Positions 1 to 64,000 of a stretch of 64,000 nt of DNA are shown here, in pieces. The DNA lies in contig NZ_OY734020.1 in NCBI RefSeq assembly GCF_963455295.1, forward strand, positions 4,278,001-4,342,000, written 5' to 3'. Below the pieces are notes generated by a model. The model searched no databases, was not told the DNA's origin, and worked only from the letters and a program-made list of their open reading frames with translations. Origin of the DNA: Candidatus Thiodiazotropha sp. CDECU1. Its GTDB lineage: Bacteria; Pseudomonadota; Gammaproteobacteria; Chromatiales; Chromatiaceae. A program made the translations under genes and the position numbers. The stretch's first letter is position 1; each line of letters opens with the position of its first letter.

Positions 1-556
1 TCTGATCCTTGTTTGGGTAGAGCCAGCCAGAGAATAGCCGGGTCAAGAGCGGCATCACAGCATAGGTCAGACAGACCACCACCAGTGCTGTCAGGATGAA
101 TGTCTGCAGCAGCCTGGGGAACTCGGATATCAGCGGTCCGAGCAGGCCGCTCAGCAATGTCACCAGGCAGAACACACCCAACCAGACCAACAGGGCCATT
201 TTATATTTCGGCGGATGTACATTCATGGCGCAGGTCGGCAGGGTGAACCAGGCCTCGAGTCCGGAAATGGTCTCTACCTGCCTGGGCTCGCTGACCTCTT
301 CGGCTATGGCGCGCCACTCTTCGCGCTCAGTGGAATTTTCCCAGCGTTCAAGATTGCTGCGTCGATCGAATTTAAAGACTATCCGATACTCTCCACCTGG
401 CCTTGATGGGCGAAAGATATTTGCCCCCATGTGCCCTTGATGCTGCAAGGCAGCCTGGGTTATACCAGTGAGATAGTCCTCGAATGCCTGCTCCTTACCC
501 GGTTTTGGCCGACGGGTAACGAGCACCGTCACGGGTGGATCTGGGGTTTTTTCCAT
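1..556 (-). CDS. Antibiotic-biosynthesis-monooxygenase-like (ABM) membrane protein, partial
   Basis: The reading frame starts at ATG 556 and runs off the left edge of the window, so its C-terminus is missing; about 185 codons are visible. A GAGGAG ribosome site lies 7 bases before the ATG. The first 100 residues look like a ferredoxin-like ABM fold (VTVLVTRRPKPGKEQAFEDY near the start). Two hydrophobic helices follow (about residues 118-140 and 148-170). Such ABM-plus-two-helix proteins are common, but their substrate is unknown. It follows the GST gene by 12 bases on the same strand and is probably the last gene of the catabolic run. The family call rests on the N-terminal pattern only. Confidence 0.72.
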   Translation of the reverse strand, partial: MEKTPDPPVTVLVTRRPKPGKEQAFEDYLTGITQAALQHQGHMGANIFRPSRPGGEYRIVFKFDRRSNLERWENSTEREEWRAIAEEVSEPRQVETISGLEAWFTLPTCAMNVHPPKYKMALLVWLGVFCLVTLLSGLLGPLISEFPRLLQTFILTALVVVCLTYAVMPLLTRLFSGWLYPNKDQ

Positions 557-568
557 CAGAGCGACTCC

Positions 569-1213
569 TCAAGCAAAGATCTGCCAACCTCGGCGCAGCG
601 CTTCACTCACCACGCCCGGCGAAGTATCCAGGAATTCACTCCGCTTGGCCATCCGATCGAACCAATCGGCGAGCAAGGGTGTTTGCGGTGGAGGCATACC
701 ATAGGCCATGGCCAGACCGAATCGGCTGGCCAGGACATAATCGGGGATACCGGCATGCGCTACAAAATAATCTGACTCCAACAAGGCCTTCTCCAGCCTT
801 GGCAAGGCCAGATGCCACTCCTGCATGGCCTCGGCTATGATCTCCTGATCCCACTCTCTCGGTTGACGCTGCCGGCGTTCAAAAACCAGCTTGCGCACTG
901 CCCCGCCAACCTGTGTGTCTGCATAGTGAGCAACTCCCCGGGCCAGGGCGCGTTCCCTTGCCGAGGCGGGTAACAGATCGCCATAACTATCGTTCAGGTA
1001 TTCAAGCATTACCCCTGACTCGGTGATGACGATTTCATCGATCATGAGCACAGGCACAGTGTTAGCGGGGGCAAATTTCCGCCAACTCTGCAGATGCGCC
1101 GGATCGTCATATGGGTAAGGTTGATACTCCACACCACAACGTTGCAACGCCATGCGTACCCGCCAGCAGAAGGGGCATTCAGGTTTGTCGTAGAGCCTGA
1201 CTTCCCCGTTCAT
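569..1213 (-). CDS. Glutathione S-transferase family protein with CPFC thioredoxin-like motif
   Basis: A 214-residue protein with a thioredoxin-like N-terminal domain (CPFC at about residues 13-16, the VPVL cis-proline, and ESGVMLEYLN for the gamma-glutamyl contact) and an all-helical C-terminal half. This matches small GSTs of the glutaredoxin-2 or stringent-starvation-protein type. I chose the ATG at 1213 because it overlaps the stop of the upstream isomerase gene as ATGA. A longer frame reaching 1294 would run deep into that gene. GSTs of this kind accompany aromatic pathways, where they can open epoxides, dehalogenate or isomerise ring-cleavage products. Here that role is inference from position beside a glutathione-type isomerase. 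Confidence 0.82.
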   Translation of the reverse strand: MNGEVRLYDKPECPFCWRVRMALQRCGVEYQPYPYDDPAHLQSWRKFAPANTVPVLMIDEIVITESGVMLEYLNDSYGDLLPASARERALARGVAHYADTQVGGAVRKLVFERRQRQPREWDQEIIAEAMQEWHLALPRLEKALLESDYFVAHAGIPDYVLASRFGLAMAYGMPPPQTPLLADWFDRMAKRSEFLDTSPGVVSEALRRGWQIFA

Positions 1214-1806
1214 ATTCGGGACAATCTCCTCTCCTGCAGGTATTCCATGACAAACTCGATACGATCCTGCCCCCAGAAGATCTGATCTTCGCAAATGAAG
1301 GTGGGCACTCCAACCGCCCCCTTCTCCTCGGCCTCGCTCCAGTTTTGCGCCAATGTGGCTTGACGCACAGGGTCCTGGGCCGCATCGGCCAACTCATCCC
1401 GATCCAATCCGATCTCGCTGCCCACATCGAGTAACACTTCGAGCTCACCGATATCCTTACCCTCGGCCCACTCCTTGCGCATCACCTCGACAATGTACGG
1501 GCGCAGCAATCCCTTCTCCTCCGCCAACAGAGAGCCCGCTCCGGCCAGAGTTGGATCAGTGGTTTTCGGCGGGGGATTGACGGGGATACCCAGGCGCCTG
1601 GCGAAGCGCGCCATATCCTGGCGCGCGATCGGGAGCCGCTTAACCGCCACCTCCGGTGGCGAACGCCCATCCCAGCCACCCAATGGACGCCATATCAGAT
1701 TGGTACGATAGCCATCAAAGATACGCCAGATGGTTTTACTTGCCAGATAGCAGTAGGGACTGCGGAAGTTGAAATAGAGATAGACGTCGGCTGGTTCGGT
1801 GATCAT
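1210..1806 (-). CDS. 2-hydroxychromene-2-carboxylate isomerase-like protein (DsbA/kappa-GST fold)
   Basis: A 198-residue protein of the NahD/HCCA isomerase family. It has FNFRSPYCYLA near the N-terminus (active serine/cysteine region), a helical insert, then GVPTF with the cis-proline and a closing WGQDR. Family members use glutathione to isomerise hydroxychromene carboxylates in naphthalene degradation. Many homologues outside naphthalene loci have unknown substrates. Its stop overlaps the start of the GST gene by four bases, so the two are probably translated together. A terminator just upstream (1830-1859) separates it from the DUF1329 gene, though read-through is possible. No naphthalene dioxygenase is seen in the window, so the substrate is open. 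Confidence 0.85.
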   Translation of the reverse strand: MITEPADVYLYFNFRSPYCYLASKTIWRIFDGYRTNLIWRPLGGWDGRSPPEVAVKRLPIARQDMARFARRLGIPVNPPPKTTDPTLAGAGSLLAEEKGLLRPYIVEVMRKEWAEGKDIGELEVLLDVGSEIGLDRDELADAAQDPVRQATLAQNWSEAEEKGAVGVPTFICEDQIFWGQDRIEFVMEYLQERRLSRI

Positions 1807-1829
1807 GCTTCACGCTATGTGTCTGAGAT

Positions 1830-1859
1830 AAAAAATGCCCGGCGCTGATGCGCCGGGCA
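1830..1859 (-). terminator. Rho-independent terminator after the DUF1329 gene
   Basis: A 10-base-pair GC-rich stem (TGCCCGGCGC paired with GCGCCGGGCA, loop of four) is followed on the minus strand by TTTTTTAT. It lies directly downstream of the DUF1329 stop and should end the DUF1302-DUF1329 transcript. Confidence 0.85.
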
Positions 1860-1870
1860 AGGGCACGGTA

Positions 1871-3181
1871 TCAACGACCGGAAGCTCTGAGATTCTGTAC
1901 GGTAAATTTATTCGCCGGATTCAATGCAGGATCGACTTGACCCTTGAACTGACCTGTCGTGCAGTGCATGGCCTGCACATCGATCATGGTGAAGGAGTCA
2001 TCGATAGCCACACCGGTTCCCTTGTTTTTCGGCAGGTGGTGATCCGGATGCGCCTGCCCGATCTGCCAGCTCTTCCACAGATCACCCTTGCGGTCATAGG
2101 TCAGGGTACGCGGGATGGTGAAGGTCTGTGCATCGATATAATGCACTCGCTTGCTGATCGGGTGATTGGGATCCCGCGGCTTGTTCTCCAGTTCATAGAC
2201 CTTGCGCAACTGCCAGGTAATCTGCGGAAAACAGTTACCCTTGTCACCCATCTCGACAAACTGATAGCCGTCTGACTCCTTGTGCTCCTCGGAAAGCTTC
2301 AGGCTGTTGTGATTGTAAAAGGGAACCAGGATGTTTTTAGCCCCCTTGAAGTTCCACTCCATATCGTTGATACGGCCGTTGTACCCCTCGAAGTCCTCGA
2401 TCATCACATCGGATCCGAGAAACGCATCTGTCACCTGCCCCGATGCGAGACGGCGTACCCGCCGTTGAAAGCCGAGATAGAGCCAGGCGTTGTCACGCTT
2501 GAGATCATCCTCATAGCGATGGATCAACAACTGGGTATCCTTGACGTCAAACGGTTCCAGCGCCTGCACATAAATGGCGCGGAACAGCTTTGAAGGATTG
2601 GGTGAGATCTCCGGTAACGGCTCCTGATTGACACGATGCATATAGTTAAGGAAATGGAAATTGAACTTGATGGTTCTCTCCAACTTGCCGGAGTTCATAT
2701 CCTTGTATTTCCAGTAAAACGGATAGATCGCGGCATTATCGCCCCAGTTGTAGCCGTACTTGTAGTTCCAGGCGAGCTTCTCTCCCGCCCGCGGGTCGTC
2801 CAGCGAGGGTTCTTCGGGAAACGGGCGTCCGGCAATGAAGCCCTCGATCTCACCTGATTTCTCACCCAGCTTCACCTTTCCCAGGCCGTCTCTGGTGGCC
2901 TGTACATAGTTGGGATGCAGATCGAACGAAGTGGTCTCACCCACTGTTATCTTTGTCCATCCCTGAGTGACGAACTCGAACATGGCTGGATCGATGACAG
3001 CCTTGAACTGCTCCACATTCGACTGATCGATAACCAGACCCGCTTTCAACCCATCATGGGTCGGTACACCACCCTTGTAGGGGTAGAAACTCATCTCCAC
3101 ATCTTCATTGGTCGCGGCCTGCACAGGCAGCGTGGCGGCTAATACCAGTCCCGCCGTCAGCGTTGATTTAAGCAAACGCAT
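1871..3181 (-). CDS. DUF1329 family periplasmic/outer-membrane-associated protein
   Basis: A 436-residue exported protein with a signal peptide (MRLLKSTLTAGLVLAATLPVQAA). The rest is a DUF1329 domain, recognisable from the long beta-rich body and the motif around FQRRVRRL. The start at 3181 is preceded by GGAGG eight bases upstream; an in-frame ATG 15 bases earlier overlaps that ribosome site and is less likely. DUF1329 proteins have a LolB/LolA-like beta-barrel fold and are nearly always encoded beside DUF1302 outer-membrane proteins and RND/MMPL exporters, as here. They are thought to carry hydrophobic molecules across the periplasm, but no substrate is established. The gene follows the DUF1302 gene by 23 bases and shares its sigma-54-type promoter. 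Confidence 0.9.
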   Translation of the reverse strand: MRLLKSTLTAGLVLAATLPVQAATNEDVEMSFYPYKGGVPTHDGLKAGLVIDQSNVEQFKAVIDPAMFEFVTQGWTKITVGETTSFDLHPNYVQATRDGLGKVKLGEKSGEIEGFIAGRPFPEEPSLDDPRAGEKLAWNYKYGYNWGDNAAIYPFYWKYKDMNSGKLERTIKFNFHFLNYMHRVNQEPLPEISPNPSKLFRAIYVQALEPFDVKDTQLLIHRYEDDLKRDNAWLYLGFQRRVRRLASGQVTDAFLGSDVMIEDFEGYNGRINDMEWNFKGAKNILVPFYNHNSLKLSEEHKESDGYQFVEMGDKGNCFPQITWQLRKVYELENKPRDPNHPISKRVHYIDAQTFTIPRTLTYDRKGDLWKSWQIGQAHPDHHLPKNKGTGVAIDDSFTMIDVQAMHCTTGQFKGQVDPALNPANKFTVQNLRASGR

Positions 3182-3204
3182 GTTTATAACCTCCATAACA
3201 ATAC

Positions 3205-5133
3205 TTAGAAGCGGTAACGCAGGGTGACTTGAAACTCATCCTCTGCCTGGGCCATTCCGATAGGCCCGGATCGAAAACGACCTAGGGGCTCGTATCCGGC
3301 CAGGTTGCGCAGACTCAGATCACCCGGACTGCCGGTTCCGGTAAACGGGGGAAAGGGGTTACAGGCGCGACAATCGTCGAACTCCTGGGCACCATCACCC
3401 ACCTTGACATTGGCACCGACAGTGAGACGCAGATTGTCACTGATCAACCAGTCGACAGAGGGCGCGATTACGCTGGCGTGGGCCTTGAAATCATGCGCCA
3501 TAATCACCTGCGGACTCACCCGGTCGTTCTTGAACCAGCCCTTTATCAGGAAGGTGCCAACATGGTTGATCTCCCAATTGGGGATACCCACTTCGATACC
3601 GTTGACCGTATCTCGCTCATGATCGACCAGGTATTCACCAAACAGCTGGGCGGAGAGCAGGAAGGCACGTCGCTCGTTAAGAAAGGGAATGAAGGTCGGA
3701 CGGTCCCAACCGATCACATACCGGAATACGTCAGAATCTGAATAGAGCTCCGGACGCAGGGTATTGGCAAACTCCTCACCCTCGGTATAGGCCGCCTCGA
3801 CACGAAACACGGACTTGATGTCATCCACATAGAAATCAAGCGATCCGCCGAGAAGATTGACCCGGGGGAAGTGCATATCGAAAGCGATCAGATAATCGTA
3901 GCTCTGGGACTCGATATCGGTAGTGAAAGGATTATCCGCCGTGTCCACCACCCCACGCAGGGAGGGTAGTTGGGAACGGTAGGTGAGGGCGTTCAGCGAG
4001 AAGCCCAAACCCTGATAGTCACCCTCCAGTTTGACGCCGAACTGGGAATTGCTTATGGACCAGTCGGGCAGGTGCACATCGCGGATACCGATGACGTGCT
4101 CGGGAAAATCGGTGGAGAGGGCGCCGCCGGCAAAATTCGCCACCGAGCAGCCGTTATCCCAGCAGTTCTTCATGGCGCGGAAGAAACTACCCGCATCGAG
4201 AATCGCATAGGGTGTGCCGCCCTGACCCAGATTGTTGGGACGGAACTTTTCTAAGTTCCAGACAAACTGCATGTTCAGGTCATCAAAAGTTTCGGTGGCA
4301 CCCATCCGATACTCACCGGTGGCCATCCACATGGGTATGCGGATATCCTCCAGCTCGTCGTAGATGTTGTGGCGTGAATAATCGACAGGATTGATCACAT
4401 CCAGCACGCGAAACAGATCGGTACGTCCCCAGACCACCTGCTGCCGGCCAAAACGGAAGTTCCAGGTGGCGCCACTATCGGTCGGCATGGTGGCATCGAT
4501 GTAGGCCTCCCGCAGGAAGTCGAGTCGATCATTGAATTCCGGATACTTCAGATCGCTCTCATCGTAGTCGAGATAGTCATCGATACAGCCTCGGGAATCC
4601 ACGTCACAGGGCCGTACCGGGACACCCATGCCGACGCCACCCTCTGTATCGTGTATCGCACTGCCAAGATTGTCCAAACCCTGATTGGGATTCTCGGTGG
4701 TGTCGAAGCCGAAGCCCAATACCCCCGTTGAGACATCAGAAGCGCCCCATGCACTGGTACCTGAACCACCGATCGATTCCATTCCGATCTCGCCGCCAGC
4801 CTCGCTGCCGAACTGATCGTCATTGAGATCGTAGACCGCATCGTAGCTCGCACGAAAGGTACCGACGAAACTGAGGTTGGAAAATGGGCCTTTGGCGCCG
4901 TAATCCTTGGAACCCTCGATCTGAACCGTATTGCGCATCTTGCTCAAACCCACATGGCGGCGCGTATAAGTAGCGTTTTCAACAAATCCGTTGATCTGCA
5001 GCGTGCCGTCCTCAGAGGTGTAGGCCAGCGCCTGACCACCACTGAAACAGGCGGCAATGACGGCAGGCAACAGGGCTGCTTGAATGACCGGATGCTTCCT
5101 TCCCGGTTGTTGTTTCTTGCTATCTAGGAACAT
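3205..5133 (-). CDS. DUF1302 family outer-membrane protein
   Basis: A 642-residue protein with an N-terminal signal peptide ending at about GGQALA, many alternating beta strands and a C-terminal phenylalanine (LRYRF), the usual signature of an outer-membrane beta-barrel. DUF1302 proteins pair with DUF1329 proteins and RND exporters in many aromatic-, steroid- and hydrocarbon-degrading bacteria. The start at 5133 is chosen because GGAGGAGG lies 6-8 bases before it; the ATG 18 bases upstream is the source of that ribosome site. A -24/-12 promoter sits about 45 bases upstream. Likely role by inference: passage of hydrophobic substrates through the outer membrane. Substrate and direction are unknown. 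Confidence 0.9.
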   Translation of the reverse strand: MFLDSKKQQPGRKHPVIQAALLPAVIAACFSGGQALAYTSEDGTLQINGFVENATYTRRHVGLSKMRNTVQIEGSKDYGAKGPFSNLSFVGTFRASYDAVYDLNDDQFGSEAGGEIGMESIGGSGTSAWGASDVSTGVLGFGFDTTENPNQGLDNLGSAIHDTEGGVGMGVPVRPCDVDSRGCIDDYLDYDESDLKYPEFNDRLDFLREAYIDATMPTDSGATWNFRFGRQQVVWGRTDLFRVLDVINPVDYSRHNIYDELEDIRIPMWMATGEYRMGATETFDDLNMQFVWNLEKFRPNNLGQGGTPYAILDAGSFFRAMKNCWDNGCSVANFAGGALSTDFPEHVIGIRDVHLPDWSISNSQFGVKLEGDYQGLGFSLNALTYRSQLPSLRGVVDTADNPFTTDIESQSYDYLIAFDMHFPRVNLLGGSLDFYVDDIKSVFRVEAAYTEGEEFANTLRPELYSDSDVFRYVIGWDRPTFIPFLNERRAFLLSAQLFGEYLVDHERDTVNGIEVGIPNWEINHVGTFLIKGWFKNDRVSPQVIMAHDFKAHASVIAPSVDWLISDNLRLTVGANVKVGDGAQEFDDCRACNPFPPFTGTGSPGDLSLRNLAGYEPLGRFRSGPIGMAQAEDEFQVTLRYRF

Positions 5134-5178
5134 CCTAGCCTCCTCCCACAACGTAATTAATGTATGCAGAACTAACTA

Positions 5179-5194
5179 TGCAGCTGGCATGCCA
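5179..5194 (-). promoter_or_regulatory. Sigma-54 (-24/-12) promoter of the DUF1302-DUF1329 operon
   Basis: On the minus strand the sequence reads TTGGCATGCCAGCTGCAT. The GG and GC doublets have exactly the canonical spacing of the TGGCACG-N4-TTGCA consensus, and only two core positions deviate. Predicted transcription would start near 5167, giving a leader of about 35 bases before the ATG at 5133. A sigma-54 promoter needs an enhancer-binding activator, and the only candidate in the window is the DmpR-type protein at 24888. A weak UAS-like dyad (TTCGATAATTATTCAA, 5304-5319) lies about 144 bases upstream of the predicted start. Confidence 0.75.
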
Positions 5195-5259
5195 AGTTTT
5201 AAGTCATTGAATATATTGATATTTATAAACCACTTAAGAGGCGGGTTACCGATATAGTA

Positions 5260-5275
5260 AAAATATCGATATTTT
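5260..5275. promoter_or_regulatory. 16-bp perfect palindrome AAAATATCGATATTTT, candidate operator
   Basis: A perfect inverted repeat lies in the AT-rich region about 100 bases upstream of the predicted DUF1302 transcription start. The same ATCGAT-centred motif recurs several times between dmpP and the GntR gene (16409-16473). That suggests one regulator acts at both places, most simply the GntR protein encoded at 16587. No binding evidence exists. Confidence 0.5.
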
Positions 5276-5322
5276 CTTTTATCATATGATGATTGGTGAT
5301 TATTTCGATAATTATTCAAGAC

Positions 5323-5352
5323 CAAAAAAAAGGCCGGAAATGAGTTCCGGCC
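5323..5352 (-). terminator. Rho-independent terminator downstream of the RND transporter gene
   Basis: An eight-base-pair stem GGCCGGAA/TTCCGGCC with a five-base loop is followed on the minus strand by a run of eight T. It lies about 100 bases downstream of the RND stop at 5454 and upstream of the DUF1302 promoter, so it separates the two transcripts. Confidence 0.85.
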
Positions 5353-5453
5353 AATTACCAAGATTCCAGGCAGCTGAGTTCTGATTTATCAGTTTTGAAT
5401 CCGAATGTTCATGACCACTGATACCCGCATAGCTCAAAACTCAAAACCGCATT

Positions 5454-7847
5454 TCATGCTGTTGCTTTCTCCGCATACAGCACACCGTCCTCATCGTAGT
5501 GGGCGCTGCCGATGAAGCTGGGGCGAAAGATCATCACCCAGGAGGGCACGATAAAGGTTGCCGCCAGGGCGTTGAGGATCAACATCACCACCAGCAACAG
5601 GGCTGCATCCGCCTGAAAACGCAGATCCGACAGGAAGACCCACATGATCACACCGCCGATCAGGCAGGCGGCGGTAAAACCGATTGCCTTGCCGGTGGTG
5701 GCGATGGCGCGTAACACGGCATGCTGCAGATCGCCGGAGGCCTTGGCGGTCTCCTCCCTGATCCGGTCCATGATGTAGATGGAGTAATCGATGCCGACAC
5801 CTATGCCCACAGCGATAATCGGCACCGTATTCACATTGATACCGATTGCCGCGAGTCCCATATAGGCATAGGTCGAAACGGTGCAGAACACCATCGCCAG
5901 GAACATGATGAACCCGGCATGCAGTGACATATAGAACCAGGTTACGAAGATGAAGATCAGGGCAAGCACCAGGGGAATGATCAGCATATTGCTTTCGTAT
6001 GCCGACTCGTTCATGGCGGCGGTGACGCCGACCAGACCGCCGGCCAGCTCGATATGCAGTCCCTCCACCTGATTGGCCGGGTCGTTGATCCACTCCTTGG
6101 CACGATGGATCGCACGCCGAATGGTCTTCGCCTGATGGTCCTTGTAGAAGAAGACTATGTTCGCCACCCGGTCGTCGGTATCGACAAACTCCTTGAGTGC
6201 ACCGGGTACCGGGCTGGACGCCATGTAGGCGAACATCAGACCACCCACATAGGCCTCGGTGTCAGGAATAATCGCCCAGCGGGGATCGTCGGAGTGAAAA
6301 ATCCGGTTCACCTGCTTGACCAGATCGGGTACCGCCTTGGCGCCCCCGAGTTCCGGATCGAGCAACATATGGTTTTGAAAGGCCTCGATGGCCTGCAGCA
6401 CATCAGGACGTTTCATCCCGCCGTTGTTATCCGTTCTGGCGACGATGTAGAGCTCTTCTGATCCTGGAAAACGCTCGTTGATCGCCTTCGACGACAGATT
6501 GTAGTCGTGATCCAGATAGAGAATTGGCGAACCGGGCTCCGACTCGCCGATCTGCACCCGGCTGCTGAGCTGAGCCCCTACCAGCAGGATCAGACCGGCA
6601 ATGCCCAGCACGATAATACCCCCCTGGCGGTTGGCGACCAGGGCCGCTACCTTGCCAAACAGGGCGTCCTCCGCCGCTGGCCGCTTGGCGGCCTTTTTTG
6701 GCTTTGGCAGCAGGGAGAGTATCAACGGCACGGCTATCAGAACAGTGAACACCACGCAGACCGCCCACAGGGATGCATAGATACCCAGTTTCACATTGAT
6801 CGGTACCGATCCGAGGGCAATCAGCAGCAATCCTATGGCGTCCGACACGATCCCCAGACTGCCAGGCCGGAAGAGTGAATCGAAGGTACGGTGGGCCGCT
6901 TCCCGGGAGTCATCCACCTCTTCCAACTCGCCATAAAAGCGCTGCACCAACTGAATGGCATGGGACATGGCCCGCGCCGAGATGAGAAACGGGATCACCA
7001 GGGTCAGGGGGTCCAGGTTGTAATCGAGCAGTGACAGGATACCTAGGCCCCAGATTGCCGAGATGGTGATACCGAACATGGGCAGGAGAATGCCGTAGGC
7101 CCGACGGAAATAGATGATCAACAGGAACAGCATGATCCCCACCGTGGTGGTGAAGATCAGGAACAGCTGATCCAGGTAACTGTAGACCCAGCCCCAGAGC
7201 ATGGGTTGTCCGGTGGCATAGATCGCCACGTCCTCGGCCCCTTCAGTCGCCCGAATCTGTTGCAGCTGACCAAAGATTTCAGCATAGTTCAGCTGCCCCT
7301 CGTTGAACTGGGCCTTGATCAGCGCCGCCTTGAGATCGGGAGAGACCAGCAGGCCGAAGACCCTGGGGTTGCTCATCACGTCGTCGCGCAGCTTGTTCAG
7401 CTCCTCACTCGTCCAGTCGGTCTTGAGTGGATCGTAGTAGGGCTGGGAGTTGACGTCGCCGGTATCGGTGAGCCAGACCTTGCGCGAGGTGCGATGGGTC
7501 AGACTCGCCAGCAGGTTGTGATTGATGCCACTCACATTATCCACCGCCTGGGTGATACGGTGGATACGGGCCAGGGTCTCCTGGGTGAAGATGTCGCCCT
7601 TTTCCACCACGATCGCCATCACCACGTTGTTGGCGCCACCAAAGGTGTCGCGAATGGAGTTGTGCAGCTTGATGTACTCATGCTCCTGGGGCAACAGATC
7701 AGAAAAATCCGAGTACATCTGTACCTTGGGTACCTGGAAGGCGAAAAACAGGGTCAACGCCGCGATAAGCACAAGAAAGACCTTGGGATAGCGGAACACC
7801 AGATCGTCGATGTTTTTCAGCCAGTGGGAGAAGGCGTGGATGGTCAT
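5454..7847 (-). CDS. RND superfamily (MMPL-type) transporter
   Basis: A 797-residue inner-membrane protein with the classical duplicated RND layout: helix 1 at about residues 20-40, a large periplasmic loop, helices 2-6 from about 225 to 380, helix 7 near 415, a second periplasmic loop, and helices 8-12 from about 630 to the end. The family motif GIGVGIDYSIYIMDR lies in the second helix bundle. It resembles the hydrophobe/lipid exporter branch (MmpL, HpnN, BCCT-like), not the multidrug AcrB branch. It starts at 7847, overlapping the YCF48-type lipoprotein gene by ATGA. Position in the aromatic island suggests movement of aromatic or hydrophobic compounds, or membrane-lipid adjustment under solvent stress; this is inference. 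Confidence 0.9.
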   Translation of the reverse strand: MTIHAFSHWLKNIDDLVFRYPKVFLVLIAALTLFFAFQVPKVQMYSDFSDLLPQEHEYIKLHNSIRDTFGGANNVVMAIVVEKGDIFTQETLARIHRITQAVDNVSGINHNLLASLTHRTSRKVWLTDTGDVNSQPYYDPLKTDWTSEELNKLRDDVMSNPRVFGLLVSPDLKAALIKAQFNEGQLNYAEIFGQLQQIRATEGAEDVAIYATGQPMLWGWVYSYLDQLFLIFTTTVGIMLFLLIIYFRRAYGILLPMFGITISAIWGLGILSLLDYNLDPLTLVIPFLISARAMSHAIQLVQRFYGELEEVDDSREAAHRTFDSLFRPGSLGIVSDAIGLLLIALGSVPINVKLGIYASLWAVCVVFTVLIAVPLILSLLPKPKKAAKRPAAEDALFGKVAALVANRQGGIIVLGIAGLILLVGAQLSSRVQIGESEPGSPILYLDHDYNLSSKAINERFPGSEELYIVARTDNNGGMKRPDVLQAIEAFQNHMLLDPELGGAKAVPDLVKQVNRIFHSDDPRWAIIPDTEAYVGGLMFAYMASSPVPGALKEFVDTDDRVANIVFFYKDHQAKTIRRAIHRAKEWINDPANQVEGLHIELAGGLVGVTAAMNESAYESNMLIIPLVLALIFIFVTWFYMSLHAGFIMFLAMVFCTVSTYAYMGLAAIGINVNTVPIIAVGIGVGIDYSIYIMDRIREETAKASGDLQHAVLRAIATTGKAIGFTAACLIGGVIMWVFLSDLRFQADAALLLVVMLILNALAATFIVPSWVMIFRPSFIGSAHYDEDGVLYAEKATA

Positions 7848-8830
7848 TGGGTATCTCCCGCAGATGCTGTTTCTATGGGACTGATGGTTCCGCGTCCCCC
7901 CATCACCAGCAGCCGTTCATCGCCCTGGGGTATGGCGGTGATGAGGTAGGAGAAGAGGCGCGGCGCCTCGGGTACCCGCACCCAGCGGTCACCCGCCAGC
8001 TGCAGCAGGGTACCGTTGTCGCCGGTGGCGTAGAGCCGGTCACCCTGGGGAATCAGGTTATAGATTGGGGCAGTGCTGACCGATGCCTGACGCTGCCAGG
8101 TCTCGCCCCGGTCCCGGGTATGCAGGATGGTGCCGCTGAGTCCCGCGACCCATCCCTGGTCGAGGCTGGGGAACCAGGCCGCCATGGGATAGAACTCGTT
8201 GGGGATATCGTTGCCACGCTGCCAACTCTCTCCCCCATCCTCGGTGAAGAAGAGTGATCCGAATTCACCGGTGACCACGGCGCGCTCCCTATCGACCCAC
8301 TGGATAGAGGTGAACTGCATATCCTCCTGCTGTGATATCTCCTGCCAGTTACCCTGGGTTTCGTCACTGTGGATCAGGGTACTGAAACTGGCGGCAATCC
8401 AGAACCTTCCCCGGGGATCGCAACTGATCGCCATGGGACTCTCCATGGTCTCCAGTTGCACCGCCCGCCAGTCGTCGCCCTGGGCATCGGAGAGCCACAC
8501 CTTGCGTAGCGTATCGATGGCGGCGAAACTGCCATCTTCGCAACTGGCCACAGCGATCAACGAGGATTGGCTGGGGAGTTGGGTACGCTGCCAGGTCTCT
8601 CCCTTGTCCAGACTGGTGAGCACGGTACCGTAATCCCCCACCGCTATTATGCGCCGGTGATTCGATGCCGCCGCTTTCAACTGGTCGAAGCGGTAGATCG
8701 GTTTTTCGATCTCCCGCTCCACCAGGCTCAGGTCGAGTGGCGCCTCGCAGCCGGCCAGAATGCCGCCAATCACGAGCCAGACAGCGACACCGAGTCTCCT
8801 GCCCAGCCTCAATCGACAATCTTTTCTCAT
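7844..8830 (-). CDS. YCF48/BNR-repeat lipoprotein linked to RND transporter
   Basis: A 328-residue lipoprotein: basic N-terminus, hydrophobic stretch and lipobox (LAGC, cysteine about residue 28). A beta-propeller of repeated blades follows with the sequence type GDxGTxxxTxDxGxTW (for example VGDYGTVLTSLDKGETW and GEFGSLFFTEDGGESW). This is the YCF48/Hcf136 photosystem-II assembly-factor repeat, but the organism shows no sign of photosynthesis. In heterotrophs such proteins sit beside RND/MMPL genes, as here with a four-base overlap, and may be a periplasmic partner of the pump. The start at 8830 is preferred because GGGAGG lies nine bases upstream; ATGs at 8854 and 8839 are possible. Confidence 0.85.
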   Translation of the reverse strand: MRKDCRLRLGRRLGVAVWLVIGGILAGCEAPLDLSLVEREIEKPIYRFDQLKAAASNHRRIIAVGDYGTVLTSLDKGETWQRTQLPSQSSLIAVASCEDGSFAAIDTLRKVWLSDAQGDDWRAVQLETMESPMAISCDPRGRFWIAASFSTLIHSDETQGNWQEISQQEDMQFTSIQWVDRERAVVTGEFGSLFFTEDGGESWQRGNDIPNEFYPMAAWFPSLDQGWVAGLSGTILHTRDRGETWQRQASVSTAPIYNLIPQGDRLYATGDNGTLLQLAGDRWVRVPEAPRLFSYLITAIPQGDERLLVMGGRGTISPIETASAGDTQ

Positions 8831-8855
8831 CTTCCTCATCCTCCCACCGATCAAA

Positions 8856-8908
8856 GGGCCAGGCTGGCCCCAGGTACGGTCAGTGGTTCATAGACGCCTC
8901 TGGCGTCT
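8856..8908. other. Two short hairpins between dmpH and the YCF48-type gene
   Basis: Between the dmpH stop and the next gene lie AGACGCC/GGCGTCT (8892-8908) and GGGCCA/TGGCCC (8856-8870). On the minus strand neither has a convincing T tract (TATG and TTTG follow), so they look like processing or attenuating hairpins. The first is followed by TTTTCGTTTT on the plus strand. Confidence 0.35.
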
Positions 8909-8974
8909 TTTCGTTTTCTCCCGGACAGGTCTTCAGCTAGTCCAGGGGTTATGTCTTTTCCCCCCTCTCCCTCC

Positions 8975-9766
8975 TCAAACAAAGCGCATCCCCACGCTGC
9001 CCAGTCCCTGGTAGCGCACGTTGAGGCAATCACCCTTCTCCATGGCCACCGCGGCAGTGATGCCGCCGGTGAGGATCAGGGTGCCGGCGGGAATCTCCTC
9101 GTCCCGCTCGCCCAGCATGTTGGCCAGCAGGGCCACGCTGGCAGCCGGATGGCCCAGCACCGCGGCGCCGGCTCCCAGCTCCACCACCTGACCGTTCTTC
9201 TCCATCACCACGCCGAGGGTGCGCATGTCGACGTCAGCGGGCGCGGCCATCTGGCCACCCAGCACATAGCGGGAGGAAGAGGCGTTGTCGGCGATGACGC
9301 TGGCCAGATCGAAACGAAAGTTCTCGTAGCGGGAATCGATGATCTCCACCGCCGGGATAACGAAGTCAGTCGCCGCCAGCACATTGCCGATGTGACAGCC
9401 AGGGCCCTTCAGGGGGGCCTTGGTGACGAAGGCGAGCTCCGCCTCCACCTTGGGATGGATCAGCTGATCGGTCTCGATCTCGCCGCCGTCCGGGCGGTCG
9501 AAGTAGTCGGCGAGAAAGCCGTAGATGGGCGTCTCCACTCCCATCTGCTTCATCTTCGCCCGGGAGGTGAGTCCCACCTTGAGGCCGCTGATCAGATTGC
9601 CCCGCTCCAGCTTGCGACGACGAATCGCGAACTGGATGTCGTAGGCGTCGTCGAAGTCCATATCGGGGAAGCGATCGGTGATCTTGGTCGCCTCCTTCGC
9701 CTGCAGCTCGCAGTCTTCGAGATACTCGGCCAGCTCTTCGATGATCTCGTTGCTCAGGGTACTCAT
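8975..9766 (-). CDS. dmpH: 4-oxalocrotonate decarboxylase (meta-cleavage pathway)
   Basis: A 263-residue protein of the hydratase/decarboxylase (FAH-like) family. It carries the blocks typical of DmpH/XylI, including GLKVGLTSRAKMKQMGVETP, HPKVEAELAF and the C-terminal GLGSVGMRFV. It decarboxylates the keto form of 4-oxalocrotonate to 2-hydroxypenta-2,4-dienoate, with metal ligands in the HPKVEAE region and Mg as cofactor in the family. Its start overlaps the dmpG stop by one base (TGATG). The paralogous hydratase dmpE is at 12386-13174, and the two enzymes form a physical complex in Pseudomonas. No tautomerase gene (dmpI) follows, which is unusual. Confidence 0.94.
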   Translation of the reverse strand: MSTLSNEIIEELAEYLEDCELQAKEATKITDRFPDMDFDDAYDIQFAIRRRKLERGNLISGLKVGLTSRAKMKQMGVETPIYGFLADYFDRPDGGEIETDQLIHPKVEAELAFVTKAPLKGPGCHIGNVLAATDFVIPAVEIIDSRYENFRFDLASVIADNASSSRYVLGGQMAAPADVDMRTLGVVMEKNGQVVELGAGAAVLGHPAASVALLANMLGERDEEIPAGTLILTGGITAAVAMEKGDCLNVRYQGLGSVGMRFV

Positions 9767-10806
9767 CAGGCAGTCTCCCCCAGCTTGTTCTGGGCCTTGG
9801 CCATCTCCATGGCCACGTCTTCGATCATGTCCTCCTGGCCGCCGATCATGCCGCGCTTGCCCAGCTCCACCAGCACGTCCCGGGAGGAGACGCCGTAGCG
9901 CTGCTGGGCCCGCTTGGCAAAGAGCAGGAAGGAGGAGTAGACCCCGGCGTAGCCAAGGGTGAGGGCGTCGCGATCGACGCGAATGGGCTGGTCGAGCATG
10001 GGCACGATCAGGTCCTCGGCCACGTCCATCAGCTTGAACAGGTCGGCCCCGGTCTCCACGCCCATGCGCTCGGCCACGGCGACAAAAACCTCCAGCGGGG
10101 TGTTGCCGGCACCGGCGCCCATACCGGCGGCGGAGCCGTCGATGCGGTTGGCCCCTGCTTCGACAGCGGCGAGAGAATTGATAACGCCGAGGGAGAGGTT
10201 GTGGTGACCGTGGAAGCCCAGCTCGGTGGCCGGGTCCAGGGCCTCGCGCACCGCGCTGAGTCGACTGGTGACATCCTCCGGCAGCATGTAGCCGGCGGAG
10301 TCGGTGACATAGATGCAGTTGGCGCCGTAGCCCTGCATCAGCCTGGCCTGTTCGATCAGCTTCTCGGGCCCCACCATGTGGGACATCATGAGAAAGCCGA
10401 CCGTATCCAGCCCCAGCTCACAGGACTTCTTGATGTGCTGCTCCGAGACATCCGCCTCGGTACAGTGGGTGGCGACACGGATGGTATCCACACCGCAGTC
10501 GGCGGCCATCTCCAGCTCCGGCACGGTGCCGATACCCGGCAGCAGCAGGGCGGAGATCTTGGCCTTCTTTACATGGGGCCGTACCGCGCGCAGATACTCC
10601 TCGTCGGTGTGGGCGGGGAAGCCGTAGTTGACCGAGGCGCCGGCCAGGCCGTCGCCGTGGGTCACTTCGATCATCGGCACCCCGGCATCATCCAGGGCGG
10701 AGGCGACGGCGACCATCTGATCCAGGGTTATCTGGTGGCGCTTGGCATGCATGCCGTCACGCAGGCTCATGTCGTGGATGGTGATTTTCTTTCCGTTCAG
10801 GTTCAT
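9766..10806 (-). CDS. dmpG: 4-hydroxy-2-oxovalerate aldolase
   Basis: A 346-residue TIM-barrel aldolase of the HMG-CoA-lyase-like family. The N-terminal [19 protein letters not shown] carries the catalytic aspartate/histidine region, [11 protein letters not shown] carries the metal-binding histidines, and [16 protein letters not shown] follows. It splits 4-hydroxy-2-oxovalerate into pyruvate and acetaldehyde and forms a channelling complex with the acetaldehyde dehydrogenase encoded just upstream (11 bases apart). Length is normal for DmpG/BphI. The one-base overlap with dmpH indicates tight operon packing. Confidence 0.96.
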
Positions 10807-10817
10807 CGCTTGTTACC

Positions 10818-11735
10818 TCAGGCGGTGGCCTTTTCAGGCGCCAATACCAGGCTGCCGTTAAGAATCTCTTCCGCGAACATCTCCGCGGTACGCAGACCGG
10901 CGGCGGTCATGATGTCCAGGTTACCGGCGTACTTGGGCAGGTAGTCGCCCAGGCCCTCCACCTCCATGAAGACCGAGACCCGGTTGCCGTCGAACACCGG
11001 GCCGTTCTTCAGCCGGTAGCCGGGCACGTATTTCTGCACCTCGGCGATCATGTCGTGGATCGACTGGGTGATGGCGGCCTGATCCGGCTCGTCCTCGGTG
11101 ATGCAGTGAACGGTGTCGCGCATCATCAGCGGCGGTTCCGCCGGGTTGAGGATGATGATCGCCTTGCCCTTCCTGGCGCCGCCCACCTTCTCCACCGCGC
11201 CGGCGGTGGTCTGGGTAAACTCATCGATGTTCTTGCGGGTGCCGGGACCGGCGGACCGGGAGGAGACGGTGGCGACGATCTCGCCGTAGGCCACAGGCTG
11301 CACCCGACTCACCGCCGCCACCATGGGGATGGTGGCCTGGCCGCCGCAGGTGACCATGTTGACGTTCAGCTCGCGCTTGCCCACGTGATCTTTCAGATTC
11401 ACCGGCGGTACGCAGAAGGGACCGATGGCGGCGGGGGTGAGGTCGATCATGATCGAACCCTGCTCCTGCACCTTGCGGTCGTTCTCTCCGTGCACGTAGG
11501 CCGAGGTGGCGTCGAAACAGATCTGCACATTGTCTTCGCGCATATGGGGCACCAGGCCGTCGACACCCTCGTGGGTGGTCTTCAGGCCCAGCTTGCGGGC
11601 CCGTTCAAGCCCCTCGGAGTCGGGGTCGATACCGACCATCCAGACCGGGTTGATCCAGTCGCTGCGCAACGCCTTGTAGAGCAGATCGGTACCGATGTTG
11701 CCGGAACCGATCAGGGCTGCGTTGATTTTGCTCAT
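10818..11735 (-). CDS. dmpF: Acetaldehyde dehydrogenase (acetylating)
   Basis: A 305-residue enzyme of the DmpF/BphJ/MhpF family. The N-terminal NAD fold has [12 protein letters not shown]. The catalytic cysteine is in [13 protein letters not shown], and [17 protein letters not shown] is a strong family signature. It turns acetaldehyde, CoA and NAD+ into acetyl-CoA, working on acetaldehyde channelled from DmpG. Gene order dmpF-dmpG-dmpH is as in Pseudomonas. The product feeds the TCA cycle. Confidence 0.96.
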
Positions 11736-11774
11736 AGCTTCAGTCCTCGTTACTTTCAGGGCGAATAGATCGAC

Positions 11775-12368
11775 CTAACTCAAATGTTTACCGGCCTGCC
11801 AGCCGCTCTTGGACAGATGTTCCTCTGCCGTCTCCAGGGGCTCCGCCTCCAGCGGCGTGGCCAGGCTGTCGTTCCAGCGGTTGAAGAATCCAAACAGTCC
11901 GATCACCGCCAGCATCTCGACGATGGCCTCCTCGCTCCAGTGGGCCTTCAGGGACTGGAACAGCTCGTCAGTTACATCGTTGGGCTGGGAGGCGGCGGCG
12001 AGGGCGAAATCGAGGGCCACCCGCTCCGCCTCGCTGTAGTGCTCGCTGCTGCGGTAGTTCCAGACATCCTCCAGCTTCTCCACCGGGATGCCGTGGCGCT
12101 TGGCGCTGACCGCGGTGTGGGCCTTGCAGTACTGACAGCCGGCGGCGCTGCTGGCGACATGGGCCACCAGCCGCTTGAAACCCAGGTCCACCTCTCCATC
12201 CGGGTCGTAGACCGCGGCGCTGAACTGGATGAAGGCGTCCACCAGCTTCGGCTTGCGCTGCATGGTGAGCAGGCTGTTGGGCACGAAGCCCAGGGTCTTT
12301 TCAAAGAACGCGAATCGCTCCGACAATGCGGCATGCAGATCGATGGGCAGTGGATCGAGTCGACTCAT
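11775..12368 (-). CDS. AhpD-like/carboxymuconolactone decarboxylase family protein
   Basis: A 197-residue all-helical protein with the AhpD motif CQYCKAH (cysteines about residues 78 and 81, histidine 84) preceded by the conserved SSAAG. It resembles the peroxidase-related branch of the family. CxxC members reduce peroxides with a thiol partner, while true carboxymuconolactone decarboxylases lack the cysteines; here they are present. It lies between dmpE and dmpF, where Pseudomonas dmp operons have no gene. A role in protecting the oxygen-sensitive ring-cleavage or hydroxylase iron centres, or in detoxifying peroxide from uncoupled hydroxylation, is plausible but inferred. Confidence 0.85.
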   Translation of the reverse strand: MSRLDPLPIDLHAALSERFAFFEKTLGFVPNSLLTMQRKPKLVDAFIQFSAAVYDPDGEVDLGFKRLVAHVASSAAGCQYCKAHTAVSAKRHGIPVEKLEDVWNYRSSEHYSEAERVALDFALAAASQPNDVTDELFQSLKAHWSEEAIVEMLAVIGLFGFFNRWNDSLATPLEAEPLETAEEHLSKSGWQAGKHLS

Positions 12369-12385
12369 GACAGGTCTCCCGGGAA

Positions 12386-13174
12386 TCAGGTGAAGCGAAC
12401 CGAAGCGGAACCGATACCGCCGATGTCCACACGCATGCTGTCCCCCGCCTGGATCGGCTCCAGGGGTACCAGGGAACCGGAGAGGATCACCTCACCGGCC
12501 TTCAAAGGAATACCGAAACGGCCCAGGGTGTTGGCCAGCCAGGCCACGCAGTTGACCGGCGATCCCAGGGCGGCGGCACCGGCGCCGGTGGAGAGCAGCT
12601 CGCCGTTCTTCTCCACCACCATGCCGGCGGTGGCCAGGTCGACCTTGCGCGGATCCACCGCGTTGTCACCCAGCACGAAGAGGCCGCAGGAGGCGTTGTC
12701 CGCCACCGTGTCCTGGATCTTGATCTTCCAGTCGCGAATGCGGGAGTCGACGATCTCGAAGCAGGGAATCACCGCCTCGGTGGCGCGCAATACATCCGCG
12801 TTGCTGACACCGGGACCGAACAGGTCGCGTTTCAGCATGAAGGCGATCTCCCCCTCCGCCCGGGGCTGGATCAGCAGCTCGCTTACCGACATCTCGTCGC
12901 CGTTACCGAAGACCATGCTGTCGGTCAGATAACCGAAATCGGGCTGGTGCACGTTGAGCATGTTCTGCACCGCCTTGGAGGTGACACCGATCTTCTTGCC
13001 GATGATGCTCTCCCCCGCCTCGACCCGGCGGTTCACCATGCGCAGGGAGATGTGGTAGGCGTCTTCGATGGTGATCCCAGGTTCCCGTTCTGTCAGCGGT
13101 TCGACCATGCGGCGTTGGCTGAGGGCATCGAAGAGTTCGTCCCCCAGTGCGTGGATGCGTTGTTCGTTCAGCAT
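12386..13174 (-). CDS. dmpE: 2-hydroxypenta-2,4-dienoate (2-oxopent-4-enoate) hydratase
   Basis: A 262-residue member of the hydratase/decarboxylase family, paralogous to dmpH. It has GKKIGVTSKAVQNML, QPRAEGEIAF and a closing GIGSASVRFT, as expected for DmpE/XylJ/MhpD. It adds water to 2-hydroxypentadienoate to make 4-hydroxy-2-oxovalerate, the DmpG substrate. The start at 13174 follows GAGGAG by eight bases and gives the usual family length. An open frame continues far upstream into dmpC but is not coding there. Confidence 0.94.
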   Translation of the reverse strand: MLNEQRIHALGDELFDALSQRRMVEPLTEREPGITIEDAYHISLRMVNRRVEAGESIIGKKIGVTSKAVQNMLNVHQPDFGYLTDSMVFGNGDEMSVSELLIQPRAEGEIAFMLKRDLFGPGVSNADVLRATEAVIPCFEIVDSRIRDWKIKIQDTVADNASCGLFVLGDNAVDPRKVDLATAGMVVEKNGELLSTGAGAAALGSPVNCVAWLANTLGRFGIPLKAGEVILSGSLVPLEPIQAGDSMRVDIGGIGSASVRFT

Positions 13175-13184
13175 CGATGACTCC

Positions 13185-14645
13185 TCAAAGCTTGATACAA
13201 ACGTTCTTGAGTTCGGTATAGAACTCGAGGGAGTGGACACCACCCTCGCGACCGATACCCGACTGCTTGGCGCCTCCAAAGGGGGTGCGCAGGTCACGCA
13301 GGAACCAGGAGTTGACCCAGGCGATACCCGCATCCGTCTGGGCTGCAACCCGGTGTGCCCGCGAACTGTTCTCGGTCCAGATCGCCGTCGCCAACCCATA
13401 CTCGGTATCGTTGGCCAGGTCGATCACCTCCTCCTCGCTGTCGAAGGGACGGATGTGACAGCAGGGGCCGAATATCTCTTCTCGAACACAGCTGGCATCG
13501 TCGGGCAGATCGGTCCAGATAGTGGGTTGCACCCAGCAGCCGCCGGACAGGCTGTCCGGCATATTGGGTGTGCTGCCACCGGTGATGACAGTAGCGCCCT
13601 CCTGCTCCGCTTTACGGTAGTAGGAGAGAACCTTGTCCCGATGCTCCTGACTGATCAGCGGCCCCATGTCTGTCTCAGGATCATCCCATCTACCCAATTT
13701 CAAAGACTCGGCACCAGCCTTGAGGCGATTGACGAATTCCTCATAGATTGGACGTTCCACATAGACCCGCTCAGTACCAAGGCACACCTGACCACAATTG
13801 GCGAATGCTGAGCGCAGGGTCCCTTCGATGGCCTTCTCCAGATCGCAGTCGGCAAACACCAGGGCCGGGTTCTTGCCTCCAAGTTCGAAGGAGATATCGG
13901 TGATATCGTCTGCGGCCGCTTTCATGATCGCAGCACCGGTACCTGTCTCACCGGTGAAGGTGATCCCATCCACCCCTTTGTGCCGGGTGAGAAACTCCCC
14001 CGCCGAATTCGGGCCGAAGCCGTGCACCACGTTGTAGACTCCCTTGGGTATTCCAACCTGGTTCATCACCTCCCCCAGCAGGGCGGTGGTGAACGGTGTC
14101 TCTTCCGACGGCTTGACCACCACCGTGTTACCGCATGCCAGTGCGGGACCAACCTTCCAGGTCATCAACAGCAAAGGCAGGTTCCAGGGACTGATCACGG
14201 CGATCACCCCCTTCGGTTTACGTAACGAGTAATTCAGTGCCCCTTTCCCATCCGGGGTGTCGAGCATGAAGCTCTCTGTGGGCACATTCTTCACCACATC
14301 GGCAAACACCTTGAAGTTGGCAGCACCGCGGGGAATATCGATATGACAAGCGAGCTTCTGCGGCTTGCCGGTATCCATACACTCCGCTTCGAGAAATTCA
14401 TCGAAGCGAGCGCTGATACCATCCGCCAGTTTGTGCAGCAGATCGGTTCGTTCCGCCAGCGGCATTCGGCCCCACTCACCACCTAGTGCATTCCGCGCCG
14501 AGTTGACCGCCGCATCCACCTCGGGCGCGCCAGCCTCATGCACTATGCCGATCTTCTGTCCAGTCGCCGGATTGATATTGTCGAACATCTTGCCTGATGC
14601 AGAGCCGACAAATTCTCCATTGATGAAGTGTTTGACCTCTTTCAT
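13185..14645 (-). CDS. dmpC: 2-hydroxymuconic semialdehyde dehydrogenase
   Basis: A 486-residue NAD-dependent aldehyde dehydrogenase. Visible are the family blocks ISPWNLPLLLMTWKVGPALA, FTGETGTGAAIM (NAD site), ELGGKNPALVF (general-base glutamate), FANCGQVCLGTERVYVER (catalytic cysteine) and EIFGPCCHIRPF, which are highly typical of DmpC/XylG. It oxidises the ring-cleavage product to 4-oxalocrotonate. I prefer the ATG at 14645 because the product then begins MKEVKHFINGEF, as in known homologues; an in-frame ATG at 14660 exists, and neither has a strong ribosome site. The C-terminus almost touches the dmpE ribosome site. Confidence 0.95.
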   Translation of the reverse strand: MKEVKHFINGEFVGSASGKMFDNINPATGQKIGIVHEAGAPEVDAAVNSARNALGGEWGRMPLAERTDLLHKLADGISARFDEFLEAECMDTGKPQKLACHIDIPRGAANFKVFADVVKNVPTESFMLDTPDGKGALNYSLRKPKGVIAVISPWNLPLLLMTWKVGPALACGNTVVVKPSEETPFTTALLGEVMNQVGIPKGVYNVVHGFGPNSAGEFLTRHKGVDGITFTGETGTGAAIMKAAADDITDISFELGGKNPALVFADCDLEKAIEGTLRSAFANCGQVCLGTERVYVERPIYEEFVNRLKAGAESLKLGRWDDPETDMGPLISQEHRDKVLSYYRKAEQEGATVITGGSTPNMPDSLSGGCWVQPTIWTDLPDDASCVREEIFGPCCHIRPFDSEEEVIDLANDTEYGLATAIWTENSSRAHRVAAQTDAGIAWVNSWFLRDLRTPFGGAKQSGIGREGGVHSLEFYTELKNVCIKL

Positions 14646-14745
14646 TCTATTCACCGTCATTACGTCAAAACTGATAATTACCTGTTAATCTAATTGGCGA
14701 TATGTCTTGATCGACTGGTCACGCAGACGGCCATGATCCACATAC

Positions 14746-14946
14746 TCAACTGGCTTTCTTGTCGTAGGCCTGCCGATTACCACTGCATTTATCGAATTCA
14801 CTCCAGCTCTTCATGAAATGCCGGGAATCATCGGCATGTCCTGTTTCTGTAAAGCCGTCTATGCACAACCTGTCTCTTGAGATGCCTACTTCACCCAGGG
14901 TGATACGGATAAACCTGACCCCATGATCGTCAATCGTTACCGCCAT
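14746..14946 (-). CDS. Small conserved-position protein of unknown function in the dmp operon
   Basis: A 66-residue acidic/polar frame with a perfect AGGAGG ribosome site six bases before its ATG (14946). It lies between dmpQ and dmpC on the same strand with gaps of 68 and 100 bases. No signal peptide, membrane helix or cofactor motif is visible; the C-terminal part holds one cysteine (FDKCSGN). It is not a 4-oxalocrotonate tautomerase: it lacks the N-terminal proline and the family pattern. I do not recognise it. The ribosome site and the position in the operon make it more credible than a chance frame. Confidence 0.55.
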   Translation of the reverse strand: MAVTIDDHGVRFIRITLGEVGISRDRLCIDGFTETGHADDSRHFMKSWSEFDKCSGNRQAYDKKAS

Positions 14947-15014
14947 GAATTCCTCCTGCCGGGACCCTTCCCGTGTTAGTTGATGTTGTGCCTGTTTTTT
15001 GTAGATATGGAACG

Positions 15015-15329
15015 CTATGCTGCGCTCTCGTTACTCGCCTTCGGTTTTGGTGCCAACCTCAGGGAAAGATTGCTCTTGGGGATAACGCGACACGAGAGCA
15101 CTATGCCCTTGCGCTCATCCTCTTCTGTCACGTGGTCACGGTTCATCTTGCGGATCTCATACTCTCCCTGGATGATCTGTACACGGCAGATACCACAACC
15201 GCCGCCCTTGCAACCAACCGGAATTGGCGCCAATCCCTGGGCCTGCATGGCATGCAGTAGGCGCTGCTCTTCCCTGCATTGAAACTGTGCATCCTTGTCT
15301 TCCACGGTGATTTCGAATCGTGCGGACAT
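15015..15329 (-). CDS. dmpQ: [2Fe-2S] ferredoxin of the meta-cleavage pathway
   Basis: A 104-residue plant-type ferredoxin with cluster ligands C40, C45, C48 and C80 (GCKGGGCGICRV and LSCRV). Proteins of the XylT/DmpQ/NahT group re-reduce the active-site iron of catechol 2,3-dioxygenase after it is oxidised by substituted catechols. That matches the presence of dmpB at 19826, although here an inserted cassette separates the two genes by about 4.5 kb. The gene starts two bases after the dmpP stop. Confidence 0.92.
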   Translation of the reverse strand: MSARFEITVEDKDAQFQCREEQRLLHAMQAQGLAPIPVGCKGGGCGICRVQIIQGEYEIRKMNRDHVTEEDERKGIVLSCRVIPKSNLSLRLAPKPKASNESAA

Positions 15330-15331
15330 GA

Positions 15332-16396
15332 TCAGAGTCTCTTGAATACAGGGCTGCGCTTGTTGTTCTCTTCCCCTTTGGTGAGAAAGCGCTCGGTGAA
15401 GATATCGTTTTCGAACAGCCGGCCCTGCATCAGGGCACGAATCGAAGCTTCAATCATTACCGGTGGCCCACACAGATAGGCGGTGTTGCCAGAAAATGTA
15501 TTGTTGAATTGGCGCTGCGCAGCCTCATGTACAAAGCCGGTTTCACCATCCCAGTCATCACCCTCCTCCATTTGCGAAAGCACCGGGATATAGTTGAAAT
15601 TGGAATGCTGATCAGCCAGCGAGCGGAAGAGCGCTTCGTCGTACAGGTCGCGTTTGGCCCGAACCCCATGCAGCAGGGTAATCGGCATCGTGCAAGCCGG
15701 ATCCGCTTCCAACAGATCGAGAATCATCGACTTTGGACTGGAAAGCCCTGTACCTCCGGCGATAAAAATCATTGGCTCGGAACGGGATTTGCGCACGAAA
15801 AACCGGCCATAGGGACCCGTAATCTTCAGCCTGTCTCCGAGCTTAAGCTGGCTATGGATGATGGGAGTCGCTTCACCATCAGCGACCAAACGGATATGGA
15901 GTTCGATTATATTTCGGTCAGAAGGCTTGCTTGCCAGTGAGAAGGCGCGTGGTATCTCAACCCCGGGGACATACAAGTTGATATATTGTCCCGCCTGAAA
16001 GTCGATACCTTCGCCATCCAGTTGCAGCCAGACCCCTTTTACATCATGGGTGAGGTTTTCCAGCCTGACGATCTCAGCCCCAAAGTCCTTCACGGGGATG
16101 ACCCTCGCATCGGGATCTTCATCGATGTCAGCCTCGATCACCGTATCCGATTCAAGGGTGGCGCAACAGGCCAAGACCTTTCCCTCTTCCCGCTCCATAT
16201 CCATCAGGGCAAAGTTGGAGGCGTCTCCCAGATCCACATCCCCTTCGAGCACCTCGACCTTGCAGCTACCACACAAGCCATGACAACAGGCATGGGGCAT
16301 CCAAATTCCCGCGCGCAAACATGCATCGAGGATGTTTTGATCCTCTTCTACAACCACCTCGTCGCCGGTCGGCTCGATAGTAAGTTGGTATGCCAT
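15332..16396 (-). CDS. dmpP: Phenol hydroxylase reductase component (P5)
   Basis: A 354-residue three-domain electron-transfer protein: an N-terminal [2Fe-2S] domain (CCHGLCGSCKVEV, ligands about C37, C42, C45 and C77), an FAD-binding domain (PRAFSLAS) and an NAD-binding domain (IFIAGGTGLSSPKSM and AYLCGPPVMIEA). It passes electrons from NADH to the diiron hydroxylase DmpLNO. In classical operons it follows dmpO directly. Here it is more than 4 kb away and heads a second minus-strand block with its own upstream region of ATCGAT repeats, next to the divergent GntR gene. Confidence 0.95.
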   Translation of the reverse strand: MAYQLTIEPTGDEVVVEEDQNILDACLRAGIWMPHACCHGLCGSCKVEVLEGDVDLGDASNFALMDMEREEGKVLACCATLESDTVIEADIDEDPDARVIPVKDFGAEIVRLENLTHDVKGVWLQLDGEGIDFQAGQYINLYVPGVEIPRAFSLASKPSDRNIIELHIRLVADGEATPIIHSQLKLGDRLKITGPYGRFFVRKSRSEPMIFIAGGTGLSSPKSMILDLLEADPACTMPITLLHGVRAKRDLYDEALFRSLADQHSNFNYIPVLSQMEEGDDWDGETGFVHEAAQRQFNNTFSGNTAYLCGPPVMIEASIRALMQGRLFENDIFTERFLTKGEENNKRSPVFKRL

Positions 16397-16408
16397 ATAG
16401 ATCGCTCC

Positions 16409-16505
16409 AAAATATCGATAAACACAAGAATAGCGATTTTTTATCGATTTGCAAGAATTTTATCGATATTTTTGCATATTGATGATGTTCGACTAAAATA
16501 TTGAT
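16409..16505. promoter_or_regulatory. Cluster of ATCGAT/ATTGAT operator-like repeats between dmpP and the GntR gene
   Basis: Three ATCGAT cores are centred at about 16416, 16445 and 16464, with AT-rich flanks resembling the palindrome at 5260-5275 (right half GATATTTT shared exactly). Two ATTGAT variants follow at about 16480 and 16502. A further ATCGATAT lies just before the GntR start (16581). The dense cluster in a 190-base divergent promoter region suggests multiple binding of one regulator, probably the adjacent GntR protein controlling itself and dmpP. I find no good sigma-54 site here, so the dmpP block probably uses a vegetative promoter. Confidence 0.5.
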
Positions 16506-16586
16506 AATCGTTAGTGTCACGGACACCCATAGCGGGTAGGGTAGATATCAGATATCATTCAGTTCACCGAATGGAAAAACATCGAT

Positions 16587-17294
16587 ATGGCAAGAACTTA
16601 CATCGAACAAACTGAAGCTAACGGGTCCAAGACCCTGTCCGACCAGGCCTATCTGCGACTCCGCTCAGATATCATTCATGGTGATCTACAACCGGATGAG
16701 AAACTCCGCATAGAACACCTGCGTACCGTATACGGTGTCGGCGCAAGCCCACTCCGTGAAGCATTGAGCCGCCTCACTGCGGATGGCTTCGTTACCGCGG
16801 AAGGTCAGCGCGGTTTTCGCGTTGCCCCAATGTCCGAGGAGGACCTTGCTGACATTACACGACTGCGGATCCTGCTTGAAAAACAGGCCCTCTCTCAGAG
16901 CATTGAACAGGGTGACGATGCCTGGGAATCTCGCATCGTTGCCACCTTCTATCAACTGGAGAAGATTGAGGAATCGGAAGAGAGGGACCCTGCCGAATGG
17001 GAGCTCCGCAATCACGATTTTCACGAAGCGCTGACCGCCGCCTGCAACTCAAAATGGCTGCGCCGCTTCTACGGCATTCTCTATGATCAGCACAAGCGCT
17101 ACAGAAACATTGCCCTGAGCACAGAGATTCCCCGTGATCTGCACCAGGAACATGAAGAGCTGCGCAATGCCGCTCTGGCAAGGGACACAAAGCGGGCCTG
17201 CAAGGCCATTGAGCAACATATCCTGAGGACGGCTGAAATCACCCAGCGAGTACTGCAGAATGAGGCGCGCAAGGACGAACAGGAGATCGCCTGA
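16587..17294 (+). CDS. GntR-family regulator (FadR/FCD subfamily)
   Basis: A 235-residue regulator. Residues about 15-80 form the winged helix-turn-helix (LRIEHLRTVYGVGASPLREALSRL). The C-terminal FCD domain shows the metal/ligand-site residues in NHDFHEAL, HQEHEEL and EQHIL. GntR repressors of phenol genes are known in Comamonas (AphS, PhcS), where they silence the hydroxylase operon without inducer. This gene could play that part. It is divergent from dmpP across the ATCGAT cluster. The start at 16587 is the first ATG that yields a normal N-terminus; no strong ribosome site is visible. Confidence 0.88.
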   Translation: MARTYIEQTEANGSKTLSDQAYLRLRSDIIHGDLQPDEKLRIEHLRTVYGVGASPLREALSRLTADGFVTAEGQRGFRVAPMSEEDLADITRLRILLEKQALSQSIEQGDDAWESRIVATFYQLEKIEESEERDPAEWELRNHDFHEALTAACNSKWLRRFYGILYDQHKRYRNIALSTEIPRDLHQEHEELRNAALARDTKRACKAIEQHILRTAEITQRVLQNEARKDEQEIA

Positions 17295-17412
17295 AATTAT
17301 AACCTGTGAATATGTCACAAATCAGGAGTAGAGCATCTCATAGGAAATAACTTCTGCCGGTGAAACACTGAATCAGTGAAGTCTGGAAACCGACAGATTC
17401 AGGGTTATACCT

Positions 17413-19722
17413 ATGAAACGGCTCATCACCATTGCGGCTAACCATCCCTGGCTGATTTTCGCAGCCGTTGCTCTCATCTCCCTAGTCGCAGTCTACCAGC
17501 TACCTGCACTGCAGATAGAAATCACCGCCGAGGGAATGATGGTGGACAATCCGCAGGCAGTGGCTGACTATGAAGAGAGCCTGCGCACATTCGGCAGTGA
17601 TGTTATTACAGTAGTCTATCTCGAAGACCCAAACCTGTTACACCCGGACAAACTGAGTGCGATACGGCAAGCACTACGCAGAATCGAGGCAATCCCCCAG
17701 GTCTCTCGCACGACAAGCCTTTTTTCCATGAGATATCTGCGCACCGAAAGCGGCTTTGTCCACACCAGCCCCTACCTTGATCCTATTCCGAAGTCCCATG
17801 CACAGATTCAAAAACTCGCTAATGCCGCACTGCTGAACCCGTTGATAGAGCGCAACCTGCTATCCCATGATGGCACTGTAATGGCGATCAACCTCTACCT
17901 GGACATGTCAGCCTATCAGCGCGGCTTCGATGAAGAGGTCTCCGCAGCCCTTGATGAAGCCATTGCACCGTTACAAAACCAATTGCGTACCGTTTTTCAC
18001 CTTGGTGATCCCTCAATCCGCTCAGACATCAGCGAACAGATACGCAATGATTTAAAGTTAATACTCCCATTGGCACTCCTCGTTCTCACCCTGACTTTGT
18101 GGTTGATTTTCAAACGCTCCTGCACCGCGATGATACCAATTCTGACTGCAGCCTTGAGCGTTGTATGGACACTTGGTGTAATGGCGGTTGTTGGGATACC
18201 GATCAATGTAATGACATCCATCATCCCTGCCCTGTTGATCATTATCGGTTCCACGGAAGATATCCACCTCATCTCTGAGTATCAGGCGGGGATTCAGCGT
18301 GGACTGAATAGAAATGATGCCACTCAGCTCATGGCCAATCATATGGGTACTGCCATCCTGCTTACTGCCTTCACCACCTGTCTCGGATTTCTCTCCATAT
18401 CCCTCAACCGGATAGATCTGCTGCAACAGTTCGGCCTCATAACCGCGATCGGCTTAATGTTGAACTTCATCATAACCACGACAATGGTACCGGCCTGCCT
18501 ACAGTGCATATCCAGACATGGTTACAGTGGAGTACGCACGCAAGAGATCGGCTTTACCAGCCTAGTGGAAAGGATATTCATATTGCTGTCCCGTTACCCA
18601 CGCCAACTACTTCTAGGCTTGATATCACTCGTGTTGTTGAGTGGTTACTGGGCATCCCGCCTGGAGATCAACAACAGTATCATGGCCTACTTCCCAGCCT
18701 CCTCATCGCTGCCCGGACAGGCCGCCTTGATTGATGACAGGCTATCCGGCATACAATCCCTCACCATTCTGATCAACGGCAGTGATGAGGCCTTTCTTAA
18801 AACCGCCAATCTTCAGCAACTGCAGAAGTTGCAAGGCTACCTGGAACAGACAGTAGAGTTCGAGAAAAGCTTCTCCTTTGCCGACTTTATCGCTGTCGTG
18901 CACAGCGGTATCGATGGCGAGATGGCTGACAGGATCTATCTACCGGAAAGTGATGAACTGATCAGCGGATACATGTCGTTACTCGGCCATTCAGCCGCCA
19001 GGCCATTCGTCTCCGCAGACTACAACCAAGCCAGGATTATGGTCAGACACTCCGTGGATTCCTCCAAACAACTCAACCAGGCAGTGCAGAACATCTTGAA
19101 TTTTGCCCATCAAACCATGCACCCGACTCTCAAGGTCAAGGTGACCGGAAGCAGCTATTTGAACAGCCAGGCCGTTGACTCCCTGGCGGATGGCCAGACC
19201 CGGTCACTGATCATGATGCTGGGGATTATCTTTATTCTCATTACACTGATCCTGGCAAATGCCAAGCTGGGATTTGTAGCCGTATTATCCAACCTCTTCC
19301 CGATCATCGTTCTGTTCGGGGTTATGGGCTATTTCAACATCACCATGGATACCAGCAGCGTGATGGTCGCCGCCATTGCGTTAGGCATCTGTGTCGACCA
19401 TAGCATGCACTTCATGGTGCGTTATCAGCGCATAATCAAGCAGGGCAAGCACCAGCAGGAAGCACAGCTACAAACCATGCACCAGGAGTCTTTACCCATT
19501 TTCACTACAGCCATGGCGCTCACACTGGGATTCGCCACATTGGCATTTTCCACATTTCCACCGGTGGCCCAGTTTGGGTTGTTGAGTGCAATGGTGATGC
19601 TATTGGCATTGATCGGTATTTTCTTTGTCACTCCATTGTTACTGCGATTGACTGCCAACAGGGAATCCAGACCGTTCCTCAGCGACATAATCAAACAACG
19701 GCATTTTGCAAAAGCGGACTAG
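17413..19722 (+). CDS. RND superfamily (MMPL-type) transporter, second copy
   Basis: A 769-residue protein with the 12-helix RND layout: helix 1 at residues 12-32, periplasmic loop to about 215, helices 2-6 at 218-360, helix 7 near 400, second loop to about 590, helices 8-12 to the end. The second bundle holds ALGICVDHSMHFMVRYQR. It is only distantly similar to the RND protein at 5454-7847 and carries no adjacent lipoprotein partner. With the GntR gene 118 bases upstream it forms a plus-strand cassette that splits the dmp genes and converges on dmpB. Its stop codon TAG is the first triplet of a repeat-family end (see 19720). Substrate unknown; an export or lipid role is inferred. Confidence 0.88.
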   Translation: MKRLITIAANHPWLIFAAVALISLVAVYQLPALQIEITAEGMMVDNPQAVADYEESLRTFGSDVITVVYLEDPNLLHPDKLSAIRQALRRIEAIPQVSRTTSLFSMRYLRTESGFVHTSPYLDPIPKSHAQIQKLANAALLNPLIERNLLSHDGTVMAINLYLDMSAYQRGFDEEVSAALDEAIAPLQNQLRTVFHLGDPSIRSDISEQIRNDLKLILPLALLVLTLTLWLIFKRSCTAMIPILTAALSVVWTLGVMAVVGIPINVMTSIIPALLIIIGSTEDIHLISEYQAGIQRGLNRNDATQLMANHMGTAILLTAFTTCLGFLSISLNRIDLLQQFGLITAIGLMLNFIITTTMVPACLQCISRHGYSGVRTQEIGFTSLVERIFILLSRYPRQLLLGLISLVLLSGYWASRLEINNSIMAYFPASSSLPGQAALIDDRLSGIQSLTILINGSDEAFLKTANLQQLQKLQGYLEQTVEFEKSFSFADFIAVVHSGIDGEMADRIYLPESDELISGYMSLLGHSAARPFVSADYNQARIMVRHSVDSSKQLNQAVQNILNFAHQTMHPTLKVKVTGSSYLNSQAVDSLADGQTRSLIMMLGIIFILITLILANAKLGFVAVLSNLFPIIVLFGVMGYFNITMDTSSVMVAAIALGICVDHSMHFMVRYQRIIKQGKHQQEAQLQTMHQESLPIFTTAMALTLGFATLAFSTFPPVAQFGLLSAMVMLLALIGIFFVTPLLLRLTANRESRPFLSDIIKQRHFAKAD

Positions 19723-19756
19723 GGCCTGTTAACACTAATCCGATAGGCCCTAATAG
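19720..19756. repeat. Solitary end of a TA-flanked MITE-like repeat
   Basis: About 30 bases starting TAGGGCCTGTTAACACTAAT match the left end of the full copy at 28806-28970 (identical through CCGATAGG). No matching inverted partner follows; a second TTAGGGCCTGATG at about 19781 may be decayed relict sequence. It lies between the convergent RND and dmpB genes and supplies the RND stop codon. It also contains GGGCCT and AGGCCC 23 bases apart, which could form a weak hairpin. Confidence 0.75.
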
Positions 19757-19825
19757 GTCTGAGCCCATATGACATCCCCTTAGGGCCTGATGCGGGGCTT
19801 GTCAGTAGATGTGAGTGTCCCCCGA

Positions 19826-20746
19826 TCAGGTGACTACGCTGAGGAAACGCTCATTGAGTTTCTGATCGTGATAGAAGATGGCGCCACCCAGCTCATCCGC
19901 TGTCCAGGTGATAGGCTCATGATCAGGATACCAGTCATATGAACCGTGAAAGACTTCATTCCGATTCCCCGAGGGATCGAAGAAATAGATAGTTCTGCCT
20001 CGGGTAATGCCGTGTCGGGTCGGACCGATATCGATTGAAATCTTATGCTTACCTATGATGTCGGCGGCACGCAACACCTCTTCCCAGGAGCCAAGCAGAA
20101 AAGACGCATGATGCAGCTTACCTTTCTCCTCGTGGCGGATGATCGCCAGGTCATGAGCCTTCATACCACAGGTTAGAAAGGAGGCCAGTTGCAGATCACC
20201 ATCCATCACCTTCTCCGATTCACCAAAACCCAGCACCTCAGTGAACATCCGGACGCTGCCATCCAGATCATCACCATACAGCAGGCAGTGGTCAAAGCGC
20301 TGCACCTGCATACCTGTGAGGTTATCGGGCCAGGGCTCCGGATTCACCCTGCCCATATCGGTGCCCTTCACATCCTTTTCCGCATACAGCTCGAACATAT
20401 GGCCGGTTGGAGAATCGAAGCGTACCCGCTCACCACAATGATTCAACTCATTGGCCGCAATTCTTTCCACGTTGCAGCCGAATGCCCGCAGCTTTTCCTC
20501 AAGACTATTCATGGTATCGACACTGTCAACCTTGAAACCCATGAAATCCATGCCGCTGGTATCCGTTTCACGCAGTACCACCGAGAACCAGTCCTGTTCA
20601 TCCCAGCCCTTCAAGTAGACCCGCCCCTGGTCATCCCGGTCGGTTTCGATCAACCCCATTCGCTCCTTGTAGTGAACCAGGGCCTCATCCAGGTCCAGCA
20701 CACGCAATGAGACATGCCCTGGACGTAAAACACCGTTTATTGCCAT
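19826..20746 (-). CDS. dmpB: Catechol 2,3-dioxygenase (extradiol, metapyrocatechase)
   Basis: A 306-residue two-domain vicinal-oxygen-chelate enzyme closely resembling XylE/DmpB. The iron ligands are visible in the second domain: H153 (RFDHCLLYG), H213 (KLHHASF) and E264 (GNRNEVF). Acid-base residues H198, H245 and Y254 are also present. It opens catechol to 2-hydroxymuconic semialdehyde. An AGGAGG ribosome site precedes the ATG. It follows dmpO by 86 bases and is the last gene of the dmpKLMNO-B block. The DmpQ ferredoxin that would reactivate it is encoded in the other block. Confidence 0.96.
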
Positions 20747-20832
20747 TAGTCTAGCCTCCTCTGGTCACCGTTCTCTACAACGGTATAAAAAATAGTTACG
20801 CTCCGCTTCAATCTCGGCGGATCTTTGCTTGG

Positions 20833-21201
20833 TTACGAACAGGACCCCTTGTAGCCATTCAGACCAGGTGTGTGGAAGCAGATCAGGGTTTTATGATCGA
20901 CACCGTTATCCGTCAGGCTCTTGGCCATATCCGGCGTTGCCGGCTCACCGTTGATCTTCCACTCCACCCGATCCCAATCGATCAGTCCGAAGTCTGGGTG
21001 CATGCCGTAATATTGGGTAATCAGTTGTTCTACAAGCGCCCCGAAAGGCATATCAGGCGGCAACGGAAACGCAGTAGCTGAACAGAAGCTGAGATGCTCT
21101 TCCCAATGCAGGTAGACCACCTGGTTGCCGTGAAAATTTTCCTTGCGATCGCGGAACTCCACAGCCTCCGCATAGCCTGGTTTGAGTGAGACTACTGCCA
21201 T
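20833..21201 (-). CDS. dmpO: Phenol hydroxylase gamma subunit (P4)
   Basis: A 122-residue protein of the DmpO/TomA4 type, with YLHWEEHLSFCSATAFPLP in the middle and a C-terminus ending in GYKGSCS. It is the small structural subunit of the (alpha-beta-gamma)2 hydroxylase. It is separated from dmpN by a 126-base gap that holds a strong palindromic repeat, whereas the other subunit genes are 10-25 bases apart. Confidence 0.94.
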   Translation of the reverse strand: MAVVSLKPGYAEAVEFRDRKENFHGNQVVYLHWEEHLSFCSATAFPLPPDMPFGALVEQLITQYYGMHPDFGLIDWDRVEWKINGEPATPDMAKSLTDNGVDHKTLICFHTPGLNGYKGSCS

Positions 21202-21252
21202 CTGCTGCTCCTCGTTATAAGTTCGGTTTTCATCGTTGTCGTCTCGTTATTC

Positions 21253-21309
21253 GGTGCGGCAAGCCGCACCCTACCTATTGATCGTGTGTAGGGTGCGGCT
21301 TGCCGCACC
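21253..21309. repeat. REP-like double palindrome between dmpN and dmpO
   Basis: Two 22-base arms (21253-21274 and 21288-21309) are perfect reverse complements separated by 13 bases. Each arm is itself nearly palindromic (GGTGCGGCAAGCCGCACC). This is the structure of a BIME/REP pair of the kind mobilised by REP-associated transposases. As RNA it would form a very stable hairpin inside the phenol hydroxylase transcript, and could protect or segment the mRNA. Confidence 0.85.
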
Positions 21310-21327
21310 GTGATTTAGTTTCAGCTG

Positions 21328-22851
21328 TCAGTTCGCCACCTTCTTACGCGCCGCCTGCCAGGCATCCCACTGCTCCTGATCGGGCGAGCCGGTGTAGTCC
21401 ATGTTGTCGACGCCGTTATCCATGTGGTACCACTTGAGTACGTCGCTCAGATCGGCGCCGCCGCAGTTGCCCTGGAAGATCTGGTGCACTGGCAGCCAGG
21501 CCTGGGCGAACTTCTCTGGCTCATCGTCGAAGATGTCCTTGCAGCCATCGGAACAGAAATGGTAGCGCTCGCCTTTGTAGACGCTGTTGCGAAAACCGAT
21601 CTTGGTCGGATCTCCCGGCTCTGTGTAGCCCATGGGTATCTGGCAGGTCTGGCAGAGTTGCGGTAAAGCGTTGTTATAGAAACGCTCGCCTTTAGCCTCC
21701 ATCTCGCGCCACATCTCGAAACGGGGACGGTAGTACTTGTCGAAGGTGTTGGGATACTTCTCCGACAGCCAGTCCATCTCCTCGTCGCTTGGCAACCAGG
21801 TATGGAAACCGGCCGCCTGGGTATATTGATAGAAGATGGACCAATTCTGATGCGAGATGTGTTCCGCCTCTTCGGTGGCGATATCGGCATACTTCGGCAC
21901 CCGTAATCCATAGCGGGAGAGATCCTCGAAGAGAGCGCCACCGGCCTCGGTGAAGTAGATCTCCCAGGCCTCTTTCCAGGACATGATGCGCTTGGGCAGC
22001 ATGTAATCCATCATCATCGCCACCAGCCCCAGCATCTTGTGACCACGCCAGAACCACTTATCGACCCATTTCTGCACAATCGGCAGATTATCGGGATGCT
22101 GTTCCAGCATGAACTTGATCACCTCGATACCCAGGGTCATGTGACGCGCCTCGTCCGACTGGGCGGAAAAGCCAAAGGTCACCGTGGCCAGATCGCCGTT
22201 ATAAGCGGCCCCGGACATGAAGGGGACAAACAGCAGGTTGGTCAACACATACTCGAAGGCGAAGGAGATCGCCGTGAAGAATTCGAATGGGCCGGCGCTG
22301 CAGGCATCGTCGAAGAACGACTTGGGCACCGATAGATACCAAACCCGGTCATGCATATGGGGAAACTCGGCAAATCCATCAAAGTACTTGTTGTAGTGGC
22401 TGATGGTATGGATCTGGGTCTGTGCATGTCGCAGCTCATCCAGTGACTGCATCTGTGCCGCCACTCTCGGGCCCACACCTCGTATGTGCCGACCAAGGTG
22501 GGCAAAGTGACGATGCGCCTGGTATTCCAGCGGCGTGACACCGGTGAGAAACAGCTTGATGGCATTCACATAGCGGGCATCGGAGATACCGAGCTGACCG
22601 TTGTTCTGGGCGAAAGAGTCGAGCACGGCATAGAGTTTGCGCTCCTTCTCGCCCTGGTACTTCCAATAGGCATCCATGGTCAGGCGAAAGGGATCCTCCC
22701 ACTTCGACCAATCGGTGATCTTGATCCCCTCGAAGGTATCGTAAGGGAAGACGTCATCCATCTTCTGATAACTGGTCTCCCAGTCCAGGCCTCGGGTCAT
22801 CAGCGCGTAGCGCTGCTTCAGATTCAGCTTCTTTTTGCGTTGCGGTGTCAT
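21328..22851 (-). CDS. dmpN: Phenol hydroxylase alpha subunit (P3), diiron oxygenase
   Basis: A 507-residue bacterial multicomponent monooxygenase large subunit. The diiron ligands are visible: E109, E139 and H142 (DELRH), then E200, E234 and H237 (DEARH). The C-terminal quarter has the YHS-type metal-binding segment CQTCQIPMGY with YHFCSDGC. It hydroxylates phenol to catechol with O2 and electrons from DmpP. Length and order match Pseudomonas DmpN. The C-terminal HMDNGVDNMDYTGSPDQEQW block is also typical. Confidence 0.97.
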   Translation of the reverse strand: MTPQRKKKLNLKQRYALMTRGLDWETSYQKMDDVFPYDTFEGIKITDWSKWEDPFRLTMDAYWKYQGEKERKLYAVLDSFAQNNGQLGISDARYVNAIKLFLTGVTPLEYQAHRHFAHLGRHIRGVGPRVAAQMQSLDELRHAQTQIHTISHYNKYFDGFAEFPHMHDRVWYLSVPKSFFDDACSAGPFEFFTAISFAFEYVLTNLLFVPFMSGAAYNGDLATVTFGFSAQSDEARHMTLGIEVIKFMLEQHPDNLPIVQKWVDKWFWRGHKMLGLVAMMMDYMLPKRIMSWKEAWEIYFTEAGGALFEDLSRYGLRVPKYADIATEEAEHISHQNWSIFYQYTQAAGFHTWLPSDEEMDWLSEKYPNTFDKYYRPRFEMWREMEAKGERFYNNALPQLCQTCQIPMGYTEPGDPTKIGFRNSVYKGERYHFCSDGCKDIFDDEPEKFAQAWLPVHQIFQGNCGGADLSDVLKWYHMDNGVDNMDYTGSPDQEQWDAWQAARKKVAN

Positions 22852-22871
22852 AACTTTTTACTCCTCCAGTG

Positions 22872-23144
22872 TTACACGCCCCAGGAGAGGACCAACTCCT
22901 CATCATCCTCATCCAGGCTGCCGCCCATGGAGATGATGGTGAGATGGATCTCCTGGGGATCCCAGTCACGGCCGATGCGTTCGGAAACCGAACCCGCCTT
23001 CACCACCAACCGCTCCGGACAGTCGATCTTCACCGCACCGGGCATGTAGTTAGCATTGGCACTGGGATTGTCATGCAGAATTGACTCGATCACTGGACGA
23101 GCCTCGTCATTGTTTTGCAGGGTAATGGATACGATTCCAGCCAT
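22872..23144 (-). CDS. dmpM: Phenol hydroxylase regulatory/effector protein (P2)
   Basis: A 90-residue cofactor-free coupling protein of the DmpM/MmoB family, with VSITLQNNDEARPVIESIL at the N-terminus and the CPERLVVKAGSVSERIGRDW core. It binds the hydroxylase to allow efficient turnover. It lies 12 bases after dmpL and 20 bases before dmpN. Confidence 0.94.
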   Translation of the reverse strand: MAGIVSITLQNNDEARPVIESILHDNPSANANYMPGAVKIDCPERLVVKAGSVSERIGRDWDPQEIHLTIISMGGSLDEDDEELVLSWGV

Positions 23145-23156
23145 CTCAACCTCCTC

Positions 23157-24155
23157 TTAAAGACTCAGGCCGAGCTTGCCGGCGCGTGCATCCAGTTGTT
23201 CGCGAATGTCGTCGATAGCGGCTTCGGCACCACTATCCAAGACCATTTGTGCCAAAGGCTTCAGGGCATCGATCATGGTGTCTCGCCACTCGCTGTACCA
23301 CTGTGATAGCAACACCTGATTCTCCGCCGACTCCTTGGCAGCGATCTTGATGACGGCATCCACCCAGCGGTTATGCTCGCTACTCCAGTCGACCATGAAC
23401 TCACATAACATGGAGAGTGGCGCTGCGTTGTGTTTCTGACCCTCGGTATCGAAGTGGTTGTAGACCAACGGGTAGATCAAACCGTCCATCACCAGAAACT
23501 GGGCCAGCAGGGCTTCAAACCAATCCTTCAACACCAGGCTATCCTCAACCGCCTTGCGGACACCCTGCCAGGCATCGGCCTCCATCCACTGCCTTTTGGC
23601 CTCATCGAGCAGTTCAGCATCACCATTGCCGAGCACCATGCCGATACGGGAGAGAATCTGCGCCATACCCAGACGGTCACCCGCGGTGAAGATCGCCGCT
23701 GAGGTGATGGCGGTACCATAGCCGGCATCGGAGATAGAGCAGGCATTCATATTCGCACCCCACTCATAGTGACGCAGGGGGATCAGATAGTTGACGATCA
23801 TCTCCCGCCAGGCGGGATCGATATTGGCCAACATGTTGCGCTTCTCTTCGAAGGCGAAGTTACGCTCCGTAGTCTGGTGCATGTTGGCGCGGGCAATAGT
23901 GTAGGTGCCGTAGTAGAACTGGCGGGGATCCTTGAACAGATACCAGTCCTGCATCTTGATTGCGGTACGCCCCTCATCGAAGGTCCAATACTCCGGACCC
24001 CACAGGGGACGATAGTGGAAGTGCGTCGTTGCCTGGACATCATACATGCCCTCTTCATAACGGGATGCCGGCACATCGGAACCCAAGCGGCGGGCAACAT
24101 GGGCAAAGGTCTGTCGCCTCGGCTCCACATTCATGGTTTTAATATCGATACTCAT
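23157..24155 (-). CDS. dmpL: Phenol hydroxylase beta subunit (P1)
   Basis: A 332-residue structural subunit related to the alpha subunit but without iron ligands. Recognisable are ATTHFHYRPLWGPEYWTFDEGRT and LIPLRHYEWGANMNACSI. It forms the hydroxylase core with DmpN and DmpO. GGAGGAG lies nine bases before the ATG at 24155. The gene is 22 bases downstream of dmpK. Confidence 0.95.
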   Translation of the reverse strand: MSIDIKTMNVEPRRQTFAHVARRLGSDVPASRYEEGMYDVQATTHFHYRPLWGPEYWTFDEGRTAIKMQDWYLFKDPRQFYYGTYTIARANMHQTTERNFAFEEKRNMLANIDPAWREMIVNYLIPLRHYEWGANMNACSISDAGYGTAITSAAIFTAGDRLGMAQILSRIGMVLGNGDAELLDEAKRQWMEADAWQGVRKAVEDSLVLKDWFEALLAQFLVMDGLIYPLVYNHFDTEGQKHNAAPLSMLCEFMVDWSSEHNRWVDAVIKIAAKESAENQVLLSQWYSEWRDTMIDALKPLAQMVLDSGAEAAIDDIREQLDARAGKLGLSL

Positions 24156-24177
24156 CGTCGAACGCTCCTCCAGTAAG

Positions 24178-24441
24178 TCATCGATTCAGATCAGGATGGG
24201 ATGGATCTCGATAGAGGCCGGGACGACTGTCACCCCCCTCCACACTGCCGATCTCATCAGGACGTTGTATTAAAGTGGCTTGATGCTTCTCGCAGAAAGC
24301 CGTGAACTCTTGGTAGGGGAGGATCAATTCAACCGTCAGGTCTTCGTCGTTGATGGAAAATTCAAATTCAACGAACCTGCGCAACCGTTCACCGGTCACT
24401 CGGATATAGGCCTTGCCGATGTCCGGCACATACTCTCCCAT
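24178..24441 (-). CDS. dmpK: Phenol hydroxylase assembly protein (P0)
   Basis: An 87-residue protein of the DmpK/TomA0 family (YIRVTGERLRRFVEFEFSI, then LPYQEFTAFCEKHQ). It is needed for assembly of active hydroxylase, probably at iron insertion, and is the first gene of the operon. An open frame with a GTG extends to 24534, but the sigma-54 promoter lies inside that extension and transcription would start after it. I therefore use the ATG at 24441, which has GAGGAG six bases upstream and gives the family's usual N-terminus. Confidence 0.9.
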   Translation of the reverse strand: MGEYVPDIGKAYIRVTGERLRRFVEFEFSINDEDLTVELILPYQEFTAFCEKHQATLIQRPDEIGSVEGGDSRPGLYRDPSHPDLNR

Positions 24442-24512
24442 CACTTGCTCCTCAATTTCAGCTAAATCACATTGAATGCGTAATTCGCCTGACTGCTGGT
24501 CATGAATAGAGG

Positions 24513-24528
24513 GCAGAATCTGTGCCAA
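24513..24528 (-). promoter_or_regulatory. Sigma-54 (-24/-12) promoter of dmpKLMNOB
   Basis: The minus strand reads TTGGCACAGATTCTGC, an almost perfect -24/-12 element (TTGGCAC, GC doublet with exact spacing). Predicted start is near 24501, about 60 bases before the dmpK ATG. It lies in the 446-base dmpK-dmpR intergenic region (24442-24887), which otherwise holds the UAS-like dyad and AT-rich sequence suitable for bending. The Pseudomonas dmp promoter Po is of the same class. Confidence 0.9.
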
Positions 24529-24624
24529 TAACACTAAAGCTTTGAATAAACAGTATTTTTAATTTACATGGAGGTCATTTCCAGATTCGCCGTTTCACCA
24601 ACAGATAAAAAACAGTTCATCAAG

Positions 24625-24640
24625 TTGATCATTTAACCAA
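24625..24640. promoter_or_regulatory. Candidate upstream activating sequence for the DmpR-type activator
   Basis: TTGATCATTTAACCAA matches 12 of 16 bases of the XylR/DmpR site TTGATCAATTGATCAA. Its centre is about 130 bases upstream of the predicted dmpK transcription start, within the distance known for such sites. A clear second site at three helical turns is not evident; the sequence around 24655-24680 is the place to look. Confidence 0.55.
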
Positions 24641-24887
24641 ATAAACAATTAGCATCTTGGAAAATGCTGCGCGTGCACAATTTTTTACCCAGAACCCGGC
24701 TACTCGTGTTTGATGATTTTATTTACCCCCTATTTATTTTATGATTTGATAAAAATCACGATACAAACTATAAGAATCAGAGAACCCGAACGCATTTTCT
24801 CGGCACAAGCCACACACAGCCATTAGGGAGGATGGCCTCAACCAAAAACAGAAACCGGTAGGTAGCTTGCGACCGGCGGGAGGAGAT

Positions 24888-26552
24888 ATGTCATCCCAGA
24901 TCAGCATCGCCGGCTTACCCTCGGAGGACCGAAATCTGCATCTGACATTCGATGCAGGCACAATTCTGCTAAACGATCAGCGCATGGTGCTGATGCATAC
25001 CCACGCCATGGGGGCATTGCGCAAAGAGCTGATGGATACCCTGGGCATCGAACGGGCCAGGGGCGTCCTAACCCGCCTGGGATATGCTTCCGGCGCCAAG
25101 GATGCGGAGCTTGCCCGCAAGCTGCTGCCCGAATCCACGGATGAGGAACTATTGATGATGGGACCACGCCTGCACACCCTGGAGGGGGTGGTCCATGTCA
25201 AGCCCATCAAGATTGACATCGATATCCGACAACGCCATTTCTATGGTGAATTTCTGTGGGAGAACTCCCATGAAGCGGAAGAGCACCTGAAACTTTTCGG
25301 CATCCATCCCGATCCTGTCTGCTGGACCCAGATCGGTTACGCCTCCGGATATACCAGCGAGGTCATGGGCCGCTTCATTGCCTATCGCGAAGTGGACTGC
25401 CGTGCCAAAGGGGATCGACACTGTCGTATCGTCGGCAGGCCCATCGAGGAGTGGGACAACGCCGAAGAGGAGCGTCACTACTACCGTCCAGATCCTATGG
25501 CGGAACAACTGCTGGCGCTGCAGGACGAGGTCAATCACCTGCGTGATTCGCTTCAGGAGGATACCGGTATCGGTGACATGGTGGGGGCATCTCAATCCTT
25601 TATTCAGGCCTGCGATATGTTACGCAAGGTAGCTGACAGCCATGTCACTGTGTTATTACTCGGTGAAACCGGTGTCGGTAAAGAGATGTTCGCCCGCGCA
25701 CTGCACAGCATCAGTCCATTGGCAAATAATCAATTCATTGCCATCAACTGCGCGACCATCCCGGACGAGTTGATCGAGGCAGAGCTGTTCGGTGTGGAAA
25801 AGGGCGCCTACACCGGCGCACAGCAGTCACGTCCCGGGCGTTTCGAGCGGGCCCATGGCGGCACCCTCTTCCTCGACGAAGTGGGTGAGCTTTCAATGAA
25901 TGCACAGGCCAAGCTGCTGCGGGTGTTGCAGGAGGGAGAGATCGAGCGAGTCGGTGATACCCGTACCCGAAAGGTCGATGTACGGGTTGTCGCAGCGACA
26001 AATGTCGATCTGCAGGAGGCGGTGTCTGCAGGAAGATTTCGCTCCGATCTCTACTATCGATTGAATATCTATCCGGTAATCATCCCGCCCTTGCGTGAAC
26101 GCAAGGAGGATATCCAACTGCTGGTAAGCCGATTTCTTGAGAAGTACACAGCCAGGCATGGCAAGCGCGTCAACGGCATCACGGAGGAGGCGCTGCAAGC
26201 ACTGATGGATCACAACTGGCCGGGCAATATCCGGGAGTTGGAAAACATGATCGAGCGAGGCGTTATCATTGTCACCTCGGGAGACGCCATCGATCTCAAG
26301 GACCTGTTTCCCTGCCTCAACATGAGCCAGGAAGTCCCATTGCTCAGCAGCTTAAACGAAGCGGGAGGTGGTGACGTGGAATCCCTCGCCAGTCAGGTGA
26401 TAGACCAATCCACCAGTCTCGAAGAGATGGAGACACTGTTGTTGGAGACAGCGGTCAAAAAGGCCAGTGGCAATCTGAGCCAGGCAGCACGTTTACTGGG
26501 CATCACCCGTCCCCAATTGGCCTATCGCTTGAAAAAGCGCGAACAGGAATAG
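24888..26552 (+). CDS. dmpR: XylR/DmpR-type sigma-54-dependent activator of phenol catabolism
   Basis: A 554-residue NtrC-family activator. Residues about 15-215 form the XylR_N/V4R aromatic-sensing domain, with a cysteine-rich V4R segment (GYASGYTSEVMGRFIAYREV, then CRAKGDRHC). A coiled linker follows (LLALQDEVNHLRDSL). The AAA+ domain carries Walker A GETGVGKE (from residue 259), the sigma-54 contact loop GAYTGA (306-311) and Walker B FLDEVGEL (D330). A Fis-type helix-turn-helix closes the protein (LSQAARLLGITRPQLAYRLKK). The start at 24888 has GGGAGGAG six bases upstream; an upstream TTG in frame is not needed. It is divergent from dmpK, as in Pseudomonas. Confidence 0.93.
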   Translation: MSSQISIAGLPSEDRNLHLTFDAGTILLNDQRMVLMHTHAMGALRKELMDTLGIERARGVLTRLGYASGAKDAELARKLLPESTDEELLMMGPRLHTLEGVVHVKPIKIDIDIRQRHFYGEFLWENSHEAEEHLKLFGIHPDPVCWTQIGYASGYTSEVMGRFIAYREVDCRAKGDRHCRIVGRPIEEWDNAEEERHYYRPDPMAEQLLALQDEVNHLRDSLQEDTGIGDMVGASQSFIQACDMLRKVADSHVTVLLLGETGVGKEMFARALHSISPLANNQFIAINCATIPDELIEAELFGVEKGAYTGAQQSRPGRFERAHGGTLFLDEVGELSMNAQAKLLRVLQEGEIERVGDTRTRKVDVRVVAATNVDLQEAVSAGRFRSDLYYRLNIYPVIIPPLRERKEDIQLLVSRFLEKYTARHGKRVNGITEEALQALMDHNWPGNIRELENMIERGVIIVTSGDAIDLKDLFPCLNMSQEVPLLSSLNEAGGGDVESLASQVIDQSTSLEEMETLLLETAVKKASGNLSQAARLLGITRPQLAYRLKKREQE

Positions 26553-26618
26553 GCAAAGGATTCCACCTCTCTGCATAGCGTCCATTACTGCCCGCAGGCC
26601 AGACCATAACTGATACCC

Positions 26619-27503
26619 ATGCATTCAGCGCTATTTCTACAGATCCTACAGGTGACTCTGCCGGTATTCGGCATCGCGCTGCTTGGCTATCTATACGGCC
26701 GCCTTTGCGGCTCCGATATCCTCTCGGTGAACCGTATCAATATGCAGTTGTTCGTACCTGCGCTGCTGTTTTATGTCCTATCAGAGAAGATTCCCGACAG
26801 CCAGGAGTGGAGGACCATCGCCTGGGGCGCCCTGCTGATCATCATCATTTCGGGTATCGTTTCCCTACCCGCAATCCGCCTCCTGGGGATACGGCCAAGG
26901 GTGCTGCTGCCCTCCATGATGTTCAACAACGCCGGTAATCTTGGCCTCCCCTTGGCGGCGCTGGCTTTCGGCGATGCGCTGCTGCCCCTGGCAGTCGTCG
27001 CCTTTGTGGTCTCCACAAGTCTCCATTTCAGCCTCGGAATCTGGCTAGTCAGCGGCAGGCTCCACCCCACAGAACTGCTACGCAATCCGGTCTTCCTGGC
27101 CACCCTGGCGGGCGTGGTCGCCTACGCTTTCGACTGGCATACACCGAAGATTCTAATGCCAGGCCTGGTTATGCTTTCCGAGGTGGCGATTCCATTGATG
27201 CTGGTCTCCCTCGGTGTCCGCCTGATCCATATCGAGCTGCGCTACTGGAAGGCGGGGCTGGCCGGCGCCCTGCTTTGCCCATTGAGCGGATTGATTGGTG
27301 CGTGGCTGGCCATCAGCTGGCTGCAACCGAATGAGCAGATGCGGGATATCCTGCTGCTGTTCAGTATTCTCCCCCCCGCGGTGATGAACTATCTGCTTGC
27401 CGAGAGCTACCAGCAGTCACCCCATGAGGTCGCGGCAATGGTCGCCTTCGGTAATCTCGCAAGTTTGATTGTGATACCCATTGCCCTCGCCTTTATTTTG
27501 TGA
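26619..27503 (+). CDS. Auxin-efflux-carrier (AEC) family transporter
   Basis: A 294-residue inner-membrane protein with about ten hydrophobic helices in two five-helix halves. It has the AEC motifs FNNAGNLGLPLAAL (helix 4) and the matching ILPPAVMNYLLAE (helix 9) with unwound prolines. Bacterial AEC carriers move malonate, malate or other organic acids. It is 66 bases downstream of dmpR on the same strand and overlaps the next gene by four bases, so the two may act as a pair. Substrate unknown; an aromatic acid or pathway intermediate would fit the position. Confidence 0.85.
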   Translation: MHSALFLQILQVTLPVFGIALLGYLYGRLCGSDILSVNRINMQLFVPALLFYVLSEKIPDSQEWRTIAWGALLIIIISGIVSLPAIRLLGIRPRVLLPSMMFNNAGNLGLPLAALAFGDALLPLAVVAFVVSTSLHFSLGIWLVSGRLHPTELLRNPVFLATLAGVVAYAFDWHTPKILMPGLVMLSEVAIPLMLVSLGVRLIHIELRYWKAGLAGALLCPLSGLIGAWLAISWLQPNEQMRDILLLFSILPPAVMNYLLAESYQQSPHEVAAMVAFGNLASLIVIPIALAFIL

Positions 27504-28777
27504 ACAGGCAGCGCGCAACCGCAGGTTGGCTACTCTGCGCAGCTGTTGTCTGCACCGCCGTCAACACCCTCTGGCCCCAACTCTCCAACAGCTGGGCCGG
27601 TCTCTTCACCTGGTGCGCAGGCATTCTCCTCTGGCCAGCATTACCCACCCACACCCGACGCCAGGTGATAATCCTCATTGGTATCGGTTCATTAGGTATT
27701 CTCTGGGGTATGTCACAGCATTTCACACCCGACTGGCTGATGATGCTCTCCGGTAACGCCCAACTGTTATCGATGTTGGCCGCCGTCAGTTTTCTACGTC
27801 TGGTCGCCCGCCCTGATGACAGCATGGACAGGGTGCTGCCACAAGGCAGGCGGGCGGTCTGGTCAACCCTGTTTGGGGTCCATCTGTTTGGCGCCGTGAT
27901 CAATCTCTCTTCGGTCTTCATCATGGGGGACCGCCTGCGTCGCAAGGCAGGACTGGATCGCGAACAGAGCATTGTACTGACCCGCGGTTTCTCCGCCGCC
28001 GCATTCTGGTCACCCTTCTTTGCCGCAATGGCAGCCGCCATGACCTACGCCCCGGGTGCCCGGCTGGAACGTATCTGGTTGATGGGGATGCCGCTCGCAT
28101 TAATAGCGCTTTTGATTACCGGCAAAGGCACGCGCAATCCCAAGGCGTTTGTCGGTTACCCCATGCACCCCTCGGCACTGGCGCTTCCTGCTGTGTTGGC
28201 ATTGGCTGTGCTGGTGTTACATCAAGTGCGTCCCGATTGGCATATCCTGGGTATCATTTGCCTGCTGAGTCCAACACTTGCACTCATCGTTATCAGTGCA
28301 CGCCGTCAACAGCCACGGCGCCGGCTACAGCGGCACATCAGCCAGGACATGCCCACCATGCACAATGAACTCAGCCTGTTTCTCGCCGCCAATGTCATGG
28401 CGGCTGGCCTGAATACGCTTTTTCAGGCACTGGGCGGGTGGCTGCCATTTAGCCATTTCGGTGGTCTGGAGGCCAGCATGACACTGGTGTTTATGCTGGT
28501 CACGTCGATTGCAGGTGTCCATCCGGTCATCAATATCGCCGCACTCGGTACCCTGCTGTCACCGCTACACCCCGACGGTACACTACTGGCAATGACCTTC
28601 CTTTCAGCCTGGGCGGTTGGCGTTGCATGCAGTCCGTTTTCCGGTATCAATCTTTCTATGCAGGGTCGCTACGGTCAACCCGGCCTGGCAAGCCTGAAAT
28701 GGCACGGCAAATACAGCTTATTGATGTTTTTGTGCTCCCTGGCAGCACTCAATCTCTATGCCAAACTCGGACTCTAG
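27500..28777 (+). CDS. Polytopic inner-membrane protein of unknown function
   Basis: A 425-residue protein starting with GTG at 27500, overlapping the AEC carrier stop as GTGA. I count 11-12 hydrophobic helices. A charged cytoplasmic stretch near the middle (about residues 268-290) is rich in arginine (RRQQPRRRLQRH). Helix sequences such as GVHPVINIAALGTLLSP and GVACSPFSGINLSMQG, with paired prolines and glycines, resemble ion-transporter-superfamily hairpins (citrate/TRAP large-subunit style). I cannot assign a family. The overlap suggests joint function with the AEC carrier. Confidence 0.75.
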   Translation: MNRQRATAGWLLCAAVVCTAVNTLWPQLSNSWAGLFTWCAGILLWPALPTHTRRQVIILIGIGSLGILWGMSQHFTPDWLMMLSGNAQLLSMLAAVSFLRLVARPDDSMDRVLPQGRRAVWSTLFGVHLFGAVINLSSVFIMGDRLRRKAGLDREQSIVLTRGFSAAAFWSPFFAAMAAAMTYAPGARLERIWLMGMPLALIALLITGKGTRNPKAFVGYPMHPSALALPAVLALAVLVLHQVRPDWHILGIICLLSPTLALIVISARRQQPRRRLQRHISQDMPTMHNELSLFLAANVMAAGLNTLFQALGGWLPFSHFGGLEASMTLVFMLVTSIAGVHPVINIAALGTLLSPLHPDGTLLAMTFLSAWAVGVACSPFSGINLSMQGRYGQPGLASLKWHGKYSLLMFLCSLAALNLYAKLGL

Positions 28778-28805
28778 ACAAAACGGATATGAACTGCGTT
28801 TTCAG

Positions 28806-28970
28806 CTAGGGCCTGTTAACACTAATCCGATAGGCTCTGCTGGGGCTGTTTTTCCACCCAGCGGCGTTATCATTCGCTCATGTAGCGCTGCTACACCACG
28901 CTCATTCTGCCTTGCTGGACGAAAAAACAGCCCCAGCAGAGCCTATCGGATTAGTGTTAACAGGCCCTAG
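28806..28970. mobile_element. MITE-like non-coding element with 48-base perfect inverted ends
   Basis: The 165-base element starts CTAGGGCCTGTTAACACTAA and ends with the exact reverse complement; the arms match perfectly over 48 bases. Both ends lie in TA, as expected for a Tc1/mariner-IS630-type target duplication. The core has a further hairpin (GTAGC/GCTAC). No transposase is encoded, so it would need one supplied in trans. The copy at 62258-62526 carries the same core in the opposite orientation. It lies 28 bases after an upstream stop codon and just before the small gene at 29028. Confidence 0.88.
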
Positions 28971-29027
28971 TATGTGAGGGATTTATGTGGCACATTGTTC
29001 GCTGTAACCATACGGCATGGAACAGAT

Positions 29028-29252
29028 ATGAAAGAAAAGTATATGGTTCTACCCAGCTCACGTTTTGATGACATTCGGCTAGTCAAGGTCCCCAAGGATC
29101 TCGATACCAACGAGGCATACCGTTTCGCAACCGGAATCATTGCTCAAGCAGAAGAGACAAACAGTGACTACCGTTGGGAGGACATCGCGGAGGCCCTCGA
29201 GGCACGTGGTTTCGAGCCTGTTGAGGCAATGATCGGACCCGCTCTGGACTGA
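29028..29252 (+). CDS. Small hypothetical protein
   Basis: A 74-residue acidic protein (MKEKYMVLPSSRFDDIRLV...), with helical content suggested by EDIAEALEARGFEPVEAM at the end. No signal peptide or cofactor motif is seen. An open frame extends upstream to 28974 at the repeat end, but the ATG at 29028 is the most likely start; the ribosome site is weak (GGAAC). It stands alone between the MITE-like repeat and the convergent ATPase gene. Family unknown. Confidence 0.6.
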   Translation: MKEKYMVLPSSRFDDIRLVKVPKDLDTNEAYRFATGIIAQAEETNSDYRWEDIAEALEARGFEPVEAMIGPALD

Positions 29253-29256
29253 TACC

Positions 29257-29276
29257 AGGCCTGTTCAAACAGGCCT
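29257..29276. terminator. Bidirectional hairpin between convergent genes
   Basis: AGGCCTGTT and AACAGGCCT form a stem of up to nine base pairs immediately after the small gene and 13 bases before the stop of the convergent ATPase gene. There is no strong T tract on either strand, so its efficiency is uncertain. Confidence 0.45.
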
Positions 29277-29288
29277 CTCAATAACTAC

Positions 29289-30377
29289 TCAGTCAAGGTC
29301 TTCGTATTCATCCAGATCCATCTGCAGCAGAATGGCCTTGCGTAACAGCTTCTGCTCGTTTCTCAGGGTCTTTTTCAGACTGCTGATCTCCTTTTCCAGG
29401 TCCTGTATCCGATACACCAGCTCATCGGCATGTGCCACGGTCTGCGGGGAGGGCTGGGTTGCCGTTGCCTGATTGCCATTGACACCCGCCGCACTTGGGT
29501 GAAGCGGGGAGACGGAAGCGAGCTGAGGTGATTGCTCCTCGCCTTGAGTGGTGGGCGGATCAAAGCTGACCTCTTGCTCCAGCTCCTGCATCACCGAGAG
29601 TACTGCATCCTTCTCCAGGGTGTGGAGCTCTTCCAGACATCCATACAGCATCATTCTGTCGCACATCGCATTGATCCGGCGTGGCACACCACCAGTGAAC
29701 TCATAGATCATGGGAAAGACCCCATCCGCAAAAGTGGGATCCTCTTTCCAGCCTACCAGCTGCAGTCGATGCAAGATGTACTTTTCCGTCTCCTCAATGC
29801 TTAACGGATCCAGGTGGTAGGAGGCGATGATGCGTTGCCGCACCTGCTCCATTCCCGGGCTCTGCAGGGTCCGTTTGAACTCCTCCTGACCGAGGAGAAA
29901 GGTCTGAACCAGGGCCTTGTTGTTGACCTGGAAGTTGGACAACATGCGCAACTCTTCGACCGACCGGGGTGGTAGATTCTGCGCCTCATCCACCACCAGC
30001 AACATCTGTTTTCCCTCCGCATGCCGGGCACGCGCTATGGCCTCCAGGTTATGCAATAGGGTTGCCTTGTTTAGCCCCTCGTGGGCCAGACCGAAAGAGG
30101 CGCATACCATACGCAACATATCGTCCGGATCAACCTGGGTTGTAACCAACTGAGCCGCCATGACATTCATACTACTCAGTTCATCGAACAGATTGCGCAC
30201 CAGGGTGGTCTTACCGGTACCAATACCACCAGTAATGACGATAAAACCCTCTCCCTGCTCAAGACCATATCGCAAATAGGCCATGGCCCGATTATGGCCT
30301 TTACTATTGAAGAAGAACTTATGATCCGGCGTCAGCTGGAATGGTTTTCCGTCAAGCTTGTAAAAATCATCATACAT
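29289..30377 (-). CDS. ExeA/GspA-like AAA ATPase, exosortase (XrtA) system type
   Basis: A 362-residue P-loop ATPase. It has MYDDFYKLDGKPFQLTPDHK at the start (typical of the PEP-CTERM/XrtA-associated ATPase), Walker A GGIGTGKTT (about residues 49-57), Walker B LLVVDEAQNL and a GGVPRRIN sensor region. After residue 270 a low-complexity linker leads to a C-terminal coiled coil (LVYRIQDLEKEISSLKKTL). Family members sit in exopolysaccharide/exosortase loci. No exosortase or polysaccharide gene is visible here, so this copy is an orphan. The start at 30377 fits the family; an upstream in-frame ATG at 30437 adds a non-conserved tail. Confidence 0.85.
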   Translation of the reverse strand: MYDDFYKLDGKPFQLTPDHKFFFNSKGHNRAMAYLRYGLEQGEGFIVITGGIGTGKTTLVRNLFDELSSMNVMAAQLVTTQVDPDDMLRMVCASFGLAHEGLNKATLLHNLEAIARARHAEGKQMLLVVDEAQNLPPRSVEELRMLSNFQVNNKALVQTFLLGQEEFKRTLQSPGMEQVRQRIIASYHLDPLSIEETEKYILHRLQLVGWKEDPTFADGVFPMIYEFTGGVPRRINAMCDRMMLYGCLEELHTLEKDAVLSVMQELEQEVSFDPPTTQGEEQSPQLASVSPLHPSAAGVNGNQATATQPSPQTVAHADELVYRIQDLEKEISSLKKTLRNEQKLLRKAILLQMDLDEYEDLD

Positions 30378-30872
30378 GTGGATTTGCCTTATCTGATATC
30401 TGTGCTTCCTTGCATGTGCCGGCAACCAACCAAACACTTACGAAACAAAAGACCATACAAATCGTGGTCATTTGAATAGCTCAAGGAGTCAAGGGCCATC
30501 CCTTATCCAGACATTATGCTATGAATCACCTGTTTTGCCTACCACCGGCCAAAATCGCTATATGACAATTACATTGCAGAATCACACCATTTCAAGCCTA
30601 GGATACCGGCGAAATTGCACCGGCATCGCAATGCTGAAGTGGCGCTATCAGCAGGCTTGTGGCGATTACGGCCTTCCATGGACAGTGACTATCCGACATG
30701 CAAGATGGAACACCCTCACAGCTGAACGAATAATTGCACAAACAGCAGTTGACCCAGATCCAGGGAGTCTACTATCTTGCCACTATGCCCATCCAGCCTT
30801 CACCTTGGCCAGATCGGCTAAGATGCCACTACATAGATAAACGACCGACATAACAATATCGAGGAAAAATAG
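30378..30872. other. Intergenic region without a supported gene
   Basis: About 495 bases between the divergent ATPase and peroxiredoxin genes. A 122-codon frame exists on the plus strand (30472-30840), but it has no recognisable family, no ribosome site and an unconvincing composition. Both flanking promoters should lie here; none is clear. GAGG precedes the peroxiredoxin ATG. Confidence 0.5.
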
Positions 30873-31340
30873 ATGCTCAACCCTGGAGATAAAGCACCAT
30901 CCTTTGAATTGCCAGACGCTGATATGCACATCATCAAGTCCAGTCAGTTTCTCGGTAACCAGAACCTGGTGATCTATTTCTATCCGAAAGACGATACCAC
31001 CGGCTGCACCATTGAGGCACTGGAACTCTCTGACCTGATGGATGAGTTTTCAGCCATGGAGACCCAGGTAATAGGTATCAGCCGGGACAACTGTGTCAGC
31101 CACGCCGCATTCCGCGACAAACATGGCTTAACTGTACAGTTGCTGGCAGACACCGATGGAGAGGCGTGCAACGATTATGATGTTTGGCGGGAAAAGGAGA
31201 AAAATGGCGAAAAAAGAATGGGCATTCTTCGCTCGACGTTCATCATCGACAAAACAGGTATCATAAGAGAGACGTTGTATGATGTAAAACCAAAAGGGCA
31301 TGCTGCCCAGGTTCTGGAGATGGTTAAAAAGCTCACATGA
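30873..31340 (+). CDS. bcp: Thioredoxin-dependent peroxiredoxin (BCP/PrxQ family)
   Basis: A 155-residue cytosolic peroxidase with the peroxidatic cysteine C45 in KDDTTGCTIEAL, where TPGCT is the usual form. The position five residues later, a second cysteine in E. coli BCP, is leucine here. Cysteines at 74 and 99 remain and could resolve the sulfenic acid, or the enzyme may be one-Cys. It reduces hydrogen peroxide and organic hydroperoxides. It stands alone upstream of the hybrid kinase gene (28 bases apart), so an operon with it is possible. Confidence 0.9.
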   Translation: MLNPGDKAPSFELPDADMHIIKSSQFLGNQNLVIYFYPKDDTTGCTIEALELSDLMDEFSAMETQVIGISRDNCVSHAAFRDKHGLTVQLLADTDGEACNDYDVWREKEKNGEKRMGILRSTFIIDKTGIIRETLYDVKPKGHAAQVLEMVKKLT

Positions 31341-31368
31341 TTAGTGACTAAGCAACCATGATGTACCC

Positions 31369-33729
31369 GTGAAAATTCGTACTCAGATACTGATTCTGCT
31401 GTTTCTCTTCGGTTTCGCGCCTTTGACAGCGATGGTACTGACGAATCTGCCATTTGTTCTGGAACGTCTCGAATTTTTCTATCACAAGGCCTATCTGCAG
31501 AACCTGCGTGCTGATTTCCGCGATCTTGATGAACATCTGGCAAGTCGTCACGAGATGTTGCGGCTGCTTGCAAAACTCCCTGAACCGGGTCTTATCCTGG
31601 GACAACGTGAACTGGAAGAGGGGCGGGAGCAGATTGACCAATCCAGGGTACGCTACACAAAGTGGATCAACCAGATTCTTCGAGACCATCTGGATATTTT
31701 CCAGATCCTATTCCTTGACCTTGAAGGCAATCCCCGATTCTGGTTGGAGTTGAATAGCCGCACTCAACAGTGGGAACCGACGATTAAAAAACCGGACATG
31801 CCTTCCAGGGATTTTTTTCAACATAACATCCACCAGGAGTATGGCCGGGTCGCAGTCAGCAAGATCAGTCTTAATCCAAATGCTTCCCAACTCGATCCCC
31901 GCCGCTTCATGACCCTGCGCATGATTAGCCCTATCATTGGCCCGGATCGTCAGGAGCGGGTGGCTCCATTGGGTGCGGTAGTGATCAATATCGATGTTGG
32001 GGGTATGGCTCGCGCCTACCGCAATACACTCTGGGTTACCAACGATGGGACATACCTGGATGAGCGCCTCAAGGGGAGTGCGAAGCCACGCGCCTTCGAA
32101 GAGTTCACCGGCCTACAGGCAATCTTCGAGAAAAAGAGCCTGGCACTCTGGGAAGGAGGACAAGGGAGACAGGTAATCTGGGTTCCGCTCTTCAGCACCG
32201 AGGGCTCAGGACCCTTATGGGTCGGACGACCAGTCGATCCCTCACCCCTGCATAAATTTCGCAATGTCCTGATCAGCCGGGTCATGACCATTGTAATCAT
32301 CGCCTTGGTTATCCTGTTCATCGTCGCCCGCATTATCGCCTTGCGGGCAGAACAGTTCGGAAAAAAGCTGCGGGATGGAGTCGGACGGGTGCTGCGTGAA
32401 GACGAACCTGTGGCATTCAACTGGCGTGGGTCGCAGGAGCTACATCAGCTGGGGCAGCAGCTCACAGAACTGGCGGGGCATCATGCAAAGCAGGCCGAGG
32501 CACAACGCCAACATGCACGCCAGCTGGAGGAGTCCAATCGCTACAAATCCCAGTTCCTGGCCAATGTCAGCCATGAGCTGCGGACCCCTCTCAACTCCAT
32601 CCTATTGCTCTCCAAGATGCTCAATGAGGCACCTGAGAATCTCACCACCGAACAGCGGGGGCAGTTGCAGGTGATTCACGAGGCTGGCCGGGATCTACGC
32701 GCCCTGATCGATAACATTCTCGATCTGTCGCGCATCGAGGCGGGAAAAGCCAGCATCAGTCTGCAGCAGATCCCGGTCAAACCGCTGGTTGCGGATCTCA
32801 TTGAAATGGTCAAACCCCAGTTCGATGCCAAGGGCCTGCAGCTGACCCATGAATATGGGGATTCTCTGCCGGAAACCATTCTGTCGGATCAGTACAAGGT
32901 TCGTCAGATTCTGAAAAATTTCCTCTCCAATGCCCTCAAATTCACCCATCAAGGGGGCGCCAAGCTGCGCATCTTTATGCATCCCGAGGAGGAGGGGCAT
33001 CCGCTCTGCTTCGCTGTCGAGGACAGCGGCGTGGGGATTCCCAAGAGTAAGCATGACCTGATCTTCGAGGCATTCAAACAGGCGGATGGCTCCACCAGCC
33101 GGCGTTTCGGTGGCACCGGCCTTGGGCTGAGCATCAGCCGCGAACTGGCCCACCTGCTAGGCGGCGAGGTCAGCCTTGATAGTGAGGAGGGGGCCGGCGC
33201 CAGATTCACCCTGTGCCTGCCCCTGGAACTCGACCACAGCACCCTCTCATCCCATCAAGTGGAGCTACAGACAGACCAGGAACCGCTACTGATACAGGAG
33301 GGGATCCCAACTTTGACCCTCACCTCGCAGCCAGAGCCCCTGATGACACCCTTTGCCGGCAACCGCATTTTGGTGGTGGATGATGATCTGCAGAGCCTGC
33401 TGGCACTCACCCCTTTACTGGAGGGCTGGGGGTTTGAGGTAACCGCAGCAGGTGACGGCCAGGAAGCGCTTGATACACTGAAAGATGACCCGGACTTCAA
33501 CATAGTATTGATGGACATCATGATGCCGGAGCTGGATGGCTATGATACGATCAGACACATACGCAGCAAAATGCAGCTCGACACACTCAAAGTGATAGTC
33601 CTGAGCGCCAAGAATGCGGCCGAAGACCGCAAACAGTGCCTGGAGGCGGGAGCAGACGAAGTCTTGACCAAACCGGTCACCCCGGAGAAACTTCAGGCTC
33701 TTTTAAGGGTATATTTAGAGTCAGAATGA
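31369..33729 (+). CDS. Hybrid sensor histidine kinase with C-terminal receiver
   Basis: A 786-residue membrane kinase with a GTG start. Helix 1 (residues 8-26) and helix 2 (about 300-322) enclose a large periplasmic sensor of dCACHE type. A HAMP-like and coiled segment leads to HisKA with H402 (NVSHELRTPLNS), then HATPase (NALKFTHQG, DSGVGIP and GGTGLGLSIS). A proline-rich linker precedes the receiver domain with D716 (LMDIMMPELDG) and a conserved lysine (LTKPVTP). It overlaps the next gene by four bases. Signal unknown. Confidence 0.92.
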   Translation: MKIRTQILILLFLFGFAPLTAMVLTNLPFVLERLEFFYHKAYLQNLRADFRDLDEHLASRHEMLRLLAKLPEPGLILGQRELEEGREQIDQSRVRYTKWINQILRDHLDIFQILFLDLEGNPRFWLELNSRTQQWEPTIKKPDMPSRDFFQHNIHQEYGRVAVSKISLNPNASQLDPRRFMTLRMISPIIGPDRQERVAPLGAVVINIDVGGMARAYRNTLWVTNDGTYLDERLKGSAKPRAFEEFTGLQAIFEKKSLALWEGGQGRQVIWVPLFSTEGSGPLWVGRPVDPSPLHKFRNVLISRVMTIVIIALVILFIVARIIALRAEQFGKKLRDGVGRVLREDEPVAFNWRGSQELHQLGQQLTELAGHHAKQAEAQRQHARQLEESNRYKSQFLANVSHELRTPLNSILLLSKMLNEAPENLTTEQRGQLQVIHEAGRDLRALIDNILDLSRIEAGKASISLQQIPVKPLVADLIEMVKPQFDAKGLQLTHEYGDSLPETILSDQYKVRQILKNFLSNALKFTHQGGAKLRIFMHPEEEGHPLCFAVEDSGVGIPKSKHDLIFEAFKQADGSTSRRFGGTGLGLSISRELAHLLGGEVSLDSEEGAGARFTLCLPLELDHSTLSSHQVELQTDQEPLLIQEGIPTLTLTSQPEPLMTPFAGNRILVVDDDLQSLLALTPLLEGWGFEVTAAGDGQEALDTLKDDPDFNIVLMDIMMPELDGYDTIRHIRSKMQLDTLKVIVLSAKNAAEDRKQCLEAGADEVLTKPVTPEKLQALLRVYLESE

Positions 33730-34592
33730 AGAGATACGCCGGTTTCAAACTCCTGATCGTGGATGACCACGCACACAACCTGTTTACCCTGCGCACACTG
33801 GTCGAGCGTTACATGGATGTGGAGATTCTGGAGGCCACCTCGGGTCAGCAGGCCCTAGACACCGCGGTCAAGGAGCCAGGTATCGATCTTATCATTCTGG
33901 ATGTGCAGATGCCGGAGATGGACGGATTTCAGACCGCATCGATGCTGAAAATCCGCAAAAAGACCAAAGATATCCCGATTATCTTCCTCACTGCGGCGTT
34001 CAAAACAGAAGAGTTCCAACTCAAGGGCTATGAGGTCGGTGGCGTCGACTACCTGCTCAAACCCATCGATGACAACCAGCTGCTGAACAAGATCAGCACC
34101 TATTTCAGGCTTATCGAAAAAGAGCGTGAACTCAACAAGATCCTGGAACAAAAAGTGGCGGAAAGAACCGCCGAGCTGGCCGCCGCGCACCAGCACCTGG
34201 AGAACATCATTACCTATATGGGCGAGGCATTACTGGTGCTCAATCCCGAGGGGGAGATCGAATCGGTCAACCCCGCTGCCTGTAAGATGCTCGACTACAG
34301 TGAAGCCGACCTGCTGAAGATGTCCATCGGGGATGTTTTCGAAGAGGAGGCCGAGGAGCAGGCCGGGGCCTTTTTCGGCACCTGGCTGGAGGCGTTGATA
34401 CGCACCGGGGCCTTGAGCCGAATCGAGGCCAGCTTTATCGCCAAAGATGGACGTCGCGTACCCATCCTTTTCTCCCGCACCGCAGTTAAAGACAACGCGG
34501 GAAATATCAGCCATATTATATGTATCGCAAAGGATATGACAGGTTATATCCGCGAAATGGATGCGGTGCAAAACGCATCCGAAGGAGCTTGA
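33726..34592 (+). CDS. Response regulator with REC, coiled linker and PAS domain
   Basis: A 288-residue protein starting at the ATGA overlap with the kinase gene. Residues 1-125 are a receiver with phospho-acceptor D59 (LIILDVQMPEMDG) and YLLKPI. Residues 135-160 are coiled coil. Residues 165-280 are a PAS/PAC domain (MGEALLVLNPEGEIESVNPA, ending HIICIAKDMTGY). There is no DNA-binding or enzymatic output, so it probably acts through protein contact, for example on a partner kinase. An open frame upstream inside the kinase gene is not coding. Confidence 0.9.
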   Translation: MKRYAGFKLLIVDDHAHNLFTLRTLVERYMDVEILEATSGQQALDTAVKEPGIDLIILDVQMPEMDGFQTASMLKIRKKTKDIPIIFLTAAFKTEEFQLKGYEVGGVDYLLKPIDDNQLLNKISTYFRLIEKERELNKILEQKVAERTAELAAAHQHLENIITYMGEALLVLNPEGEIESVNPAACKMLDYSEADLLKMSIGDVFEEEAEEQAGAFFGTWLEALIRTGALSRIEASFIAKDGRRVPILFSRTAVKDNAGNISHIICIAKDMTGYIREMDAVQNASEGA

Positions 34593-34596
34593 AACA

Positions 34597-34932
34597 ATGA
34601 ACGAGCCAATCGATCCGCGCCTGACTGAAGAAGAAGATACCTCGCTCACCGCCAATGCCCTCAAGGCCATGGCCCATCCGTTGCGTTGGAAGATTCTCTG
34701 CTCACTGGGGGAGAGTGAACTCTCAGTTGGCGAAATCGTAGAACGAACCGGTACCTCCCAGAGCAATATCTCACAACACCTCGAGCAGCTGCGAAATAAA
34801 AACATCGTGGTATCACGCAAAGAGGCAAACCGCATCTACTACCGGATCCGCAACCACCAACTGCTGGATCTGATCGGCATCATGCGGAATGTACTCTGCC
34901 CCGCCAATCTCGATGACCGTTATCCAAGATAG
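34597..34932 (+). CDS. ArsR-family winged-helix transcriptional regulator
   Basis: A 111-residue regulator with the ArsR core AMAHPLRWKILCSLGE, the recognition helix TSQSNISQHLEQLRNKNIV and the wing KEANRIYYRIRN. No paired metal cysteine motif is visible in the recognition helix (only C42-like and C105-like single cysteines), so it may not sense metal. It starts five bases after the REC-PAS stop, with GAAGGAG upstream. It is probably co-transcribed with the two signalling genes and may be their output or their regulator. Confidence 0.88.
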   Translation: MNEPIDPRLTEEEDTSLTANALKAMAHPLRWKILCSLGESELSVGEIVERTGTSQSNISQHLEQLRNKNIVVSRKEANRIYYRIRNHQLLDLIGIMRNVLCPANLDDRYPR

Positions 34933-34950
34933 GCAAAGATACTGACAACG

Positions 34951-35154
34951 ATGGACGACCGTATTATCGATCTTGAGAGCCGCTTGGCTTTTCAGGAAGA
35001 GGCCATACATACCCTCAGCGAGACCCTGGTGGAACAGCAACAAACGATCGACTCACTGAGCAGGAGCGTGGATACCCTGCGTCAGAAACTGCAGGCATTG
35101 GAGCCGTCTCCGCTGCAGTCCGGTGAAACGGAACCGCCCCCACCTCATTACTAA
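34951..35154 (+). CDS. slyX: SlyX family protein
   Basis: A 67-residue coiled-coil protein (heptads over residues 3-50) ending in PPPPHY, the hallmark of SlyX. Function is unknown in all bacteria. It is 18 bases after the ArsR-type gene and in the same direction. Confidence 0.93.
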   Translation: MDDRIIDLESRLAFQEEAIHTLSETLVEQQQTIDSLSRSVDTLRQKLQALEPSPLQSGETEPPPPHY

Positions 35155-35264
35155 ACATGCAACGCCCCATGGACTCTCATCTACTTTGCTAACGATCTGG
35201 TTGCAGGCTGATTCGATACGGCTTTTGCAGCAGGGACGACCCTATACATCACACATAAATACAC

Positions 35265-36737
35265 ATGAAACACAGCGCACTATTACATACCCTGTTATTG
35301 CTGCTGTTGCACGCCTCTTACATCAATGCAGGGACGATGGATAGATTGGCTGAATCGGGCCGTGTGCACCCCGGAAAAAGCGCAGTCTATGTCCTGGAGA
35401 AAGGGGAAGAGTCACTTTTGACACGGGCCTGGCTGACCCAAACAGCAGCGCAAGCCATCGATGTGCAGTATTTTATCTGGAGTACCGACATTATCGGCAC
35501 CTTGGCCAGCGAAAGCCTGCTCAGTGCCGCCGAACGGGGTGTCAGGGTACGGGTGATCGTGGATGACCTGCTGATCGACGCCGAGCCGGAGACCTTGCTT
35601 TCGCTGAATGCCCATCCCAATATCCAGATCAAGATCTACAATCCGCTACACTCCGTGGGTCGGGGGTTTCTCTCCCAGCTCTGGCAACTGATCACCGACT
35701 TTCGCGGTTCAAATCAACGCATGCATGACAAAGTGGTGATCTATGACCAAACCCTCGCCATCACCGGCGGGCGCAATATGGCGGATGAGTATTACGACTA
35801 TGATCATACCTATAACTTTCGCGACCGGGATGTGATGGTAGCCGGCGCCGTGTTACCCGAGATACAACAGAGCTTCGATGCCTTTTGGCAAAGCCCGCTC
35901 TCGGTTCCCCTCGACAACCTGTTGGCGGATGAGAAGCAAAGGCTGACGCAAGACCAAGTCCACCGCTTCACCGACTGGCTCCATCAATATGCCCAAAATC
36001 CAGGGAATTTTGCCCCTGAAGTGCGTGACGCCATCACTGACATGGGCAGGCGTTTCGACAATATTATTACCATGATGCACTGGACCAGCGTGGAATATCT
36101 TCGTGATATCCCCGGCAAGAACAGCAGTACCGATGGGCTTGATGGCGGCGGACAAACAACCACTTCATTGATTAATCTGTTATTGGAGGCGCAACATCAG
36201 ATTCTTATTGAAAGCCCCTACCTGATCATGCCGGAGGGGGGTTTTGAATTTTTTTCCGCATTAGTGGCAAAAGGCATCGATATCGCCATAGTTACCAACT
36301 CCCTCGCATCCACTGATAATCTGCAGGCCTATTCGGGCTATGAGAAACAGAAACAGCGACTCCTGGATCTCGGCATCAAGATCTTTGAATTCAAGCCCAG
36401 GCCAGGCATCTATCGCCATCTCATCGATCGTCATGAATCGTTGGGGAAGGAGGTACCGATATTCGCCCTGCATGCCAAGTCATTGGTTATCGATGACCAA
36501 GTTACCTACATCGGCACGTTCAATTTCGATCCCAGGTCCGCGAACCTCAATACGGAAGTCGGGTTGGTGATACGTGACGAGAGGATTGCACAACAGGTGG
36601 CCCAGGCGATTCGCCAGGATATGGCGCCGGAAAACAGCTGGCAGGCAAGTGTCTCTGATCAGCACCAGGAAGTCGGCTTGAGTAAAAAGTTAAAAGTGAA
36701 TCTCTGGGGCTTGCTGCCCCTCGAGCCCATCCTCTGA
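35265..36737 (+). CDS. Phospholipase D/cardiolipin-synthase-like protein, exported
   Basis: A 490-residue protein with a signal peptide (LLHTLLLLLLHASYINA) and two HKD motifs: HDKVVIYDQTLAITGGRN from H154 and HAKSLVIDDQVTYIGTFN from H403, each followed by the expected Asn/Gly-rich turn. This is the ClsC/YmdC-like branch, which condenses phosphatidylglycerol with phosphatidylethanolamine or glycerol to make cardiolipin. An exported location is unusual for cardiolipin synthase and would fit a periplasmic phosphodiesterase as well. No partner (YmdB-like) gene is seen. It lies 110 bases after slyX and is convergent with the KASIII gene. Confidence 0.88.
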   Translation: MKHSALLHTLLLLLLHASYINAGTMDRLAESGRVHPGKSAVYVLEKGEESLLTRAWLTQTAAQAIDVQYFIWSTDIIGTLASESLLSAAERGVRVRVIVDDLLIDAEPETLLSLNAHPNIQIKIYNPLHSVGRGFLSQLWQLITDFRGSNQRMHDKVVIYDQTLAITGGRNMADEYYDYDHTYNFRDRDVMVAGAVLPEIQQSFDAFWQSPLSVPLDNLLADEKQRLTQDQVHRFTDWLHQYAQNPGNFAPEVRDAITDMGRRFDNIITMMHWTSVEYLRDIPGKNSSTDGLDGGGQTTTSLINLLLEAQHQILIESPYLIMPEGGFEFFSALVAKGIDIAIVTNSLASTDNLQAYSGYEKQKQRLLDLGIKIFEFKPRPGIYRHLIDRHESLGKEVPIFALHAKSLVIDDQVTYIGTFNFDPRSANLNTEVGLVIRDERIAQQVAQAIRQDMAPENSWQASVSDQHQEVGLSKKLKVNLWGLLPLEPIL

Positions 36738-36776
36738 CACATGCCCTGTTTTAACCGCTATCCTTGCTGGATTCGC

Positions 36777-37898
36777 TCAACACTTCTCGAGTATCACACT
36801 GCCCACCGAGTAACCGGCGCCAAAGGAACTCAGCAGCCCCTTGTCGCCAGATGACAAGTCGTCGCTATAGAGATGAAAAGCGATAATCGATCCAGCAGAA
36901 CTGGTGTTGGCAAAGCGATCGAGAACGATGGGCAGCTCCTGGTCATCGGGATCACGACCGAGTAATTTTTTAGCTGCAAAAAGGTTCATGGTCAGGTTAG
37001 CCTGGTGCAGCCAATAACGCTTTATATCCGACGCCTCCAGTTGCATCTGCTGCAGATGATCATGAATCACGCTGCTGACCAGAGGCAGCAACTCCTTGAA
37101 TACCTTGCGGCCATTCTGTCTGAATAGCTTGTCGTTGCTGTCCCGGGTCTCCGCATGGCAGTTGTTCAAAAAACCAAAATTATTACGAATGTTGTTGGAG
37201 AACTCGGTTTTGAATTGTGTGCCCAGTATACGGAAGGCGCTGTCCGAACGGCAGCCCGCTTCGGCCTCGACCACCACCGCGGTGGCCACATCGCCAAAGA
37301 TGAAGTGGCTGTCACGATCACGAAAATTGAGATGGGCCGAGGTAATCTCCGGATTGATCACCAACGCGCAACGGGCCGTACCCGAGCGTATTGCATCCGC
37401 GGCGGCACCTATGCCGAAAGTGGCCGATGAGCAGGCCACATTCATATCATAGCCATAGCCTGAGCAACCCAGGTGATGCTGGATCTCGATGGCGATTGCC
37501 GGGTAAGCGCGCTGCAGATTGGAACAGGCCACGATCACAAGATCGATCTCTTGCGCCTTGCGACGGGCGCGTTCAAGGGCCTGCTCTGCCGCCGCCACAC
37601 CGATCTCGCCGAGCAGGCAGAGCTCCTCATCCGCCCTCTCAGGGATATTCGGACGCATCCGCTGTGGATCGAGAATACCCTCTTTATCAACAACAAAGCG
37701 GCTCTTGATACCGGAGGCCTTGACGATAAACTCGTTGCTAGAATATTCCAACGCCGCCAGTGTTCCGGAGGCTATTTCGTCGCTATGCTGGGAGTTGTAT
37801 AGATCCACATACTGGTTGAATGTCTGTACTAACTCTTCATTACTTATGCTATGCGGCGGAGTGTAGAGTCCACTACCGCTTATTAGGATATCAGTCAC
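36777..37898 (-). CDS. 3-oxoacyl-ACP synthase III-like (beta-ketoacyl synthase) enzyme
   Basis: A 373-residue thiolase-fold enzyme with catalytic C156 (NVACSSATF), H298 (WLHQAN) and N331 (FANTSSAGS). The final GAGYSVGSVILEK is typical of the family. It is longer than FabH (about 317), with a long insert near residues 30-60 and 70-90, as in the KASIII branch found in some gammaproteobacteria (PRK07515 type). No acyl-carrier or other fatty-acid gene is next to it. The role in fatty-acid initiation or a special lipid is not decided. Confidence 0.88.
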   Translation of the reverse strand: MTDILISGSGLYTPPHSISNEELVQTFNQYVDLYNSQHSDEIASGTLAALEYSSNEFIVKASGIKSRFVVDKEGILDPQRMRPNIPERADEELCLLGEIGVAAAEQALERARRKAQEIDLVIVACSNLQRAYPAIAIEIQHHLGCSGYGYDMNVACSSATFGIGAAADAIRSGTARCALVINPEITSAHLNFRDRDSHFIFGDVATAVVVEAEAGCRSDSAFRILGTQFKTEFSNNIRNNFGFLNNCHAETRDSNDKLFRQNGRKVFKELLPLVSSVIHDHLQQMQLEASDIKRYWLHQANLTMNLFAAKKLLGRDPDDQELPIVLDRFANTSSAGSIIAFHLYSDDLSSGDKGLLSSFGAGYSVGSVILEKC

Positions 37899-38107
37899 TT
37901 CTGTTCCTCAATATTCTTCACATCACAGCTAACGACGACCATTTCCTCCTGGAAATAATTTAAAAACGAGTATTCCTATAGCGTATATTACACCATCATT
38001 CTCTTGTTGAAGCCTATACACTCATAAACGGTCATAGAATGGATTATCGGAAGCATACTTTGCAGCGTGATTAGCCAGGATGCGCAGAATTTAACGCTCT
38101 TAACCGA

Positions 38108-39100
38108 TTATATCTCCTCCAGATCAGCAGCAGGGACATAAAATTTCATCCCGTTCTGCCTGAAACCCAACCAACGCCCATTCTCATTTGTAACTTCAAA
38201 ATTAAAGTTGTAATAACTCTGAGCTGGCATATCGGCCATCTTTTTAGCCGATTTATCAGGTGAAATATAGATCGCTGTTGTTCTGACCGCCAAATATTTT
38301 GAAGATTTTATCTTTGTGGTTTTTACAGCCGGGATCAGCTTCAGATTATTTGCCTGTGTGTAATATTGAGTTCCTTTCTGCTTGAAGCCCAACCAGCGTT
38401 CACCCTCCACCTCAATTTCCAGGCTGAACTTCTGCACGACATCGGGATCCATTGTACCCATGGATTGCATGCGCATGTCCGGGCGAGTGTAGAGATGAGT
38501 CTTGTTAATGACTAAATACTGCTGCGGCGTAATGCGACTTGCTGCAACCTTAGGAAACATCTCGCTTTCTTTGGGCGGTTTGACATAGGCAAGCTTCATA
38601 CGACGCAGCAGTTTGCGCGCCTTCATATAACCACTGATGACCGAGCCGTCGTCCACCACTATCATGGGTGTGCCCTTAACCTCCAACTGCTTACCTAAAT
38701 CGAAGTTTTTCTTAACCGGATTGGAGCAGTCTACCGGCTTCAACACCATCCCCATCTTAGCATCTGTCAACGCGCTCTTCGGATCGTCCGCGCAGTAGAC
38801 CGAGACATATTTTTTATAGCTGTCCGAGCCTATTCCGGCACGGGGAAATGCCACATAACGCACATCCACGCCAGAGGCATTCAATACCGGCACTTCCGCG
38901 TGCAGCTTTCTACAATACCCACAATCGATGTCAGTAAACACGGTGATATGACGCTGCTTAGCGATCGAATCGTAAACAATCATTTCATCAGATGGGATAG
39001 CATCGGTTTGGCTCTTGTACTCACTTTCAGTGAGTGCATAGAGTGGTGTAGCGATCGATAGTAAGAGTGTTATTGCAACTACAGCTGCGATGTCCCTCAT
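38108..39100 (-). CDS. Periplasmic thiol-disulfide protein (DsbC-like) with two C-terminal repeats
   Basis: A 330-residue exported protein. After a signal peptide (LLLSIATPLYA) a DsbC/DsbG-like thioredoxin domain carries FTDIDCGYCRKLH and a cis-proline in KGTPMIVV. The last 130 residues contain two similar SH3-like repeats, each with a WLGF motif (residues near 237 and 313; GERWLGFKQKG and NGRWLGFRQNG). The start at 39100 has GGGAGGAG ten bases upstream. It follows the lipoprotein gene on the same strand and may share its promoter. The repeat-bearing tail is not known to me from DsbC proteins. Confidence 0.82.
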   Translation of the reverse strand: MRDIAAVVAITLLLSIATPLYALTESEYKSQTDAIPSDEMIVYDSIAKQRHITVFTDIDCGYCRKLHAEVPVLNASGVDVRYVAFPRAGIGSDSYKKYVSVYCADDPKSALTDAKMGMVLKPVDCSNPVKKNFDLGKQLEVKGTPMIVVDDGSVISGYMKARKLLRRMKLAYVKPPKESEMFPKVAASRITPQQYLVINKTHLYTRPDMRMQSMGTMDPDVVQKFSLEIEVEGERWLGFKQKGTQYYTQANNLKLIPAVKTTKIKSSKYLAVRTTAIYISPDKSAKKMADMPAQSYYNFNFEVTNENGRWLGFRQNGMKFYVPAADLEEI

Positions 39101-39268
39101 TACAGGTACTCCTCCCTCAATTTTCAAAAGCAGCCTATTCAATTTATCAGGCTTGGAGACGGGACATGGCAATATCGAAACCAATAACCATAAATACAGC
39201 TCTGACTGAGATATGCATTCCCATGCTGGAGCCTCTGAATTAACCAGAGGCCCCTGCAATGGGTGAGG

Positions 39269-40180
39269 TCATTCGACCTTTGTCAGGCTTCCGACCGCAA
39301 TATCACATGGATCGCTAAGCCCATCGGTAAACCACCTGTAGACCAACTCGTTTTCTGATTGGTCTGTCAACTCAACTATGCCCTGGTCACAACAGACATT
39401 GGTGCCGAAAGTTATCGTCTCCCTGAACTGTAATTGTGCATCACTCTCCTCCATCAGAGTGAGATATCCGCCACAGTTCAATGACGGATACTCAATAAGC
39501 TGCTGATCGAGCTGGAGATCGATGCTTATGGTCCATGAAATCCCGGGCTGTTGTCCCTCGCCTTCCCAGAGCCCGACCTTGCCCGCCAAACCGTCTCCTA
39601 TCGGCGGTTCGGTCTGGTCGTTCAGCGCATTCAACGTACTTTGCAGATGCGCAATAGCCTGATCCGCATCGATGAGAGTTGTACAGGTTGAATTTTGCTG
39701 ACCCCCATTGGCAACCAGGTTTGCAACCTTTGAATCAAAGTCTGGATCTTCAAAATCGATCTCCATTCCGGTCGCCGCAAGCAGTGCTTCACCACTGATG
39801 GTAATACCGTTGTCCGGATCACAGTCCTGGTCCAAGGATTGCAGAAGCCTCGCCATGTTGACCACGCCCATGTCGTTGATATCTTCCACGCCTGCAAGTT
39901 CCAACGGGGTCAGAATGTGAGCGGCAGTAACCGCGGGAAACTCCAGGTCGCCGAGGCCGAATACCACCGTCTCACCCGCCAGGTAGCTAAACTCACCATT
40001 GGCATTGGTAACACCGCTTCTCGATTGGGTGTAGTAGGTCAAACCAGCACAGGCGCTATCGAGAAACCGTCCGGTCAAGACCTCCCCATCCGATGAGCCG
40101 CCCGATCCCCCGCCGCAACCGTTGATCAATAACAGGGCCACTACTCCAAGTCCGCGTGCTGTATAATTCTCCTGTCTCAT
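39269..40180 (-). CDS. Secreted lipoprotein with unknown extracellular domains
   Basis: A 303-residue protein with a lipoprotein signal (LLINGC) followed by a glycine/serine linker. Residues about 33-180 form a beta-rich domain beginning VLTGRFLDSACAGLTYYTQS with GEFSYLAGETVVFGLGDLEF, the repeat type seen in surface adhesion-like lipoproteins. Four further cysteines may form disulfides (CDPD, CTTL, CGGY and VCCDQG). This fits a DsbC-like protein encoded downstream. The start at 40180 has GGGAG close by. No enzymatic function is recognised. Confidence 0.78.
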   Translation of the reverse strand: MRQENYTARGLGVVALLLINGCGGGSGGSSDGEVLTGRFLDSACAGLTYYTQSRSGVTNANGEFSYLAGETVVFGLGDLEFPAVTAAHILTPLELAGVEDINDMGVVNMARLLQSLDQDCDPDNGITISGEALLAATGMEIDFEDPDFDSKVANLVANGGQQNSTCTTLIDADQAIAHLQSTLNALNDQTEPPIGDGLAGKVGLWEGEGQQPGISWTISIDLQLDQQLIEYPSLNCGGYLTLMEESDAQLQFRETITFGTNVCCDQGIVELTDQSENELVYRWFTDGLSDPCDIAVGSLTKVE

Positions 40181-40243
40181 CTCCCTACCCCTATTCAATT
40201 AAATCCAAGTTTGAATAATATTTTGCAAATAAGGGTTCGTAAC

Positions 40244-40259
40244 CTACGTATATACGTAG
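40244..40259. promoter_or_regulatory. 16-bp palindrome CTACGTATATACGTAG, candidate LuxR-type box
   Basis: A perfect 16-base inverted repeat lies between the LuxR-type gene and the lipoprotein gene, 64 bases upstream of the latter's start. It resembles the dyad, about 20 bases long, that LuxR-family activators bind (ACCT at the left edge matches the consensus). Base content and symmetry argue for a protein site and not a terminator, because no T tract is present. Confidence 0.55.
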
Positions 40260-40279
40260 CCCTCACCGTTAACGTGAAC

Positions 40280-41008
40280 TTAATCCAATGCGATGTATCC
40301 CTGGGCGGTGGCAAAATGGACCGCAGCGGTAATACTTCCGGTTTTGAATTTCTGCAAAATACTGCGGGTATGAAAATCGACTGTGTGGTAGGAGATTATC
40401 AGCCTGTCGGCCACTTCCGACTTGGTCAGTCCGGATGCCAGCCATCTTAGAATCTCCGCCTCTCTGGGCGTCAGCTTGATACGGCGTGTCCGACTTGAAG
40501 TTTTTTCGTTAAGGCTCCAATAACAGGCATAAAACTGGATGGAAAGGTTGTGGATAGCCCAAAGGGCCTGGGTATCAAAGGGGACTCCTTTGCAAGAACT
40601 GGCAACACCAATGCCGGCGGTAGTGCCACCAGGCCCATGCAGGGGTATACCCAAGCCATCATGGAGATGGGCATCGGCGGCCTCTTCAAATAGCACCTGT
40701 TGCCGCTTGCTCAACACCTGCCTGGCCAGCAGTTGCTTCCAACTGAAGGGATAGAGCCCTCTCTTGGCCTCCATTCTTACCGGGTCATCCTCGTCATAAC
40801 CCTGTGACAGGTAGTACTCAACCCAATCTTCAGGATAGCTGCTTAGTACCCCATGCTGGGCTGATTGATGAAGTCTCGGGTGATCCGATAACAGTGCCAG
40901 CAGCACTCGATCATAACCGTATGATTCTACCGCCCGGGAATAGGCATCGAAGAGCCGCCCTACTCCAGCGGCGTTTTGCATGTCGTCGATCACATCCTCT
41001 ATCTTCAT
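40280..41008 (-). CDS. LuxR-type quorum-sensing regulator (solo)
   Basis: A 242-residue regulator with an N-terminal autoinducer-binding domain and a C-terminal GerE helix-turn-helix (LTPREAEILRWLASGLTKSEVADRL). All six residues of the acyl-homoserine-lactone pocket of TraR are present at a constant offset of five: W62, Y66, D75, P76, W90 and G118. No luxI-type synthase gene is in the window, so within it the regulator is a solo and may respond to outside signals. It is encoded just upstream of the secreted lipoprotein and DsbC-like genes and may regulate them. Confidence 0.9.
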   Translation of the reverse strand: MKIEDVIDDMQNAAGVGRLFDAYSRAVESYGYDRVLLALLSDHPRLHQSAQHGVLSSYPEDWVEYYLSQGYDEDDPVRMEAKRGLYPFSWKQLLARQVLSKRQQVLFEEAADAHLHDGLGIPLHGPGGTTAGIGVASSCKGVPFDTQALWAIHNLSIQFYACYWSLNEKTSSRTRRIKLTPREAEILRWLASGLTKSEVADRLIISYHTVDFHTRSILQKFKTGSITAAVHFATAQGYIALD

Positions 41009-41122
41009 CCTTCACAACCCCCTGTCGATTCGGATAGCCACTAATGGCGATGCTTCAGCGCAACCTAGACTATAGCGCCAGCATTATCAAATCCCTATTG
41101 ATCTACAGCAAGTGGCTTGGAT

Positions 41123-41395
41123 TCAATCGCCGTGATAGAGATCCACATCCATTTTCGGTGGCATCTGCAGATGGAAGCCTTGGGAACGTAGATTTTCAAT
41201 TACCACGACAACATCCTCACGGGCGAGCTTTCGCTGCTCAGTCAAGGCTATCTCCATGACCTGTATCGGTGTGCCGAAGCGCTTCAGTAACGCTTCCGGC
41301 ACACATGAAAAGTCATCTTCCTTAGCTGTGTAGAGGTACATCTCATCCTTGCGTGGACTGCGGTAGATCCAGCAGGGCAGCTCCGAAACGCTCAC
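41123..41395 (-). CDS. ycgL: YcgL family protein
   Basis: A 90-residue protein with CWIYRSPRKDEMYLYTAKED at the N-terminus, the YcgL signature. The family has a known fold and no settled function. It overlaps the glgP stop by four bases and is likely co-translated with it. A gap of about 100 bases lies between its stop and the LuxR gene. Confidence 0.9.
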   Translation of the reverse strand: MSVSELPCWIYRSPRKDEMYLYTAKEDDFSCVPEALLKRFGTPIQVMEIALTEQRKLAREDVVVVIENLRSQGFHLQMPPKMDVDLYHGD

Positions 41396-43905
41396 TTTAC
41401 AGCTTCGGTAACCGATAGGATTGGCATCTGTTTCAGACGCCAGATATCCCGATTGTACTCCTCAATTGTGCGGTCAGTGGAGAAACGACCGCTCTTGGCA
41501 CTGTTCAGGATACTCATACGGGTCCACTGCTTCTGATCCTGATAGGCCTTTGCCGCCTGTTCCTGGGCGTCGATGTAACTCCGGAAATCGGCGGCCGTCA
41601 TCCAGGCGTCGTATGGATTGCGGATCGACTCGATAACGGGATCGAAAATACCGGGTTCGAACTGGTTGAAGTAACCACTCTCCAGCAACTGCATGACCCG
41701 TTTTAGATCCTTGTCCTGATCGATAATCCGGTTGGGCATATAGTGGTGGCGCAACTCCTCCACCTCTTTGCTGGCAAGACCGAACAGAAAGAAGTTGGAT
41801 TCACCGACCTCCTCCAGGATCTCTATATTGGCGCCATCCAGGGTACCGATGGTGACCGCACCGTTCATCATGAATTTCATATTCCCGGTGCCAGATGCCT
41901 CCTTGCCCGCGGTGGAGACCTGCTCCGACAAGTCGGTTCCCGGGGCAATCACCTCCATCGCCGATACCCGGTAGTTGGGTATAAAAGCGACCTTCAGCAG
42001 ATCACCCACCTGAGTATCATTGTTCACCACCCTGGCAACACTGTTAACCAGTTTGATAGTGAGCTTGGCCATTTGATAGCCAGGTGCTGCCTTGCCACCA
42101 ATCAGCACACATCGCTTAGTCCAGTTCTTTGTGTCTCCGGCCTTGATGCGATTGTAGAGGTGGATGACATGGAGGATATTCAACAATTGACGTTTATACT
42201 CATGGATCCGTTTCACCTGCACATCGAACATGGCATCGGTGTCGAACCCCACATTGCAATCAACCTTGACCAAGTCCGCCAGGCGCTGTTTGTTGTCCCG
42301 TTTGACCTGCTGCCATTTGCCTTGGAATGAGGCGTCCTCAGCATAGGCGTGCAACTTCTCCAGTGCCGGAAGATCGGATATCCAACCATTCCCCACAGTC
42401 TCATCAAGCAGTCTGCGCAGTCCCGGGTTGCATGCGGCGAGCCAGCGCCTCGGCGTGACACCATTGGTTTTATTGTTGAAACGCTGTGGCCAGAAGTCGT
42501 TGAAATCCTGGAACAGCCCTTGTTTCAGTAACTTGGTATGCAGGGCTGCAACCCCATTGACAGAGAAACTGCCAACGATGGCCAGATAGGCCATTCGCAC
42601 CATCGGAGATTCACCCTCTTCGATAATCGACATCCGCCGCAAACGGTCGGTATCCCCAGGCCATCGCAATGCAACCTGACTGAGGAAGCGCGCATTGATC
42701 TCGTAGATGATCTCCAACAGCCTCGGCAACAGGCACTCAAACAGTGTTACCGGCCAGCGTTCAAGTGCCTCGGGCAGTAGCGTATGATTGGTATAGGCCA
42801 TGGTCTTGCCGGTAATATCCCAGGCCTGGTCCCAACTCAGTCCATGCTCATCCATCAATTGACGCATCAGTTCCGCCACTGAGATGCTGGGATGGGTATC
42901 GTTTAGCTGAAAGCAGTTCTTGTCAGCGAAGTCATGGAAGCTACTATGGTTCTCAGTCCACTCCCTGATCACATCCTTGAGACTTGCGGAGGCAAGAAAG
43001 TACTGCTGGCGTAGCCTCAACTCCTTGCCATTTTCACTGGCGTCGTTCGGGTAGAGCACCATGGTGATATGCTCTGCATTGTTCTTCGCCTCAACCGACT
43101 CGGTATAACTGCCGGCGTTGAACTCTTCCAGATTGAATTCGTCTGTCGCCGCCGACTTCCACAAGCGCAGGGTGTTAACCGTACCGTTGCGGTAACCCGG
43201 CACCGGCAGATCGTAGGGCACAGCCAGTACGTCCTGGGTATCGACCCAGCGTACAGAACCATTGATATGCTCGGTGTGACCGCAGAACTTGATGCGTTGG
43301 GTATACTCAGGACGCTCAAGTTCCCAGGGATTGCCGTCCCGTAACCAATGGTCGGGATCCTCGATCTGAAAACCGTTGGCGATATGCTGACGGAACATGC
43401 CATATTCATAACGCAATCCATAACCCCTGACCGGGAGTTCCAGGGTAGCGCAACTATCGAGAAAACAGGCTGCCAGACGTCCCAGGCCACCATTGCCAAG
43501 CCCGGCGTCGGGCTCGCTTTCACGAATGTCATCCAGATTGATACCCAACTCGATAAAGGCCTGGCTGACCTGTTCACTCACATCAAGATTGAGGATGGCG
43601 TTGCTCAGGGTACGCCCCATGAGAAATTCCAGCGAAAGGTAGAATGTCCGCTTGCAATCCTCTTCCTCGTAGGTGGAACGGGTGTTTTTCCAGCGCTCGA
43701 TCAAGCGGTCCCGGACCGCTAAGGCGAGAGCCTTATAGGGATAGTGACTGGAAGTACAGTGATCGTCCCGACCCAGGGTATGGGCGAAATAGCGGCGAAA
43801 ATCGAATCCGATGGCCTCCGCATCCATGCCCAGTGGAGGCAGCGGGGCCAAAGGGTTGCATGCCTGCTTCATCGGCTTGGCAACGGGGGTCTCTCTATTT
43901 GGCAT
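41392..43905 (-). CDS. glgP: Glycogen/starch/alpha-glucan phosphorylase
   Basis: An 837-residue GT35 enzyme with LEFLMGRTLSNAILNL, LGNGGLGRLAACFLDS, HKNLLN-type LQLNDTHPS and the PLP lysine in KEASGTGNMKFMMNG. It releases glucose-1-phosphate from glycogen. The start at 43905 (MPNRETPVAKPMKQACNP) has GGAGAG upstream; an upstream ATG in frame is less likely. It is followed by ycgL with a four-base overlap. No other glycogen gene is in the window. Confidence 0.93.
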   Translation of the reverse strand: MPNRETPVAKPMKQACNPLAPLPPLGMDAEAIGFDFRRYFAHTLGRDDHCTSSHYPYKALALAVRDRLIERWKNTRSTYEEEDCKRTFYLSLEFLMGRTLSNAILNLDVSEQVSQAFIELGINLDDIRESEPDAGLGNGGLGRLAACFLDSCATLELPVRGYGLRYEYGMFRQHIANGFQIEDPDHWLRDGNPWELERPEYTQRIKFCGHTEHINGSVRWVDTQDVLAVPYDLPVPGYRNGTVNTLRLWKSAATDEFNLEEFNAGSYTESVEAKNNAEHITMVLYPNDASENGKELRLRQQYFLASASLKDVIREWTENHSSFHDFADKNCFQLNDTHPSISVAELMRQLMDEHGLSWDQAWDITGKTMAYTNHTLLPEALERWPVTLFECLLPRLLEIIYEINARFLSQVALRWPGDTDRLRRMSIIEEGESPMVRMAYLAIVGSFSVNGVAALHTKLLKQGLFQDFNDFWPQRFNNKTNGVTPRRWLAACNPGLRRLLDETVGNGWISDLPALEKLHAYAEDASFQGKWQQVKRDNKQRLADLVKVDCNVGFDTDAMFDVQVKRIHEYKRQLLNILHVIHLYNRIKAGDTKNWTKRCVLIGGKAAPGYQMAKLTIKLVNSVARVVNNDTQVGDLLKVAFIPNYRVSAMEVIAPGTDLSEQVSTAGKEASGTGNMKFMMNGAVTIGTLDGANIEILEEVGESNFFLFGLASKEVEELRHHYMPNRIIDQDKDLKRVMQLLESGYFNQFEPGIFDPVIESIRNPYDAWMTAADFRSYIDAQEQAAKAYQDQKQWTRMSILNSAKSGRFSTDRTIEEYNRDIWRLKQMPILSVTEAVK

Positions 43906-43968
43906 CGTACTCTCCACATTGACACAAAAGCCGCTGGGATCCATACCCACCGGGTCTCAGGTTGACAG

Positions 43969-45420
43969 TTACCAGCGAGGCAGATCGGTCGTTCCCATGA
44001 GATATTCATCCACCGCGCGCGCAGCCTGGCGTCCTTCGCGGATTGCCCAAACCACCAGGGATTGACCACGCCGCATGTCGCCAGCGGCATACACACCGTC
44101 GATGGAGGTTTTATAGGCGCTTCCTCCGTCGGTCGATGCCTTGACGTTACCGCGACCATCGAGTTCTACACCCAGTTCTTCGAGCATGCCTTCATGAACC
44201 GGGTGGACAAAGCCCATTGCGAGGGTCACCAGGTCTGCCTTGATCTCGAATTCAGAATCGGCGACTTCGCTCATTTTCCAGGCGCCGCTCTCATCCTTCT
44301 CCCACTCGACCTTGATACATCGCACACCCGCAAGGTTGCCTTCACCGTCATCCAGGAAGGCCTTGGTAGCGATCTGCCACATGCGCTCGCACCCCTCCTC
44401 CTGAGAGCTTGAGGTACGCATCTTGTTTGGCCAATCCGGCCAGGTGGTACCCTTATGCTCCTTTTCAGGGGGTTTCGGCAGGATCTCCAACTGGGTGACG
44501 GAGGCCGCCCCATGTCGGTTCGAGGTACCGATACAGTCAGATCCCGTGTCACCACCACCGATGACAACCACATGCTTGCCTTCAGCAGAGATAAAGTTGT
44601 CCACCTTGTCGCCCTGAACCCGGTGGCTGTTGCTGCGCAGGAAGTCCATGGCGAAATGGACACCGTTCAACTCACGCCCGGGGATCGGCAGGTCACGGGG
44701 TTTTTCCGAGCCACCGGTCAATAGGATCGCATCAAAATCATCCATCAACTGTTTACCGGGTATATCGACACCGATATGGATACTTGTCTTGAACTCGACC
44801 CCCTCGGTGCGCATCTGGGCCATGCGACGATCGATCACTTTCTTATCCAGTTTGAAGTCGGGGATGCCATAGCGCAACAGACCGCCGATACGGTTCTGCT
44901 TTTCATACAACACCACTGCGTGCCCCGCCCTGGCGAGTTGTTGCGCGGCTGCCATGCCCGCCGGTCCTGAACCTACAACCGCGATCCGTTTACCACTCTT
45001 ATGATCGGCAATCTGGGGTTTCACCCAACCCTCGCTCCAGGCCTTTTCGATAATACTGTACTCTATGGTCTTGATGGTAACCGGCTCATCATCCAGATTC
45101 AGGGTGCAGGCCGCCTCGCAGGGTGCAGGACAGATGCGTCCGGTGAATTCAGGAAAGTTATTGGTACTGTGCAGCACATCGATCGCCGCACGCCAATCAC
45201 CCCGGTAAACCAGGTCGTTCCAATCCGGAATAATATTATTTACCGGACATCCGTTGTGACAGAAGGGAATGCCACAGTCCATGCAACGTGCGCCCTGCTG
45301 ACTGACATTCTCCTCGCTCATGGGTATCACGAATTCGTTGTAGTGGATGATACGATCCGCCACAGGCGCATAGGTCCTGTCCTGCCGAGCAATCTCTTTA
45401 AATCCTGTTGGCTTACCCAT
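43969..45420 (-). CDS. gltD: Glutamate synthase small subunit (NADPH, GltD)
   Basis: A 483-residue flavoprotein. The N-terminal ferredoxin-like region with cysteines [17 protein letters not shown] and [10 protein letters not shown] binds [4Fe-4S] clusters. FAD- and NADPH-binding GxGxxG motifs follow ([13 protein letters not shown] and [11 protein letters not shown]). The C-terminus has [18 protein letters not shown]. It delivers electrons to GltB and starts three bases after the gltB stop. Confidence 0.96.
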
Positions 45421-45423
45421 CTT

Positions 45424-48400
45424 TTAGTAGCTCCCCTGACTGGCTGCCGAATCAGCGCGTTGCGCCTGCATCTCTTTCAACGCACGTCGATACTCAACCG
45501 GCATAACCTTGACAAACTTTGGCAGCGTACTCTCCCAGTTATTGAGAATCCGCTTTGCGACCTCCGAATTGGTGTAGTGTAGATGACGCTCTATCAGCTG
45601 TTTCAAACGCAGGGCATCGAAACGCGTCATATCGCGGCTAAGATCCACCAGACCGTGGCTCTCGAGATCTCCACCTTGATGATCCAGGGCTTCGAGGGCA
45701 TCGTCCTCCTCCTCGATCGGCTCCAACTCAACCTGTGCCAGGTTGCAGCGTTCGCTGAAGTCACCGGCCTCGTCCAAAACATAGGCGATACCGCCGGACA
45801 TTCCCGCGGCGAAGTTACGTCCGGTAGGACCGAGACAGACCACTACCCCACCGGTCATATATTCACAACCGTGATCACCGACCCCTTCAACGACCGCGGT
45901 GACACCCGAGTTGCGCACACAGAAACGCTCCCCGCCGACACCTCGGAAATAACATTCACCACTGATGGCACCATACAGCACCGTATTACCGACAATGATG
46001 TTCTCTTCCGCCTTGCCGATGCCGGCATTTTCCGGCGGATAGATCACCAGGCGCCCACCCGAGAGGCCCTTGCCTACATAGTCGTTGCCTTCACCGGCCA
46101 GCTCAATGGTCACACCCTTGGCCACCCAGGCGCCAAAGGATTGTCCAGCGGTGCCGCTGACTTTGATGTAGATCGTATCGTCCGGCAATCCCGCATAGCC
46201 ATACTTCTCTGCCACTCGCCCAGACAACATGGTGCCGAAGGTACGATTGTAGTTGTGGATATCGATAGCGATCTTCACCGCCTCGCCCTTTTCGAGGGCG
46301 GGTTGGGCACGCTTGATCAGCTCCAGATCCATCGCCCTATCGAGTCCGTGATCCTGGGTTTCGCGGTTGTAGAGGGCCACATCCGGCGCTGCCTCCGGCT
46401 TGCTCAACAGACGGCTGTAGTCGAGCCCCTTCGCCTTCCAGTGCTTGATCGCTTGACGCATATCGAGTCGGTCGCTTTGACCAACCATTTCATTCCAGGT
46501 CCTGAAACCGAGCTCCGCCATCAACCTGCGTGCCTCTTCGGCGACGAAGAAGAAGTAGTTGATGACGTGTTCAGGCTCCCCGGTGAAGCGTTTGCGCAAC
46601 TCCGCATCCTGGGTGGCAATGCCCACCGGGCAGGTATTGAGATGGCACTTGCGCATCATCAGACACCCCTCGGCAATCAATGGCGCGGTGGCGAAACCGA
46701 TCTCATCGGCCCCGAGCAGGGCAGCCACAACCACATCCCGTCCGGTTCTCATACCCCCATCCGCCTGGACCGCGATACGCCCGCGCAACTTGTTCAGCAC
46801 CAGGGTCTGATGGGTCTCCGCCAAGCCAATCTCCCAGGGTGAACCGGCATGCTTGATAGAGGTCAGGGGGCTGGCACCGGTGCCGCCGTCATAACCCGAA
46901 ATCGTCACATGATCCGCATGGGCCTTGGATACGCCTGCGGCGACGGTTCCGACACCCACCTCCGACACCAGCTTCACCGAGATGCGGGCATTGGGATTGA
47001 CGTTTTTCAGATCGTGGATCAGCTGCGCCAGGTCCTCAATCGAGTAGATATCATGGTGTGGTGGCGGTGAGATCAGACCCACCCCAGGGGTGGAGTGGCG
47101 CACCCGGGCAATCTGCTGATTGACCTTGTGGCCTGGCAACTGGCCACCCTCACCGGGCTTGGCGCCCTGGGCCATCTTGATCTGGATATCATCCGCGTTG
47201 ACCAGATACTCGGTGGTAACGCCGAAACGCCCGGAAGCGACCTGTTTGATAGCTGACCGCTCCGGATTCCTGCTTCCGTCCTCGAGGGGATTGAAGCGTT
47301 CCGGCTCCTCGCCTCCCTCACCGGTATTGGATTTACCCCCGATGGCGTTCATCGCCTTGGCCAGGGTCGAATGGGCCTCATAGGATATTGAACCGAATGA
47401 CATGGCACCGGTGGCGAATCGCTTGACGATCTCACTGGCCGGCTCCACCTCCTCCAGTGGCAAGGGCTGCTCGGCACGCTTGAACTCGAACAGTCCTCGC
47501 AAGGTCAATAGAATCTCGTTTTGGGAATTGATGGCATCGGCGAAGGACTGATAGGTGTCCCAGTCGTTACTGCGCACGGCATGCTGCATCCTGGCGATGG
47601 TCTCCGGGGTCCAGTTATGATCTTCGCCACGCAGTCTGTAGGCATAGTCGCCACCCACGTCGAGATGCTTTTTATAGATCTGCTGATCACCATAGGCCTT
47701 GTCATGCCATTTAACCGCCTCGGCGGCGATCTCATTCAGACCCGCACCCTCGATGGTGGTGGTGGTACCGGTAAAGAAGGCATCGATAAAGCCGCTGGAG
47801 AGACCCACCGCATCGAATATCTGGGCACCGCAATAGGATTGATAAGTGGAAATGCCCATCTTGGACATGACCTTTTTCAGGCCCTTACCCACCGCCTTGA
47901 TATAGCGTCTCTGGGCCTCGGCAAATGCCAGCGGCTCGCTCAGAGAGGGCAGCAACGCCTGAATGGTATCGAAGGCCAGATAGGGGTTGACCGCCTCTGC
48001 GCCATAACCTGCAAGGGTAGCGAAGTGGTGCACTTCCAAGGCCGAACCTGTCTCAAGCACCAGTCCCGATTCGGTACGCAGACCCTTGCGTATCAAGTGA
48101 TGATGTACCGCCGAAGTGGCGAGTAAAGCGGGGATGGCGATATTATCCGCATCCACCCGACGATCGGAGAGAATCAGGATATTGAAACCCTCGCGCACCC
48201 TCTGCTCGGCCTGCTCACACAGCTTGGTGAGAGCGGCTTGCATCCCTTCGGCACCGCTCATGGAGGGATAGACCATAGCCAGGGTCTTGGTTCTGAACGC
48301 ACCCCCGGTGTTGTCTTCAATATGGCGAATACGCTCCAGATCCTCATTCGTCAGTACCGGCTGTGAGACCTCCAGGCGCATATGATCCCCGGCATCCGCC

Positions 48401-50061
48401 ATATTCAGCAGATTTGGCCTGGGACCTATCAGACTGACCAGAGACATAACCAGCTCTTCCCGAATCGGGTCGATAGGTGGATTGGTCACCTGGGCAAAAT
48501 TCTGTTTGAAGTAGGTAGACAGGTGCTTGGCCCGCAGGGAGAGTACAGAGGGTGGATTGTCCGCACCCATGGAACCGGTAGCCTCCTGCCCCGTCAGCAC
48601 CATCGGTGTCAGCAGGAACTTAATATCCTCCTGGCTGTAACCGAAGGCCTGTTGCGCATCCAGCAGATTATCATCATCCGGCGCCATCGGGGCCACATCC
48701 GAAGGCAGTGAATCGAGATGGATCTGGGTCTGATCCAGCCAATCCTGATAGGGCTTCGCGACAGCGAGCTCGGCCTTGATTTCGGCATCATCGATGATAC
48801 GCCCCTGATCCAGGTCGATGAGAAACATCTTGCCGGGCTGCAGACGCCATTTTTTTACGATCTTCTCTTCGGGTATGTCCAGCACACCCATCTCGGAGGC
48901 CATCACCACCAGGTCGTCATCGGTAATAAGGTAACGGGCGGGACGCAGACCATTGCGATCCAGGGTCGCACCGATCTGGCGACCATCGGTAAATGCAACC
49001 GCGGCCGGGCCATCCCAGGGCTCCATCAGCGCGGCATGGAACTCATAAAAGGCACGCCGCTGGTCATCCATCAACTTGTTGCCACCCCAGGCCTCGGGGA
49101 TCAGCATCATCATCGCATGGGCCAGGGAGTAACCACCGGCAACCAGTAACTCCAGCGCATTGTCAAAACAGGCCGAGTCTGATTGACCTTCGGGAATCAA
49201 CGGCCAGATCTTCTCCAGATCCTCACCCAAAACCTCGGAAGCCATGGAGTTCTTGCGCGCGCGCATCCAGTTGACATTGCCGCGCAGGGTGTTGATCTCC
49301 CCATTGTGGGCGATCATGCGGAATGGGTGGGCAAGGTCCCAGGTCGGAAAGGTGTTGGTGGAAAAACGCTGATGCACAAGGGCCAGGGCCGATTGCATGC
49401 GTTCATCCTGCAGATCCAGGTAGTACTCACCTACCTGATTCGCCAGCAGCATCCCTTTATAGACCAGGGTCCTGGATGAAAATGAGGTAAAGTAGAAATC
49501 ACTCCCCCCCTCCAGTTCAGCCTTGCTGATACGATTCTCGATCTGTTTACGGATTACAAACAGTTTGCGTTCGAAGGCGTCCTGATCCTTGCAGTTATCA
49601 CCTCGGGCGACAAACACCTGGCGCACCTGGGGTTCAGTGGGAATGACACTTTCGCCCAACCCGCTGTTTATCACCGGGACATCGCGCCAGCCAATCAGCT
49701 TTTGCGCCTCGCCAGCGATAAGAGACTCAATCGTCTCTTCACACTCGGCACGGCTTGCTGAGTTTTGCGGCAGAAAAACCATGCCAATGGCATAGTCACC
49801 CTCCGCCGGCAATTCGAAATCGACCACACCCCGAAAAAAGGCATCCGGAATCTGCAGCAAGATACCTGCCCCGTCACCGGCCTTTGGATCGGCACCAACC
49901 GCCCCACGGTGAGTCAGGCGATCCAGTATTTCCAGACCCTGGCGTACTGTATCGTGGCTCTTCACACCTTTGATATTGGCAACAAAACCAACACCACAGG
50001 CATCATGTTCATTAGCGGGATCATAAAGACCCTGTTTCGGTGGTAAAGCACCTTGGCTCAT
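45424..50061 (-). CDS. gltB: Glutamate synthase large subunit (GltB)
   Basis: A 1545-residue enzyme: N-terminal glutamine amidotransferase domain with the processed cysteine C22 ([10 protein letters not shown]), central domain, FMN-binding synthase domain with a [3Fe-4S] site ([13 protein letters not shown]) and the C-terminal beta-helix with GGRLVIYPP. With GltD it makes two glutamates from glutamine and 2-oxoglutarate. The start at 50061 follows TGAGG and is supported by the length before the cysteine; an upstream ATG (50082) is less likely. Confidence 0.96.
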
Positions 50062-50487
50062 TACGCAAACCTCATTTTGCACGCCCCAGTTTGGTCAATA
50101 CCGCACCGAGGGTTATGCAATAACCTGATACAAGGAGTACACAGCGACCCGTCAGGTCACTGGCTTACATCAAGCGGCCTGCCGGTCATGGACCCCCACC
50201 ACAATGTGCGTGGAGTAATCGCGGCAGAAGCGCTCGAAGACACAGAACATCGTAGGATACTTGAGAATCACCTCTCAAGCTAGTTTTGAAACGGATAACA
50301 GCAACATGGAAGTGGATCCCGGCAGGGGACTTTGCGCCTACCTGAGCAACCTCCAAGACCCGAAGGATATTACAATTAATATCAATTACTTATCGCACAA
50401 CCATAAGGGCTTGGCATATCCCTTGGCGTCACATCAGATACGACTGAAACAGCTCAATCCCGAAAAATATGACTTAAATTCATATAA
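50062..50487. other. Intergenic region upstream of gltB
   Basis: About 425 bases between the gltB start and the damX-like stop on the same strand. It must hold the gltB promoter and leader, which I cannot pin down. No RNA gene, hairpin terminator or convincing short gene is seen; the stretch at 50370-50400 is AT-rich (ATTACAATTAATATCAATTA). Confidence 0.5.
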
Positions 50488-52173
50488 TCACTGGGCTATT
50501 GACTGCTGAAGTGAGGAGAAGGTACGCGCCCATACGCCTGTCTTCTGCACCTTTGCCGGGAGGGCCGATGCGGCTTGCAGCGCACTCTCTCGATCAGGGA
50601 AATCGCCCCACAATAGTGCATACCAGGGCTTGCCCTTCCTGGTCGTTTTCAGGGTATGGGTTTCAGCAGCAAGACCGTTCTTCTCGATATAACGTTTCAA
50701 TGAATCCAGGTTTTCAACCGCTATTAACTGCAGGGTATAACCACTTGGTGAGCGCGACTTTACCCAGGCTGTTGCAGCATCCTCGATAGCCGGCTTCACC
50801 GGAGTTGCTCGGTCTGCAGTCTCGACAACCGAAGCGGGTTGCGGAATTTCTTGTTCCGCTTGGGCTGCATCGACGCGGTCTGCCATGGAATTCTCGGAAA
50901 CCGATCCGGTTTCTGCTTCATCTGCAGGCTGACTGTTCACCAATTCAGGCTGTTTCACCAGGCCCGCATCAGCAACGTCAGCCTGATCCACATCGGTTGC
51001 CAGCTCAGCTACAGCGGAGGTTTCTACTGATTGTTGCGCCTTATCCCCCCCATCCCTGCTTCCCAATGCGGCGCTATCCTCCGGCACCTGCGCAGAGGCA
51101 GGTGAGGCCTCGACCTCATCTTGCACATGGGTAACAACATCAAGCTCGGCGGTCTGAGTCGATTCCTGAATTGAATCGGCTGGTTTTTCGGGTATCTCAG
51201 GCTTTGCCACCAAACCCGCCTCGACACCACTCTCCGCCAGCAGTGGAGGCGTCGCGCCTACCTGAGGCGTACCCGTGATTGGCGCCTCAGATTGAGTATG
51301 GGATGCGGGAGCCGGCAGTGGATCGATGGTGCTTTCGACCTGCCTGTCAGGCATTGTGACCGGCTCGGGCTCAAACAGTGAGGAGATCAACCACATCAAC
51401 AGCAACACAACTACCAATAGGGGCAGGCCACCGATAAGCAACTGCTTTCTATAGCCGCTCAGAAATGAGCTCTGATTCATGTCATTGCCATTCTCACCCA
51501 CCGCATTGAGGATTGCCGATGCCAACAGGCCAGGATTACCTTTCGTCTCCCGGTAGATTCGGCTCAGCTTGACCTCATCCAAGGCGAGATTCTCAGATAA
51601 TCCTTCACTCTTAAGCAGGAACAGCATATAGGCTGCCGCCTCTTGGCGTGTCATCAGAGGCAGGTCGATAACCTGTATCGCCTGGGGCGACATTACCTGG
51701 AGTTGGGGGGTCGAGAGCAGCAGATCGATCTGTTCGTCAGCAAATAACACAATACTGACCAGGCGCACGCCATCCAGTTGCCTTTCGAAAAGTCGCAGCA
51801 GTGTGATAAGGCTCGTGGGTGGTAGCATCTGTGCATCATCAACAAGCATTACCGGTATTCGACCCCGTTTACGTAATACTTCGAATCTATCCACTAAACG
51901 CTGCAGCAGTTCGCCGGCGATATCCGGCAATCCACAACAACGAGCGATGGTTGCCAGCAAGCGTTCTGGCTGCATGGTGGGATCGGCATCAAAATGGCAA
52001 ACTGACCAGTTCTCCGGCGCCAGCTGCTGGAGTCTCGTCGCAAGTAGTGTCTTGCCAATGCCTGATGGGCCTCTGACCAGCGGAACCAGCTCACTGTTCT
52101 CTATCAAATGACGCACCAGGTCAAGACGCGCGCTTACCTCCGATGTGGAAAAAAAATCGTTGGCGTCAGACAT
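50488..52173 (-). CDS. DamX-like AAA ATPase/SPOR-domain cell-division protein
   Basis: A 561-residue protein. Residues 1-250 form an ExeA-type ATPase domain with Walker A GPSGIGKT (about 35-42) and Walker B VMLVDDAQML. One transmembrane helix follows (LLIGGLPLLVVVLLLMWLIS, about 267-286). Then comes a long low-complexity periplasmic linker rich in Ala, Glu, Pro and Ser, and a C-terminal SPOR domain (YTLQLIAVENLDSLKRYIE). SPOR domains bind denuded peptidoglycan at the septum. The start at 52173 has GGGGGAG upstream. Position next to aroB matches damX in enterobacteria. The intact ATPase domain is retained here. Confidence 0.86.
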   Translation of the reverse strand: MSDANDFFSTSEVSARLDLVRHLIENSELVPLVRGPSGIGKTLLATRLQQLAPENWSVCHFDADPTMQPERLLATIARCCGLPDIAGELLQRLVDRFEVLRKRGRIPVMLVDDAQMLPPTSLITLLRLFERQLDGVRLVSIVLFADEQIDLLLSTPQLQVMSPQAIQVIDLPLMTRQEAAAYMLFLLKSEGLSENLALDEVKLSRIYRETKGNPGLLASAILNAVGENGNDMNQSSFLSGYRKQLLIGGLPLLVVVLLLMWLISSLFEPEPVTMPDRQVESTIDPLPAPASHTQSEAPITGTPQVGATPPLLAESGVEAGLVAKPEIPEKPADSIQESTQTAELDVVTHVQDEVEASPASAQVPEDSAALGSRDGGDKAQQSVETSAVAELATDVDQADVADAGLVKQPELVNSQPADEAETGSVSENSMADRVDAAQAEQEIPQPASVVETADRATPVKPAIEDAATAWVKSRSPSGYTLQLIAVENLDSLKRYIEKNGLAAETHTLKTTRKGKPWYALLWGDFPDRESALQAASALPAKVQKTGVWARTFSSLQQSIAQ

Positions 52174-52199
52174 GCATGCACTCCCCCTTGAAGAGGCTA

Positions 52200-53291
52200 T
52201 CAATGACTGTAATGCGACAAGGTTTCATTCAGATTATGCATCCTAAAGTCATCCGTTACCAAAGAACTGCCGATATCTCTCAGGAGCACGAGTCGCAGAC
52301 GGCCGTCCAGTACCTTTTTGTCCACCGCCATCAGGTCAAGAAATCGCTCATTCGAGAGCTCGGCGGGCGGCTCTATTGGCAGTTTCGCTCGCGCCATCAA
52401 CCGATAGATGCGTTCACAGGATTGTTCCGACAACCACCCCTGCCGCCTCGACATATCTGCTGCCATGCACATACCGGTAGCGACCGCCTCTCCATGCAGC
52501 CACTCACCATATCCCATACCCGTTTCAATGGCATGGCCAAAAGTGTGACCTAAATTCAAAAGTGCGCGTTGCCCCGCCTCCTTCTCATCGGCCTCAACCA
52601 CATCGGCCTTACACCGGCAAGATCGTTGAATTGCATAGGCAAGGGCGATCGGATCCCGGGCAAGCAATGCATCCATATTCTCCTCGAGCCAGGCAAAAAA
52701 CCCGGCGTCAACGATCAATCCATATTTGATCACTTCGGCAAGACCTGAGGATAGCTGCCTGTCATCTAAAGTGTTCAGGGTTGAGGTGTCGGCAAGCACC
52801 AGGCGTGGCTGATAGAACGCACCGATCATATTCTTACCCAGAAGGTGGTTAACACCCGTCTTGCCACCGACGGATGAATCGACCTGTGATAGCAGTGTAG
52901 TGGGAACCTGGATAAAATCCACACCCCGCTGATAAGTCGCCGCCGCGAAGCCGGTCATATCGCCAATTACACCGCCTCCGAGGGCAATCAAAGTAGCTTT
53001 TCTGGTAAAACGCCCTTTCAGCAAAGCCGTGTAAACCCGGTTGAGAACCTCGAGTGTTTTATACTCCTCTCCATCAGGCAGAATGCAGGTCTTCACATCG
53101 TAGTCTGAGAGGGCTTCAGTCGTCTTATCCAAATAGAGTGGCGCAATTGTCTCATTGGTGACCACCATAACCTGGTTGCCACTAATAAATTCCCTATAAA
53201 AACTTGCATCGGCATGGATCCCCGCTCCGATATAAATCGGATAGCTCCTTTCCCCCAAATCCACATCCAATTTATTTTCACATGTACTCAA
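52200..53291 (-). CDS. aroB: 3-dehydroquinate synthase
   Basis: A protein of about 363 residues with [18 protein letters not shown] at the N-terminus, the NAD motif [35 protein letters not shown] and the zinc ligands in GHTFGHAIE with the HGEAVA histidine. It converts DAHP to dehydroquinate in the shikimate pathway. No in-frame ATG exists before the conserved region, so translation starts at a non-AUG codon. TTG at 53291 has AGGA eight bases upstream and is my choice; TTG at 53309, or a later GTG or TTG near 53264-53270, is possible. It starts about 20 bases after aroK. Confidence 0.93.
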
Positions 53292-53313
53292 TTCTTTGAT
53301 CCTACTCAAGATA

Positions 53314-53835
53314 TTATTGCCTCAACTTATCAAGCGACTTGCGAATATCCTGCACTACCGAATGCGTATTTCGCCCTTCAGTGCTCACTACCATATCTGC
53401 CGCCTGTCGGTAGAGGGGATCCCGCACCAACATCAGTTCATTCAACCTGGCCATAGGATCAGGCGTGTTCAGCAAGGGCCTGTTTTTATCTCTGTGGGTA
53501 CGCTCATATTGCTGGCGAACCGAGCAGTACAGATAGATAACCACGCCTCGAGCCGAGAGAAGCCTGCGATTCTCATCCCCCATGATAACACCGCCACCGG
53601 TAGCTAACACGATCCCTTCCCTGGCAGTCAGTTCCTCGATTACAGCACCTTCACGTTGACGAAAACCACTCTCCCCTTCAAATTCAAAAATAGTCGGGAT
53701 ATCGACACCGGTTCTTCGCTGAATCTCATGATCGGAATCGATGAATTCCATATGAAAATACTCAGCAAGCTGCTTGCCTACTGTAGTCTTGCCCGCACCC
53801 ATCGGGCCAATCAAAAAGAGATTCTGTGTACGCAT
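53314..53835 (-). CDS. aroK: Shikimate kinase
   Basis: A 173-residue P-loop kinase with [26 protein letters not shown] (shikimate-binding aspartate), [11 protein letters not shown] and ATGGGVIM, and the lid arginine in DKNRPLL. It phosphorylates shikimate. A terminator at 53946-53977 lies upstream, after pilQ, so aroKB has its own promoter between 53836 and 53945. Confidence 0.95.
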
Positions 53836-53945
53836 TGATTACTCGGCATGGACTTCACTGTTAAGTACCGAAATGGCTATACCTTTAAAAATTTTTGTCA
53901 TATTTCATTATATTGCGGAGTATCTCAAACAGATAGATTCAGGCC

Positions 53946-53977
53946 AAACAAAAAAGGCGCACCTGATGGTGCGCCTT
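53946..53977 (-). terminator. Rho-independent terminator of the pilMNOPQ operon
   Basis: An eight-base-pair stem GGCGCACC/GGTGCGCC with a four-base loop is followed on the minus strand by TTTTTTGTTTG. It lies 23 bases downstream of the pilQ stop. Confidence 0.88.
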
Positions 53978-53999
53978 ATTGAATGGATATTAAAGACAG

Positions 54000-56177
54000 T
54001 TAACGAACAGTCAATGTCTCCTTGAGAATCTTCGGTGTCACGAATATCAGCAGCTCATTGTTATTGTCGATGTTTTCATTGCGCCTGAAAAGGACCCCCG
54101 CATAAGGAATATCCCCGAAAAACGGCACCTTCTCTGTATTTTTCTGCTTGGTTCTTTCAAATACACCACCCAGGACAACAGTTTCACCATTATCCACCAG
54201 TACAGTTGTCTCTATCTCCCTGGTATCGATGGGGGGCACACCTAGCACAGCCCTGGAAAAATCCGGGTTGTCCTTATTGATGACCAGGTCCATGCGAACC
54301 CTGTCATCCGGCGTGATATGGGGTGTTACATCCAGCTTGAGCAACGCCTCTTTAAAAGAGACCTTGGTGGCACCGCTGGATGTCGCTTCCTGATAAGGGA
54401 TTTCGACACCCTGTTTGATGGTGGCCTGGGTTTGATCCGATGTGATAACCCGTGGACTCGAGACCAGTTCACCCCGACCCTCGGTCTGCATCGCGGTCAG
54501 TTCGAGTTGCAGCAGGTATGAACCAACCTTCCCGACCAGGAAGTTCAAACCGCCGGACGGCGCGGTAACCGGCAGATTAACCATCAACCCCTCTTGGTTT
54601 TCTCCATCTTCGTTGTTAATTTCAATGCCTGGAGCAATACCAAAGGTGTTATCGATATAGCCTGGCAAAGCGCCGGCCGTGAGGGAGAAGTTATCACCGA
54701 ACGAGCCATCGAAGTTGGCGCCAAACCGCACCCCCAGGTCCTTTGCAAAATCGTTGTTGGCAATCACTATCCTCGACTCAATCAGGACCTGCCTGACTGG
54801 AATATCGAGTCGCTTCAGCAGACGCCGAATATCTTCCAGCTTGGCTGCCGTATCCTGGATCAACAGGGTATTGGTACGGACGTCAACAGTAACATTGCCT
54901 CGCTCAGACAACAGGCGGTTTTCCTCTGATTTTAGCAACAATGCGAGATCTTCAGCCTTGGCGTAATTGACCTGAATGAAGTCTGAACGCAGGGGGGCCA
55001 ACTCCTCAATTTTCTGCTGGGACTCGAGTTCCAGCTGTTCCCTCGCTGCCACCTCTTCGGTCGGCGCCACCATGATAACATTGTCGATCTGACGCTTGGA
55101 CAGACCCTTAGACTTCAGGATGATATCGAGTGCCTGATCCCATGGTACGTTCTTCAGGCGCAGGGTTATACGACCTCCGACGGTGTCGCTGGTTACGAGA
55201 TTCAAACCTGTGAAGTCAGCCAGCAACTGCAGGACAGCTCTTACCTCGATATCCTGGAAATTGAGAGAAAGCCTTTCACCGGTGAATATCAGGCGCTCTT
55301 TTTGCAGCGCCTCTTTTTCCTGACTGGTCAGCGATCTGACTTCCACAGTAAAGATTTCATTGGCCTGGTATGCCAGGTAGTCATACTCACCGGTGGGTGA
55401 AATCTCGATTCTAACGTTTTCACCTACCGGCTTGGTATCTATCTTGGTGATAGGTGTGGCGAAATCCATAACGTCCAGGGATTGCACCAGGGAGGAGTCT
55501 ATATTGGTCTTGAAGGCCTCAACAACGATCTTACCCCCCTCTTCCCTGACATCTACCGGTGTAGAGGCATTGGTCAGCGTGAGCAGCACCCGGCCTTCGC
55601 CCGCTTCGCCACGCCTAAAATCAACATTGGCGATACCGTAGCTTTCTGCACGAATCTCCGATCCATCACTACTGGCAGGCATCGCTGATGGGACTGCGGC
55701 CTTGGTAACGGTACTCGATCCGATACCTTTGTTGCTCACATCCAGGGTTACCAGCACATCCGAGCCTTTCACCTCTGTTGTATAACCTACCAGCGACGTT
55801 AGATTGATAACGACCCTGGTTCGGTTACCCGCCTGGAGTGCGGTGATGCTGTGAGCAGGCCCTACACCGATGACCTTGGTTTTGTATCCAAGGACGTTAC
55901 TGACACCGGCAAAATCCAGGGAGATTCTTGCTGGATTTTCAGTGGTGAAACTGACTGGATCTGCCACCGGCTCGGTCAACCCCAAGGAAATTTGCACCCT
56001 GTCTCCAGGTAGGGCAGAGAATTTTATGGACTTGAGAGATGCCTCAGCAAACACAATCAGTGGTGTGCTCCAAAGGATCAAGAGCAGAATCACGGCGTTG
56101 AACCTCATGCTCCTGGCTGCTCGCATTTCTGAATGACTTTTCCAATTGTGTCTGAGTGCCATTGGCAAACCCCTCAT
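54000..56177 (-). CDS. pilQ: Type IV pilus secretin PilQ
   Basis: A 725-residue outer-membrane secretin. After a signal peptide come two AMIN domains (SLKSIKFSALPGDRVQISL; YGIANVDFRRGEAGEG), which bind peptidoglycan. The STN/N0 domain (GERLSLNFQDIEVRAVLQLLADFTG) and the N1 domain follow. The secretin core carries GRGELVSSPRVITSD, VPFFGDIPYAGVLFR and ELLIFVTPKIL. It forms the gate for pilus extrusion and may serve natural transformation. The start at 56177 has GAGG upstream; an ATG at 56162 with GAGGGG seven bases before it is an equally credible alternative. Confidence 0.95.
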   Translation of the reverse strand: MRGLPMALRHNWKSHSEMRAARSMRFNAVILLLILWSTPLIVFAEASLKSIKFSALPGDRVQISLGLTEPVADPVSFTTENPARISLDFAGVSNVLGYKTKVIGVGPAHSITALQAGNRTRVVINLTSLVGYTTEVKGSDVLVTLDVSNKGIGSSTVTKAAVPSAMPASSDGSEIRAESYGIANVDFRRGEAGEGRVLLTLTNASTPVDVREEGGKIVVEAFKTNIDSSLVQSLDVMDFATPITKIDTKPVGENVRIEISPTGEYDYLAYQANEIFTVEVRSLTSQEKEALQKERLIFTGERLSLNFQDIEVRAVLQLLADFTGLNLVTSDTVGGRITLRLKNVPWDQALDIILKSKGLSKRQIDNVIMVAPTEEVAAREQLELESQQKIEELAPLRSDFIQVNYAKAEDLALLLKSEENRLLSERGNVTVDVRTNTLLIQDTAAKLEDIRRLLKRLDIPVRQVLIESRIVIANNDFAKDLGVRFGANFDGSFGDNFSLTAGALPGYIDNTFGIAPGIEINNEDGENQEGLMVNLPVTAPSGGLNFLVGKVGSYLLQLELTAMQTEGRGELVSSPRVITSDQTQATIKQGVEIPYQEATSSGATKVSFKEALLKLDVTPHITPDDRVRMDLVINKDNPDFSRAVLGVPPIDTREIETTVLVDNGETVVLGGVFERTKQKNTEKVPFFGDIPYAGVLFRRNENIDNNNELLIFVTPKILKETLTVR

Positions 56178-56193
56178 CTCGAATTCCTCTTGA

Positions 56194-56733
56194 CTATTCC
56201 GCCAGCGCCAGCGCAGCCTGGCGCTCAATATATCCACCAGAACCATCCTGTACTATCTCAGTCAATTCGATTCTGTCTTCAGAAATCAGTAAGATACGGC
56301 CATGATTTTGGCCCATATAGTTACCGCTTTTAACTTTGTGTACAGTCCCTTCCTTGGTCTTCACCAATCCCCATGTGGCCCCGATTTGCTCTAGTGTGCC
56401 AACCATCCGAATAGAGTCTAATGGAAAGCTTTCAAGCTCCTCTTTACGCCGGTTGAAATCTGGCCTGATACCACTCCCCGCAACACTTGCCGTTTCAGTC
56501 TGTTCACCATTGATGTCAAGAAACGGATTTCTACGCCCTGTATCGGCGTAAATGAAGGTCTCGATCTGTCTGATCTCGGGTAGAGGCTCTATACGTTCCG
56601 GCGGTCTTGATTTTTGCTCTGCGATAAAACCACTCAGCTCTTCCAGGTTTGGATTGGCACAACCCGACAGAAGAGCCAGAGAAACAAGGGAAATAAGCAA
56701 CAGGACCCTGTGGTTGAGAATACGCATACTCAT
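56194..56733 (-). CDS. pilP: Type IV pilus lipoprotein PilP
   Basis: A 179-residue lipoprotein with lipobox LLSGC, a disordered linker and the PilP beta domain (GTLEQIGATWGLVKTKEGTVHKV, then YMGQNHGRILLI). It links PilNO of the inner membrane to the PilQ secretin. It overlaps pilO by four bases. Confidence 0.94.
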   Translation of the reverse strand: MSMRILNHRVLLLISLVSLALLSGCANPNLEELSGFIAEQKSRPPERIEPLPEIRQIETFIYADTGRRNPFLDINGEQTETASVAGSGIRPDFNRRKEELESFPLDSIRMVGTLEQIGATWGLVKTKEGTVHKVKSGNYMGQNHGRILLISEDRIELTEIVQDGSGGYIERQAALALAE

Positions 56734-57332
56734 TCACCTTCCTCTTCATCAAGATAGCGATAAGTCTTTGCTGTCGCTTCAAGGAGCAGATCAGCATTTG
56801 CATCATCTTTCGATGTTCTGCTTATCTTGATATTGTGAATTGTCACGATTCGCGGTAATGCAGCCAACCCGCTGATAAAATGACCAAACTCATGATATTG
56901 GCCAGTCACTTTAACCTGTATCGGGAGCTCAGCGTAAAACTCTCTTGGCACCTCATCCAACGGCTTGAATAACTCAAATTCCAGTCCGGCTGCCAGGCCT
57001 GTTTGGGATACATCAACAAGTAACTCAGCCACCTCCGTCTTATCCGGTAGCTGTCGCAACATGGTTCCGAAAGACTGTTTCATCTCTTCCAACTGCTTTC
57101 TGTAGGCGTCAAGATTGGCTGCTTTTCTCTGTTTTTTCGCAAAGTCAGCACGCAGTGTTTGCTCCTCTTTCTGCACCTTTTCCAGATTGGCTATGTCTTC
57201 CTCTACAACCAGATAATAGCCGGCAACCAAAACCGCGATGGCTGCCAGTACAACCACAACGATTTTAATCGGCATCGGCCAGATGCCCACATTATTGAAA
57301 TCGAGTTCATTGAGATCGTCGATAATACTCAT
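56730..57332 (-). CDS. pilO: Type IV pilus inner-membrane protein PilO
   Basis: A 200-residue protein with one N-terminal transmembrane helix (IKIVVVVLAAIAVLVAGYYLVV), a coiled-coil stretch and the PilO ferredoxin-like domain (LPIQVKVTGQYHEFGHFISGLAALPRIV). It forms a heterodimer with PilN and aligns the pilus motor. Overlaps pilN by four bases. Confidence 0.95.
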   Translation of the reverse strand: MSIIDDLNELDFNNVGIWPMPIKIVVVVLAAIAVLVAGYYLVVEEDIANLEKVQKEEQTLRADFAKKQRKAANLDAYRKQLEEMKQSFGTMLRQLPDKTEVAELLVDVSQTGLAAGLEFELFKPLDEVPREFYAELPIQVKVTGQYHEFGHFISGLAALPRIVTIHNIKISRTSKDDANADLLLEATAKTYRYLDEEEGE

Positions 57333-57888
57333 TGCTCAGCCTCCGCATTCTGGGAGGTTTGTTTCACCATAAGCTCAAACTGGCTGTATCCGGTACCGGT
57401 CTTTTCCTTACTCTCGATAAACACCAAGGAGGGCTTTTCCAGCCATTCAGAATCGTCGATGTTACGCATCATGGAGGATACTCGCGCATTCGACTGGGCC
57501 TGTCCGGTAAATGTAACCTTGTTGCCCACCTGTTCAATTTGATCGAGGAAAACACCGTCTGGCAGCGAGGTCACCACCTCGTCGAACAGGTGCACTATTT
57601 GCGGCCTGCTACTCTGCAGCTCTTGGATAATATTCATTCTGGCCAGGAGATTTTGCTTGGTTTTGTCAAGATCCTGTATTTCACGGATCTCTTTTTCAAC
57701 AGCGGCTATCTCTTTCTCCAGATATTGGTTGCGTGTATTCTGCGCCCCGATCTGGCTCAGGATCAGCTGGTGTATGCCAAATACGATAAATGCAGCTGCC
57801 AACGCACCTGCCAACACCATCAGCCCGAATTCCTTCTGGCGCTCTTTGCGCTCCGCTTCACGCCATGGGAGTAGATTTATGCGCGCCA

Positions 57889-57889
<1 letters not shown>
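57329..57889 (-). CDS. pilN: Type IV pilus inner-membrane protein PilN
   Basis: A 186-residue protein beginning MARINLLPWREAERKERQKEF, the INLLPWR motif that docks into PilM. One transmembrane helix, a coiled coil and a ferredoxin-like periplasmic domain follow. It overlaps pilM by one base (start/stop). Confidence 0.95.
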
Positions 57890-58995
<1,106 letters not shown>

Positions 58996-59029
58996 TTAAC
59001 TAGGATTCTCTTTAAATAGAGTAAGTAAC

Positions 59030-59058
59030 TATATAGCAGCAAATGATTTTTTTGTGAA
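59030..59058 (-). promoter_or_regulatory. Sigma-70-type promoter of the pilM operon
   Basis: On the minus strand TTCACA (59053-59058) is followed after 17 bases by TATATA (59030-59035), close to consensus and correctly spaced, about 70 bases before the pilM ATG. The region between pilM and the divergent penicillin-binding protein gene is AT-rich. Confidence 0.55.
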
Positions 59059-59169
59059 GACATTTTTTCACAAAAGAGCTAATAATGCTCACATTTTATT
59101 TGCTAGACTATCGACCTTCATACGGACCATTCTGGTCTGCCCTGATAAACTAATTCTGTGAACCAGCGC

Positions 59170-61641
59170 ATGAAGTCGTTTTACAGACTCACAAGATACC
59201 TCGTTTACTTCTTATTCGGCCTGTCATTGATAGGTGCCGTTACCCTTTTTGGCGCCTATCTCTACCTTGAACCCAAGTTGCCATCCATCGAAACACTCAA
59301 GGATGTGCGACTACAGGTCCCCCTTCGAATCTACAGTTACGATCACCTGCTCATTGCTGAGTTTGGCGAGAAACGTCGAGAACCACTCGATTTCGAACAA
59401 ATCCCGCCAATCATGATCAATGCCTTCCTCGCCGCTGAGGACGACCGCTTTTTCCAACATCCCGGCGTAGACTATCAAGGCATACTACGTGCCGCCATGC
59501 AGCTCCTGCTCACCGGTGAGCGAAGACAGGGCGGCAGTACCATCACCATGCAGGTCGCCAGGAACTTCTTCCTCAGCCGCAAAAAAACCTACACCCGAAA
59601 ACTCAATGAGATATTTCTCGCGTTGAAGATCGAACGGATGCTCTCCAAAGAGGAGATTCTCGAACTCTATCTCAACAAGATCTACCTCGGCCACCGCTCA
59701 TACGGTGTCGGTGCGGCTGCCTTAGTCTATTACGGCCGACCTGTAGAAAAACTTGAGCTTTCTGAAATTGCCATGATTGCAGGGCTCCCCAAAGCCCCAT
59801 CCCGCTATAACCCCATATCTGATCCATCACGGGCATTACTGCGCCGAAATTACGTTTTGGGTCGTATGCGGGAGCTCAACTATATCAGCCATTTAGAGTA
59901 CGACACAGCAAAAGCTGCACCGATAACCGCCAAACTCCACACCGCCCCAAGCGAAGTCGAAGCCCCCTACGTTGCCGAAATGGCCCGGGCAGAGGCGGTC
60001 AATCGCTTTGGTCAGGACGCATACACCAGTGGCTATAGTATCACCACAACCATCGACAGCCACCTGCAATCTGCTGCAAATCATGCGCTACGTCAAGCAA
60101 TCCAGGCCTATGACAAACGGCACGGTTATCGTGGTGTAGCGGGACAGCATGATATCACCGACATTACGGATGAGTCTGAACTGATAGCCCTGCTTGACGA
60201 ACAGCAGGATGTCACAAGCATGAAAAAGGCCATTGTCACAGCCATTGGCGAGCAGCATGCAGAGGTCCTTACAGCCCAGGGTGAGAGGTTGAAACTCGAG
60301 TGGCAGGCCCTGTCATGGGCAAGCGCCTACGTCAACCATGACATCAAAAAAGAGGCGCCCAAGACGACTCAAGAGATTCTCTCCGTCGGCGACCAAATCT
60401 ACCTCTACTGGGAGATCCCTGAAGAGGGTGATCCCTATTGGCGGCTGGCGCAGATCCCTGCCGCCTCTGGTGCGCTGATTTCGATATCACCGGACAATGG
60501 CTCAATTAAGGCGCTGGTCGGTGGTTACGATTTTTATCTCAGCAAGTTCAATCGGGTGACACAAGCCAAGCGTCAACCCGGTTCGGGCTTCAAACCCTTC
60601 ATCTACTCTGCCGCCCTGGAAGCCGGTTTTACCCCCGCCACCCTGATAAACGATGCCCCGGTGGTATTTGAAGATGACGCCCTTGAGGCAGTTTGGCGAC
60701 CTGAAAACTATAGCGGCAAGTTTTTTGGTCCCACACGACTCCGTTTTGCATTGACTCACTCCCGCAACCTGGTTTCCATCAGATTACTGCGCAAGATGGG
60801 TATAAGGCACGCCATCAACTACGCTACCCGCTTCGGCTTCGATAAAAATGACCTGCCCCACGACCTCTCCCTGGCATTAGGCAGTGGCTCGGTCACGCCC
60901 CTCGCCATGGCCGGCGGCTATAGCACCCTGGCGAACGGCGGCTTCTATGTACCACCCCACATCATAGAATTGATCCGTGACGATCAAGATAATGCCATTT
61001 ATCAGGCAAACCCGATTCAGGTCTGCGACAAATCCATGCAACAACTGGCCGAAGAGGCCGCCCAATCCTCCCTTGAAGCGACACCACCCGAACCAGAGGA
61101 CGTAGAGGGTGAGACGGAAAACTTGATTCCACGCTGTGCAAAACGCGCCATTACCGAGCAGAACCACTACCTGATGCATTCAATGCTGCGCGATGTCATT
61201 CAGCAAGGCACCGCCCGCAAGGCCCGCTCTCTTGGCAGAAAGGATATTGCGGGCAAGACAGGTACCACAAATGATCAACGAGATGCCTGGTTCAACGGCT
61301 TCAACCACTATCTGGTCACAACCACCTGGCTCGGCTTTGATGATGTGGAGCCATTGGGTCGGGGGGAAGTTGGCGGCCGTGCCGCACTTCCCGCCTGGAT
61401 AGACTATATGCAGGTGGCACTGAACGGCGTCGAAGAGGTCATACCTGACATGCCACCCAAAATGGTCACTATGCGGATTGATGTCGATTCCGGCCAACCG
61501 GTGGGTGTCGGCAGCACGAATGCGATCTTCGAGGTATTCGAGGTCGACAAAGCACCTAAAATTCCGCAAAAAGGCCGTTCCGGGCAAATCGGAGGGAGTA
61601 GCTCTCAGACAAACATAACACCCATAGAAGATCCCTTTTAA
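59170..61641 (+). CDS. mrcA: Penicillin-binding protein 1A (bifunctional peptidoglycan synthase)
   Basis: A class A PBP of 823 residues (827 if the in-frame GTG at 59158 is used). One N-terminal transmembrane helix is followed by the GT51 transglycosylase with AAEDDRFFQHPGVDY, RQGGSTITMQVARN and LYLNKIYLG. An OB-like insert comes next, then the transpeptidase with the serine motif RQPGSGFKP, SRN and KTGTTNDQRDAWF. It builds and cross-links peptidoglycan at the outer face of the inner membrane. Its divergent position from pilM is typical of gammaproteobacteria. Confidence 0.95.
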   Translation: MKSFYRLTRYLVYFLFGLSLIGAVTLFGAYLYLEPKLPSIETLKDVRLQVPLRIYSYDHLLIAEFGEKRREPLDFEQIPPIMINAFLAAEDDRFFQHPGVDYQGILRAAMQLLLTGERRQGGSTITMQVARNFFLSRKKTYTRKLNEIFLALKIERMLSKEEILELYLNKIYLGHRSYGVGAAALVYYGRPVEKLELSEIAMIAGLPKAPSRYNPISDPSRALLRRNYVLGRMRELNYISHLEYDTAKAAPITAKLHTAPSEVEAPYVAEMARAEAVNRFGQDAYTSGYSITTTIDSHLQSAANHALRQAIQAYDKRHGYRGVAGQHDITDITDESELIALLDEQQDVTSMKKAIVTAIGEQHAEVLTAQGERLKLEWQALSWASAYVNHDIKKEAPKTTQEILSVGDQIYLYWEIPEEGDPYWRLAQIPAASGALISISPDNGSIKALVGGYDFYLSKFNRVTQAKRQPGSGFKPFIYSAALEAGFTPATLINDAPVVFEDDALEAVWRPENYSGKFFGPTRLRFALTHSRNLVSIRLLRKMGIRHAINYATRFGFDKNDLPHDLSLALGSGSVTPLAMAGGYSTLANGGFYVPPHIIELIRDDQDNAIYQANPIQVCDKSMQQLAEEAAQSSLEATPPEPEDVEGETENLIPRCAKRAITEQNHYLMHSMLRDVIQQGTARKARSLGRKDIAGKTGTTNDQRDAWFNGFNHYLVTTTWLGFDDVEPLGRGEVGGRAALPAWIDYMQVALNGVEEVIPDMPPKMVTMRIDVDSGQPVGVGSTNAIFEVFEVDKAPKIPQKGRSGQIGGSSSQTNITPIEDPF

Positions 61642-61648
61642 ACCGGCC

Positions 61649-62260
61649 ATGCAGACAGGAAAACGTGAATTACAGCGACTAATCGCCTATGAGGCAGCGC
61701 GCATTCTGACCGAACTGCGTAGTGACAACATCAGTTATGCCTGTCAGAAAGCAGCAGCGAAATATGGTGTCACAAAACGCCAGCTTCTACCCTCCCGGGA
61801 CGAAGTGGAAAACGCACTGAGGGAGCAACAACGCTTGCTGCGGGGGTCGAGTCAGTCCGATAGCATGCATGCCCTGCGTCTCAGCGCGCTCAATGCCATG
61901 CAGGCTTTAAGACAGTTTCAACCCAGGCTTGTGGGTGCCGTCCTGGATGGCACTGCCGATAGTAACAGCAAGGTGCGATTGCACCTGTTTGCCGATACCC
62001 CCGAAGATCTACTCTTCACTTTGACCGATCTGCAGATCCCCTGGCAGGAAAAGCAGCGCCGGATGCACTTCAGCGATGGCAACACAGAGTCGGTACCATG
62101 CTTTCTATTCACTGCTGACGGTGTCGGTTTCGAACTGAGCGTACTTCCAGCGCATAACCCGCGTAACCGTCCATTAGATCCGCTGGACAATCAGCCCATC
62201 CAGGGTGCGACCATCAAACAGCTGCAACAACTCATCGAAACAGTCGATGAAAGCAGTTAG
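61649..62260 (+). CDS. Conserved hypothetical protein, possible nucleotidyltransferase-like fold
   Basis: A 203-residue protein: N-terminal helical part (ELQRLIAYEAARILTEL) and a C-terminal part with RPRLVGAVLDGTADSNSKV-like order (RLVGAVLDGTADSNSKVRLH), resembling known gammaproteobacterial proteins of unknown function near peptidoglycan or ppGpp-like genes. The VLDGTADSNSKVRLHLF stretch recalls a nucleotidyltransferase GS...D/H loop, but the catalytic aspartates are not conserved, so activity is doubtful. It follows mrcA by seven bases. Its TAG stop codon is formed at the left end of the repeat element at 62258. Confidence 0.7.
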   Translation: MQTGKRELQRLIAYEAARILTELRSDNISYACQKAAAKYGVTKRQLLPSRDEVENALREQQRLLRGSSQSDSMHALRLSALNAMQALRQFQPRLVGAVLDGTADSNSKVRLHLFADTPEDLLFTLTDLQIPWQEKQRRMHFSDGNTESVPCFLFTADGVGFELSVLPAHNPRNRPLDPLDNQPIQGATIKQLQQLIETVDESS

Positions 62261-62526
62261 GGCCTGTTAACACTAAACCAATGCACTCTGCTGGGACTGT
62301 TTTTGCGCCCAGCAAGGCAGAATGAGCGTGGTGTAGCCCGGCTACATGAGCGAATGATAACGCCGCTGGGCGCAAAAACAGCCCCAGCCCTTCGGGTTGC
62401 GCCTGAAAAAGCGCCACTCAGCGTTGCTCGTCGTTCATTTGGAGTGACCAAACTTCTCTCCTCGCGCCTTGATTGGCGCTTTTTCAGGCACAACAGTGTG
62501 CATTGGATTAGTGTTAACAGGCCCTA
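62258..62526. mobile_element. Longer composite MITE-like element
   Basis: A 269-base element with ends TAGGGCCTGTTAACACTAA and the inverse TTAGTGTTAACAGGCCCTA, flanked by TA as in the copy at 28806. Its first 140 bases contain the same core in the opposite orientation (for example GCGTGGTGTAGCC). About 100 further bases carry a second inverted pair (GCGCCTGAAAAAGCGCCA and TTGGCGCTTTTTCAGGC). It fills the gap between the convergent hypothetical gene and gltA. No transposase is present. Frames across it are non-coding. Confidence 0.87.
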
Positions 62527-62528
62527 GA

Positions 62529-63833
62529 TCATCGCTCGCTTGAAGGCACATAATCGCGTCTGGCATAGCCCTTATAGATCTGACGCGGGCGACCGATTTT
62601 CTGCCTCGGGTCATCCATCATTTCCAACCAATGGGCCACCCACCCCACAGTCCGGGCAATAGCGAACATTACCGTGAACATGTTGTTGGGTATACCCAGC
62701 GCCCGGTAGATGATACCGGAGTAGAAATCCACATTCGGATAGAGCTTGCGTTCGATAAAATACTCATCATTCAGTGCAATCTCTTCCAGCCGCTGAGCCA
62801 ACTCAAACATTGGATTGTTCTTGGTGTCCGTCTGTTTTGCCAATACCTCATGACAAACCTCGCGAATGATACCGGCACGCGGATCGTACTTCTTGTAGAC
62901 ACGATGCCCGAATCCCATCAAACGAAAACCGTCGTCCTTATCCTTGGCCTTGGCGATATATTTATCAATTTGAGATACATCACCAATCTCACTGAGCATA
63001 TCCAGGACCGCCTCGTTGGCGCCGCCATGTGCGGGCCCCCACAACGACGCTATACCTGCAGCGATACAGGCGAAGGGATTGGCCAGCGAACTGCCCGCGA
63101 GCCGCACAGTGGAGGTACTGGCATTCTGCTCATGATCCGCATGCAGGATAAAAAGCAGATTCAGCGCCTTTTCTGCAACCGGATCCACTACATACTCTTC
63201 GCAGGGGGTGGCGAACATCATGTGCAACAGGTTTGCGCAGTAGGAGAGCTCGTTGCGTGGATACATGAACGGCTCGCCCACACTGTGTTTGTAACTGGCT
63301 GCGGCAATCGTCGGCATTTTCGCAATCAACCTGTGCGCCGCGACTCTGCGCAACTCCGAATCATTGATATCCAGTGAGTCGTGATAAAAAGCGGAGAGTG
63401 AACCAACCACCCCCACCATGATGGCCATAGGGTGCGCATCATAATGAAAACCATCAAAAAAATGGGTCAGGGTCTCGTTCAACATTGTGTGGCGGTTGAT
63501 CAGCTGGTCGAAATCCTGCAGCTGCCCATCTGTTGGCAATTCTCCATTCAAGAGCAGATAGGCAGTCTCTAAAAAGTCGCCATTCTCTGCCAGCTGTTCA
63601 ATGGGATAGCCACGATACTCCAGAATACCCACCTCGCCCTGGATGAAGGTTATCTTACTTTTACAACTTGCCGTGGACATAAACCCTGGATCATAGGTGA
63701 AGACTCCGGCCTCTTTGTAGAGTGCCGAGACATCTATTGCGGGGGGACCTTGCGTCGATTCCCTTACAGGCAATTTTATCGACACCCCAGTCTCGTCATT
63801 CGTCAAGGTATAGGTCTTTAGGTTATCCGCCAT
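62529..63833 (-). CDS. gltA: Citrate synthase (type II)
   Basis: A 434-residue enzyme with the family motifs [30 protein letters not shown] (catalytic histidine), [14 protein letters not shown] (second histidine) and the catalytic aspartate in VDFYSG. The extended N-terminal domain marks the NADH-sensitive gammaproteobacterial type. It condenses acetyl-CoA, such as that from DmpF, with oxaloacetate. GGAG lies nine bases before the ATG; TATAAT occurs on the minus strand near 63963-63968, but the -35 spacing is poor. Its stop lies two bases after the repeat element. Confidence 0.96.
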
Positions 63834-64000
63834 GTTGAGCTCCGTGAGTTACTTCAAGGCTTACGTCCGATCAGTGCATTGCGTCTGCGACTGACAATAC
63901 CCTAGATCGCGTATGGTAAAAACGACATCAATTAAACATTACTATTTTTTATAGGAGGCAAAATTATAGCCTGGAGAGGACCAGGTTCATCAACCAGTTT

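Follow-up and report, generated by a model that had tools for sequence, protein, structure and literature searches.

For a four-gene cassette of Candidatus Thiodiazotropha, a chemosynthetic sulfur bacterium and lucinid-clam symbiont, the analysis established which genes it contains, their linkage and co-occurrence, the regulatory motifs that they share and the predicted folds of the proteins. With a probability of about 0.6, we read it as an Ame-type four-part cassette of the phenol regulon that would work by the mechanism proposed below, with outward flow. Taken by itself, the function is most likely that of a proton-driven relay for hydrophobic aromatics, and net flow is probably outward (detoxification). 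What is new is that the cassette is tied to a phenol pathway in a symbiont, as seen from its gene order in relatives (63/63 loci with room among the best 80 of 351), its co-presence with phenol hydroxylase (17 of 22 genomes) and its motifs.

In the window, the whole 64-kb stretch of DNA analyzed, all four cassette ORFs lie on the minus strand, as identified from the ORF list and Pfam. They encode a LolA-like periplasmic DUF1329 protein of AmeB type (1871–3196; PF07044, E = 1.6e-76; LolA_like, E = 8.7e-17), whose best solved relatives are 3bk5, 9tp6 and 4z48; a DUF1302 outer-membrane beta-barrel of AmeA type (3205–5133; PF06980, E = 1.4e-47); an MMPL-family RND pump of AmeD type (HAE3-like; 5454–7847; PF03176, E = 1.8e-25); and a YCF48/BNR beta-propeller lipoprotein of AmeC/PhnL type (7844–8839; PF14870, E = 1.2e-18; lipobox LAGC). 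The DUF1302 ORF reaches a TTG at 5151, and the ATG at 5133, with a good Shine–Dalgarno sequence, is preferred as its start; the YCF48 ORF covers 7844–8854, with the likely ATG at 8839 or 8830. A terminator-like hairpin with T8 (5332–5352, minus strand) lies 3′ of the pump gene and divides two half-operons, so that DUF1302–DUF1329 sit beyond it with their own promoter. The span originally given for the system, 5454–8830, contains the pump and the lipoprotein only, whereas the genes for DUF1302 and DUF1329 are found beyond it, at 1871–5133. Scanning the window with Rfam gave no match at gathering thresholds, and no tRNA was found in it.

The grouping of the four families, as first predicted, was confirmed by ORFs, Pfam and gene order in relatives, which include Marinobacter and Pseudomonas strains. 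Among the named loci (n = 80, the best of 351 confirmed relatives), all four genes stand together on one strand in 63/63 loci with room; the other 17 were too short and were left out of the gene-order count. One of the short loci (L095) has DUF1302–DUF1329 on the opposite strand. The clustering is far above chance, and the four proteins behave as the single envelope-spanning system that had been proposed. Their pairwise distances correlate (r = 0.64–0.87, 64 loci), which common descent of one cassette alone would also produce. The four-base overlap of pump and lipoprotein genes (ATGA, 7844–7847), singled out earlier, is real, yet ATGA is found at the YCF48 stop in only 14/80 loci and a lipobox pattern in 61/80 YCF48 orthologues of the same set (best 80 of 351); neither the overlap nor the lipoprotein anchor therefore defines the family, and both were rejected as defining features. 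In locus L134, the match to a second MMPL pump runs to contig base 89, where it is cut by the contig end.

On genomic grounds the cassette is tied to aromatic catabolism, as the original prediction held: the two sets of genes are linked, are present in or missing from genomes together, and have regulatory motifs in common. Minus-strand genes at 8975–16396, reading towards the YCF48 and pump genes, encode the meta-cleavage lower pathway and a DmpP-like reductase, including 4-hydroxy-2-oxovalerate aldolase, acetaldehyde dehydrogenase, 2-hydroxymuconic semialdehyde dehydrogenase and two FAA-hydrolase-fold proteins, whose DmpE/DmpH labels were assigned in this analysis and are possibly swapped. 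Genes for catechol 2,3-dioxygenase and a multicomponent phenol hydroxylase are located at 19826–24530 (minus strand), with a −24/−12-like site at 24512–24527. Two regulator genes are on the plus strand. The first, divergent from DmpP (16587–17294), has GntR and FCD domains and is a candidate AphS/BphS counterpart; its best plasmid matches share 43–49% identity, several being from aromatic degraders, and its top NCBIfam match, CsiR, scores 177.8 bits, under the cut-off of 218. The second (24867–26552) encodes a putative DmpR/AphR/MobR-type sigma-54 activator (MobR, 648.9 bits, under the model's 999 cut-off). A limited literature search gave no report of phenol or aromatic degradation in Thiodiazotropha, although one may exist.

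Phylogenetic profiling against the aromatic pathway bore out the predicted association. Among 22 genus genomes, the pump orthologue and phenol hydroxylase follow one pattern, 17 genomes having both and 5 having neither (P = 3.8e-5, relatedness ignored). The pump was scored as present in G009 and G012, where the match is partial and lies at the end of a contig or close to it, and in G010, where the match contains one in-frame TAG. Counting against our reading, two genus genomes hold phenol-type DUF1302–DUF1329 but lack the orthologous pump: in G001 the locus is broken, and in G015 the pair is on a 3.3-kb contig. A profile of 114 genomes of the class, covering pump, DUF1302 and DUF1329 and leaving out YCF48, found DUF1329 in 17, every one with the pump; the pump was found in 19, DUF1302 in 23 and all three together in 16. 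Aromatic markers lie near the cassette in 45/51 loci with 9 kb on each side (enzyme, 39/51; DmpR-type gene, 33/51; no marker, 6/51) and in 59/80 overall, counts that include DmpC (aldehyde dehydrogenase) and DmpR-type regulators as unspecific markers and are biased upward by the selection of the top 80 among 351 confirmed relatives.

The two regulated promoters of the original prediction were recovered in substance: an AphS-motif region before the DmpP–meta operon, and a sigma-54-type/AphS-motif promoter between pump and DUF1302. The latter has a putative −24/−12 promoter of DUF1302–DUF1329, TGGCATGCCAGCTGCA (5179–5194, minus strand; score 10–11 of 12), and a putative AphR/DmpR-like upstream activating site (5278–5292) at a position conserved in the genus. 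In the window alone neither pattern is above chance (5 versus 6.27 expected and 5 versus 2.51 expected, respectively), and it is their conserved placement in related loci that gives them weight. The −24/−12 site lies 60–64 bp 5′ of the DUF1302 ATG in nine genus loci of the orthologous cassette (alignment of eight), and the AphR-like site, within three mismatches, 159–164 bp before it in 9/9 (0.07 expected from shuffles, a model outside which the kinship of these close relatives lies). A second count of AphR-like sites gave 30/43 (0.97 expected). Many relatives carry a sigma-54-type site at the cassette: at 10 or more of 12, such sites precede DUF1302 in 10/72 loci (the nine genus loci and L034; 1.5 expected) and YCF48 in 37/81 (1.7 expected), with none before the pump (0/81; 1.4 expected) or DUF1329 (0/68; 0.5 expected). 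In the three genus loci with a second cassette (L040, L041 and L064), no sigma-54 site reached 10 of 12 and the AphS motif had no match.

The AphS/BphS-type palindrome AAAATATCGATATTTT (5260–5275), upstream of DUF1302, fits the published AphS motif, AAATmTCGAkATTT (PMC6449761), and a cluster of such sites lies between DmpP and the GntR/FCD gene (16409–16589). Allowing two mismatches, the motif has nine matches in 64 kb (0.46 expected), all in these two promoter regions: six at 16409–16589 and three at 5210–5275. The bare eight-base core TATCGATA occurs seven times in the window, four of them outside both regions, and six further one-mismatch sites are found elsewhere in the genome. AphS matches recur upstream of DUF1302 in 9/9 genus loci and upstream of DmpP in the 7/7 that reach that region. 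Judged by these motifs, the cassette is apparently switched on together with the phenol-degradation genes.

Cargo, hand-over order, direction and proton coupling are what we infer. Coupled to the proton gradient via D687–Y688 in TM10 and R292/H296 in TM4, the pump would lift from the inner membrane either a hydrophobic aromatic or a membrane lipid that such an aromatic has disturbed. The YCF48 propeller would be its closest partner, and the LolA-like DUF1329 protein would ferry the cargo through the periplasm to the outer-membrane barrel formed by DUF1302. In a comparison of 50 pump sequences with five other MMPL proteins from one genome, R292 was invariant in the pump lineage and H296 occupied the canonical TM4 acid position. 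The top NCBIfam match of the pump is TIGR00921 (HAE3; E = 4.2e-40, 137.5 bits versus a 351.9-bit cut-off), and its model, like all those compared here a predicted single chain, resembles MmpL/NPC1, with a fold shared by MmpL3/4/5, NPC1 and Patched.

By VIA-align, the nearest solved folds to the DUF1302 model are mainly OprD/Occ/BenF-like channels, such as OpdK with vanillate. OprD/Occ channels are uptake channels, and the likeness may argue against export. In an uptake relay, which we regard as unlikely, DUF1302 would admit hydrophobic aromatics, DUF1329 would carry them, and pump and YCF48, at the inner membrane, would either deliver or extract them to feed catabolism; a presence pattern identical to that of phenol hydroxylase would suit it. 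However, a common barrel fold shows no direction, and the exporter AlgE is also among the fold matches. By sequence, the DUF1302 protein had no match to the OprD family, only PF06980 at E up to 0.001. Phenol and cresols, moreover, pass membranes unaided, and RND transporters are mostly outward or inter-leaflet movers. The sole deletion study also reads as export: loss of ameABCD in Castellaniella defragrans lowered monoterpene tolerance and slightly raised Nile Red in de-energized cells (PMC6394551). Against an outward direction, mutant and wild type hardly differed in Nile Red efflux when it was followed in real time (PMC6394551). An ameB insertion gave poorer growth on monoterpenes (PMC6394551), and Pseudomonas putida requires the homologues PP_0765/PP_0766 and PP_2018/PP_2019 for growth on Tween 20 (PMC10866462), both of which would fit uptake too. 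A bidirectional or inward hydrophobe relay instead of efflux, in which a LolA-like shuttle would link the OprD/BenF-like barrel to the NPC1-like transporter, is unlikely; in it, through R292, H296 and the TM10 Asp-Tyr, proton coupling might run backwards or otherwise differ from that of classical RND exporters.

Besides outward relay, which we prefer, the system might remodel the envelope, moving lipid to the outer membrane or vesicles on aromatics, with the aromatic itself not the cargo. The pump does resemble the lipid transporters MmpL3 and NPC1, and in Delftia disruption of phnL (YCF48-type) led to far fewer outer-membrane vesicles/nanopods and slower growth on phenanthrene (PMC3958437); DUF1302 and DUF1329 proteins are listed in nanopod preparations (PMC3110197). 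This explanation is quite improbable, however, as it draws on a single organism, the vesicle link could be indirect, and the text examined in PMC3958437 does not discuss whether disrupting phnL had polar effects. PMC13101534 assigns the Delftia growth defect to a DUF1329 gene, whereas the gene disrupted in the examined text of PMC3958437 is phnL. An ordinary HAE1-type tripartite efflux pump like AcrAB–TolC is highly improbable, since the DUF1302 model is a beta-barrel in which no helix exceeds 17 residues and a TolC-like helical tunnel is absent, no membrane-fusion protein family was found among 18 scanned ORFs (of 38 at 1–22.9 kb), the pump aligned to NPC1 over 739 residues at 3.9 Å versus about 585–630 residues at about 7–8 Å for HAE1 pumps, and the latter were absent from Foldseek's 50 best matches. 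TolC-type folds were not among the listed fold matches, an absence that alone excludes nothing.

The description of the system as undescribed had to be rejected. The same four families are in print as AmeABCD of C. defragrans, with a deletion phenotype and a tetrapartite assembly proposed in 2018 (PMC6394551, the only one of the papers listed to use the name), and further accounts concern the AphS/AphR/AphT regulon (PMC6449761) and mutants of Delftia (PMC3958437) and P. putida (PMC10866462). As the transporter type is already described, the cassette is a well-anchored further example, not a new system. The families do lack assigned biochemistry, as had been stated: no biochemical proof of substrate or direction was found for them in the literature examined. 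The analysis extends a published but thinly studied envelope transporter to a chemosynthetic animal symbiont and provides, for two Pfam families of unknown function, a picture that can be tested, made up of an OprD-like barrel, a LolA-like shuttle and an NPC1-like pump whose TM4 is altered. The Marinobacter and Pseudomonas relatives could serve to separate export, uptake and membrane remodeling.

Among known systems, MmpL3/4/5, NPC1 and Patched differ in their substrates, and we know of no DUF1302/DUF1329 partners for them. In P. putida, related phenotypes likewise connect DUF1302 and DUF1329 with a transporter and a periplasmic protein, but the genes are in two separate loci and the context is Tween 20; AlphaFold contacts were strong for PP_2018–PP_2019 and weak for PP_0766 with PP_0765 and with PP_2019 (PMC10866462). 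The Delftia Cs1-4 phn island similarly has the YCF48-type PhnL (DelCs14_1758) with locus numbers adjoining DUF1302 (1756) and DUF1329 (1757) and a phenanthrene cluster (PMC3958437, PMC3110197), but there the link is to nanopods, an S-layer protein and phenanthrene instead of phenol. In Betaproteobacteria, AphS (GntR), AphR (XylR/DmpR type) and AphT were predicted to control COG4447, COG1033, PF07044 and DUF1302 genes, and in 2019 they were proposed to help cells withstand toxic aromatics (PMC6449761). The cassette shares these gene families and the published AphS motif, with the palindrome at its promoter regions and, genus-wide, a −24/−12 element with an XylR/DmpR-type upstream site, but it belongs to a chemosynthetic symbiont outside the Betaproteobacteria, and the GntR/FCD (16587) and MobR/DmpR-type (24867) genes are separate, unlike the aphRS operon. 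With AmeABCD, the likeness seen here is one of gene families: in both, pump, DUF1302, DUF1329 and YCF48/COG4447 form one conserved cassette within a hydrocarbon-degradation island, which serves monoterpenes in C. defragrans and phenol/meta-cleavage here, where the cassette is interrupted by a terminator-like hairpin followed by a second promoter.

The cassette lies entirely on the minus strand, as does the meta-cleavage pathway, and runs YCF48/BNR lipoprotein (7844-8839), MMPL/RND pump (5454-7847), DUF1302 (3205-5133) and DUF1329 (1871-3196). It is part of a window (G000:C1:4278001-4342000) taken from a single-contig genome of 4.46 Mb. The span originally predicted for the system, 5454..8830, takes in the pump and the lipoprotein and leaves DUF1302 and DUF1329 outside, at 1871-5133. 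Between DmpE and YCF48, a hairpin at 8892-8908 is terminator-like on the plus strand only. Among the best 80 of 351 confirmed relatives (the named loci), the closest is that of a Ctena orbiculata symbiont (L026, 99% pump identity; its coordinates are those of the pump in G039, a genome of the same species), followed at 92-94% pump identity by seven loci (four named as Candidatus Thiodiazotropha, one as a Chromatiales bacterium and two as clam symbionts), which makes Candidatus Thiodiazotropha the probable genus.

The gene order of the cassette is conserved. Of the named loci, again the best 80 of 351 relatives, 63 offer enough space for four genes; all 63 carry the four on one strand, with the order YCF48-RND-DUF1302-DUF1329 in 62 and the two halves swapped in one; three of the 62 have an extra DUF1329 upstream, adjacent downstream duplicates not being tallied separately. 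Plasmids of Aromatoleum aromaticum EbN1 and Methylibium petroleiphilum PM1 bear more distant cassettes, with the order unchanged in the first and rearranged in the second. On the Pseudomonas veronii T1 conjugative plasmid NZ_CP142043.1 (L003/L138), YCF48, a pump and DUF1329 accompany phenol genes and a sigma-54 regulator; the pump is 60% identical, matched in two pieces without a listed gene, and DUF1329 is reached across the record start.

Phylogenetic profiling, proposed with the original prediction, revealed co-variation at two levels. DUF1302, DUF1329 and the AmeD-like pump (the three families profiled at class level; E up to 1e-15 for the two DUFs, 1e-60 for the pump) were present in 23, 17 and 19 of 114 class genomes, one per genus, and 16 genomes have the full trio; the pump accompanies DUF1329 in 17, against 2.8 expected. 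Among 22 genomes of the genus, the same 17 have both the pump orthologue (at least 91% identity) and the large subunit of phenol hydroxylase, and the other five lack both (p = 3.8e-5, relatedness ignored). One absentee, G001, shows loss: at L134 (G001:C87), a deletion scar, codons 1-27 of DmpP directly precede DUF1302, with a split DUF1329 behind it, and a search of this genome found neither phenol hydroxylase nor orthologous pump, although it has a second cassette with a 64% identical pump. In G015, a 3.3-kb contig retains DUF1302 and DUF1329, and no pump was detected. These two genomes, whose genes look like remnants, depart from strict all-or-none inheritance. In Candidatus Thiodiazotropha endolucinida COS, the gene of the orthologous pump (L073, G010:C2:223087-225477) contains one in-frame TAG, either a sequencing error or the mark of a pseudogene.

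A terminator-like hairpin on the pump's strand (5332-5352, minus) lies 3' of the pump and is followed by a block kept in 8/8 aligned genus loci. This block holds an AphR-like site, a -24/-12 element placed 60-64 bp ahead of the DUF1302 ATG and, between them, the palindrome AATATCGATATTTT, which has one or two mismatches in L032 and L073. This palindrome agrees with the published AphS/BphS motif (PMC6449761). Allowing up to two mismatches, it has nine matches in the window against 0.46 expected, all within 5210-5275 and 16409-16589; the latter cluster lies between DmpP and the GntR/FCD gene, a region with matches in all seven genus loci reaching that far. Sigma-54-type sites (score at least 10 of 12; 81 loci scanned, the named loci being the best 80 of 351 relatives) precede YCF48 in 37 of 81 loci against 1.7 expected, and none of the 37 is a genus locus: the site lies upstream of DUF1302 in the genus, but upstream of YCF48 outside it. 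As negative controls, regions upstream of the pump (0/81) and of DUF1329 (0/68) had no such site. AphR-like sites occur in 30 of 43 outside-genus loci with a DmpR-type gene (0.97 expected). Given the AphS/AphR-like motifs and sigma-54-type sites at their promoter regions, the phenol regulon appears to include the two halves of the split cassette. By these motifs and by beta-proteobacterial precedent, a repressor and a sigma-54 activator would act on the cassette.

Further pumps were observed. A second MMPL pump (17413-19722, plus strand), with acids in TM4 and in TM10, starts directly after the GntR/FCD gene within the phenol island and could have a common promoter with it; no DUF1302 or DUF1329 gene adjoins it. 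Its 60% identical relative in G001 (L134) is cut by the contig end. Some genus genomes carry a second four-gene cassette (pump ~64% identity) and a third pump (~35%) with DUF1302 and DUF1329 and no YCF48 match at E 1e-20 (G003:C2 665-686 kb; G004:C1 4143-4164 kb; G001:C69 and C47). Another MMPL pump, at G000:C1:1512834-1515517, has next to it a DUF1329 match that is weak (25.3 bits); the pair may be a two-part form of the same idea; comparable weak matches occur across the genus.

We infer the cargo, hand-over and direction of the cassette, which would work as a proton-driven relay moving hydrophobic aromatics, or lipids disturbed by them, more likely outward than inward. Outward transport fits the tolerance phenotypes: deletion of AmeABCD, the Castellaniella defragrans transporter built from the same four families, reduced monoterpene tolerance, with a modest Nile Red effect (PMC6394551). 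Inward transport also fits, in agreement with growth phenotypes and a channel-like DUF1302; the P. putida homologues, for which contacts are predicted, are required on Tween 20 (PMC10866462). Envelope remodelling fits the Delftia data, where disruption of the YCF48 gene phnL gave fewer vesicles and nanopods and poorer growth on phenanthrene (PMC3958437). The same four genes occur in AphS/AphR/AphT regulons of Betaproteobacteria and have been proposed to counter toxic aromatics there (PMC6449761). A Zoogloea phenol hydroxylase cluster includes DUF1302 and DUF1329, and benzene-degrading Desulfobacterota strongly express a related cluster (DUF1329, a YCF48-related protein and an MMPL transporter). 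The idea of an undescribed system thus gives way, since the same four families are already published as AmeABCD and in the Aph regulons; together with the Delftia and P. putida cases, these place the cassette here in an already described kind.
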